Below are positions 1 to 37,371 of a DNA stretch of 37,371 nucleotides, piece after piece. The position numbers were made by a program, and so were the translations under genes. Within the stretch, counting starts at the first letter, position 1, and every line of letters begins with the position of its first letter. Source of the stretch: an uncultured Pelagibacteraceae bacterium (lineage in GTDB: Bacteria; Pseudomonadota; Alphaproteobacteria; Pelagibacterales; Pelagibacteraceae); NCBI GenBank assembly GCA_902604575.1, contig CACKZH010000007.1, positions 1-37,371 of the forward strand. The letters run 5' to 3'. The notes beneath the pieces were generated by a model. The model saw only the letters and a list, made by a program, of their open reading frames with translations, had not been told where the DNA came from and did not search any database.

Positions 1-2
1 AT

Positions 3-782
3 CTTTTCGAAAAAAACATAAGCATAGACCTAAATTTAGATGAAGTTTATTTTGATGAAGTATACTTTGTTAAAGATTTAAAAGGAAAGATAAACATTAT
101 TAACAATAAAGTAGAAGAAGCAGATATTTTGGCTTTTTATAGCAATTCACAAAATATAAAATTTACAATTAGAACAAATGATCAAGGTGAACAAATTACC
201 ACTCTTTTTTCATCTAAGGCAAAACCACTAGTAGATAGATATAAATTTATTAAAGGTTTTAAAGATGATAGAAAAGGATATTTAGACTTTTACTCCTTAA
301 AAAAAGACGGAGTTTCAACTTCTAAATTGGTAATTGATAATTTTAAAGTTAAAGAAATTCCAGTGTTAGCCAAATTGTTAGCTCTTGCATCTCTTCAAGG
401 TATAGCTGACCTGCTCACAGGCGAGGGTATTAGATTTACAGATTTTGAAATGAATTTTACCAATCAAGATAAACTTATGAAAATCCAAGAGTTATACGCA
501 ATTGGTCCAGCAATATCGATTTTATTGGAAGGATACATTGAGGAGAATAAATTAATCAGCTTAAAAGGAACCTTAGTTCCAGCTACAACAATCAACAGAT
601 CTATTGCTTCAATACCTTTACTTGGAGATTTATTGATTGGAAAGAAAGTGGGCGATGGTGTTTTTGGAGTAAGCTTTAAAATTAAAGGCCCTCCTAAAGA
701 TTTAGAAACTACAGTAAATCCTATTAAAACCTTAACACCAAGATTTATCACAAGAACTTTAGAGAAAATTAAAAAAAATTAA
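3..782 (+). CDS. YhdP/AsmA-like (DUF3971-type) protein, C-terminal fragment
   Basis: The reading frame is open from the left edge (first full codon at position 3), so this is the C-terminal ~259 residues of a larger protein whose start lies outside the window; the TTG at 129 is an internal codon. The fragment ends with the features I associate with the C-terminal region of large alphaproteobacterial AsmA/YhdP-like proteins: a segment running into LVPATTINRSIASIPLLGDL, then a G-rich turn, a beta-rich stretch with FKIKGPPKDL, and a final NPIKTLTPRF. Members of this family are envelope proteins anchored by one N-terminal helix and implicated in lipid transport between membranes; that role is family knowledge, not seen here. 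The stop overlaps the tyrS stop by 4 nt (shared TTAA). Family assignment is fairly sure, function less so. Confidence 0.75.
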   Translation, partial: LFEKNISIDLNLDEVYFDEVYFVKDLKGKINIINNKVEEADILAFYSNSQNIKFTIRTNDQGEQITTLFSSKAKPLVDRYKFIKGFKDDRKGYLDFYSLKKDGVSTSKLVIDNFKVKEIPVLAKLLALASLQGIADLLTGEGIRFTDFEMNFTNQDKLMKIQELYAIGPAISILLEGYIEENKLISLKGTLVPATTINRSIASIPLLGDLLIGKKVGDGVFGVSFKIKGPPKDLETTVNPIKTLTPRFITRTLEKIKKN

Positions 783-2008
783 TTTAATTCTATTTTTATA
801 TGCCTTTTTTTTCCAAGGGAAAGTTTAAGATAGTTTTCTTTAAATAAATTTTTACTGATTTCAAATTTTTCATCTGAAATAACATTGTCATTTATTTTAA
901 TCGCATTCCCTTTTATAAGTCTTCTGATTTCACTTTTCGAGTTTTCTAATTTAGATAACAAAACAAGATCTACTATATTTATTTTTTCTTCTATTTTATT
1001 TAATTGAATATTAACTTTAGGTAAGTTCGAACCCAAAGTATTTCCAGAAAAAGCCTCTTTTGCTGCTTGCTCAGAATTTTTAGCTGCTTCCTTTCCATGC
1101 AATATTTCTGTACTTTTATTAGCAAGTAGTATTTTTAACTCATTTATATCTTGATCTTTGAATTTTTCTATTTCCTTAATTTCAATTTCAGTAAACATTT
1201 TTAAAAATTTAATTACATCTTTATCATCAGTGTTTCTCCAAAATTGCCAATAATCATAAGATGATAAGTATTTTTCATCCAACCAGATAGCCCCATTTTC
1301 AGTTTTTCCCATTTTAGCACCAGTTGCTAGTGTAATTAAGGGAGTTGTTAGACCAAAGGTTTGATTATTAGAATATCTTTTAATAAGCTCAACACCATTA
1401 ACAATGTTTCCCCATTGATCTGATCCTCCGATTTGTAAGACACAATTTTCTTTCTTATTTAATTCAAGAAAATCATATGCTTGTAAAATCATATAATTAA
1501 ACTCCATATAGCTTAGAGATTGTTCTCTTTCTAATCTGAGTTTTACGCTATCAAATGTTAGCATTCTATTTATAGTGAAATGTTTTCCAATATCTCTTAA
1601 AAAAGAAATATAATTTAAATCTTTAAGCCAAGTATAATTATTTACAAATATTGGTTTTGTGTTTGGATCGTCATTATCTAAAAATTTTTTTAAAATATTT
1701 TTGATATTTTTAATATTTTTTTCAATCTCTTCTTCACTTAATATTTTTCTAGTTTTGTCTTTACCAGACGGATCCCCAATTCTTGTGGTTCCTCCACCAA
1801 GTAAAACTATTGGTCGATGTCCATTTTTTTGTAGTAACCGTAAACACATTATTTGCAACAAACTACCTACATGTAAGCTTTCAGCTGTACAATCAAAACC
1901 TATGTAACCATTAATCTTTTCTTTATCTAATTGTTTAGATAATTCATCTTCACTTGTACATTGATAGAAAAAACCTCTATCTTTAAATTCTTTTAAAAAT
2001 TTATTCAT
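779..2008 (-). CDS. tyrS: Tyrosyl-tRNA synthetase
   Basis: Class I aminoacyl-tRNA synthetase of 409 aa that charges tRNA-Tyr in the cytoplasm. The HIGH-type motif is HVGS near residue 46, followed by the tyrosine pocket region; the KMSKS-type loop is KMGKT (in GAKMGKTENGAIWLD), the usual form in bacterial TyrRS. The last ~70 residues form an S4-like RNA-binding domain (RRLIKGNAIKIND). Length matches the family (about 410-425 aa). It converges with the YhdP-like gene (4-nt overlap) and diverges from anmK across 45 nt, an arrangement common in alphaproteobacteria. Confidence 0.97.
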   Translation of the reverse strand: MNKFLKEFKDRGFFYQCTSEDELSKQLDKEKINGYIGFDCTAESLHVGSLLQIMCLRLLQKNGHRPIVLLGGGTTRIGDPSGKDKTRKILSEEEIEKNIKNIKNILKKFLDNDDPNTKPIFVNNYTWLKDLNYISFLRDIGKHFTINRMLTFDSVKLRLEREQSLSYMEFNYMILQAYDFLELNKKENCVLQIGGSDQWGNIVNGVELIKRYSNNQTFGLTTPLITLATGAKMGKTENGAIWLDEKYLSSYDYWQFWRNTDDKDVIKFLKMFTEIEIKEIEKFKDQDINELKILLANKSTEILHGKEAAKNSEQAAKEAFSGNTLGSNLPKVNIQLNKIEEKINIVDLVLLSKLENSKSEIRRLIKGNAIKINDNVISDEKFEISKNLFKENYLKLSLGKKRHIKIELN

Positions 2009-2053
2009 AAGTTTATAGTTACAATATACAAATTTTTTTTAAAAAACATATTA

Positions 2054-3196
2054 ATGAAAAAAAAATTATATACTGCAATTGGACTAATGAGCGGAACATC
2101 TATGGATGGTATTGATTTATCTATAATTAGTTCAGATGGATACAATGAATTTTCAAACATTTTAGATGATTATTATGAGTATGATAAAAATTTTAAGGAT
2201 CAGTTAGTTCGATTAAGAGATTTAGTCTTAACAAAGACAGATCTTTTACAAAATTCGAAAAAATTAAGAGAATTAGAGCGGAATTTAACTCTCTTTCATG
2301 CTGATGCAGTTAATCAAACATTAAGAAAATATAGAGATCCAATTGATTTGATAGGTTTTCATGGTCAAACAATTTTTCATAACCCACATGAGAAAATTAC
2401 TAATCAATTAGGAGATGGGAAATTGTTATCTCAAATAGTCAAAAAAAAAGTCATATATGATTTTAGACAAGCGGATATTCAAAATAATGGTCAAGGCGCA
2501 CCTTTAACACCAGTTTTTCATAAAATTTTATCAAAAAAAATTAATCAAAATTTTAACATTAAATTTCCAATAGGTTTCTTAAATATTGGTGGTATCGCAA
2601 ATGTTACAAAAGTTATTAGTGACTCAGACAATTTTCATAATAATCTTTCTGCTTTTGATATAGGTCCTGGTAATTGTTTAATTGATGAATGGGTAAGAAA
2701 TAATTCTAATAAAAAATTTGATACAAATGGTGAACTATCTAAAGTAGGAAAAGTTGATCAATTAATTCTAAACCAGGCAATAGATAATTTTAAAATAAAT
2801 TCTTACTCTCAGTCGTTGGATATTAAAAATTTCGATGTATCCTTTGCAAGAGGTTTATCTTTAGAAGATGGTTGTGCTACTATAACAGATTTTACAGCAT
2901 ATCTTATAGCAGAAGGATTAAAATATATTAGTCAAAAGAATAATATTACATTTTTACTCTGCGGAGGCGGTAGAAAAAATATTAATTTAATTGATTGTAT
3001 TAAAAATTATCTATCAAACGAACATAATATTACTTTGGAAATTATAGATAATTATAATTTAAATGGTGATTATATTGAGTCCCAGGCATTTGCATTCTTA
3101 GCTATAAGATCATTTTTAAGTTTACCAATTTCTTTTAGCACAACAACTGGATGTAGAAATTTTACAGTTGGTGGAAAATTAGTAGAAAACTTTTAA
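2054..3196 (+). CDS. anmK: Anhydro-N-acetylmuramic acid kinase
   Basis: 380-aa cytoplasmic sugar kinase of the ASKHA fold that hydrolyses and phosphorylates 1,6-anhydro-N-acetylmuramic acid released during peptidoglycan turnover, giving MurNAc-6-phosphate. The N-terminal phosphate-binding motif GLMSGTSMDGID (about residues 11-22) is diagnostic; GFHGQTIFHNP (about 103) and LNIGGIANVT (about 177) are further family motifs, and LCGGGRKN near the C-terminus is the second nucleotide loop. Length is normal. No murQ or other recycling gene lies beside it, so the fate of the product is not shown by this window. Its stop shares a TTAA with the convergent hydrolase gene. Confidence 0.95.
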   Translation: MKKKLYTAIGLMSGTSMDGIDLSIISSDGYNEFSNILDDYYEYDKNFKDQLVRLRDLVLTKTDLLQNSKKLRELERNLTLFHADAVNQTLRKYRDPIDLIGFHGQTIFHNPHEKITNQLGDGKLLSQIVKKKVIYDFRQADIQNNGQGAPLTPVFHKILSKKINQNFNIKFPIGFLNIGGIANVTKVISDSDNFHNNLSAFDIGPGNCLIDEWVRNNSNKKFDTNGELSKVGKVDQLILNQAIDNFKINSYSQSLDIKNFDVSFARGLSLEDGCATITDFTAYLIAEGLKYISQKNNITFLLCGGGRKNINLIDCIKNYLSNEHNITLEIIDNYNLNGDYIESQAFAFLAIRSFLSLPISFSTTTGCRNFTVGGKLVENF

Positions 3197-3849
3197 TAAA
3201 GCGCTGTTTCTTTTTTTATATATTTATCAACATGTTTAATTAAAGAATCACTTGTTTTCGAGAAAAAATGATTGGCTTCAGATATTGCATTAAATTCTAC
3301 TTTAATGCCTTTTTGTGCACTCAATCTTTTGTCAAGTTCAGTAATATATTCTACTGGCACTAATTCATCTTTTTTACCATAAGCAACTAAACCCGAAGTT
3401 GGACATGGAGATAAAAAAGAAAAATCATAAACATTTGGTTGAGGTGAAATAGCAATAAATCTGTTGATTTCTGGTCTTCTCATTAATAATTGCATTGCAA
3501 TTAATGATCCAAATGAAAATCCTGACACCCAGCATTGAGAGTTATCAAAATTTTCTCTCTCTAACCAATCCAAAGCTGCTGCTGCATCAGCAAGTTCGCC
3601 TTGACCATTATCAAATTCTCCATCACTTTTACCAACACCTCTAAAATTTACTCTGCAAACTGAAAAATCATTATCCATAAAAGTATGAAAAGTATCTACT
3701 ACAACTTTGTTGTTCATCGTTCCTCCATATTGAGGGTGTGGCTGCAATACTAGAGCAATTGGTGATGTATTTTTTTTACTTTTAAAATATTTAGCCTCCA
3801 GTCTCCCTGCAGGACCAGGTATAAATATCTCTAAAATTTTGTTATCCAT
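3193..3849 (-). CDS. Alpha/beta hydrolase, COG2945-like
   Basis: 218-aa soluble alpha/beta hydrolase. It starts with the FIPGPAGRLEAKYF strand typical of COG2945-type hydrolases. The HPQYGGTMNNKVV region contains the oxyanion-side His-Pro, the nucleophile elbow is GFSFGS (Ser about residue 114), the acid lies in YGKKDELVP and the catalytic His in ANHFF near the C-terminus, so the triad looks complete. The substrate of this family is not established. It is divergent from iscR across 139 nt and converges with anmK. It could be an esterase or acyl-peptide-type hydrolase; I would not go further. Confidence 0.85.
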   Translation of the reverse strand: MDNKILEIFIPGPAGRLEAKYFKSKKNTSPIALVLQPHPQYGGTMNNKVVVDTFHTFMDNDFSVCRVNFRGVGKSDGEFDNGQGELADAAAALDWLERENFDNSQCWVSGFSFGSLIAMQLLMRRPEINRFIAISPQPNVYDFSFLSPCPTSGLVAYGKKDELVPVEYITELDKRLSAQKGIKVEFNAISEANHFFSKTSDSLIKHVDKYIKKETALY

Positions 3850-3931
3850 AAGCGATATTGATTATTATTCTCAAAAAAGATGTACGTTTATCACATGTGA
3901 GCGACAATATGTTAGTTTTTTTTTAAACCCT

Positions 3932-3956
3932 AAACTTGACTATTTTAGTCAGGTAT
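3932..3956 (+). promoter_or_regulatory. Type 1 IscR operator upstream of iscR-suf
   Basis: A 25-bp element contains the perfect inverted repeat TGACTA-TTT-TAGTCA flanked by AAACT on the left and GGTAT on the right. It fits the published E. coli type 1 (iron-sulfur-IscR) consensus as I recall it at 24 of 25 positions; the only difference is A for T at position 2. It overlaps the probable -35 box, so the [2Fe-2S] form of the downstream IscR would be expected to repress its own operon. Binding is inferred. Confidence 0.85.
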
Positions 3957-3965
3957 ATATATAAA
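3936..3965 (+). promoter_or_regulatory. Putative sigma70-type promoter of iscR-suf operon
   Basis: TTGACT (3936-3941) matches the -35 consensus at 5 of 6 positions. TATAAA at 3960-3965 gives an 18-bp spacer; an alternative TATATA at 3958 gives 16 bp. Transcription would begin near 3972. An AAGGG ribosome-binding sequence follows, about 6 nt before the iscR ATG at 3989. Confidence 0.65.
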
Positions 3966-3988
3966 ACCCACAATTTTAAGGGTAAAAA

Positions 3989-4414
3989 ATGAAACTTACA
4001 TCTAAAGGTAGATATGCTGTAATGGCATTAGTTGATTTAGCCAGGTTTGATAATATCAATCCAGTATCACTAAGAGATATCTCTTTAAGACAGGGCATAT
4101 CTCTAGATTATTTAGAACAAATTTTTTCTAAATTAAAAAAAAATGAAATTGTCAAAAGTATTAGAGGAACTCAAGGAGGATATGTTCTTAATAAAAAACC
4201 GAACGATATTAAGTTAACAAATATTTTTCACGCAGTCGATGAAAAAGTAAAAACTGTTCAGTGTAAAAAAGAATCTAAAAAAGGATGTAACGGCAAAGCT
4301 ACAAAGTGCATTACCCATAATTTATGGGATGAGTTAGAGACTCACATAAATACCTTCTTTGAAAATAAAAGCTTAAAAGATTTATTAAATAACAATAAAG
4401 AAACAAGAATTTAG
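3989..4414 (+). CDS. iscR: Rrf2-family iron-sulfur regulator IscR
   Basis: 141-aa winged-helix regulator that senses iron-sulfur cluster status and controls cluster-assembly genes. Rrf2 signatures are [18 protein letters not shown] at the N-terminus, [19 protein letters not shown] as the recognition helix region, and [11 protein letters not shown] as the wing. The cluster-binding segment is complete: Cys92, Cys100, Cys107 and His110 (the last two as CITH), matching the three Cys plus one His of E. coli IscR. The spacing differs slightly, with loops of 7 and 6 residues rather than 5 and 5. It leads the suf operon and sits behind a type 1 IscR site, which supports IscR over other Rrf2 proteins such as RirA. 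Confidence 0.93.
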
Positions 4415-4415
4415 A

Positions 4416-5858
4416 ATGGATAACAGACAAAAAGAGATAAATAATTTAAAAGACTATAAATATGGTTTTTCGACAGATATAGAAAATATTCAAGCCCCAA
4501 AAGGTTTGAATGAAGATGTGATTAAATTTATTTCTAATATTAAAAAAGAACCTACATGGATGCTAGAGTTTAGATTAAAAGCTTTTGAAAGATTTAAAGT
4601 ATTAAAAGAACCAGATTGGCAGAAACCTAAATTTCCAAAAATAGATTATCAAGATTTATATTATTACTCTGCTCCTAAAAGCATGAAAGATAAGCCAAAG
4701 AGCTTAGATGAACTGGATCCTAAACTTTTAGAAACTTATAAAAAACTTGGAATTCCTTTGCAAGAGCAAGCGAGATTAAATGGAATAGCTGTTGATGCTG
4801 TATTTGATTCAGTTTCTGTAGCTACTACCTTTAAAGATGAATTAACAAAACAAGGAATTATATTTTGTCCTATATCAGAGGCAATTCAAAATCATCCTGA
4901 ATTGGTCAAAAAATATTTAGGTTCTGTAATTCCAACAAGTGATCATTTTTTTGCAACATTAAATTCAGCAGTTTTTACAGATGGTTCTTTTGTATACATT
5001 CCAAAGGGTGTTAGATGTCCAATGGAACTATCAACTTACTTTAGAATTAATGCATCAAATACAGGTCAATTTGAAAGAACTTTAATTATTGCAGACAAAG
5101 GAAGTTATGTTAGTTACTTAGAAGGATGCACGGCTCCAATGAGAGATGAAAATCAATTACATGCTGCTAATGTTGAATTAATTGCACTTGATGATGCGGA
5201 AATAAAATATTCAACAGTTCAAAATTGGTATCCAGGCGACAAAGATGGCAAAGGTGGAATTTATAATTTTGTAACAAAAAGAGGTTTATGCAAAGGAAAA
5301 AATTCAAAAATTTCATGGACACAAGTTGAAACAGGTTCTGCAATTACCTGGAAGTATCCTAGTTGTATACTTAAAGGAGATAATTCTGTTGGTGAGTTCT
5401 ATTCAATAGCAATTACTAACAATCATCAAAAAGCTGATACTGGTACCAAAATGATCCATTTAGGTAAAAACACTAAAAGCAAAATAATTTCTAAAGGAAT
5501 TTCGGCTGGCAGTTCAGATATGACTTATAGAGGTTTGGTTGATATTTCATCAAAAGCAAAAAATTCAACTAATTATACTCAGTGTGACTCTTTATTGATG
5601 GGTAATAAATGTGGGGCTCACACTGTTCCTTATATAAAAAATAAAAATTCTGAGTCTAATATTGCTCATGAAGCAACCACATCCAAGATCAGTGAAGAGC
5701 AGTTACATTATTGTCAACAAAGAGGATTAAATCCAGAGGAAGCTGTTGGTTTAATTGTTAACGGTTTTTGCAAGGAAGTATTACAACAATTGCCTATGGA
5801 ATTTGCTGTAGAGGCTCAAAAGCTTGTAGGTATCAGTTTGGAAGGAAGTGTGGGCTAA
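4416..5858 (+). CDS. sufB: Fe-S cluster assembly scaffold SufB
   Basis: 480-aa beta-helix scaffold subunit of the SufBCD complex on which iron-sulfur clusters are built in the cytoplasm. Family motifs run throughout: an N-terminal [11 protein letters not shown] segment, FIP-type strand [57 protein letters not shown] and the C-terminal [16 protein letters not shown]. Length is as expected for SufB. It starts one base after the iscR stop and overlaps sufC by one base (TAATG), so it is probably translated from the iscR-led message. Confidence 0.97.
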
Positions 5859-6592
5859 TGCTTAAAATAAATAATTTAAATGCAACAATTGATAATAAGT
5901 CTATTTTAAACGGGCTGTCCTTAGATATAAATCCTGGTGAGGTTCATGCAATTATGGGTCCTAACGGATCTGGAAAAAGTACATTGTCCAACATTTTATC
6001 TGGGAAAAAAGGATATGAGGTTTCTGGGGAAGTTCTTTTTGAAGAAAAAGATTTATTTGAACTTGAAACAGAGGAAAGAGCACACAAGGGCATATTTTTA
6101 GCTTTCCAATATCCTTTAGAAATTCCAGGTGTAAATACAAATATATTTTTAAAAACTTCTTTGAATGCTGTGAGAAAAGCTAGAGGCGAGAAAGAGCTTG
6201 ATGCTATTGAATTTCTAAAATTAGTTAAGGCAAAATCTAAAGAATTAAAATTTGATGAAGAAAAATTAAACAGACAGTTAAATGTTGGTTTTTCTGGAGG
6301 AGAAAAAAAGAAAAATGAAATTTTACAAATGTCGTTGTTAGCACCAAAACTATCAATTTTAGATGAAACTGACTCTGGTTTAGATATTGATGCTTTAAAG
6401 ATTGTTGCAGATGGAGTTAATACATTGAGAGATAAAAATAATTCATTTTTAATTATTACACACTACCAAAGATTACTTGATTACATAAAACCTGACTTTG
6501 TTCACGTTTTGATGAATGGAAAAATTGTAAAATCAGGTGGTCCAAGTTTAGCATTAGAATTAGAAAAAAAAGGATATGAAAATTTTAATTAA
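5858..6592 (+). CDS. sufC: Fe-S assembly ATPase SufC
   Basis: 244-aa ABC-type ATPase that drives conformational change in SufBCD. Walker A is GPNGSGKST, the signature loop SGGEKKKNEILQ is the SufC-specific form, Walker B ends LSILDETDSGLD and the switch His is in IITHYQRLL. The frame is open for 30 codons upstream, but that stretch lies inside sufB. The ATG at 5858, giving [12 protein letters not shown], overlaps the sufB stop as TAATG and matches the family N-terminus, so it is the start chosen. Confidence 0.97.
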   Translation: MLKINNLNATIDNKSILNGLSLDINPGEVHAIMGPNGSGKSTLSNILSGKKGYEVSGEVLFEEKDLFELETEERAHKGIFLAFQYPLEIPGVNTNIFLKTSLNAVRKARGEKELDAIEFLKLVKAKSKELKFDEEKLNRQLNVGFSGGEKKKNEILQMSLLAPKLSILDETDSGLDIDALKIVADGVNTLRDKNNSFLIITHYQRLLDYIKPDFVHVLMNGKIVKSGGPSLALELEKKGYENFN

Positions 6593-7840
6593 ATGAAAGA
6601 ACAATTACAAAAAGATTTTAATAATAGTATAAAAAATTTAAGTTTATCTCAAAAAGATATTGAAATAAAAAAATTTTGTTTAGATAATTTTTTAGATAAA
6701 GGTTTTCCAAGCAGAAAAGAAGAAGATTGGAGATTTTCAGATCTTAATCAAATAATAAAAAATAATATTGGAGAACTTAGTTTTTATAACGATCAAGCAT
6801 CTACTAATAAAGTCGATACATCAGTATTTGTAGATGGATTAGAGCATAATAAAATAGTTTTTATAAATGGTAGAATTGAAAAAATTGATTTTGATTATGA
6901 AAAAAAAGATCAAATAGAAATAATTGATCAATCAGAAACTATTAATGAATTTAAAAATAGCAATTCATTATCAGACTTGAACAATGCCTTTACTAAGAAA
7001 TGTTTTAAAATATTAGTAAAAAAAGGTTATCAATTAGTAAAACCTCTTATTATTTATCATACAACAAATTCAAAAATTTGGTCTAAAAACATTAACTTGC
7101 GACTTAATTTTGAATTAGATAAAGATAGCTCATTAAGATTAATTGATTTGTTTAATGATACATCTGAAAAGAATTTTTTAAATATATTTTATAACTTTGA
7201 ATTAAAGGAAAATGCAGTTTTAAAAAATTATAAAGTAGACAAACTAGAAAATAAAAATATCAAATATTCTTTTAACAATATCGATCAAGATAAGAATAGT
7301 ATATCTGAAACATTTATTTTATCCTCTGGATCAAATTTTTCTAAAAACGAGATAAATTGTAATTTAAATGGAATTTATGCATCAGCTTTTGTAAATGGTG
7401 TTTTTTCATTGAATAATGACAAACATCACGAAATCAGATCAATAATTAATCATCTCACTGAAAATACAAAAAGTTTTCAACTAATTAAAAGTGTTTTAGA
7501 CGAAAGTTCTAAAGCAGTGTATCAAGGAAAAATATTTGTAAATTCAGATGCACAGAAAACTGATGGATACCAGTTGAGTAAAGCGATATTATTAAATAAA
7601 GAGTCTGAATTCAACGCAAAGCCAGAACTAGAAATTTATGCTGATGACGTTAAATGTTCGCATGGTTCAGCTTCAGGCAGTTTAAATGAGGATTCTATAT
7701 TTTATTTAATGTCTAGAGGTTTGAGTTATCAACAATCAAGAGAGCTATTAATCAATGGATTTTTGCTTGATGTTGTTGAAAAAATTACTGACTCAGAAAT
7801 TAAAAACTTAATAAAAAATATGATTGGAATTAAAGAATGA
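6593..7840 (+). CDS. sufD: Fe-S cluster assembly protein SufD
   Basis: 415-aa partner of SufB in the SufB-SufC2-SufD complex, needed for iron acquisition during cluster assembly. The N-terminal SRKEEDWRFSDL is the usual SufD entry motif. The C-terminal core includes YQGKIFVNSDAQKTDGYQ, DDVKCSHGSASG with the conserved His, and FYLMSRGLS. The middle is divergent and Asn/Lys rich. It begins directly after the sufC stop and overlaps sufS by 4 nt (ATGA). Confidence 0.94.
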   Translation: MKEQLQKDFNNSIKNLSLSQKDIEIKKFCLDNFLDKGFPSRKEEDWRFSDLNQIIKNNIGELSFYNDQASTNKVDTSVFVDGLEHNKIVFINGRIEKIDFDYEKKDQIEIIDQSETINEFKNSNSLSDLNNAFTKKCFKILVKKGYQLVKPLIIYHTTNSKIWSKNINLRLNFELDKDSSLRLIDLFNDTSEKNFLNIFYNFELKENAVLKNYKVDKLENKNIKYSFNNIDQDKNSISETFILSSGSNFSKNEINCNLNGIYASAFVNGVFSLNNDKHHEIRSIINHLTENTKSFQLIKSVLDESSKAVYQGKIFVNSDAQKTDGYQLSKAILLNKESEFNAKPELEIYADDVKCSHGSASGSLNEDSIFYLMSRGLSYQQSRELLINGFLLDVVEKITDSEIKNLIKNMIGIKE

Positions 7841-9054
7841 ATATTGATCAGATAAAAAAAGAATTTCCAATTTTTGATCAAAAAATTCAAAATAATGATC
7901 TAGTTTATTTAGATAGCGCAAACTCATCTCAAAAACCTAAGATAGTTGTGGATAGAATTAATGAATTTTATACCAAACAATTTTCAAACGTTGGTAGAAG
8001 TGTTCATTATCTTGCAGTTGCTGCTACTAATTTATATGAAAGTACAAGAACATCTGTTCAAAAATATATTAACGCTAAAGATAAAAATGAAATTGTTTTT
8101 ACAAAAGGTGCTACAGAGGCACTAAATTTAGTTGCTAATACATTAGGCCAAAGTTACTTAAAGGAAGGTGACGAAGTATTGATTACAGAACTTGAGCATC
8201 ATTCAAATTATGTGCCATGGCATTTTTTAAGAAAATCCAAAAATATAAAAATTAATTTTGCTGAAATAAACGATGAAGGTGAAATTACTCTTGAAGAAAT
8301 AGAAAAAAAAATAACTCCAAAAACAAAGTTAATTTCAATTACTCATTTATCCAATGTAACGGGTGCAATTCTACCAGTAAAAGAAATTACCCAGCTTGCA
8401 CATTCAAAAGGAATAATAGTTGTAGTTGATGGATGCCAGGGAGCACCACACTTAAAACTAGATATGCAAGATTTAGATTGTGATTTTTATGCAATTTCAT
8501 GTCACAAAATGTATGGACCTACAGGTTTAGGAGTTCTTTATGGTAAAAAAAAATGGCTAGAAGAATTACCTCCATATCAAGGTGGTGGTGGAATGATAAA
8601 TGAAGTTAAAAAAGATAGAATTTCTTATGGTGAATTGCCCAATAAGTATGAGGCAGGGACTATGGCTACAGCACAAGTAATTGCTTTTGATCAATCAATA
8701 AAATTTTTAGAAAGTATTGGTATAGAAAATGTTATGAAGCACGAAACCAATTTAGTTGAATATGGGCAAGAACTATTACAAAAAAATAATTCAGTTAAAC
8801 TTATTGGAAATCCAAAAAATAAAGGAGGTGTATTATCGTTCACTATAGAAGGAGTTCATCCTCATGATATAGCAACTATTTTGGATGAAGATGGGGTTGC
8901 AATAAGAGCTGGTCATCATTGTTGTCAAATTTTGCATGACAAATTAAATATTCCTGCAAGCGCAAGAGCATCAGTTGGTATTTATAATACAAAAGAAGAT
9001 TTAGATCAGCTAAACCAGTCGATAAACAACTGTAAAAAAATATTTAATCTATAA
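7837..9054 (+). CDS. sufS: Cysteine desulfurase SufS
   Basis: 405-aa pyridoxal-phosphate enzyme that removes sulfur from cysteine as a persulfide for cluster assembly. The PLP lysine is Lys224 in ISCHKMYGPTG; the substrate loop RAGHHCCQ carries the persulfide Cys362 with a second Cys right after it. VFTKGATEALNLVA and ITHLSNVTGAILP are class V aminotransferase motifs. This is a group II desulfurase, which normally needs an activator; the sufU gene that follows is the natural candidate. Start overlaps sufD by 4 nt. Confidence 0.97.
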   Translation: MNIDQIKKEFPIFDQKIQNNDLVYLDSANSSQKPKIVVDRINEFYTKQFSNVGRSVHYLAVAATNLYESTRTSVQKYINAKDKNEIVFTKGATEALNLVANTLGQSYLKEGDEVLITELEHHSNYVPWHFLRKSKNIKINFAEINDEGEITLEEIEKKITPKTKLISITHLSNVTGAILPVKEITQLAHSKGIIVVVDGCQGAPHLKLDMQDLDCDFYAISCHKMYGPTGLGVLYGKKKWLEELPPYQGGGGMINEVKKDRISYGELPNKYEAGTMATAQVIAFDQSIKFLESIGIENVMKHETNLVEYGQELLQKNNSVKLIGNPKNKGGVLSFTIEGVHPHDIATILDEDGVAIRAGHHCCQILHDKLNIPASARASVGIYNTKEDLDQLNQSINNCKKIFNL

Positions 9055-9518
9055 TGAATTTAAAAGAACTTTATCAAGAAATTATATTGGAGCATGGTAA
9101 AAATCCAAGAAATCTTAGAAAGACGGAAGGTTTTAATAAAGATGCTAAAGGTAATAACCCACTTTGTGGTGATAACGTTCATGTTTATTTAAAACTAAAT
9201 GGACAAAAAATTGTAGAAGATGCATCGTTTGAAGGGAGCGGTTGTGCTATTTCAATGGCTTCAGCCTCTATAATGACAGATTTGATTAAAGGAAAAAATG
9301 AACATGAGGCTAAAGAAATAGTTGAGGATTTTTTAGGCATGATTAAAGAAAATCCTGAATTAAAATCTGAGTATTTGAGCGAAGATGAAAAAACTAAACT
9401 TATGTGTTTATCTGGTGTTAAGCAATATCCAATGAGAGTTAAATGTGCAACTTTATCTTGGCATACAATGGTTTCGGCTTTTGATGAAAAAACAGAGGAA
9501 GTAAAAACTGAGAATTAA
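9054..9518 (+). CDS. sufU: SufU-type sulfur transfer / scaffold-like protein
   Basis: 154-aa IscU-fold protein. Metal or persulfide ligands are present at Cys38, Asp40, Cys64 and Cys131. The segment between the second and last Cys carries the insertion that separates SufU from IscU, ending LSGVKQYPMRVKCATLSWHT. In Firmicutes, SufU is a zinc protein that takes persulfide sulfur from SufS; with no sufE in this operon it probably does that job here. An extra Cys118 lies in the insertion. The start overlaps the sufS stop by one base (TAATG). Confidence 0.92.
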   Translation: MNLKELYQEIILEHGKNPRNLRKTEGFNKDAKGNNPLCGDNVHVYLKLNGQKIVEDASFEGSGCAISMASASIMTDLIKGKNEHEAKEIVEDFLGMIKENPELKSEYLSEDEKTKLMCLSGVKQYPMRVKCATLSWHTMVSAFDEKTEEVKTEN

Positions 9519-9521
9519 ATT

Positions 9522-9821
9522 ATGACAAAAAAAGATGAAATAATTGAGGAAATAAGAAAAATTTATGACCCTGAGTTACCTGTAAATATCTACGAATTAG
9601 GTTTGATTTATGATATTAAAGTAAAAGATGAAAAGTTTGCTATTATCAAAATGACACTAACCACTCCAAACTGTCCAGTTGCAGAAAGTTTACCAAAAGA
9701 GGTTAAAGAGGGCGCAATGCAAGTTGAAGGTATTGAGGATGTTGATCTTGAGTTAGTTTGGGATCCACCATGGAATAAAGATATGATGTCAGAATCAGCA
9801 AAATTGGAATTGAATTTGTAA
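9522..9821 (+). CDS. sufT: SufT/MIP18-family (DUF59) Fe-S maturation factor
   Basis: 99-aa single-domain protein of the DUF59 family. The signature DPELPVNIYELGLIYDI is at residues 16-32 and the conserved Cys is in TTPNCPVAESLP. Stand-alone DUF59 proteins in suf operons are called SufT and act as auxiliary factors in iron-sulfur protein maturation. It is spaced 3 nt from sufU and overlaps sufA by one base. Confidence 0.92.
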   Translation: MTKKDEIIEEIRKIYDPELPVNIYELGLIYDIKVKDEKFAIIKMTLTTPNCPVAESLPKEVKEGAMQVEGIEDVDLELVWDPPWNKDMMSESAKLELNL

Positions 9822-10156
9822 TGAACCAGATAATTAAATTAAGTGATAACGCAGCATTACGAATAAAAGAAATAATGTCCAATGCTGAAAAAGATTCTAT
9901 TGGTGTTAGAGTATCAGTTAAATCAGGTGGTTGTGCAGGCATGTCTTATGTAATGGAGTATACAAAAGAGTTAAATCCTAACGATGAAGTTATTGAGGAC
10001 AAGGGTGTGAAAGTATTCGTTGATTCTGCTGCTATTATGTATCTGCTTGGCACTGAAATGGATTACAAAAAAGAGGAATTGTCCTCGTCATTTGTGTTTA
10101 ATAATCCCAATGAAACTGAGCGTTGTGGGTGCGGGGAGTCATTTAAAATATCGTAA
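9821..10156 (+). CDS. sufA: A-type Fe-S carrier (SufA/IscA family)
   Basis: 111-aa A-type carrier that receives clusters from the SufBCD scaffold and passes them to apoproteins. The three ligands are Cys38 (SGGCAGMSY), Cys102 and Cys104 (RCGCGESF). I call it sufA from its position as last gene of the suf operon; sequence alone does not separate SufA, IscA and ErpA. Start TAATG overlap with sufT. Confidence 0.93.
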   Translation: MNQIIKLSDNAALRIKEIMSNAEKDSIGVRVSVKSGGCAGMSYVMEYTKELNPNDEVIEDKGVKVFVDSAAIMYLLGTEMDYKKEELSSSFVFNNPNETERCGCGESFKIS

Positions 10157-10187
10157 GTTGTATTATCCCATTAATTGCATATCTGTA

Positions 10188-10216
10188 TTGCATTATATGC
10201 ATATCTAATGTATAGA
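10188..10216 (+). promoter_or_regulatory. Putative promoter of the 56-aa orphan gene
   Basis: TTGCAT (10188-10193), a 17-bp spacer and TATAGA (10211-10216) form a plausible sigma70-type promoter. The -10 box lies only 6 bp before the ATG at 10223, so a transcript from it would be nearly leaderless. The spacer holds the 10-bp palindrome ATATGCATAT (10195-10204), and the octamer GCATATCT occurs at 10177 and again at 10199. Confidence 0.4.
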
Positions 10217-10222
10217 TTCTAC

Positions 10223-10393
10223 ATGAACAAATTTGAGTTTAAAAATCTTGTTAAAAACTTAAAAAACTCTTTAAAGGAGAAAACATTCTTTAAAGAACTA
10301 CGTAAAGAAGTTGAAACCGGTGCAAACGGCACACAAGATTACGTAGTCAAAAAAGGTGTTAACAAAAATACAATTGCAACAACTAGACAGTAA
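10223..10393 (+). CDS. Small basic hypothetical protein, 56 aa
   Basis: I do not recognise this protein. It begins MNKFEFKNLVKNLKNSLKEK, is rich in Lys and Asn, has one likely amphipathic helix over the first ~35 residues, a Gly-Ala-Asn-Gly turn, and ends NTIATTRQ; there is no membrane segment or signal peptide. The frame opens earlier, at 10175, but the 16 extra residues are hydrophobic and lie in what looks like promoter sequence, so the ATG at 10223 is preferred. There is no Shine-Dalgarno sequence. It fills almost all the space between sufA and the convergent glnA (9 nt from its stop), which in a genome this compact favours a real gene. Confidence 0.6.
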   Translation: MNKFEFKNLVKNLKNSLKEKTFFKELRKEVETGANGTQDYVVKKGVNKNTIATTRQ

Positions 10394-10402
10394 TAAAGTT
10401 TA

Positions 10403-11809
10403 TTAGCTACTGTAATACATCTCAAACTCTACAGGATGAGGTGCATGTTCAAATTTGTGTATCTCCTCAAACTTAAGAGCAATGTAAGCATCAATCTGAT
10501 CATCAGTAAAGACACCGCCTTGAGTTAAAAACTCTCTATCTTTATCTAAACTTTCCATCGCTTCTCTTAAAGAACCACAAACTGTTGGGATAGCTTTAAC
10601 TTCCTCAGGTGGTAATTCATATAAATCTTTATCAAAAGACTCACCTGGATGAATTTTATTTTTAATTCCATCAATTCCAGCCATTAACATAGCTGCGAAA
10701 GTTAAATATGGGTTTCCAGCAGCATCTGGGAATCTAATCTCACATCTTGCACCTTTTTTACTTAATGTGATTGGTATTCTACAAGAAGCAGATCTATTTC
10801 TTGCTGAATATGCAAGAAGAACTGGTGCTTCAAAACCTGGTATTAATCTTTTGTAACTGTTTGTTGTAGAGTTAGCAAAAGCATTAATTGCTTTGGCATG
10901 TTTAAGAATTCCACCAATATAATGTAGCGCCGTTTCACTTAAGCCAGCGTATGCATCTCCTGAAAATACTGGAGTATCACCTTTCCAAATAGATTGGTGA
11001 ATGTGCATTCCTGAACCATTATCACCAGCAACTGGTTTTGGCATAAATGTTGCAGTTTTTCCAAATGAATGCGTAACCATTTGCACAACATATTTGTATA
11101 ATTGAACGTTATCTGCTTGATCAACTAAAGTTCCAAAATACATTCCAAGTTCGTGCTGACTAGGAGCTACTTCATGGTGATGTTTCTCAACTTTAATACC
11201 AACTTCTTTTAAATTTTTAAGATATTCACCACGCATGTCTTGTTCACTATCAACCGGTGGTACTGGGAAATATCCTCCTTTAATTTGAGGTCTGTGTCCC
11301 ATATTTCCATTTTCATATTCTTTTCCTGAGTTGTAAGGACCTTCTTTACTATCTAGTTTAAATCCACACTCATTCATATCATTTTTAATTCTCACATCAT
11401 CAAAAACAAAAAATTCAGGTTCAGGTCCAAAAAATGCTTTATCACCAATGCCTGAAGCTTTTAAATATTCTTCTGCTTTTTTAGCAACACCTCTTGGATC
11501 TCTTTCATAAGGATCTTTTTTAATTGCATCTAGAATGTCACAAAACAAAACTACAGTATTATGAGACGTAAAAGGATCCATGAACATTCTTGCTGTATCA
11601 GGTTTTAAAATCATGTCAGACTCATTAATTGCTTTCCATCCGGCAATAGATGAACCGTCAAAAAAGACGCCTTCATTCAACATATCTTCATCAACTATTG
11701 AAGCATCCATTGTTAAGTGTTGAAGCTTTCCTCTTGGATCTGTAAATCTTAGGTCTACAAATTCTGCATCTTTTTCTTTAATAAATTTCAAAACGTTCTT
11801 TGCACTCAT
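10403..11809 (-). CDS. glnA: Glutamine synthetase, type I
   Basis: 468-aa GSI that makes glutamine from glutamate, ammonia and ATP as a dodecamer. Motifs are DGSSIAGW near residue 51, the FFGPEPEFF metal-binding strand, [12 protein letters not shown], the ATP-binding [10 protein letters not shown] stretch and NRSASCRIP. The adenylylation loop is intact, with Tyr397 in DLYELPPEE, so GlnE-type control is possible. A good ribosome-binding sequence (AGGAGA) precedes the ATG. It stands alone: no glnB lies beside it in the window. Convergent with the 56-aa gene. Confidence 0.98.
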
Positions 11810-11946
11810 TTAGTCTCCTATGTAATTTTGTTGGGCCTAATTAACAAAAAAATACCTAAAAATATTGCTTATTTAATAAATAACACCTATGCAATTTTCA
11901 CATAAGTAGTGTAATTAGTCACTAAAATAATAAATTTATTAAACTT
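11810..11946. promoter_or_regulatory. Divergent glnA / ybaK-like intergenic region
   Basis: 137 nt separate the starts of glnA (minus) and the YbaK-family gene (plus), one of the two longest gaps in the window. It must carry both promoters. I see no sigma54-type GG-N10-GC element and no clear NtrC site. An imperfect repeat CCTATG/CATAAG (around 11886-11908) is the only symmetry, and it is weak. Confidence 0.4.
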
Positions 11947-12429
11947 GTGAATTCAATAATAAATAAAGAGCCAGTTTTAAGAGCAGAAAAATCATTAAAA
12001 CAATTTAACCCAGATCTCAAAGTGATTGTTTTAGAACAAACTGCCAGAACAGCTAACGATGCAGCTACAGCTTTAGGTTGTAAAGTTGGAGCTATTGTTA
12101 AAAGCTTACTTATTAGAGCAGGGGATAGTTTTGTTTTATGTTTAGTTTCAGGAGACAAAAAATGCTCATTGAATAAATTAAAAAAAATTTTAAATGAAAA
12201 AGATGTTTCTATGGCTAACCCAGAAGATGTTAAAAAAGTTACTGGATATTCAATCGGCGGTGTATCTCCAATAGGACATTTAATAAAAATAAAAATTTTT
12301 ATTGATGAAACCTTAAATAGATTTTCATCTATCTTTGCAGCCGCAGGTCATCCTAATGCAGTTTTTGAAATAAATTTTGTAAATTTAATTACTTTAACCT
12401 CTGGTGAAATAAAAGAAATAACAGAATGA
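11947..12429 (+). CDS. YbaK/EbsC-family aminoacyl-tRNA deacylase
   Basis: 160-aa member of the YbaK/ProX editing-domain family, free-standing proteins that hydrolyse mischarged tRNAs. Motifs are TARTANDAATALGCKVGAIVKSLL (given here in part as TANDAATALGC and VGAIVKSLL), GYSIGGVSPIGH, and GHPNAVFEI near the end. The start is GTG at 11947, without a Shine-Dalgarno sequence; there is no in-frame ATG nearby and the N-terminus fits the family. It overlaps the EamA gene by 4 nt (ATGA). Which mischarged tRNA it clears cannot be told from sequence. Confidence 0.88.
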   Translation: MNSIINKEPVLRAEKSLKQFNPDLKVIVLEQTARTANDAATALGCKVGAIVKSLLIRAGDSFVLCLVSGDKKCSLNKLKKILNEKDVSMANPEDVKKVTGYSIGGVSPIGHLIKIKIFIDETLNRFSSIFAAAGHPNAVFEINFVNLITLTSGEIKEITE

Positions 12430-13313
12430 GAAAACCACAATTAGTTGATTATTTGTTGTTGACATTGTTGTCATTAATATGGGCGTCTGCTTTTTTTAAT
12501 ATAAAGATTGCTACATATTCATTTGGACCTATCACAATAGGTTTTTTGAGATCTTTTTTAGGAGCAATACCTATTTTAATTTTATGTTTTTATAAAAATA
12601 TAAAAGTTGAAGCATTTTCTAAGGATTGGAAGTGGTTTGCAATTATAGGATTAGTAAATTTAGCTATTCCATTCATACTAATATCGTATGGAGTAAATTT
12701 TGTGCAAAGTAACTTAGCTGCTATTTTAATGTCTACAACACCATTAAGTTCAACTGTTCTTGCTCACTTCTTTTTAAAAGGAGAAAAATTTAATTTATTA
12801 AAAACTATTGGATTATTAATAGGTTTTTCAGGAATAGTTTTTTTATTTTCAGATAATTTTTTAATAAATGAAAATAACTTTGTTGCTGCACTTTTAATTC
12901 TACTTGGATCTACTTGTTATGTAATTGGGGGAGTAATAACTTTAAAAATCAGTAATAAAGAAAACGAAAATGTTACAGGTTCAATTTTAATTTGGTCAAC
13001 AATTATACTTCTTCCATTTACTTTAATTTTTGAAAAACCTTGGACATCAAATCCTTCAATGGACTCAATTATATCTGTACTATATTTAGGAATTTTCCCT
13101 ACTGGTATAGCATGGTTATTGAGATTTAGAATTTTAAAAACAAATGGACTTATATTTCATTCACAAGTTTCATATATAATTCCAATATTTGGAATTATTT
13201 TAGGATACATATTTCTAAATGAAATAATTACATCAAAAATTATAGTTGCTTTAGTAGCTGTATTTATTGGAATATATTTAGCAAGAAAAGCAGATTATAA
13301 AAATGTTACTTAA
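12426..13313 (+). CDS. EamA/DMT-family transporter
   Basis: 295-aa inner-membrane protein with about ten hydrophobic helices in two EamA repeats, typical of the drug/metabolite transporter superfamily. The first repeat starts with LTLLSLIWASAFFNIKIAT and includes the conserved GFLRSFLGA region; the second ends with the GIILGYIFLNEIIT and GIYLARK motifs. Substrates in this family range over amino acids, nucleosides and other metabolites; none can be assigned. Translationally coupled to the YbaK-like gene, and it overlaps the convergent methyltransferase gene by 8 nt. Confidence 0.9.
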   Translation: MRKPQLVDYLLLTLLSLIWASAFFNIKIATYSFGPITIGFLRSFLGAIPILILCFYKNIKVEAFSKDWKWFAIIGLVNLAIPFILISYGVNFVQSNLAAILMSTTPLSSTVLAHFFLKGEKFNLLKTIGLLIGFSGIVFLFSDNFLINENNFVAALLILLGSTCYVIGGVITLKISNKENENVTGSILIWSTIILLPFTLIFEKPWTSNPSMDSIISVLYLGIFPTGIAWLLRFRILKTNGLIFHSQVSYIIPIFGIILGYIFLNEIITSKIIVALVAVFIGIYLARKADYKNVT

Positions 13314-14211
13314 TTCTTGAAATTGCCTCTATATGTGAAGGATTTGTTTCACAACATCCCCCAAGAATAGTTGCTCCAGCGTCTTTAAATTTTTTGGCAA
13401 TTTTTTGAATTTTAATTGGTGTTAAATCTTGTCTTTTGCCTAAAATTTCATTCGGATTAGTTTTTTTTCCTAAAAAAACTGATGTGTAACTTTCTCTCAG
13501 TTTAGTGGTAACAAAGCCATTCAATTTGAAACCAAATGGTATATTTAAACTTTTTAACTCTTTTAAATTTATCTCAAAATTTTCAGGAGAAACACATGAC
13601 AACATTACTCCTAGCGCATTTTCATCAATTACGTCTTTTATTTGCTTGATTTTATCTCCACTAGGTAAAGCCGTTCCTTCAGATATATGTAATCCAACTA
13701 AATAAGGTTTTTTAAATTCTTTCACAGCTTCAATTCCACATTTAACTTCTTTAATACTGCTCCAAACATCAAAGTAAAAAAAATCAATATAAGGATTAAG
13801 AGCTTTTGCTTGACTATTAAAGTTTTTTATAATTTCAAATTCATCTCTATCATCTGCTTCATATGTTAAATTTTGGGGAGGTATACCGCCAGCAACATAA
13901 GTATTGGGAAATTTTTGTTTTGCTTCTTGAGCAATTTCACCTGCCTTTTGATTTAAATATTCAAATTTGTCTAAAAGGTTATTCTCTTTTAAACGTTTCT
14001 GTCGTGTTGCAAAAGTAGTAGTGACAATAATTTCTGCTCCTGCTTTTAAGAAATCTATGTGAGTATCTAAAACAAGTTGATGGTAATTTTCATCCAATAT
14101 TGCATTAGCACTCCATAGAGTTGAATTTGGCTTCATTCCTCTAGCAAGTAATTCTTGACCCATCCCACCATCTAATATTCTAGTTTGATTAAAAAAATCT
14201 TTACTAATCAT
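13306..14211 (-). CDS. Homocysteine S-methyltransferase family protein
   Basis: 301-aa zinc-dependent methyltransferase domain (MmuM/BhmT/MetH N-domain family) that transfers a methyl group to a thiol, classically homocysteine to methionine. The N-terminus has RILDGGMGQELLARG. Zinc ligands are Cys206 and the adjacent Cys286-Cys287 in LGGCCETNP. The residue before the first zinc Cys is Ser (LSC) rather than the more common Asn (NC), which may affect the substrate. It overlaps the upstream 2OG oxygenase gene by one base (TAATG), so the two are probably co-expressed. Methyl donor unknown: S-methylmethionine or a betaine are options. Confidence 0.88.
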   Translation of the reverse strand: MISKDFFNQTRILDGGMGQELLARGMKPNSTLWSANAILDENYHQLVLDTHIDFLKAGAEIIVTTTFATRQKRLKENNLLDKFEYLNQKAGEIAQEAKQKFPNTYVAGGIPPQNLTYEADDRDEFEIIKNFNSQAKALNPYIDFFYFDVWSSIKEVKCGIEAVKEFKKPYLVGLHISEGTALPSGDKIKQIKDVIDENALGVMLSCVSPENFEINLKELKSLNIPFGFKLNGFVTTKLRESYTSVFLGKKTNPNEILGKRQDLTPIKIQKIAKKFKDAGATILGGCCETNPSHIEAISRIK

Positions 14212-14801
14212 TATTTTTTAAAAATAATTTTAGCATTAAAAGAAAAAGATCTTCTTTCTGCATTGATATTAAAAGGATAAGCCGTGTGCATTAAGTAATT
14301 TGGAAAAATTAATAGATCTCTTTCTTTAGGCACAATATTGAAAATACTTTTGCTTAAAAAACCTCTTTGTCCGTTTATAAAATCAATCGTTCCATTTGTT
14401 GCATTTTTTTTATTTTTTAAAAATTTATTTTCAGTCATGCCTTTAGGAACTTTTAAATAACCAACACCAGATAAATCTCCATCATGATAATGGATTGGGT
14501 TATATTCATCTTTAAACTGGCTAACTACCCATAAATTTAATATTTTTATATCTTTAACTTTTTTTATTTTTTCATTTTTAAGAAAATTTTTGATATTTTT
14601 TTTAATTTCTTTTTCTAGATTTTTTTTTAAAAAATTATTTGAAATTTTAATTTCTTTTTTAATTTGGCTAGCAAGTTTAGAGCTATAATCATTATGTTTT
14701 GTTAAAACTTTGTTATCAATCTCTTTATTTAAAATAGTTAAAAACTTTTTTGAGATTTTTGCTTTTCCTATAGATGGACCAAATGGTTTTATATTTTTCA
14801 T
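14211..14801 (-). CDS. Putative 2OG-Fe(II) oxygenase (TIGR02466/PF13759-like)
   Basis: 196-aa protein. The second half has the double-stranded beta-helix features of the small 2OG-Fe(II) oxygenase family PF13759: a HYHDGD iron-binding segment (His104, His106) followed directly by LSGVGYLKVP, then FPNYLMHTAYPF with a distal His172 and an Arg pair (183-184) for 2-oxoglutarate. The first ~85 residues are Lys-rich and probably helical. The substrate of this family is not known. It is co-oriented with the S-methyltransferase (1-nt overlap), which may hint at a thiol or methylated metabolite, but that is a guess. Confidence 0.75.
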   Translation of the reverse strand: MKNIKPFGPSIGKAKISKKFLTILNKEIDNKVLTKHNDYSSKLASQIKKEIKISNNFLKKNLEKEIKKNIKNFLKNEKIKKVKDIKILNLWVVSQFKDEYNPIHYHDGDLSGVGYLKVPKGMTENKFLKNKKNATNGTIDFINGQRGFLSKSIFNIVPKERDLLIFPNYLMHTAYPFNINAERRSFSFNAKIIFKK

Positions 14802-14838
14802 ATAGCTTTAAATATCTTAAAAAATATTATAATCAACA

Positions 14839-15585
14839 TTACGATATTAATCTTAATCCCATTCTTATCGCTACAAAAATGACTAAAAAAGAAGTCATTA
14901 GAGCTAATATCTTATTTGATAAAAATTTAATATTAAGAAAACTTCCAATTTGACCACCTATTAAAACAGAAATAAATAGAGGCCAATAGTTTAAAAACTC
15001 ATTAAACACCATGTCTTTAGTTAGTTGTCCTGCCACACCAAATATGGAATTAATCAATATAAAAAGAGAAGCAGTGCTTGTTATATGCCTTGGATAACCG
15101 GCCCGCAGAAGAAATAAAATTGGGCTTAAAAATATGCCCCCACCTATTCCTACCAATCCAGATATAAAACCAATAATTGTACCAATAATAATAGAAAAAA
15201 CCTTTGGGATTTGTCTAATTTTAATCTGATTTCTACCGAAAGATTTACTGTTAAATAATAAAAAAACTCCTGCCATTAATAAAATAAAGAAAAGTAAAAT
15301 CTCAAATAAATTTTTATCAATCGAAATAGAGGCTCCAAAAAAAGCAAAAGGCACAGATCCAATTAAATAAGGCACAAGTAAACTTAAATTTATATTTTTT
15401 GTTCTTGAAAAATTAATTGAATTACCAGTTACAACAATAATATTACAAATTAACGCTATAATTGGAAAAATATAGAAGGGGACATCCCAAATTAACATCA
15501 AAGCAAGATAAGTGGACCCACCGCCAAAACCAATACTAGAATAAAAAATTGCTGTTATAAAAAAAAATATTGTTAGTATAATCAT
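14839..15585 (-). CDS. TauE/SafE-family membrane transporter
   Basis: 248-aa polytopic membrane protein with about eight hydrophobic segments. The first helix carries FYSSIGFGGGSTYLALML and the second half the matching GFISGLVGIGGGIFLSPIL, the duplicated Gly-rich motif of the TauE/SafE family (PF01925). Members export sulfite, sulfoacetate or other organosulfur anions. The next genes on the strand are the 2OG oxygenase and homocysteine S-methyltransferase (37-nt gap), which would fit a sulfur theme without proving it. Divergent from moaB with 9 nt between start codons. Confidence 0.9.
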   Translation of the reverse strand: MIILTIFFFITAIFYSSIGFGGGSTYLALMLIWDVPFYIFPIIALICNIIVVTGNSINFSRTKNINLSLLVPYLIGSVPFAFFGASISIDKNLFEILLFFILLMAGVFLLFNSKSFGRNQIKIRQIPKVFSIIIGTIIGFISGLVGIGGGIFLSPILFLLRAGYPRHITSTASLFILINSIFGVAGQLTKDMVFNEFLNYWPLFISVLIGGQIGSFLNIKFLSNKILALMTSFLVIFVAIRMGLRLIS

Positions 15586-15594
15586 TTGAAAATT

Positions 15595-16095
15595 ATGATT
15601 GTAAATATAGCTTTATTAACTGTAACAGATACCAGGACAATTGATAACGATAAATCAGGTGCAATCCTTGTAAATAAAATTGCTCAAGCTAATCATAAAT
15701 TAATTGTGAGAAAGATCTGTAAAGATAATAAAGAGGATATTGTATTAATTTTAAAAGACTGGACGAATAACAAAGATATTGATGTAATTATTACGACTGG
15801 AGGTACAGGTTTAACTGGTAGAGATATTACACCTGAAGCACTAGATGAGATTGCTGACAAACATATACCTGGATTTGGAGAAGTTTTTAGAACAATTAGC
15901 TTAAAAACGGTTGGTACATCATCAATTCAATCTAGAGCTTGTGCAATCTTATCCAATGGTAAATATATTTTTGCATTACCTGGTTCTTCAGGAGGTGTAA
16001 CGGATGCATGGGATGGGATTTTAAAACATCAATTAGATATCAACCACAAACCTTGTAACTTTGTTGAATTATTTCCAAGACTTAAAGAAAAATAG
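15595..16095 (+). CDS. moaB: Molybdenum cofactor biosynthesis protein B
   Basis: 166-aa MoaB/Mog fold protein that adenylylates molybdopterin before metal insertion. Motifs are LLTVTDTRTIDNDKSG, VIITTGGTGLTGRDITPEA and ALPGSSGGVTDAWDGIL. The frame opens at a TTG at 15586, but the ATG at 15595, giving MIVNIALLTV, is closer to the family N-terminus. It stands apart from the moaA-E operon, with tauE and DUF1244 between, and would fill the MogA role, since no mogA is seen. It abuts the convergent DUF1244 stop. Confidence 0.93.
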   Translation: MIVNIALLTVTDTRTIDNDKSGAILVNKIAQANHKLIVRKICKDNKEDIVLILKDWTNNKDIDVIITTGGTGLTGRDITPEALDEIADKHIPGFGEVFRTISLKTVGTSSIQSRACAILSNGKYIFALPGSSGGVTDAWDGILKHQLDINHKPCNFVELFPRLKEK

Positions 16096-16341
16096 TTATT
16101 TTTGATATTTTTCTTTCCATTCAGAATAAGGCATTCCATAAACATGCTCTCTAGCTTCTAAGTCTGACATGCTTACTCCATTTTTTTCACCTTCTTCTCT
16201 AAACCATCTTGATAAACAATTTCTACAGAACCCAGCAAGGTTCATCAGATCAATATTTTGAACATCTTTTCTTTCATCCAGATGTTTTAACAATCTCTCA
16301 AAAGCTGCTGATTGAAGTTCTTTTTTTTGATTATCATTCAT
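16096..16341 (-). CDS. DUF1244 family protein
   Basis: 81-aa conserved protein of unknown function found mainly in proteobacteria. The core FCRNCLSRWFREE has a Cys-x-x-Cys that could bind metal, and the C-terminus ends AREHVYGMPYSEWKEKYQ, both typical of DUF1244. The frame is open for 11 codons upstream of the ATG at 16341, but those encode a hydrophobic stretch not expected for the family, so MNDNQKKELQ is taken as the start. Convergent with moaB with no gap. Confidence 0.88.
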   Translation of the reverse strand: MNDNQKKELQSAAFERLLKHLDERKDVQNIDLMNLAGFCRNCLSRWFREEGEKNGVSMSDLEAREHVYGMPYSEWKEKYQK

Positions 16342-16391
16342 TAATAAAGTATTAATCACAAAACCGATCAACACAATAAATAAATTTATAT

Positions 16392-17072
16392 TTAATTTTT
16401 ATATTTTTCAGAAACTAGTTGTGAAATTATTGATAATGCTATTTCAGATGGTGATTTTCCTCCCAACTTAATACCGATTGGTCCATTTATTTTTTCCAAC
16501 TCTACTTTTTTAAAACCAGCTTCTATCATTCTTGAGCATCTTTTTTCATGTGTTTTTTTACTTCCTAAAGCACCAATATAAAAAAATTTATTTTTTAACG
16601 CATATTGTAAAGCAGGATCATCAATTTTTGGATCATGAGTTAAGGTAACCAAGGCTGTCTTTGAATTAGTTTCTATTTCATCAAAAGCTTCATTGGGCCA
16701 TTTATTAATAATTTTAGTATCTGGAAATCTATCTTTTGACGCAAAATAGCCTCTTGGATCAACGATAATAGTTTCAAAATTTAAATTTTTAGCAAAATCA
16801 ATTAAATAAATTGAAATATCAACAGCTCCTACGATGATTACTTTAATTGGATTTTTATATGTTTGAACAAATATTTCTGAATTTTCTATTATACCATTTT
16901 TATTAAGGTGAAATATTTTTTCAATTTCCTCTGAATACTTTGAAAACATTCCACTTAGATTATACCCAGGAAAAAATATTTCACTTTCTCCGTTAATTAA
17001 ATTTGTTATAAGTGCAAATTCTTTTTTTAAATATTTATTTTTTAAAGTTTGTCTAATTGTTTCTATTTTCAT
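16392..17072 (-). CDS. XdhC-type Rossmann domain protein (second half of split XdhC)
   Basis: 226-aa protein. From about residue 76 it forms the XdhC C-terminal Rossmann domain: VIIVGAVDISIYLIDFAK (the usual GAGH is GAVD here), IIVDPRGYFAS, VTLTHDPKIDDPAL, FYIGALGSKKTHEKR and INGPIGIKLGGKSPSEIA. XdhC proteins sulfurate and insert molybdenum cofactor into xanthine-dehydrogenase-like enzymes. It overlaps the preceding CoxI-type domain gene by 4 nt, and the two together equal one standard XdhC. No xanthine oxidase-type enzyme lies in the window, so the client is elsewhere. Confidence 0.88.
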   Translation of the reverse strand: MKIETIRQTLKNKYLKKEFALITNLINGESEIFFPGYNLSGMFSKYSEEIEKIFHLNKNGIIENSEIFVQTYKNPIKVIIVGAVDISIYLIDFAKNLNFETIIVDPRGYFASKDRFPDTKIINKWPNEAFDEIETNSKTALVTLTHDPKIDDPALQYALKNKFFYIGALGSKKTHEKRCSRMIEAGFKKVELEKINGPIGIKLGGKSPSEIALSIISQLVSEKYKN

Positions 17073-17401
17073 TTTTTAATTTCTTCAATATAAATTGAAA
17101 TATTGCCTCCACAGGCTAATCCTATTTCCCATGCATTTTCATTCGAGACATTAAAATCTATTTTTTTACAAATTTTTTTATTTTTCATTAAAGACATACA
17201 TTCTTCAATAACTTTAGCCTCCACACAGCCTCCAGAAACAGATCCTAAAAAATTTCCATCTTCACTTACTATCATTCTGCTACCAATTCCTAATGGTGAT
17301 GAGCCCCATGTTTGGATAACTGTTGCTAATGAAACTTTTTTATTATTTTTTATCCAATTATCTGCTTCTTCAAATATTTTTTTTTCAGGAAAATTATTCA
17401 T
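17069..17401 (-). CDS. XdhC/CoxI-family N-terminal domain protein
   Basis: 110-aa protein consisting only of the XdhC_CoxI domain (PF02625). Motifs are TWGSSPLGIGSRMIVSEDG, GSVSGGCVEAKVIEEC with the conserved Cys, and GLACGGNISIYIEEI at the end. It is followed by the separate Rossmann-domain gene with a 4-nt overlap, and itself overlaps msrQ by 4 nt, so it belongs to the molybdenum cofactor operon. Confidence 0.9.
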   Translation of the reverse strand: MNNFPEKKIFEEADNWIKNNKKVSLATVIQTWGSSPLGIGSRMIVSEDGNFLGSVSGGCVEAKVIEECMSLMKNKKICKKIDFNVSNENAWEIGLACGGNISIYIEEIKK

Positions 17402-17979
17402 TTTTCAAATATTCTTTTAAAGTTTATTCTTAGAGTCAGTAAAACTGTTATTAGCACAAAGTAAAATAAAGGTTTAAAATATATTGTTTTAGATAGCCAA
17501 ATAAAATGTAAAGAACCTAAAATTGAAATTACATATATTAGACTGTGTAATTTTTTCCAATTTTGCTTAAGCAATAACATCATTTTTTGTGAAGAGGTTA
17601 TCGTAAGTGGTATTAATAAAACCCATGCAGCAAAACCAACAAAAATATATTTTTTTTTTACAACATCATCAAAAATTGGTTGCCAACTAAATCTATAATC
17701 TATGCCAACGTAAGTTAATAAATGCAATGATGCATAAAAAAAAACAAATAATCCCAACATTCTTCTTGCTTTTACCCAATAGTTTAAATTAGTTAATTTT
17801 TTTAATGGACTCATTGACAATGTTAAACATATGAAAATCAAAGTCCATTCTCCTGTGAAATGAGTAATTTCTTTGACTGGTTCTGGTCCTAATTTATTAA
17901 AAAAAATTTTATAAGTTATAAGTAGAAATGGAATTGTACTTAATATGAAAATACTTGGCTTAAAATACTTTATCATCAA
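17398..17979 (-). CDS. msrQ: MsrQ heme-binding membrane subunit of methionine sulfoxide reductase
   Basis: 193-aa integral membrane cytochrome b (formerly YedZ) that carries electrons from the membrane to periplasmic MsrP. About six hydrophobic helices are visible; likely heme-binding His residues lie in FYASLHLLTYV and in KKLHSLIYVISILGSLHFIW. It overlaps msrP by 4 nt. Length (about 200 aa) matches the family without extra domains. Confidence 0.92.
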   Translation of the reverse strand: MMIKYFKPSIFILSTIPFLLITYKIFFNKLGPEPVKEITHFTGEWTLIFICLTLSMSPLKKLTNLNYWVKARRMLGLFVFFYASLHLLTYVGIDYRFSWQPIFDDVVKKKYIFVGFAAWVLLIPLTITSSQKMMLLLKQNWKKLHSLIYVISILGSLHFIWLSKTIYFKPLFYFVLITVLLTLRINFKRIFEK

Positions 17980-18881
17980 AAGTACTTTTTTAAATCCATA
18001 CCAGTATATAAACTTGCTACTTCATCACCATAGCCATTAAACATTAAAGTTTTAACCCTTGGAGCCCACACACCTTCCCCAATTATTCTTTCAGTTGCTT
18101 GTGACCATCTAGGATGATTTACATTTGGGTTTACATTCGAATAAAATCCATATTCTCTAGGTGAAGCCCACATCCATGAAGAAGTAGGCATATTTTCTAC
18201 AAATTTAATTTTAACAATCGCTTTTGCACTTTTAAAACCATACTTCCAAGGAATAAAAATTCTTAATGGTGCTCCGTTTTGATTTGGAAGTTTTTTGCCA
18301 TATAAACCTGTAACTACGGTAGTCAAAGGATGCATTGCCTCATCAATTCTTAAACCTTCATTGTATGGCCAGTTTAAAACAGGGTATCTTTGACCTTTCA
18401 TTTGTGCAGGATCATATACACTTTCAAATTCAACAAATTTTGCTTTGTTAGTTGGATTAACTTTAGAAAGTAATTCACTTAAAGAAAAACCCATCCATGG
18501 AATAACCATTGACCAACCCTCAACACATCTAAGTCTGTAAATTCTCTCTTCTGATACAAACATTTCAGAAATTTCTTCCATAGATAATTTTATTGGTTTT
18601 TCAACTTCACCTTCAATGCTTATATCCCATGGAGAAGTTTTAAATATTTGCGAGTTTCTATATGGATCACCTTTTGATGTACCAAACTCATAATAATTAT
18701 TATAAGTAGTGATATCTTTATAACTTGTTAATTTATCCCTCTCATTTGCTAAGGATTTATTTGCAAATGGAATAGTTGAAATCGCTAAAGAACTTGCTCC
18801 TAAACCAATAGATTTAATAAACGATCTTCTATTTTTGTAAATTTTTTCTGGTGTGATTTCTGAGTATTTAATTTTTTTCAT
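17976..18881 (-). CDS. msrP: Periplasmic methionine sulfoxide reductase catalytic subunit MsrP
   Basis: 301-aa molybdoenzyme (formerly YedY) of the sulfite oxidase fold that reduces protein-bound methionine sulfoxide in the periplasm. A Tat signal is clear: twin Arg18-Arg19 in NRRSFIKSIG followed by a hydrophobic stretch ending near residue 40. The molybdenum ligand is Cys119 in RLRCVEGWSMVIPW. GLYGKKLPNQNGAPLRIFIPWKYG is shortened here to its key part, GAPLRIFIPWKYG, and the C-terminus carries TLMFNGYGDEVASLY. Its start lies 14 nt inside moaE, linking cofactor synthesis directly to the enzyme that uses it. Confidence 0.95.
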   Translation of the reverse strand: MKKIKYSEITPEKIYKNRRSFIKSIGLGASSLAISTIPFANKSLANERDKLTSYKDITTYNNYYEFGTSKGDPYRNSQIFKTSPWDISIEGEVEKPIKLSMEEISEMFVSEERIYRLRCVEGWSMVIPWMGFSLSELLSKVNPTNKAKFVEFESVYDPAQMKGQRYPVLNWPYNEGLRIDEAMHPLTTVVTGLYGKKLPNQNGAPLRIFIPWKYGFKSAKAIVKIKFVENMPTSSWMWASPREYGFYSNVNPNVNHPRWSQATERIIGEGVWAPRVKTLMFNGYGDEVASLYTGMDLKKYF

Positions 18882-19320
18882 GAACTATAGGGTTACCTTT
18901 TAACCAATCACTTTGATTGTTTGTGTAGTGTTCTTTTTTCCATATAGGAGACCTCTTTTTTATTTCTTCTATAATATATCTAGATAATACATATGCTTGA
19001 TCTCTGTGTTTGCATGCAACAGCAATTATAATACTCATTTCTCCAAGATTTAAATAACCTTTAACGTGTTCTATAAAAACAGCTTTATCCTGAATATTAA
19101 GTTTTTCATCAACCTCTTTATATATTTCCTCAAAACTTCTGATTACAAGATCATCATGACTATCGTACGTAATGCCAATCACGCTTTTGTTATTATTTTG
19201 ATTTCTTACTGTACCAGTAAAAAATACTGATGCTCCAAATTTGACAGAAGATATAAATATTTCTGCATCATTTATTGATAGTTTTTTATCTTTACTGTCT
19301 ACAATTTTTGTATGAAGCAT
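18868..19320 (-). CDS. moaE: Molybdopterin synthase catalytic subunit
   Basis: 150-aa large subunit of molybdopterin synthase, which with MoaD turns cyclic pyranopterin monophosphate into molybdopterin. Motifs are ASVFFTGTVRN, GITYDSHDDL and the active-site lysine region PIWKKEHY. It starts one base into the moaD stop (TTAATG context), consistent with 1:1 production with MoaD. Confidence 0.95.
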   Translation of the reverse strand: MLHTKIVDSKDKKLSINDAEIFISSVKFGASVFFTGTVRNQNNNKSVIGITYDSHDDLVIRSFEEIYKEVDEKLNIQDKAVFIEHVKGYLNLGEMSIIIAVACKHRDQAYVLSRYIIEEIKKRSPIWKKEHYTNNQSDWLKGNPIVHEKN

Positions 19321-19589
19321 TAACCTCCTCCTATGGGAGGTATGATACCGATTTTTTCGTTATTTGTTATTTTATAATTGTCGCTAACAATATTATTTTT
19401 CTCCGAACAAAAAGCTGAAGAATTGACAATTTTTTTATAGTTTTCATTGCCATTAAATTTTTCATCTAAATATTGAATTATTTTTTTTCGAATATCTTTT
19501 ATTGTTGATTTTTGCTCTATATCTAATTCTAACAAATTTTGTTCACTAAAATCTCTTGCAGCACCAAATAACTCAATTTTTACTTTCAT
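19320..19589 (-). CDS. moaD: Molybdopterin synthase sulfur carrier subunit
   Basis: 89-aa ubiquitin-like sulfur carrier. The start VKIELFGAARDF is the usual MoaD strand, and the C-terminus is IIPPIGGG, ending in the Gly-Gly that is adenylylated and thiocarboxylated. A three-Gly end is slightly unusual but keeps the terminal Gly-Gly. Spaced 7 nt from moaC. Confidence 0.93.
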   Translation of the reverse strand: MKVKIELFGAARDFSEQNLLELDIEQKSTIKDIRKKIIQYLDEKFNGNENYKKIVNSSAFCSEKNNIVSDNYKITNNEKIGIIPPIGGG

Positions 19590-19596
19590 TATATTT

Positions 19597-20151
19597 CTAA
19601 AATAAATCTTTTAAAAAATCTGGAAGACCATCAGGATTTTTCCACAACCCGTTTTTTCCACCTTCTTTGATTAATAATTTTACATTATCAATCTTGAGGT
19701 GTGGATTAATTATTTTACTTAAATCATAAATTGTAATTAGAGCAGAATTAACACCCATGATTGCTTCCATTTCAACTCCAGTTTTTGCATAGGTTGAAAC
19801 TACACAAAAAACTTCTAGAGATTTATCTTCTTCATTCATAATAATTTTTGTAGCAGTATGGTCAATTGTTAAAGGATGGCAAAGCGGAATTAGTTCGCTT
19901 GTTTTTTTTACACCTAAAATCGCAGATACTTCTGCTAAGGTTATTGGATCGCCTTTTGGCATTTCTTTATTTTTTATTAGCTTAAAAACTTCATCACCTA
20001 CATAAATTTTTCCAGAAGCTAAAGCTCTTCTAAATGTTTCTTTTTTTTTCGAAACATCAATCATTTTAAAAGAATTTTTTTCAAAAATTTCTTTTGCCCA
20101 ATTTTTTAAATCATTATCGCTAACAATTTTTAAATTTTTCATACTATCCAC
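19597..20151 (-). CDS. moaC: Cyclic pyranopterin monophosphate synthase
   Basis: 184-aa enzyme that completes formation of cyclic pyranopterin monophosphate after MoaA. Motifs are MIDVSKKKETFRRALASG, shown in the core as KKETFRRALASG, then KGDPITLAEVSAILG, LIPLCHPLTIDH and TGVEMEAIMGVNSALITIYD. The start at 20151 overlaps moaA by 8 nt; a second in-frame ATG at 20142 would leave no overlap, and the sequence does not decide between them. At about 20-25 aa longer than typical MoaC, it has a short N-terminal extension. Confidence 0.94.
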   Translation of the reverse strand: MDSMKNLKIVSDNDLKNWAKEIFEKNSFKMIDVSKKKETFRRALASGKIYVGDEVFKLIKNKEMPKGDPITLAEVSAILGVKKTSELIPLCHPLTIDHTATKIIMNEEDKSLEVFCVVSTYAKTGVEMEAIMGVNSALITIYDLSKIINPHLKIDNVKLLIKEGGKNGLWKNPDGLPDFLKDLF

Positions 20152-21136
20152 CAGTTTTTGATAAATTTGTTGTTGATCCAGTATCTCCCAATTCTAAATA
20201 ATGAGATTCTTTTTTAAACTTCATTTGTTTCATTATTAAATCTTTTAATTTCTCTAATTGACTATCTTTTTGCAAAAGATGTCTTAAATTAATTCCAGTA
20301 TTTCCAAACAGACAAAGTCTTAAATCACCTCTTGATGTAATTCTAAGTCTATTACATGATTTACAAAAATCTTTTGAATATGGAGCAATAATGCCAAACT
20401 TACCTTTATATTTGGGGTTAATATAGTTTAAAGAGGGTCCTGCATCTTTACCAAATGTTTGATAGATCCATTTATTTTCCTTTAGATATTCTTTAAAAAT
20501 TTTTGACGAAACGTGGTATTTTTTAAAATAATCTAAATTATCACCAGTTCTCATTAACTCAATATATCTAAAATCAACTTTATTTTTTTCTATATACCTA
20601 GCCCAATTATTAAAATCTTTTATTGAGGAATTTATTCCATTTAAAAGCACAGCATTAATTTTAATATTTTCAAAACCTATACTTTGTAAATTTTCTATAC
20701 CATGTAAAATTTCTGGTAATCTGTCGTGACCAGTAACATCTTTAAAGATTTCTCTATCTAAACTATCGATACTTATGTTTATCCCGGTAATCCCACTGTT
20801 AACTAATTGTTCTGCTTTTTTATCTAATTTATAGCCGTTAGTAGTAATAGATACATTTTGTATTCCTGACTCAAATTTTAATACTTTAATAATATCAAAG
20901 AAATCTTTTCTTACAGTTGGTTCTCCACCCGTTACTCTGATCTTTTTTACACCCAGTTCAGAAAAACATTTTGCAAGTCGCTTTATTTCATTTAAATGAA
21001 GGAATTTTCTACTATCGTTTTTATCTACTTGATAACCATTAGGTAAACAATATCCACATTTAAAATTACAAACATCAGAAATTGACAATCTGATATATGG
21101 AAATTTTCTACCAAAGCTGTCTTTCAGAATGTTCAT
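20144..21136 (-). CDS. moaA: GTP 3',8-cyclase MoaA
   Basis: 330-aa radical SAM enzyme that starts molybdenum cofactor synthesis from GTP. The SAM cluster is Cys23, Cys27 and Cys30 (CNFKCGYC) and the second cluster is Cys258, Cys261 and Cys275 (CKSCNRLR then LCLFGNTG). RVTGGEPTVRKD is the SAM-binding strand, and the protein ends in Gly-Gly as MoaA should. It is the first gene of the eight-gene minus-strand operon that ends at 16392; a 76-nt gap separates it from iolG upstream. Confidence 0.96.
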   Translation of the reverse strand: MNILKDSFGRKFPYIRLSISDVCNFKCGYCLPNGYQVDKNDSRKFLHLNEIKRLAKCFSELGVKKIRVTGGEPTVRKDFFDIIKVLKFESGIQNVSITTNGYKLDKKAEQLVNSGITGINISIDSLDREIFKDVTGHDRLPEILHGIENLQSIGFENIKINAVLLNGINSSIKDFNNWARYIEKNKVDFRYIELMRTGDNLDYFKKYHVSSKIFKEYLKENKWIYQTFGKDAGPSLNYINPKYKGKFGIIAPYSKDFCKSCNRLRITSRGDLRLCLFGNTGINLRHLLQKDSQLEKLKDLIMKQMKFKKESHYLELGDTGSTTNLSKTGG

Positions 21137-21212
21137 AGAGAATAATTTATATCACATTCTATTATTAATAATATGAACAAAATGCCTAATTAGAATAAAT
21201 TGAATTGTTTAA

Positions 21213-22226
21213 TTAAAATATAATTTTTTCAAATTTTTTTGAATTCAAAGACTTTTTAGCAATTTCAGCTAAAATTAAAGATTTTCTCCCATCATCAAAG
21301 TTAGCTAGAGGTTTAGAATTTTTTTTACAAATCTTCACTAAATCATTTAGTTGAATTTTGTAGGCTTCAGAATATCTTTCAATAAAAAAGTTTTTTAATT
21401 GAGTTTTATTATCTGTTGAATTTTTTGAATACAAAACAGTTTCCAAGTCTCTTTGATTATCTGAAATAATCATTCCTTTTGAACCAAAAAGCTCAATTCT
21501 TTGATCATAACCAAAACTACAATGCCGAGAATTAGTAATAACACATTGCACTCCTTTTTTAGTTTTCATAACTACGGTAGCTAAGTCTAAATCATTTATT
21601 TTTTTTAATTTTCTATCTGAAAAACGTTGCCCAGTAGCAAATATGGATTCAAATTCATCCTTTCCAGCATAAAATCTTGCTAAATCAAAATCATGAATCA
21701 TCATATCCTTAAATATACCTCCAGAATTTTTTAAATAATTTATGGGCGGAGGACTAGGATCTCTGCTAGTAATAATTATTTTTTCCAATTTACCAATTTT
21801 ACCTTTGAGTAAATTTTGATTTAAAGAATTATGCGCTGGGTCGTATCTTCTATTAAATCCGATTTGAATTTTTGGTTTATATTTAGAAATTCTTTTTTTG
21901 CACTTGTTAATTTTATTCAAATCAAGGTCTAAAGGTTTTTCACAAAACACAACTTTTTTATTTACAACTGCTTCTTCAATAAATTTTAAGTGCGTATTTG
22001 TACTAGATGCAATAAATATACATTTAATATTTTTATCTTTAAATGCAATTTTTGGATTTTGAATACCAATAGAGTTATATTTTTTAGACAGTTTTTTTGT
22101 TAATTTTTGATCTTTATCAAAAATATATTTAAGATTAAAATCCTTATGATTTATCAAGTTACTAGCATGCATTTGCCCAATTCTGCCAAGTCCAAATAGC
22201 GCAATGTTGATTATATTTTTACCCAT
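21213..22226 (-). CDS. iolG: Inositol 2-dehydrogenase-like Gfo/Idh/MocA oxidoreductase
   Basis: 337-aa NAD(P)-dependent dehydrogenase. The Rossmann start is ALFGLGRIGQMHA; the catalytic triad is Lys97 (EKPLD), Asp174 and His178 (FKDMMIHDFD), matching the Lys97/Asp172/His176 spacing of Bacillus subtilis inositol dehydrogenase. GFNRRYDP and SRDPSPPP are hallmarks of the IolG group and not of Gfo/Idh proteins in general. It would oxidise myo-inositol or a related cyclitol to the 2-keto form, with the product fitting the iolE-like enzyme two genes away. It overlaps the preceding oxidoreductase gene by 16 nt. Confidence 0.82.
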   Translation of the reverse strand: MGKNIINIALFGLGRIGQMHASNLINHKDFNLKYIFDKDQKLTKKLSKKYNSIGIQNPKIAFKDKNIKCIFIASSTNTHLKFIEEAVVNKKVVFCEKPLDLDLNKINKCKKRISKYKPKIQIGFNRRYDPAHNSLNQNLLKGKIGKLEKIIITSRDPSPPPINYLKNSGGIFKDMMIHDFDLARFYAGKDEFESIFATGQRFSDRKLKKINDLDLATVVMKTKKGVQCVITNSRHCSFGYDQRIELFGSKGMIISDNQRDLETVLYSKNSTDNKTQLKNFFIERYSEAYKIQLNDLVKICKKNSKPLANFDDGRKSLILAEIAKKSLNSKKFEKIIF

Positions 22227-23344
22227 CTTTTACTTCTTGAGGAAATTTTACACGCATTAATAAACTTTGCTGTTTCTAAACCTTCATCTTCATTTGGATA
22301 ATAGTATCTTTTTTTTGTTTTATTTTTTAAAGAATCTGCGAACTCCCTGTAAATATTAGCAAAAGCATCAAGATAGCCTTCTGGATGACCAAATTTTATT
22401 CTTGAGAATTGCTTTGAAAATTCTGAATTATGAAATCCCCTTTCTAATAATTTTACAGCACCTTTTTCTGGATTTAATTTAAGATAATTAGGATCATTTT
22501 GTACCCATTCTAAGCTACCTTTTGAACCAAATACTCTAATTCTTAAACCATAAACACCACCTTTAGCCAATACACTTGTCCAAAATATTCCTTTTGCGCC
22601 GTTGTTAAAATTAATCATTACTTGTGCGTTATCATCCATTTTAATTTTTTTTGATATTTGTTTTATATCTGCAAAAACTCTTTGTCCTTTTAATCCTGAA
22701 ATATAAGAAGCTAGATGGTATGCATGAGTTCCAATTTCATTTAATACGGCAGATGATCCTACTATCTTACTATCAATTTTCCATTTAAGTTTTGTTTTTA
22801 CATTTTTTGAATTAATTTTAGTTCCATCAGACCAATCTTGAATATATTCAACATTTACATACTCAACTTTACCAATCTTACCTTTTTCAACTAATTTTTT
22901 TGCTTCTCTTACCATTGGATAAGCTGAGTAATTGTGGGTTAGGGCATATTTTATTTTTTTATTTGCTTTAATTTTTCTAAATAATTTTTTAGCTTGCTCA
23001 AGATTTCCAGCAAATGGTTTGTCTGAAATTACATGCACATTTTTTTCTATAAATTTTTCAGCTATAATTTGATGACTAGACGGTGGTGTCATAATAGTAA
23101 CAACCTTTATTCCATCTTTCCTTTTGGATTCTTTGTTAGCCATTTCAACATAATTTGAGTAACATCTATCAGGTAATATGCCTAAGCTTTTTGCAAAGTT
23201 TTTAGATAACTTTTCATTTCTTGAAAAAACTCCCGCAACTATTTCATATTTATCATCAAATCTTGCAGAAATTCTATGTACATGACCAATCCAAGATTTA
23301 GGGCCTCCACCAACAATACCTAAAGATAATTTATTTGTTTTCAT
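22211..23344 (-). CDS. Gfo/Idh/MocA family oxidoreductase (island paralogue A)
   Basis: 377-aa sugar or cyclitol oxidoreductase. The Rossmann motif is IVGGGPKSWIGHVHR, the catalytic lysine lies in SDKPFAG, and the catalytic histidine in NEIGTHAYHL, where the residue usually Asp is Glu. It is a clear paralogue of the gene at 33595: the shared blocks IG-VHRIA, ALTHNY--YPMVR, DDNAQ, LEW-Q-DPNYL and GHPEGYL occur in the same order. The frame is open 27 codons upstream, but those run over the divergent iolE promoter region; the ATG at 23344, giving MKTNKLSLGIVGGG, is the sensible start. Substrate unknown. Confidence 0.85.
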   Translation of the reverse strand: MKTNKLSLGIVGGGPKSWIGHVHRISARFDDKYEIVAGVFSRNEKLSKNFAKSLGILPDRCYSNYVEMANKESKRKDGIKVVTIMTPPSSHQIIAEKFIEKNVHVISDKPFAGNLEQAKKLFRKIKANKKIKYALTHNYSAYPMVREAKKLVEKGKIGKVEYVNVEYIQDWSDGTKINSKNVKTKLKWKIDSKIVGSSAVLNEIGTHAYHLASYISGLKGQRVFADIKQISKKIKMDDNAQVMINFNNGAKGIFWTSVLAKGGVYGLRIRVFGSKGSLEWVQNDPNYLKLNPEKGAVKLLERGFHNSEFSKQFSRIKFGHPEGYLDAFANIYREFADSLKNKTKKRYYYPNEDEGLETAKFINACKISSRSKRWVKI

Positions 23345-23384
23345 TGATTGTTTGTTTTTATATATCATAACAAATAAATATATT
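23345..23384. promoter_or_regulatory. Divergent promoter region, oxidoreductase A / iolE
   Basis: With the starts chosen at 23344 (minus) and 23385 (plus), only 40 nt, almost all A/T, separate two divergent genes. The promoters must overlap each other or the start regions. TATATA-type sequences at 23360-23365 could serve as -10 boxes. No operator symmetry stands out. Confidence 0.4.
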
Positions 23385-24284
23385 ATGTCAGTAAAATTAG
23401 GAATAGCACCCATAGCATGGAGCAATGATGATATGCCTGAGCTTGGCGGTGATACACCTCTTGAACAGTGTCTTTCAGAAGCTAGTGAAGCAGGATTTTC
23501 AGGAATTGAGTCTGGAGGGAAGTTTCCGAAAAAATCAAAAGAATTAATTCCCTTGTTAGATAAAAATAATCTGAAATTATGTTCGGGATGGTATGGAGCA
23601 AATTTAAGAATAAATTCAGTAAAAGAAGAAATAGAATTAATTCAAGGTCAATTAAAACTTTTTCAAGATTGTAATGCACCATGTATCGTATTTGCAGAAG
23701 TTTCAGATTCTATTGCAGGTGATCCAAAAAGACCTCTGTCAACAAGACCAAAAATGACCAATGAGGAATGGATTAATTATTGTAAAAAAATTTCTGAAAT
23801 TGGAAAATACCTTGAAGACCAAGGTATGCCACTAGCTTACCATCATCATATGGGAACAGTTATTGAGACACAACAAGATACTGAAAGACTTTTAGAAAAT
23901 ACTTCTGACCAGGTTAAATTAATTCTAGACACTGGTCATATGCTTTTTGCTGGTGGTAATTCTATTGAAGTAGCAAATAATTTTAAAGAAAGAATTATTC
24001 ATGTTCATTGCAAGGACATGAGAAAAAATGTTTTAGAAAAGTCATTAAAAGATGATTTTAGTTTCCGTCAAGCTTTTCTAGAAGGAGCTTTTACAGTTCC
24101 AGGCGATGGATTGATTAATTATGAACCGCTATTAACTCTCTTGAAAAAAAATGATTATAATGGTTGGCTTGTAGTAGAGGCAGAACAAGACCCAGCAAAA
24201 GCAAACCCTTTAGAATACGCTAAAATAGGATATAAATATTTATCAAATGTCTGTAAAAAAATTGATTTAGAAATCAATTTATAG
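23385..24284 (+). CDS. iolE: Myo-inosose-2 dehydratase-like TIM-barrel protein
   Basis: 299-aa TIM-barrel enzyme of the sugar phosphate isomerase/epimerase superfamily. The N-terminus IAPIAWSNDDMPELGGDTPL with GIESGGKFP is the IolE signature. Metal and active-site residues appear in YHHHMG (about 152-157), LDTGHML (Asp182, His185), HVHCKD and VVEAEQDP (Glu265). IolE dehydrates 2-keto-myo-inositol in inositol catabolism. The following steps (iolD, iolB, iolC, iolJ) are not in the window, so either they lie elsewhere or this family member has another keto-cyclitol substrate. ATG 23385 gives the family N-terminus; the longer frame from 23352 is not used. Confidence 0.85.
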   Translation: MSVKLGIAPIAWSNDDMPELGGDTPLEQCLSEASEAGFSGIESGGKFPKKSKELIPLLDKNNLKLCSGWYGANLRINSVKEEIELIQGQLKLFQDCNAPCIVFAEVSDSIAGDPKRPLSTRPKMTNEEWINYCKKISEIGKYLEDQGMPLAYHHHMGTVIETQQDTERLLENTSDQVKLILDTGHMLFAGGNSIEVANNFKERIIHVHCKDMRKNVLEKSLKDDFSFRQAFLEGAFTVPGDGLINYEPLLTLLKKNDYNGWLVVEAEQDPAKANPLEYAKIGYKYLSNVCKKIDLEINL

Positions 24285-25244
24285 TTTTATAATTTTTGAT
24301 TTATCTAATTTGTTATCAAAAAAATCAATAATATTTTGAGCTGTTTCTTTCCCCATTCTTGTCATACATTCTTCAGTAAAAGCAGCAGTATGTGGACTTA
24401 AAAATACTTTATTATTTTTTAGCAAAGGATTATTTGTTTCAGGTGGCTCAATCTCAAAAACATCTAAACCAGCTCCAAAAATTAAATTTTCATTTAAGGC
24501 TCTATCTAGATCAATTTCATTTATCACTCCACCTCTTGCAGCGTTGATTATAATACAATTTTTTTTCATATTTTTTAGTAAATCATAATTGATAATATTC
24601 TTTGTTTTTTCATTAAGCGGCACATGAAGAGATATAGCATCCATATTTTTTGAGGATTGCTCTAAACTGTCAACTTTAATACCCCCGTGCTTTTCAATTA
24701 TTTTTTTAGATACAAATGGATCATAAACAAAAACTTTCATTTCAAAACCATGACATCTTTTTATCAAAGCTTGTCCAATACGACCAAATCCAGCAATCAA
24801 TATATTTTTGTTCCACAATTCAACTGTTTTGGGTAATTTATTTCGATCATTGAATTTACCACTTTTAACAGTTTCATCATACATATTTCCTTTTTTAGAA
24901 ATATTTAGCAGCATAAACATTACATGTTCGGCTACTGCTACTGCATTTGCAGTTGCTGTGATTGAAAGAGTGATATTATTTTTTTTAGCACTCTCTAAGT
25001 CTATATTGTCATAACCAACGCCGTGTCTTGAAATAATTTTTAATTTAGTTGAACCTTCAATTACTTCTCCAGCAAGCTTTGCAGTCCTGATAGAGATACC
25101 ATCACAATCCTTTATCTTGGATTTTAAAAATTCGTTATCTGTATTTTCTACTATTTCAAATTCATAATCAGAATTATCTTCTAATAATTTTATACCAGCA
25201 GTATGAATAGGCTGAATAATTAAAATTTTTTTTTTACTGCTCAT
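24279..25244 (-). CDS. D-2-hydroxyacid dehydrogenase (PGDH-like)
   Basis: 321-aa NAD-dependent dehydrogenase of the D-isomer-specific 2-hydroxyacid family. The nucleotide loop is GFGRIGQALIKR; catalytic residues are Arg in NAARGGVINE, Glu in DVFEIEPPE and His in LSPHTAAFT. It has no C-terminal ACT domain, so it is the short form. It sits 59 nt after dhaK in the same direction and is probably the last gene of the transporter operon. Reduction or oxidation of a sugar-derived hydroxyacid such as glycerate, hydroxypyruvate or a C4 acid is more likely here than serine synthesis, but this rests on context. Confidence 0.85.
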   Translation of the reverse strand: MSSKKKILIIQPIHTAGIKLLEDNSDYEFEIVENTDNEFLKSKIKDCDGISIRTAKLAGEVIEGSTKLKIISRHGVGYDNIDLESAKKNNITLSITATANAVAVAEHVMFMLLNISKKGNMYDETVKSGKFNDRNKLPKTVELWNKNILIAGFGRIGQALIKRCHGFEMKVFVYDPFVSKKIIEKHGGIKVDSLEQSSKNMDAISLHVPLNEKTKNIINYDLLKNMKKNCIIINAARGGVINEIDLDRALNENLIFGAGLDVFEIEPPETNNPLLKNNKVFLSPHTAAFTEECMTRMGKETAQNIIDFFDNKLDKSKIIKL

Positions 25245-25303
25245 ATTTAAGTTTGAATAAGGACTTTTTAATACAAAAATTAATTAAAAATGTAAATTAC
25301 TTT

Positions 25304-26296
25304 TTACATACCCCATCGCATAGCCGCAGTATGTACAGGTGCATCCCAATTTTTTAAAATTTCGTCATCACATTTTAGGAGTGTGATTGATGCTCCTTGC
25401 ATTTCAAGTGATGTACAATAATTACCAACTAAACTTCTTGTGATTTCAATTCCTTTAGATTTTAAAATTTCACAAGCATCATTGTATACTAAATATAATT
25501 CAGTAAGAGGAGTTCCGCCCATACCATTTATAAACAGAGTCGTCTTTTCATTTTTTTGTGGTTTTAAATCATCAAGTATAGCTTCCAGCATGTTATTTAC
25601 TATTGTTTTTGATGGTTGAATTTTTTCTCTCTTTCTTCCAGGTTCACCGTGTATACCTACTCCAAATTCCATTTCATCATTTCCAATATCAAAAGTTGGT
25701 TTGCCTGCAGCAGGAACTGTACAACTAGTAAAAGCAACACCCATAGTTCCAGAGTTTTTGTTTACTTTTTCACCAAGTTTTTTACATTCTTCTAACGAAC
25801 CTCCATTCTCAGCTAGTGATCCAACAATCTTTTCGACTAAAACTGTTGCAGCTACACCTCTTCTACCAGTTGTGAACGTAGAGTCTTCAACAGCCACATC
25901 GTCATTAGTAATGATACTATCATTTTTACCTGAGTACATTTCCGCACCCATTTGAAAATTCATAATATCCCCAGAATAATTTTTTACTATGAATAAAACA
26001 CCAGCTCCACTATCCACATGTTCAGCAGCAGCTTGCATTTGATCTGGAGTAGGTGCTGAAAAAACAAAACCTGGACATGCTGCATCTAGCATTCCATGAC
26101 CAACAAAACCACCGTGCATCGGTTCATGTCCACTTCCTCCACCTGAAATTAAAGATACTTTTCCCTCTTTAGTTTTTGTCTTTCTAGAAATGAAGTTTGG
26201 TTCAAAATTTACTTTAATTATATCACTATGCGCATTACCAAATCCATTAAGACTTTCTTTTAAAAAATCATCAACGTTATTTATAAATTTTTTCAT
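25304..26296 (-). CDS. dhaK: Dihydroxyacetone kinase-type subunit DhaK
   Basis: 330-aa substrate-binding subunit of a dihydroxyacetone-type kinase. The ketose is bound as a hemiaminal to His216 in GIHGEPG (His218 in E. coli DhaK); His57 in SGHEP and Asp110 in NYSGD match the E. coli His56 and Asp109. PGFVFSAPTPDQM is another family block. A strong Shine-Dalgarno (AGGGGGA) precedes the ATG; dhaL ends 8 nt upstream. Together the genes make a split ATP-type kinase. Related enzymes phosphorylate erythrulose and other small ketoses, so dihydroxyacetone is only one possible substrate. Confidence 0.93.
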   Translation of the reverse strand: MKKFINNVDDFLKESLNGFGNAHSDIIKVNFEPNFISRKTKTKEGKVSLISGGGSGHEPMHGGFVGHGMLDAACPGFVFSAPTPDQMQAAAEHVDSGAGVLFIVKNYSGDIMNFQMGAEMYSGKNDSIITNDDVAVEDSTFTTGRRGVAATVLVEKIVGSLAENGGSLEECKKLGEKVNKNSGTMGVAFTSCTVPAAGKPTFDIGNDEMEFGVGIHGEPGRKREKIQPSKTIVNNMLEAILDDLKPQKNEKTTLFINGMGGTPLTELYLVYNDACEILKSKGIEITRSLVGNYCTSLEMQGASITLLKCDDEILKNWDAPVHTAAMRWGM

Positions 26297-26304
26297 ATTT
26301 CCCC

Positions 26305-26934
26305 CTATTTATTAATTAGTGATTTACATATTGTATCGATTATAAGTTGTGATGAACGAGCTCCTGGATCTATATGACCTTTGGCACGTTCTCCTAAAAA
26401 TGAAGCTCTACCTTTGGTAGCAAGCATGTCTTTTGTTCCTAACATTCTATCTTCAGCAATTTTTATTATCTCACCTAACCCTTCTTTCATATCCGTATTG
26501 CCACCTTTTAATTCATTAAGTTTTTCTGATACTGGAATTAGAACATCCATCATTGTTTTTTCTCCAACATCAGCTTTTCCTCTTTCCTTCATTGCATTAA
26601 TTCCTGTTATAACCATTTCACATGCTTTGTTAAAATCTATATCTTTATCTAAATCTGGTGTTTTAGCCATAGACATAAAGAAAGTTCCAAACAAAGCTCC
26701 AGAAGAGCCACCAATACCTGACAAGACTTTCATAGCAATCATATTTAAACCTTTTTGCATAGGAAGGTTTTTAATATTATCTTCAAGCTCAACTACTAAC
26801 TTAAGACCTCTTTGCACATTAAATATATGATCCCCATCACCAATATTTTGATCTAGTGCTTCAATTTCTGCTGCATTTTCATTAATGACTATTTGAATAT
26901 TTTTTGCTTGAGAAATTAAAAAATTAACGCTCAT
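26305..26934 (-). CDS. dhaL: Dihydroxyacetone kinase-type nucleotide subunit DhaL
   Basis: 209-aa all-helical subunit that holds ADP/ATP and magnesium for phosphoryl transfer to the ketose on DhaK. The three metal Asp residues are Asp28, Asp33 and Asp35 in LDQNIGDGDH, matching Asp30/35/37 of E. coli DhaL; the Gly that usually follows DH is Ile here. GIGGSSGALFG and the C-terminal GHIDPGARSS are family motifs. ATG 26934 is preferred over 26958 because AAAGGA lies 5 nt before it and MSVNFLISQ fits the family; it overlaps the ATPase gene by 11 nt. No dhaM (PTS phosphodonor) is present, implying ATP as donor. Confidence 0.9.
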   Translation of the reverse strand: MSVNFLISQAKNIQIVINENAAEIEALDQNIGDGDHIFNVQRGLKLVVELEDNIKNLPMQKGLNMIAMKVLSGIGGSSGALFGTFFMSMAKTPDLDKDIDFNKACEMVITGINAMKERGKADVGEKTMMDVLIPVSEKLNELKGGNTDMKEGLGEIIKIAEDRMLGTKDMLATKGRASFLGERAKGHIDPGARSSQLIIDTICKSLINK

Positions 26935-27934
26935 ATATCCTTTGGTCTCCGTTATCAAATTTTAAAACTTTATTTGTATTAATGTCAAAATTAATTTTTT
27001 CATCAATTGATGATTTATAACCACCCTGAATTGACGCTAATATTTCATTGTTTTGAAAATTAATAGCCACAACAGTCTCTGAACCTAAATTTTCTATAGA
27101 AACAACCCTTCCTTCGTATGGTCCATCACCCAACGCAATATTTTCTGGTCTAAGTCCAATTTTTGGTATGTTGTTATCTAGTTTAAATAAAGAACCAGGT
27201 AAAATATTTATTTTTGGTGACCCTAATCTTTGGGATACATAAATTGAATTTGGATTTTCATAAATTTCTTCAGGAGTTCCAATTTGAACAATTTTGCCTT
27301 CTTTTAAAACGCCAATTTTATCTGCCAATGTTGTTGCTTCAGCTTGATCATGTGTAACATACAAAATAGTAGCGTTTAGATTTAATTGAATATTTTTTAA
27401 TTCAACCCTGAGGGTTTCTCTTAGTTTAGCATCTAATGAGGATAGTGGCTCATCCATTAAATAAATATTTGGTTCACGTACTAGAGCTCTACCAATAGCT
27501 ACTCTTTGCATTTCTCCACCCGAAAGTTGAGTTGCTTTATTTTTTAATTTGTTTGTAATTTTCAGCATTTCAGCAATTTTCTCAACTTTATTTTTTATCT
27601 CTTCCTCAGGAAGTTTTCTCATTGGTGACCTTAATGGAAAAGCAAGATTTTCATAAACAGTATAATGAGGATAAAGAGAGTATTGTTGAAAAACAAAAGT
27701 CACATCTCTTGAAGCAGGTTGATCATGAGTTATATTTTCATCATTAAATAATACATCTCCAGAATCAATTTTTTCTAAACCGGCTATACATCTAAGTGTC
27801 GTAGTTTTTCCAGCACCAGATGGACCTAGCAATACAAAAAATTGACCATCTTCAATTGTGAGATTTATATCCTCCAAAGCTTTAATTTTTTTATTATAAC
27901 TTTTAAATAATTTTTTTAGTTCTACTTTTGCCAT
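26924..27934 (-). CDS. ABC sugar transporter ATPase 1 (MalK/UgpC-type)
   Basis: 336-aa ATPase of a CUT1-type importer. Walker A is GPSGAGKTTT, the signature LSGGEMQRVAIGRAL, Walker B IYLMDEPLSSLD and the switch THDQAEATTLADK. After about residue 235 there is a MalK-like TOBE/OB regulatory domain (GLRPENIALGD). Its gene directly follows ATPase 2 (TAATG overlap); both look catalytically complete, so the importer probably uses a heterodimeric ATPase pair, as the rhizobial glycerol importer GlpS/GlpT does. Confidence 0.94.
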   Translation of the reverse strand: MAKVELKKLFKSYNKKIKALEDINLTIEDGQFFVLLGPSGAGKTTTLRCIAGLEKIDSGDVLFNDENITHDQPASRDVTFVFQQYSLYPHYTVYENLAFPLRSPMRKLPEEEIKNKVEKIAEMLKITNKLKNKATQLSGGEMQRVAIGRALVREPNIYLMDEPLSSLDAKLRETLRVELKNIQLNLNATILYVTHDQAEATTLADKIGVLKEGKIVQIGTPEEIYENPNSIYVSQRLGSPKINILPGSLFKLDNNIPKIGLRPENIALGDGPYEGRVVSIENLGSETVVAINFQNNEILASIQGGYKSSIDEKINFDINTNKVLKFDNGDQRIYER

Positions 27935-29016
27935 TATTTTATAAACTCGCTGTTTAAAGATTTGTCTGTTTCACCATCAAAAATAATAATATTATTATTT
28001 AATGGTTTAACCTGAACATTTTCATTCAATTTAGCGTTAACAGAGATATCTGTTTTAACTTTAATTTCACCTAAACTTGTTTTAATCGTAATTATTTTTC
28101 TTGATCCTAAATATTCAACTCCAAAAACTGAACCTTTGAGACCTTCATTATTACTAAGAGTTAAATTTTCTGGACGTATACCAAAGAAATTTTTACTTCC
28201 TTTTGACTCTTCAAGTTGTTTGGGAATATTAAATTTAGTTCCTTCGATGTTTACAAAAGATTGATCTTTAGAAATTCCTTCATCAAATTCAAAAAAGTTC
28301 ATACCTGGAGATCCTATAAATGAGGCTACAAATTTAGTTTTAGGTTTATTGTAAATAATATTAGGTTCATCAGCTTGTAATATTTCACCACCGTCCATAA
28401 CTGCAATTCGGTCAGCTAATGACATTGCTTCTAACTGATCATGTGTTACATAAACTGTAGTTGCTCCTATATCTAAATGTAGTTTTTTTAATTCTAGACA
28501 CATTAATTCTCTAAATTCAGCATCCAAAGTTCCCAATGGTTCGTCCATTAAAAATGCTTTTGGTCTTCTAACTAGTGCTCTACCTAAAGCTACTCGTTGT
28601 CTATCTCCGCCTGAAAGAGAGGAAATGTTAGAATTTAAAATATGATCAATTCTTAAAAGTTTTGCTGCTTCTTCAACTCTACTTTTGATATCACTTTTTT
28701 TATAACCTTGCATTTTTAAAGGAAATGATAAGTTGTTTCTTACATTCATGTGTGGATAGAGGGCAAATAATTGAAAAACAAAAGCAATATCTCTTTCTGA
28801 TGCTCTTAACATTCCAACCTCTTCATCTCCAAGATATATCTCACCAGATGTAGGTAATTCTAATCCTGCAATCATTCTAAGTGTTGTAGTTTTTCCACAA
28901 CCTGAGGGTCCAAGTAAAACAAAGAACTCTTTATCATTAATCGTTAAATTAGAATTTTTAACTGCAGTAAAATCACCAAATGATTTTTGTAAATTTACTA
29001 TTTTAATTTCAGACAT
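27934..29016 (-). CDS. ABC sugar transporter ATPase 2 (MalK/UgpC-type)
   Basis: 360-aa ATPase. Walker A is GPSGCGKTTT, the signature LSGGDRQRVALGRAL has Asp where Gln or Glu is usual, Walker B is AFLMDEPLGTLD and the switch THDQLEAMSLAD. The C-terminal third is a TOBE/OB domain (FGIRPENLTLS). It begins 1 nt after the small membrane protein gene and shares one base with ATPase 1. Sequence differs clearly from ATPase 1, so it is not a recent tandem copy. Confidence 0.94.
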   Translation of the reverse strand: MSEIKIVNLQKSFGDFTAVKNSNLTINDKEFFVLLGPSGCGKTTTLRMIAGLELPTSGEIYLGDEEVGMLRASERDIAFVFQLFALYPHMNVRNNLSFPLKMQGYKKSDIKSRVEEAAKLLRIDHILNSNISSLSGGDRQRVALGRALVRRPKAFLMDEPLGTLDAEFRELMCLELKKLHLDIGATTVYVTHDQLEAMSLADRIAVMDGGEILQADEPNIIYNKPKTKFVASFIGSPGMNFFEFDEGISKDQSFVNIEGTKFNIPKQLEESKGSKNFFGIRPENLTLSNNEGLKGSVFGVEYLGSRKIITIKTSLGEIKVKTDISVNAKLNENVQVKPLNNNIIIFDGETDKSLNSEFIK

Positions 29017-29017
29017 A

Positions 29018-29209
29018 TTAATCCGGAAAGTGGCTTGTGATTATGAAACCTATAGTTCCTACTAAAATTACAATAAAAGAATAAGTAAACATCCACATTG
29101 CAAATGGTTGCAACAACATGAAAACTCCAATTAAAATTAATATCGTCGATAAGTTTTCCCAGTAAACTCTTCTAAATATTTTTCTCATTAGTGACTTTTC
29201 TTCTTGCAT
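29018..29209 (-). CDS. Small two-helix membrane protein in the ABC operon, 63 aa
   Basis: 63-aa protein with a charged N-terminus (MQEEKSLMRKIFRRVYWEN) and two hydrophobic helices, STILILIGVFMLLQPFAMWM and TYSFIVILVGTIGFIITS, ending SHFPD. The ATG at 29209 overlaps the permease stop by one base (TAATG) and the gene ends 1 nt before ATPase 2, so it is embedded in the operon; the longer upstream frame lies within the permease gene and is not used. I recognise no named family. Small membrane proteins also accompany the rhizobial glycerol importer (a DUF2160 protein), but this one lacks that motif pattern as I know it. It may be an accessory transporter subunit. Confidence 0.75.
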   Translation of the reverse strand: MQEEKSLMRKIFRRVYWENLSTILILIGVFMLLQPFAMWMFTYSFIVILVGTIGFIITSHFPD

Positions 29210-30153
29210 TATTTTCTTACTGCTCCAAAGGTAATACCTCTTAAAAGATGTTTTCTTAAAATGATTGTAAAAATCATCACTGGTAATAGAAACAAAGTTG
29301 TTCCCGCACCAATTGCTGGCCAATCAAGACCGCCTTCACCAATGATTGTAGGAATAAATGGTGGAGCTGTTTGTGCATTGAATTGAGTTAGTAAAACGGC
29401 AAAAGCGTATTCATTCCATGAAAAAATCATACAAAAAATTGCTGTTGCGGCTATACCAGTCATTGCTTGTGGAAGAACAACTTTAAAGAAAGCTTGAAGT
29501 CTAGAATATCCATCGATCATAGCTGCTTCTTCATATTCTTTAGGAATTTCATCCATAAACCCTTTTAATAACCATACAGCCAAACTTAGGTTTACAACGG
29601 TATACAATATGATCATTCCGAGGTGAGTATCCCCAAGACCTAATTTTCTATACATAATAAATATAGGAACAGCCACTGCTATTGGAGGAAACATCCTGGT
29701 CGAAAGAATAAAAAATAATAAATCATCTTTTAAAGGAACCCTAAACCTTGAAAATGCATATGCAGCCAATGCTCCTAAAAACACAGATGCAAAAGTTGAA
29801 CCAAATCCAATTATCATTGAATTTGAGTATCTCCCCAAAAATTTAGATGGTCCTGTTATAACCATCTCTCTACTTCTAACTAGTTCTTCGTACCAATTTT
29901 CTGGGGCAGGTAATGAATCAAGGTATTCTTGTGATTGTCTTGACCTATTAGTAAATAAGTTAACATATCCCTCTAGGGATGGCTCAAACAAAACTTCGGG
30001 TGGATATGAAATAGCACTATCAACATTTTTAAAACTTGTCATTACCATCCAAGATATTGGTATCAAAGTAATTACAGCGTAAACTATGATAATAGCAGCA
30101 GCCATTTTTTTTGAAAAAGACGAAGGTTCTAAATATGATCTAGAAGTATCCAT
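29209..30153 (-). CDS. ABC sugar transporter permease 2 (MalG-type)
   Basis: 314-aa inner-membrane permease with six helices. The EAA loop that contacts the ATPase is YEEAAMIDGYSRLQAFFKVV followed by LPQ. The N-terminus has a cytoplasmic stretch, then AAAIIIVYAVITLIPISWMV as the first helix. A long periplasmic loop follows (about residues 45-110), as in MalG-like proteins. Start overlaps the first permease by one base (TGATG) and the stop overlaps the small membrane protein gene. Confidence 0.94.
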   Translation of the reverse strand: MDTSRSYLEPSSFSKKMAAAIIIVYAVITLIPISWMVMTSFKNVDSAISYPPEVLFEPSLEGYVNLFTNRSRQSQEYLDSLPAPENWYEELVRSREMVITGPSKFLGRYSNSMIIGFGSTFASVFLGALAAYAFSRFRVPLKDDLLFFILSTRMFPPIAVAVPIFIMYRKLGLGDTHLGMIILYTVVNLSLAVWLLKGFMDEIPKEYEEAAMIDGYSRLQAFFKVVLPQAMTGIAATAIFCMIFSWNEYAFAVLLTQFNAQTAPPFIPTIIGEGGLDWPAIGAGTTLFLLPVMIFTIILRKHLLRGITFGAVRK

Positions 30154-31052
30154 CAGCGTTCCTTAATTTTATTCATTACTTTTACGTAAACATTTCCGAA
30201 ACCAAATATGGTAACAAAAAGAATAACAGCAAATGCTGAGCTGTAACCTGTTTTCCATTTTTCAAACGCTTCTCTTTTTAAGTTAATTGAAGCAAGTTCT
30301 GTAGCAGAGCCGGGACCACCAGAGGTGAGCTCAACAACCATGTCAAACATTTTGAAATTCTCAATCCCTCTAAAAAGCAGAGCTAATAATAAAAATGGTA
30401 AAACGGAAGGCAAAGTAATATATATAAATTGCTGCCATTTACTTGCTCTATCAACCTCTGCAGCTTCGTATAAATAATTTGGAACAGATCTTAGACCTGC
30501 TAAGCAAATTAACATTGTAAAAGGTGTCCACATCCATGTATCAACAATAACAATAGCCCAAGGAGCAAGGGTACTTGAACCAATCATATCAAAGCTTCCT
30601 AAATCATAGAAAAAATTAACCACGTAATTAAATAGACCTACTTGTGGATTATAAAGATAAGTCCAAAATACCCCTACTACAGCAGGTGATAACATCATCG
30701 GTAAAACAATTAATGTGGTTAGTAGTTCATTACCTTTAAATTTCCTGTTAAGAAGTAAAGCTAAACCCAAACCTATAATTGCTTGGAGTAATAAAGTCCA
30801 AAACATAAAGCTTGCTGTAACTTGCATTTTTTCCCATATAGCTTCTTTATTAAGAACTTTAATATAATTTTTTAAACCAACAAACTGAGGTTCTCTTCCA
30901 ATTTTATTTGCATAAAAATTTGTAAAGGACATTTTGATTGCATAGACCAATGGATAAATATTTATAGCCAATAGCAGAAGTACAGTTGGTCCAATAAAAA
31001 GCCAACCTACAGCTTTATCAGAAAGTCCCTTGAATTTTTTTTTAACGCTCAT
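30153..31052 (-). CDS. ABC sugar transporter permease 1 (MalF-type)
   Basis: 299-aa inner-membrane permease with six helices; the first is GWLFIGPTVLLLLAINIYPL. The EAA loop is YEAAEVDRASKWQQFIYITL. It is the first gene after the hairpin that separates it from the binding protein gene, 66 nt away. Pairs with permease 2 to form the transmembrane channel. Confidence 0.94.
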   Translation of the reverse strand: MSVKKKFKGLSDKAVGWLFIGPTVLLLLAINIYPLVYAIKMSFTNFYANKIGREPQFVGLKNYIKVLNKEAIWEKMQVTASFMFWTLLLQAIIGLGLALLLNRKFKGNELLTTLIVLPMMLSPAVVGVFWTYLYNPQVGLFNYVVNFFYDLGSFDMIGSSTLAPWAIVIVDTWMWTPFTMLICLAGLRSVPNYLYEAAEVDRASKWQQFIYITLPSVLPFLLLALLFRGIENFKMFDMVVELTSGGPGSATELASINLKREAFEKWKTGYSSAFAVILFVTIFGFGNVYVKVMNKIKER

Positions 31053-31065
31053 ATGAATTTTTTAT

Positions 31066-31092
31066 AAAAAAAGGGGAGGCGTGACCCCCCCT
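31066..31092 (-). terminator. Terminator-like hairpin between binding-protein and permease genes
   Basis: On the minus strand, AGGGGGGG and CCTCCCCT type arms form an 8-bp stem, seven Watson-Crick pairs and one G-U, around the 5-nt loop TCACG, followed directly by seven U. On the plus strand the same position would be an A-C mismatch and there is no U tract, so the signal is for minus-strand RNA only. It lies inside the ABC operon, where partial termination would make more binding protein than membrane components. In a region this AT-rich a G/C stem is conspicuous. Confidence 0.8.
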
Positions 31093-31118
31093 AATATTTA
31101 ATTTTTTAAGTATTAATG

Positions 31119-32423
31119 TTAAAGTTTTCCGTCTGCTTCGAATACTTCAACCCACTCTTCGATAATTTTATCTAGAGCGCCTTTAGCAGTTCCTTTTCCA
31201 TTAACAACATAGTCATGAATTGCTTCTTGCATAGGAAGCATTAACTCTACGAAAGTTGGTTCTTGCCAAAAATCTTTGACAATTCCCATTGAGTCCAAGA
31301 ATCCTTGTGCATAAACAGTTGATGTTGGAAATGATGGTGAATTCAAAACATCATTATGACATGAGTATCCACCCAGATCCCACCATTTTTGTTGTACATC
31401 TGGTCTTGCAAACCACTTAATGTATTCAAGAGCAAGATCTTGTTTGTCTGAGTATTTAACAACAGATATTCCTTGTCCACCTAATGTTGCAGCTGCAACA
31501 TTTTGTTTTGGATTTGCAAAGAAGCCACTAACTCTTCCGTCACTGTCTTCTTTAGATACACCAGGCCAGAAAGCATACCAGTTCATTTGGAATGCAACTT
31601 GTCCTGATTTGTAAGCATCTAAGTTTGCAACCATGTAAGCATCAGAGTGTCCTGGAGGTGCGCAGTCTTCATATAACTTTCTATAAAATTCAACCGCCTC
31701 TACAGCTTGTGGTGAATTGAAATATCCTTCCATATCGTATGGTTTGTTAGGATTTTCATATTCCATACCCCATGCATACATAGCAGCTGTAACACCCATT
31801 GTTATACCTTCTGATCCACGTTCTGTGTTAATTGCAGCCCCATATCTTTTTTGACCATCAATTTCTCTTCCTTGGAAGAACTTACACATATCATGTAATT
31901 GATTCCAGTTTGCAGGAACTCCTAGATCATATCCGTGTTTCTTTTTGAACTCTGATTTAAGTTCTGGTCTATCAAACCAGTCTTTTCTATAAGCCCAAGC
32001 CAAAGCATCTCCCATAGCCGGTAATGCATAGTAGTTCTTACTACCTTTTGGCCAAGTAGAATATGCATAAACTGTGGCTGGCGAGAAATCGCTCATTGAA
32101 ATTCCCTCTTTATCAAAGAAGTCATTCAATTTTACGTAATGCCCATAAACAGCTCCAGCACCAATCCACTGCGAGTCACCTATTAATAAGTCAAAAGTTT
32201 TACCTTTGTTGTTAAGTTCATTTAACATACGGTCAGCAAAATTTGGCCAAGGTACAAACTCAAAGTTAACTTCTATTCCAGTTTCAGAAGTAAATTCTTT
32301 AGTTAATTCTTGTAAAGCATTAGCAGGGTCCCAAGCGGCCCATCCTAATGTTATAGATTTAGCATTTGAATTTACAGAGAACGAAAATAGAGAAACAAAC
32401 AATAAAATCATTATTTTTTTCAT
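31119..32423 (-). CDS. ABC sugar transporter substrate-binding protein (family 1)
   Basis: 434-aa periplasmic binding protein. A signal peptide is clear: KKIMILLFVSLFSFSVNSNA with cleavage likely after NSNA. The mature protein starts ITLGWAAWDPANALQ and shows the two-lobe family 1 pattern, with DLLIGDSQWIG, a central YALPAMGDALAWAYRKDWFD and YIKWFARPDVQQKWW. Aromatic residues are abundant, as expected for sugar stacking. The frame opens 15 codons earlier, but ATG 32423 has a strong GAGGAG site and begins the signal peptide directly. It is the first gene of the operon. Confidence 0.93.
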   Translation of the reverse strand: MKKIMILLFVSLFSFSVNSNAKSITLGWAAWDPANALQELTKEFTSETGIEVNFEFVPWPNFADRMLNELNNKGKTFDLLIGDSQWIGAGAVYGHYVKLNDFFDKEGISMSDFSPATVYAYSTWPKGSKNYYALPAMGDALAWAYRKDWFDRPELKSEFKKKHGYDLGVPANWNQLHDMCKFFQGREIDGQKRYGAAINTERGSEGITMGVTAAMYAWGMEYENPNKPYDMEGYFNSPQAVEAVEFYRKLYEDCAPPGHSDAYMVANLDAYKSGQVAFQMNWYAFWPGVSKEDSDGRVSGFFANPKQNVAAATLGGQGISVVKYSDKQDLALEYIKWFARPDVQQKWWDLGGYSCHNDVLNSPSFPTSTVYAQGFLDSMGIVKDFWQEPTFVELMLPMQEAIHDYVVNGKGTAKGALDKIIEEWVEVFEADGKL

Positions 32424-32539
32424 TTTATCTCCTCTTAGTTTATTTATTCTAAAGAATAGTCTACCCAAGATGGGTTGTGGCTGCTAGTATTTTTTTTATA
32501 AAAATAAATTGTTGATAAATTTAAAGAGAGGGGGAGATT
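32424..32539. promoter_or_regulatory. Divergent control region of the sugar island
   Basis: 116 nt separate the binding-protein operon (minus) from the TIM-barrel gene (plus). The inverted repeat ACCCA-AGA-TGGGT (32463-32475) is the main symmetry. Putative promoters: plus TTGTGG (32475-32480), 16 bp, TATAAA (32497-32502); minus TTGGGT (complement of 32463-32468), 16 bp, TAAATA (complement of 32441-32446). Both -35 boxes touch the repeat. Both sides have strong ribosome-binding sites (GAGGAG minus, AGGGGGAG plus). Confidence 0.55.
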
Positions 32540-33595
32540 ATGAACAATATAAAAGGTCCTGCAATTTTCTTAGCACAATTTGTAGGTGAAGATGCACCTT
32601 TCAATTCTTTAGATAACATTTGTAAATGGGCATCTTCTTTAGGTTATAAAGGTGTACAAATTCCAAGTTGGGATAGTAGATTAATAGATCTAAAGAAAGC
32701 GTCTGAGAGTAAAGATTATTGTGATGAAATAAAAGGTATAACAAAAAAACATAATCTCGAGATCACTGAGCTATCAACACATCTTCAAGGACAATTGGTT
32801 GCAGTACATCCTGCATACGACACAGCATTTGATGGATTTGCTGCACCTGAAGTTAGAGGAAATCCAAAAGTAAGACAAGAGTGGGCTGTAAATCAATTGA
32901 TGATGGCAGCTAAGGCCTCAAAAAATCTTGGACTACATAGACATGTTACTTTCTCAGGAGCACTAGCTTGGCCTTATGTTTATCCTTGGCCACAAAGACC
33001 AGAAGGACTAATCGAAAACGCATTTAATGAGCTTTCAAACCGATGGAAACCAATTCTTGATCAATTTGATCAAAATGGAGTTGATCTTTGTTATGAGATA
33101 CATCCAGGTGAAGATCTTCACGATGGTATAACATTTGAAATGTTTTTAGAAAAAGTTGGTAATCATAAAAGATGCAACATGCTTTATGATCCCAGTCATT
33201 ATGTTTTACAGAATTTAGATTACTTGGCTCATATAGATATTTATCATGAAAAAATAAAAATGTTTCATGTTAAAGATGCAGAATTAAATCCTACTGGAAA
33301 ACAAGGGGTGTATGGTGGTTTTCAATCTTGGGTCAACAGAGCAGGTAGATTTAGGTCTCTTGGTGATGGACAGGTAGATTTTAAATCAATCTTTTCAAAG
33401 TTTACCACTTATGGTTATGATGGTTGGGCAGTTCTAGAATGGGAGTGTTGTCTTAAACATCCAGAAGACGGAGCAAGAGAAGGAGCTGAATTTATCAAAA
33501 ATCATATTATTAACACCACAGAAAAAGCATTCGATGATTTTGCAGGTAGTGGTGCTGATATTGAAGCAAATAAAAAAATGCTGGGTATAAATTAG
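32540..33595 (+). CDS. TIM-barrel sugar isomerase/epimerase family protein
   Basis: 351-aa member of the AP-endonuclease-2/xylose-isomerase-like TIM-barrel superfamily. Probable metal ligands are Glu186 (CYEIHPGE), Asp217 (YDPSH), His243 (MFHVKDAE) and Glu300 (VLEWE). A ~35-residue insertion, VAVHPAYDTAFDGFAAPEVR, and the SGALAWPYVYPWPQRP loop are features beyond the minimal barrel. It overlaps the next oxidoreductase gene by one base (TAGTG). Family members include isomerases, epimerases, dehydratases and keto-glycoside lyases; its pairing with a Gfo/Idh enzyme suggests it acts on the keto product. Confidence 0.88.
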   Translation: MNNIKGPAIFLAQFVGEDAPFNSLDNICKWASSLGYKGVQIPSWDSRLIDLKKASESKDYCDEIKGITKKHNLEITELSTHLQGQLVAVHPAYDTAFDGFAAPEVRGNPKVRQEWAVNQLMMAAKASKNLGLHRHVTFSGALAWPYVYPWPQRPEGLIENAFNELSNRWKPILDQFDQNGVDLCYEIHPGEDLHDGITFEMFLEKVGNHKRCNMLYDPSHYVLQNLDYLAHIDIYHEKIKMFHVKDAELNPTGKQGVYGGFQSWVNRAGRFRSLGDGQVDFKSIFSKFTTYGYDGWAVLEWECCLKHPEDGAREGAEFIKNHIINTTEKAFDDFAGSGADIEANKKMLGIN

Positions 33596-34746
33596 TGCAA
33601 AGAAAAATCCGTATCGGAATGGTTGGTGGAGGAGAAGGTGCTTTTATTGGGGGTGTTCACAGAATAGCCTTAAGACTTGATGGTCATTACGAATTAGTAG
33701 CAGGATGTTTTTCGTCTAATTTTGATAACTCTAAAGAAACTGGAAGAAAACTTGGATTATCGGAAAAACGTATCTATGAAACTTATAAAGAAATGGCTGA
33801 TAAAGAGTCTACTCGTTCCGATGGGATAGATGTTGTTTCTATAGTAACTCCTAACCATCTTCATGTGCCAGTGGCAAAAATTTTTGCAGAAAAAGGTATT
33901 CACATTATTTGCGATAAGCCTCTTGCGTTTTCAAGTGAAGAAGCAAACTCCCTTAAAGATATCATAGAAAATAAAAAGATAATTTTTGCCTTAACACATA
34001 ATTATACTGGATATCCAATGGTTAGACATGCAAGATCTCTAGTTAAAGAAGGTGATCTTGGAAAAATAAGAGTTATACAAGCAGAATACCCTCAAGATTG
34101 GTTAACTACAAAAGCTGAGGATACTGGCTTAAAACAAGCTGAGTGGAGAACTGATCCTAAAAGATCTGGAGGAGGAGGTTGCATAGGAGATATAGGAACT
34201 CATGCATTTAATCTTATTAGATTTATAACCGAGTTAGAATTGGATGAGCTATCAGCTGACATTCATACTTTTGTGAAGGGGCGAAAACTAGATGATAATG
34301 CACAAATCATGCTTAGATTTAAAGGCGGTGCAAAAGGTGCAATATGGTCTAGTCAAGTTGCAGTTGGTAATGAAAATAATCTTAAAATCAGAGTGTATGG
34401 TGAAACTGGTGGGTTAGAGTGGAAACAAGAAGATCCTAATTATTTGTATTATACAAAATTTGGAAAACCTACCGAAAAAATAACAAGAGCTAGTGGCAGT
34501 GCAAATAAAGAAGCAAACGATGTTACAAGAATTCCACCAGGTCATCCAGAGGGATATTTGGAAGGTTTTGCAAATATTTATACTGATGTTTCTAAAAGAT
34601 TAAATGCTCAAATAAACAATGAAAAATATAACGAGTTAGATGACTGTTACCCAACTATTTATGATGGTGTTGAAGGAATGAAGTTTATAGAGACCGTTAT
34701 AAATTCAAGTAAAAATAACAGTAAATGGACTCAGTTTAATAATTAA
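33595..34746 (+). CDS. Gfo/Idh/MocA family oxidoreductase (island paralogue B)
   Basis: 383-aa NAD(P)-dependent oxidoreductase. The N-terminus is GMVGGGEGAFIGGVHR, the catalytic Lys lies in CDKPLAFS, and the catalytic Asp and His in GDIGTHAFNL. Long-form Gfo/Idh proteins with this G-A-F-I-G Rossmann variant and a GHPEGYLEGFA block near the C-terminus form their own subgroup, also represented here by the gene at 22211. Start is GTG at 33595, overlapping the TIM-barrel stop. It ends 2 nt from the convergent PhyH gene. Substrate unknown; oxidation of a sugar or cyclitol hydroxyl to a ketone is the family reaction. Confidence 0.88.
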   Translation: MQRKIRIGMVGGGEGAFIGGVHRIALRLDGHYELVAGCFSSNFDNSKETGRKLGLSEKRIYETYKEMADKESTRSDGIDVVSIVTPNHLHVPVAKIFAEKGIHIICDKPLAFSSEEANSLKDIIENKKIIFALTHNYTGYPMVRHARSLVKEGDLGKIRVIQAEYPQDWLTTKAEDTGLKQAEWRTDPKRSGGGGCIGDIGTHAFNLIRFITELELDELSADIHTFVKGRKLDDNAQIMLRFKGGAKGAIWSSQVAVGNENNLKIRVYGETGGLEWKQEDPNYLYYTKFGKPTEKITRASGSANKEANDVTRIPPGHPEGYLEGFANIYTDVSKRLNAQINNEKYNELDDCYPTIYDGVEGMKFIETVINSSKNNSKWTQFNN

Positions 34747-34748
34747 AA

Positions 34749-35729
34749 TTAAATTAATTTAGATAAATCTTTTTTATTTGTTTTGAATGTTGGCAATGGA
34801 TATTTAAAAGCATATTTCCCAACACGTTTTTCTTTAGCTTTTTCCCAAAGAGATAACCATTGTTTGAAATTTTTAATTTTAAGATTTTTTTTATTTTTAC
34901 TTCTAACGTAAAAATTTGGAAGGGGTTCTCTCCCTGATGGTTGTCCGGCAACATTATATCTTAGGTCAGCACTAATTCTAAAATCATTTGATCTATTTGG
35001 CAAAGAGTAGTGTATTGAATGTTTGTGTAGAAGTATTACATCACCAATGTTCGCTTCTAAATAAATATGCTTCATATCATCTAATAATTCACTATTTTTT
35101 AATTCTACTTGTCCTCTGTATCCTGATATGTGATTTAGTAATCCCATTTTATTGATCTTTTTAACAGTAATCATACATCCATTTTTTTTAGTAGTTTTGG
35201 TAAAAGGAATCCACACAGTAACCATGTCAGTTAATTTTTGTCCTCTTGTATTCAATACAGCCGCATCCTGATGCCAAGGTGTTCTTCCACTTAGACCATC
35301 ATGAATTGATCCTTTTGGTAATTTTTTTTCAGGTTGTTTAATTCTAGTATTTTGAACAGGGTTAGACATTATTTCTTTACCCAAAATTTTTTCTACAACA
35401 TCTAAAATTTTTTTATTAGTAATTAAATTCCACAATGATTGGGTTGCAAAATAATCGCTATCTCGCTTTACATGATCTCTTGGTAATCTTGTATTAAAAT
35501 ATTGATCAAGATCATAAATATTAAGTTTTGAAATATATGAGTATTTTTTTTTAAATTCTAAGTTAAGAACTTTTTTGATCTCTCTTTTTTTTGCATATTT
35601 TTGAATAAGACAGTCTATTACAAATTCCATATCATTAAGAATTGGTTTTAAATCTCTGTTAAAGTTAAGTACCTTTTTGACGATTAGGTAACCGTTCTCA
35701 TATAGTTTTTTTTGAAGACTATTTGTCAT
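34749..35729 (-). CDS. Phytanoyl-CoA dioxygenase (PhyH) family protein
   Basis: 326-aa 2-oxoglutarate and Fe(II)-dependent oxygenase. The iron ligands are His153 and Asp155 (TPWHQDAA) with distal His240 in the block LLHKHSIHYSLPNRS, and Arg251 binds 2-oxoglutarate. PhyH proteins hydroxylate diverse small molecules, including acyl-CoAs and compatible solutes. It follows another 2OG oxygenase gene by 31 nt on the same strand. The N-terminal 100 residues are Lys-rich and helical. Substrate not inferable. Confidence 0.85.
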   Translation of the reverse strand: MTNSLQKKLYENGYLIVKKVLNFNRDLKPILNDMEFVIDCLIQKYAKKREIKKVLNLEFKKKYSYISKLNIYDLDQYFNTRLPRDHVKRDSDYFATQSLWNLITNKKILDVVEKILGKEIMSNPVQNTRIKQPEKKLPKGSIHDGLSGRTPWHQDAAVLNTRGQKLTDMVTVWIPFTKTTKKNGCMITVKKINKMGLLNHISGYRGQVELKNSELLDDMKHIYLEANIGDVILLHKHSIHYSLPNRSNDFRISADLRYNVAGQPSGREPLPNFYVRSKNKKNLKIKNFKQWLSLWEKAKEKRVGKYAFKYPLPTFKTNKKDLSKLI

Positions 35730-35760
35730 AACTAAAATTTATTTTATCATTTAGATAATT

Positions 35761-36630
35761 TCAATGTTTTGGTGCTGTGGTTAAATAGTTTGCATCATGA
35801 AAAGAAGTTAGCATTCTTTTTTTTGTACTAATTATATGTGGATAATATGAGACACCTTTGTAATTCCATATAACAGGTTTATTTAAAGCGTAACTACCAT
35901 AAATGAAAAAACGTTTTGGGCAATTTTTCTCAATAAACCGCTTAACTCCATGATAGGAATTTGGAGTAGATTGAAAAAAAACAACGGTTCCTTTTTTGGG
36001 TGTAAAAGATTTGACTATTTCAAGCTCACTTATTCTAGGAAATCTTCTAAAACTTTTTCTTAAATTTTTTTTTGCTTTTTTTCTATAGATAGTAAGAGAG
36101 CCACCATTTTTTTTTGGTATGTCCGTTAAATAAATTAAGAAATTATATAATCTAGTTATATCATCCCTATGAGGTCTTAATTTATATCCTCCTTTTGATA
36201 TAGAAAAGTCTATATCTAAATTTACTTTAGGATTAGTGTAATTGTTGCCCAGTATTTTTTTTAATTCAGTAGAGTTTAATTTTTTTTTTATTGTAAATTT
36301 TTTTGGATTAAAAGATTTTGCTTGATACAAACTGGTCCATGATCCATCTTTAAAATTTTTTGTAAAAAGATTTTCAATTTTTTTGTAAAAAGACTTACTA
36401 TTAAATAGTTTAAAAAGCTTTCCAGAGTTTATTGAATTTTTTACATATAAATTAAAATTTTTTGAGCCTTTATTAATTCTACTTCTACCTCCCATAATCA
36501 TGTCATCAAATGATTTTGAGTTACTGATCTCTTTAATTAATAAATTACAGATATTTTTTGAAACAACTTTATCTCCAGCTAAAACAGGAAAGTTACTTTT
36601 GATTTTTTTTAATTTATTTGTACTAAGCAT
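35761..36630 (-). CDS. Putative 2OG-Fe(II) oxygenase
   Basis: 289-aa protein with a prolyl-hydroxylase-like core. The iron site is His154-x-Asp156 in LRPHRDDITR, followed by NFLIYLTD and GGSLTIYRK, distal His227 in NSYHGVKRF and Arg240 as probable 2-oxoglutarate ligand. The N-terminal half is very rich in Lys, Asn and Ser. Its ATG directly follows the panE-like stop (TAAATG), so the two genes are likely co-transcribed. Such proteins are common near surface-polysaccharide genes, but no such genes are visible here. Confidence 0.75.
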   Translation of the reverse strand: MLSTNKLKKIKSNFPVLAGDKVVSKNICNLLIKEISNSKSFDDMIMGGRSRINKGSKNFNLYVKNSINSGKLFKLFNSKSFYKKIENLFTKNFKDGSWTSLYQAKSFNPKKFTIKKKLNSTELKKILGNNYTNPKVNLDIDFSISKGGYKLRPHRDDITRLYNFLIYLTDIPKKNGGSLTIYRKKAKKNLRKSFRRFPRISELEIVKSFTPKKGTVVFFQSTPNSYHGVKRFIEKNCPKRFFIYGSYALNKPVIWNYKGVSYYPHIISTKKRMLTSFHDANYLTTAPKH

Positions 36631-37371
36631 TTAGCTGTACATACCTTCTTTCACTTTAATCATTTTATACATAAGGTCATTTAATGGTGTCTTAACACCG
36701 TGTTTTTTACCTATTTTTGAAACCGCACCACTAATAAAATCAATTTCAGTTTTTCTTTTATATTGAACATCAAAGGCCATTGAAGATTTGTTAGTTTGCA
36801 TAGAGTCTACAATTTTATTGAACATGAATAGACATTCATCTTCAGAAACATTTACACCATCAGCAAGTGCAACGTCTCTAGTTTCTAAAATTATTTCCTT
36901 ACCAAAACCTCGAGATACTTCGTTTGCTTTATTATTTATATATAAATCTGTATGATGAAGATCAAAAATTGCAGATAATGGTCCAATTGCTGTTAAAGCA
37001 AAAAGCTTCATCCATTTTCTTTTCTTTACATCTTCCGCAGCAATCATTTCAAGATTATGTGCTGTAAAAGTATCTGCTATTTCTTTAATTCGATCAGTAA
37101 TTCCTCCTTCGTACTCACCAATCCAAGATGGTAACGAACCATGATTCATTATATGACCTGGTCCTAAAATATTTGAAGCTTGAGTAGTTGTCCCACCAAT
37201 TACTTTTTCATTACCCACAATACCTTGAATAATTGCTTCATGACCAATACCATTTTGAAAAGACATAAATACTGTTTTATCTCCTATGATATTTTTAATA
37301 CTGTTTAATGCTGGCTCTAAAGCTGTAGCTTTACACATGACTATTACAGCATCTACTTTATCTAACGAGGA
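36631..37371 (-). CDS. 2-dehydropantoate 2-reductase family protein, N-terminally truncated by window edge
   Basis: The frame runs open to the right edge, reading SSLDKVDAVIVMCKATALEPAL, here split as SSLDKVDAVIV and KATALEPAL; the ATG at 37338 is therefore internal and about 70 N-terminal residues, including the NADP loop, are outside the window. The catalytic Lys lies in VKKRKWMKLFA, and the C-terminal block KTEIDFISGAVSKIGKKHG then VKTPLND is the ketopantoate reductase signature. Members make pantoate for coenzyme A, but the family also contains other ketoacid reductases, so panE is not certain. Confidence 0.82.
   Translation of the reverse strand, partial: SSLDKVDAVIVMCKATALEPALNSIKNIIGDKTVFMSFQNGIGHEAIIQGIVGNEKVIGGTTTQASNILGPGHIMNHGSLPSWIGEYEGGITDRIKEIADTFTAHNLEMIAAEDVKKRKWMKLFALTAIGPLSAIFDLHHTDLYINNKANEVSRGFGKEIILETRDVALADGVNVSEDECLFMFNKIVDSMQTNKSSMAFDVQYKRKTEIDFISGAVSKIGKKHGVKTPLNDLMYKMIKVKEGMYS

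Follow-up and report, generated by a model that had tools for sequence, protein, structure and literature searches.

Neighbouring genes of an uncultured Pelagibacteraceae bacterium may combine an inositol module with an aldolase branch and a separate DhaKL importer cassette

What substrate is served by a run of marine bacterial genes for import, oxidation and ketose phosphorylation, and do these genes form one pathway or two? The window, by which we mean the whole 37,371-nucleotide stretch of DNA that was analysed, is one entire contig of a 70%-complete genome. The initial annotation had described positions 21213-34746 as a catabolic, cyclitol-related island in which one route would lead from import via oxidation to a DhaKL kinase. 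All of the genes it listed proved to be intact ORFs with the expected domains in the ORF list and profile searches: three Gfo/Idh proteins, two PF01261 TIM barrels, DhaK, DhaL, one D-2-hydroxyacid dehydrogenase and an importer whose single binding protein is accompanied by two permeases and two ATPases. The predicted features, and the part of the locus to which each would belong in the reading that we favor, are as follows.

21213..22226, minus strand: iolG, inositol 2-dehydrogenase, 337 aa; inositol module (NCBIfam TIGR04380, 370.5 bits, cut-off 355)
22211..23344, minus strand: Gfo2, long Gfo/Idh oxidoreductase between iolG and iolE; inositol module (Pfam Gfo/Idh)
23385..24284, plus strand: iolE, myo-inosose-2 dehydratase, 299-aa TIM barrel; inositol module (NCBIfam TIGR04379, 409.7 bits, cut-off 290)
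24279..25244, minus strand: 2HADH, D-2-hydroxyacid dehydrogenase; inositol module (PF02826/PF00389)
25304..26296, minus strand: dhaK; inserted cassette (NCBIfam TIGR02363, 463 bits, cut-off 406)
26305..26958, minus strand: dhaL; inserted cassette (NCBIfam TIGR02365, 190 bits, cut-off 138)
26924..27934, minus strand: ABC transporter ATPase 2; inserted cassette (PF00005)
27934..29016, minus strand: ABC transporter ATPase 1; inserted cassette (PF00005, OB_MalK)
29018..29209, minus strand: 63-aa membrane-type ORF that the initial annotation did not list, lying between permease and ATPase; inserted cassette (translation)
29209..30153, minus strand: ABC permease 2; inserted cassette (PF00528)
30153..31052, minus strand: ABC permease 1; inserted cassette (PF00528)
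31119..32423, minus strand: solute-binding protein; inserted cassette (PF01547/PF13416)
32540..33595, plus strand: TIM351, 2-hydroxy-3-keto-glucal hydratase-like TIM barrel, 351 aa; inserted cassette (PDB 8ro4, 598 bits, residues 1-350)
33595..34746, plus strand: Gfo3, oxidoreductase partner of TIM351; inserted cassette (PDB 3v5n, 'Oxidoreductase' its only name, 481 bits)
34749..37371, minus strand: PhyH dioxygenase, 2OG-Fe(II) dioxygenase and PanE-like reductase (truncated by the contig end); flank of the inositol module (domains and synteny)

We consider it reasonably probable that two cassettes lie side by side here, cassette A being an inositol module with an aldolase branch and cassette B a separate DhaKL importer with a hydratase/reductase pair. 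As parts of this joint best explanation, cassette A (21213-25244) would be one end of an inositol-degradation cluster whose remainder falls in an assembly gap, and the 9.5-kb cassette B (25304-34746) would have been separately inherited and inserted between the 2HADH and PhyH genes. The reading draws on gene identities, on the absence of iolB, iolC and DUF2090 in the genomes searched and on conserved co-location; from these we infer IolD in the source genome and every step after it. The suggested cyclitol link was borne out by the identification of the 337-aa Gfo/Idh protein as iolG and of the IolE-like TIM barrel as iolE, each over its cut-off. Four close homologues of Gfo2 (75-82%) were found among 40 relatives, all of them adjoining iolE; the Gfo tree gave long-branch warnings for Gfo2, and no inference on this protein is taken from it.

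The assembled part of the source genome contains no iolD (best matches 219 and 205 bits; cut-off 715), and neither ALDH nor HpcH aldolase was seen in that assembly. In the closest relative (G022), however, the syntenic stretch runs on into DUF1907, a PanB-like gene, an HpcH aldolase, an ALDH and a true iolD, and the far flank of this type of cluster sits on the source genome's own contig C28, which suggests that its HpcH aldolase, ALDH and iolD probably lie within the assembly gap. The same synteny speaks against iolD being plainly missing. Eight of 41 genomes, all of the same genus, have iolD over the cut-off, and so does G247 (one contig, 99% complete). The initial annotation's statement that iolB, iolC and iolD were not seen thus stands for the first two, whereas iolD is among the adjoining genes of relatives and is probably only unassembled here; of the iol genes that were to be sought elsewhere in the genome, a place could be proposed for iolD alone, by synteny with the assembly gap.

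A family model that gave matches in control genomes detected iolB in 0 of 41 genomes, G247 also lacking a match, and iolC over the cut-off was found in 0/41. DUF2090, considered as a hidden aldolase, was absent from all 12 iol-bearing genus genomes tested. Relative to the classical myo-inositol pathway (iolGEDBCJA), this genome retains iolG and iolE at equivalog level and a methylmalonate/malonate semialdehyde dehydrogenase (MMSDH; 707 bits, cut-off 448.5), with iolD beside the same genes in relatives, but an aldolase, an ALDH and a 2-hydroxyacid dehydrogenase occur instead of iolB, iolC over its cut-off and DUF2090. The locus could nonetheless reflect ordinary inositol use, in which an unrecognized isomerase and a PfkB kinase replace IolB and IolC, the pathway ends in DHAP, and HpcH, ALDH and 2HADH act on some other substrate. 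Consistent with this idea, iolG, iolE and iolD are true equivalogs, and a PfkB kinase gene occurs on contig C28 and, in several relatives, close to the cluster. However, the G004 copy of this PfkB scores as a ribokinase (312 bits, cut-off 299.65) and reaches only 97 against 300 for IolC, ruling out the neighboring PfkB as IolC. This and the absence of iolB, together with the sharing of an ALDH-HpcH pair with iolD by Pelagibacteraceae loci and plasmid clusters (below), make ordinary use unlikely.

Association of HpcH and ALDH genes with iolD appears to be a recurrent trait of these bacteria: every one of the nine same-genus iolD loci has both genes next to iolD. Alignment of the HpcH aldolase retrieved 80 loci (at least 80 exist), all labelled Pelagibacteraceae or Pelagibacter; with HpcH present in 80/80 by construction, ALDH was found in 79 of those listed, iolD in 75, iolG in 47, iolE in 46 and iolB and iolC in none, while 2HADH was found in 54 at 35% identity and in 50 at 50% or more. 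A 2HADH homologue directly follows the HpcH aldolase gene in G010, G013, G018, G020, G023, G247 and plasmid operons. When the best 40 of 753 plasmid HpcH matches were set against the best 40 of 196 plasmid iolD matches, 20 records were common to both lists, 19 of them with HpcH and iolD places within ~13 kb. Thirteen of these 19, chosen for having HpcH and iolD on one record, were compared: ALDH, HpcH and 2HADH occur together with iolD in 13/13, iolB in one and iolC in two. Five further plasmid HpcH loci, from outside the best-40 iolD list, gave no iolD match. Against the proposed branch, 13 other alphaproteobacterial genomes carry iolD without any iolB match and have no HpcH at their iolD loci (several contigs are short), and in G110 and G055 HpcH adjoins iolD, yet iolB and DUF2090 are also present. 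We found no description of an iolD-HpcH association in the titles and abstracts listed by searches of open-access literature.

These gene sets are consistent with an inositol route that dispenses with IolB, IolC and IolJ, in which 5-deoxyglucuronate may be oxidized and then split to malonate semialdehyde and a C3 oxoacid. IolG would produce 2-keto-inositol, IolE would dehydrate it, and IolD, encoded in the assembly gap, would open the ring to yield 5-deoxyglucuronate. Most likely, ALDH would then convert 5-deoxyglucuronate to 5-deoxyglucarate, 2HADH or a Gfo/Idh protein would oxidize the C2 alcohol of the latter, and the HpcH/HpaI-type class II aldolase would cleave the resulting 2-oxoacid to hydroxypyruvate and malonate semialdehyde. 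The genome's MMSDH may consume the malonate semialdehyde; at 1e-100, MMSDH had no match in G010, G020 or G022 and only a partial one in G013. Searches for two families of glycerate kinase found none in 15 genus and order genomes, leaving hydroxypyruvate without an obvious route via glycerate and removing these kinases as support for a hydroxypyruvate route.

The aldolase itself resembles SwHKA of Sphingomonas wittichii RW1, which available text of PMC10099721 describes as a hydroxyketoacid aldolase that converts hydroxypyruvate and treats, with its like, as a biocatalyst. SwHKA entries rank among the highest-scoring solved structures matched by the cluster aldolase (259 bits; next group 172). 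The two share the catalytic His, Arg, Glu and Asp, a Ser at the S116 column, and an aromatic residue where GarL and RhmA carry Leu; they differ in that the F210 column holds His in the cluster aldolase and Phe in SwHKA. The cluster aldolase shows the combination taken as the mark of the SwHKA type, class II active-site residues plus an aromatic side chain at the F210 column. Across an alignment of 90 proteins (from the 80 named loci, eight genus members, G110 and G055), H46, R71, E147, D173, H213 and S118 are kept in 90/90, whereas GarL and RhmA have L213 and G118 at the same columns; the columns were checked against two mutant entries, 7o5w (F210W) having W and 7nnk (S116A) having A there. 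H213 and S118 also occur in aldolases of other clusters and are not exclusive, and H213, the His that stands in for the Leu of pyruvate aldolases, is found in aldolases encoded next to glucarate or galactarate genes, for which reason we no longer take His213 to prove a hydroxypyruvate donor.

Alternatively, 5-deoxyglucarate may be dehydrated to 4-hydroxy-2-oxoadipate, from which HpcH would release pyruvate and malonate semialdehyde. Among NCBIfam models the aldolase comes closest to HpaI (174.7 bits, below the cut-off of 368.8), and the same His recurs in aldolases encoded next to genes for glucarate or galactarate dehydratase. Four plasmid clusters have an annotated pyruvate carboxylase or PEP synthase nearby, which is more suggestive of pyruvate than of hydroxypyruvate as the product. 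Yet the sole enolase-type gene tracked occurs in 4 of the 80 HpcH loci listed, the annotations of the plasmid iol clusters read include no GarD-type gene, and dehydration would leave 2HADH without a role; we regard this variant as possible but doubtful. The broader proposition is that a second bacterial inositol pathway, kinase-free after IolD and with malonate semialdehyde and hydroxypyruvate (or pyruvate) as HpcH/HpaI products, is common to SAR11-like marine bacteria and some plasmid operons of Alpha- and Gammaproteobacteria, and for this we see the balance as even. If it is true, three steps of the textbook route give way to a class II aldolase branch, current gene markers overlook inositol use by uncultured marine bacteria, and SwHKA-like hydroxypyruvate aldolases gain a biological role; the words pathway, physiological and inositol are absent from the main text of the SwHKA paper (PMC10099721). 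A 2022 survey defined its inositol catabolic gene clusters (IolCatGC), in the available text, by at least three of iolB, C, D and E per locus (PMC9430895); only D and E were found in the relatives' loci, so surveys of this kind would miss them.

It remains to place the importer and DhaKL. In locus L170, the neighbors that flank cassette B here are only ~50 bp apart and the cassette is absent from that site; in G004 it is on a different contig from the iol genes; and stretches read of Alloyangia, Rhizobium and Phyllobacterium contain the importer and DhaK without TIM/Gfo or iol genes. Because the block is separable, we reject the single pathway ending in DhaKL that the initial annotation had proposed, in which the importer would bring in a cyclitol or cyclitol glycoside, the Gfo and TIM enzymes would cut it and DhaKL would phosphorylate the final ketose. 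Such a pathway might account for the presence of iolD or iolE in all four DhaK carriers among the 41 genomes, and for a TIM351-like gene with an adjoining Gfo gene in 10 of the 13 plasmid iol-HpcH loci. However, TIM351 is found in just 3 of the 80 HpcH loci listed (some loci are short), no DhaK or DhaL match was obtained in the 12 plasmid loci compared with all references, and the TIM tree groups TIM351 with four non-iol TIMs, apart from nine iol-linked ones (split 100/100), making the single pathway very unlikely. The tree also rules out TIM351 as a member of the plasmid iol-linked group. TIM/Gfo pairs of this sort do accompany inositol clusters elsewhere, and the nine placed in the tree form their own group.

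Within the separate cassette B, the 3-keto-glycoside character first ascribed to the Gfo/TIM pair agrees with the full-length match of TIM351 to a solved 2-hydroxy-3-keto-glucal hydratase. TIM351 and Gfo3 may form a hydratase/reductase pair resembling the non-hydrolytic glucoside pathway of Agrobacterium (GlycDH, OGE, HYD and a Gfo oxidoreductase; PMC10628242, available text): TIM351 matches HYD over its full length and a Gfo gene adjoins it, as one follows TIM351 relatives in the neighborhoods read, Ruegeria included. Here, by contrast, neither a separate eliminase (OGE) nor a first oxidase (GlycDH) was recognized by eye among the window ORFs, and the pair is combined with a DhaKL importer cassette.

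The importer and DhaKL would serve dihydroxyacetone or a close ketose. Their order (binding protein, two permeases, small ORF, two ATPases, then DhaK/DhaL) is that of rhizobial and roseobacter importer-DhaK operons, whose binding proteins are 62-65% identical to the one here and which carry a small 'hypothetical protein' where the 63-aa ORF sits (matched by position and length). In Rhizobium and Phyllobacterium the operons also encode DhaM and further PTS components, whereas no DhaM is among the named window ORFs; the Bradyrhizobium cluster blr3567-blr3577, in the available text of PMC5017801, has another kinase-gene order, compared with the split DhaL and DhaK here. Ruegeria has the entire cassette B set, and the Phyllobacterium record has a TIM351 relative ~49 kb from its importer and DhaK unit.

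Domain scans confirmed the genes that the initial annotation had described at 21213-34746: the 14 genes in these 13.5 kb include three Gfo/Idh oxidoreductases, two xylose-isomerase-like TIM barrels, DhaK, DhaL, a D-2-hydroxyacid dehydrogenase (2HADH), and a five-gene ABC importer, with a 63-aa ORF between its permease and ATPase genes. Two genes exceeded curated equivalog cut-offs:

21213-22226, iolG (370.5 bits versus a cut-off of 355)
23385-24284, iolE (409.7 bits versus a cut-off of 290)

The proposal that these genes form one pathway running through DhaKL was not supported: the DhaKL cassette lies on contig C4 of a related genome, G004, whose iol genes are on C2, and at locus L170, a close relative of the window's flank (PanE 98%, PhyH 92%), PhyH and 2HADH are ~50 bp apart where the window has 9.5 kb. 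The better reading is an inositol cluster in which the lower branch has been replaced, by chemistry that is proposed here. Upstream, the ORFs called at 3989-10156, probably a regulator and a suf-type iron-sulfur operon, are ordinary housekeeping genes.

Within 41 genomes (40 relatives plus the window genome), iolD exceeded its cut-off in eight and iolE in nine, including the window genome, all of the same genus. No iolB match was found in any of the 41, while control genomes were positive, and iolC exceeded its cut-off in none, weaker PfkB matches being common. DUF2090, an alternative inositol aldolase domain according to the available text of PMC9007349, was absent from all 12 iol-bearing genomes of the genus that were searched for it. 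HpcH/HpaI-type aldolase (HpcH) and aldehyde dehydrogenase (ALDH) genes adjoined iolD at 9/9 same-genus iolD loci. In G247, a single-contig, 99% complete genome of this genus, one cluster holds iolG, iolE, a 166-aa ORF, 2HADH, HpcH, ALDH, iolD, Gfo, and an importer, and neither iolB nor DUF2090 was found. The 80 loci listed from a search with the aldolase alignment all bear Pelagibacteraceae or Pelagibacter labels, and several are on short contigs; of these loci, 79 contained ALDH, 75 iolD, 73 Gfo, 54 2HADH (50 at at least 50% identity), 47 iolG, and 46 iolE; the iolB reference had no match in these loci or in 17 other stretches from the genus, matching only two positive controls. A large inositol survey, in the portion available, scores a cluster only if three of iolB, C, D, and E are present (PMC9430895), so a cluster of the window's type would go unscored. 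A term search found the word "inositol" absent from the main text of two HIMB59/AEGEAN-169 papers (PMC10308909, PMC10734472). Genome size, GC content, and the layout of the family suggest that the window comes from the HIMB59-type order.

The window comprises all of contig C7 in an assembly of 919,719 bp and 59 contigs that is 69.9% complete. Another relative, G022, whose DhaK is 98% identical to that of the window, keeps the gene order of the window's right part and extends beyond the end of C7. With names transferred from G004 and G005 homologues, this extension reads PanE-like, DUF1907, a 138-aa ORF, PanB-like, HpcH, ALDH, and iolD; next come Gfo, 2HADH-340 (another 2-hydroxyacid dehydrogenase, the second), an importer of the ribose type, RbsD, and PfkB. 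The window genome's contig C28 (6,228 bp) carries TctC, PdxA, PfkB, rbsD, rbsB, rbsC, rbsA, and a cut 2HADH-340. Because the G022 order continues past C7 and C28 has the far genes, the gap separating these contigs is very probably where the window genome has its aldolase, ALDH, and iolD, a placement by synteny rather than observation.

Across 289 genomes of the class, iolD exceeded the cut-off in 35, three of which (G247, G110, and G055) had HpcH close to it. G110 carries iolG-ALDH-HpcH-2HADH as one run opposite iolD-iolE, and its further iolD loci are accompanied by iolC; it also has iolB and DUF2090. In G055, iolB and DUF2090 are located elsewhere in the genome. An iolB match was absent from 14 of the 35, and in 13 of these (all but G247) HpcH was not seen near iolD. 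Absence of iolB therefore does not imply the aldolase variant, and these 13 genomes may have a distant isomerase or a lower branch of some other kind. By annotation, ALDH, HpcH, and a hydroxyacid-dehydrogenase-type gene are consecutive, with iolD in the same cluster, on plasmids of Klebsiella aerogenes, Pantoea At-9b, Paracoccus alcaliphilus, Rhizobium daejeonense, and Shinella; these five clusters have a MurR/RpiR regulator, and four have iolE-SDR. In 13 plasmid loci picked for HpcH and iolD on one record, with counts covering plasmid records, ALDH, HpcH, 2HADH, and iolD were found in all 13, iolG in 12, iolE in nine, iolC in two, and iolB in one.

Since 5-deoxyglucuronate is an aldehyde acid, ALDH would convert it to 5-deoxyglucarate. 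The C2 alcohol of this product, D-configured when worked out by hand, would suit the D-2-hydroxyacid dehydrogenase and give a 2-oxoacid; this would be a 4-hydroxy-2-oxoacid, the substrate class cleaved by HpcH/HpaI aldolases, and HpcH may split it into hydroxypyruvate and malonate semialdehyde. C3 of the proposed 2-oxoacid, also worked out by hand, is S, the configuration reported for HpcH/HpaI family products with such donors in the available part of a review (PMC7610986). Malonate semialdehyde could be taken by methylmalonate/malonate semialdehyde dehydrogenase, which is present in the window genome and was not found in every iol-bearing relative.

Of the solved relatives of the cluster aldolase, the top eight sequences scored 254-259 bits and the next group 172. 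Four of these eight are the hydroxyketoacid aldolase of Sphingomonas wittichii RW1, identified by entry codes in the available text of PMC10099721, which describes crystallisation with hydroxypyruvate and replacement of a conserved Leu by the aromatic F210. Alignment column 213 has W in the F210W entry (7o5w), and column 118 has A in the S116A entry (7nnk), so the columns are correctly placed. His213 and Ser118 occur in 90/90 cluster aldolases, most of them from one bacterial family, whereas these positions are Leu and Gly in GarL and RhmA of E. coli. Several observations speak against hydroxypyruvate as the donor. His213 and Ser118 are not exclusive, being shared by aldolases that adjoin glucarate/galactarate genes; glycerate kinases of both searched families were found in none of the 15 genomes tested from the genus and order; and four plasmid clusters have an annotated pyruvate carboxylase or PEP synthase nearby. 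On these grounds the C3 product would be either hydroxypyruvate or pyruvate.

The segment at 25304-34746 is one unit of dhaK, dhaL, two ATPases, a small ORF, two permeases, a binding protein, a 351-aa TIM barrel (TIM351), and its oxidoreductase partner, Gfo3. DhaK occurs in 4/41 genomes. Ruegeria conchae has the same gene set plus a LacI regulator, with a 540-aa DhaK that is probably, judging by length, a fused DhaKL. Within the stretches read, the importer and DhaK occur without TIM/Gfo in Alloyangia, Rhizobium, and Phyllobacterium, and a co-regulated Bradyrhizobium version appears in the available text of PMC5017801. Unlike the Rhizobium and Phyllobacterium operons, the window has split DhaK and DhaL genes (25304-26958) and no recognised DhaM. 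TIM351 matched a solved 2-hydroxy-3-keto-glucal hydratase with 598 bits over 350 residues; a pathway described for Agrobacterium (PMC10628242) comprises oxidation, elimination, hydration, and reduction. TIM351/Gfo pairs elsewhere adjoin sugar importers, with xylA in two of three regions, and a TIM351-like gene (64-66% identical) with an adjoining Gfo occurs in 10 of the 13 plasmid loci. In an unrooted tree of 19 rows, a 100/100 split separates nine of these plasmid iol-linked TIMs from the group that includes the window copy, the genus copies, and proteins of Azospirillum, Agrobacterium, Sulfitobacter, and Ruegeria. We therefore assign the window's TIM351 to the DhaKL cassette: such pairs accompany iol genes in other bacteria, while the window copy arrived with the cassette.

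Same-genus iol clusters take two main forms (loci L027/L028 versus L031-L034 and L110), one with the 166-aa ORF and a dedicated binding protein, permease, and ATPase adjoining iolG, and the other marked by an importer of the ribose type together with PhyH/2OG/PanE/PanB-like genes. The PhyH dioxygenase, second 2OG dioxygenase, and PanE-like reductase (34749-37371 in the window; loci L138-L203) stay near HpcH in the company of DUF1907 and PanB-like genes, this set being found in 25-29 of the 80 loci listed, about a third. The iol regions of Shinella and Pantoea BRR-3P likewise include an annotated phytanoyl-CoA dioxygenase gene.
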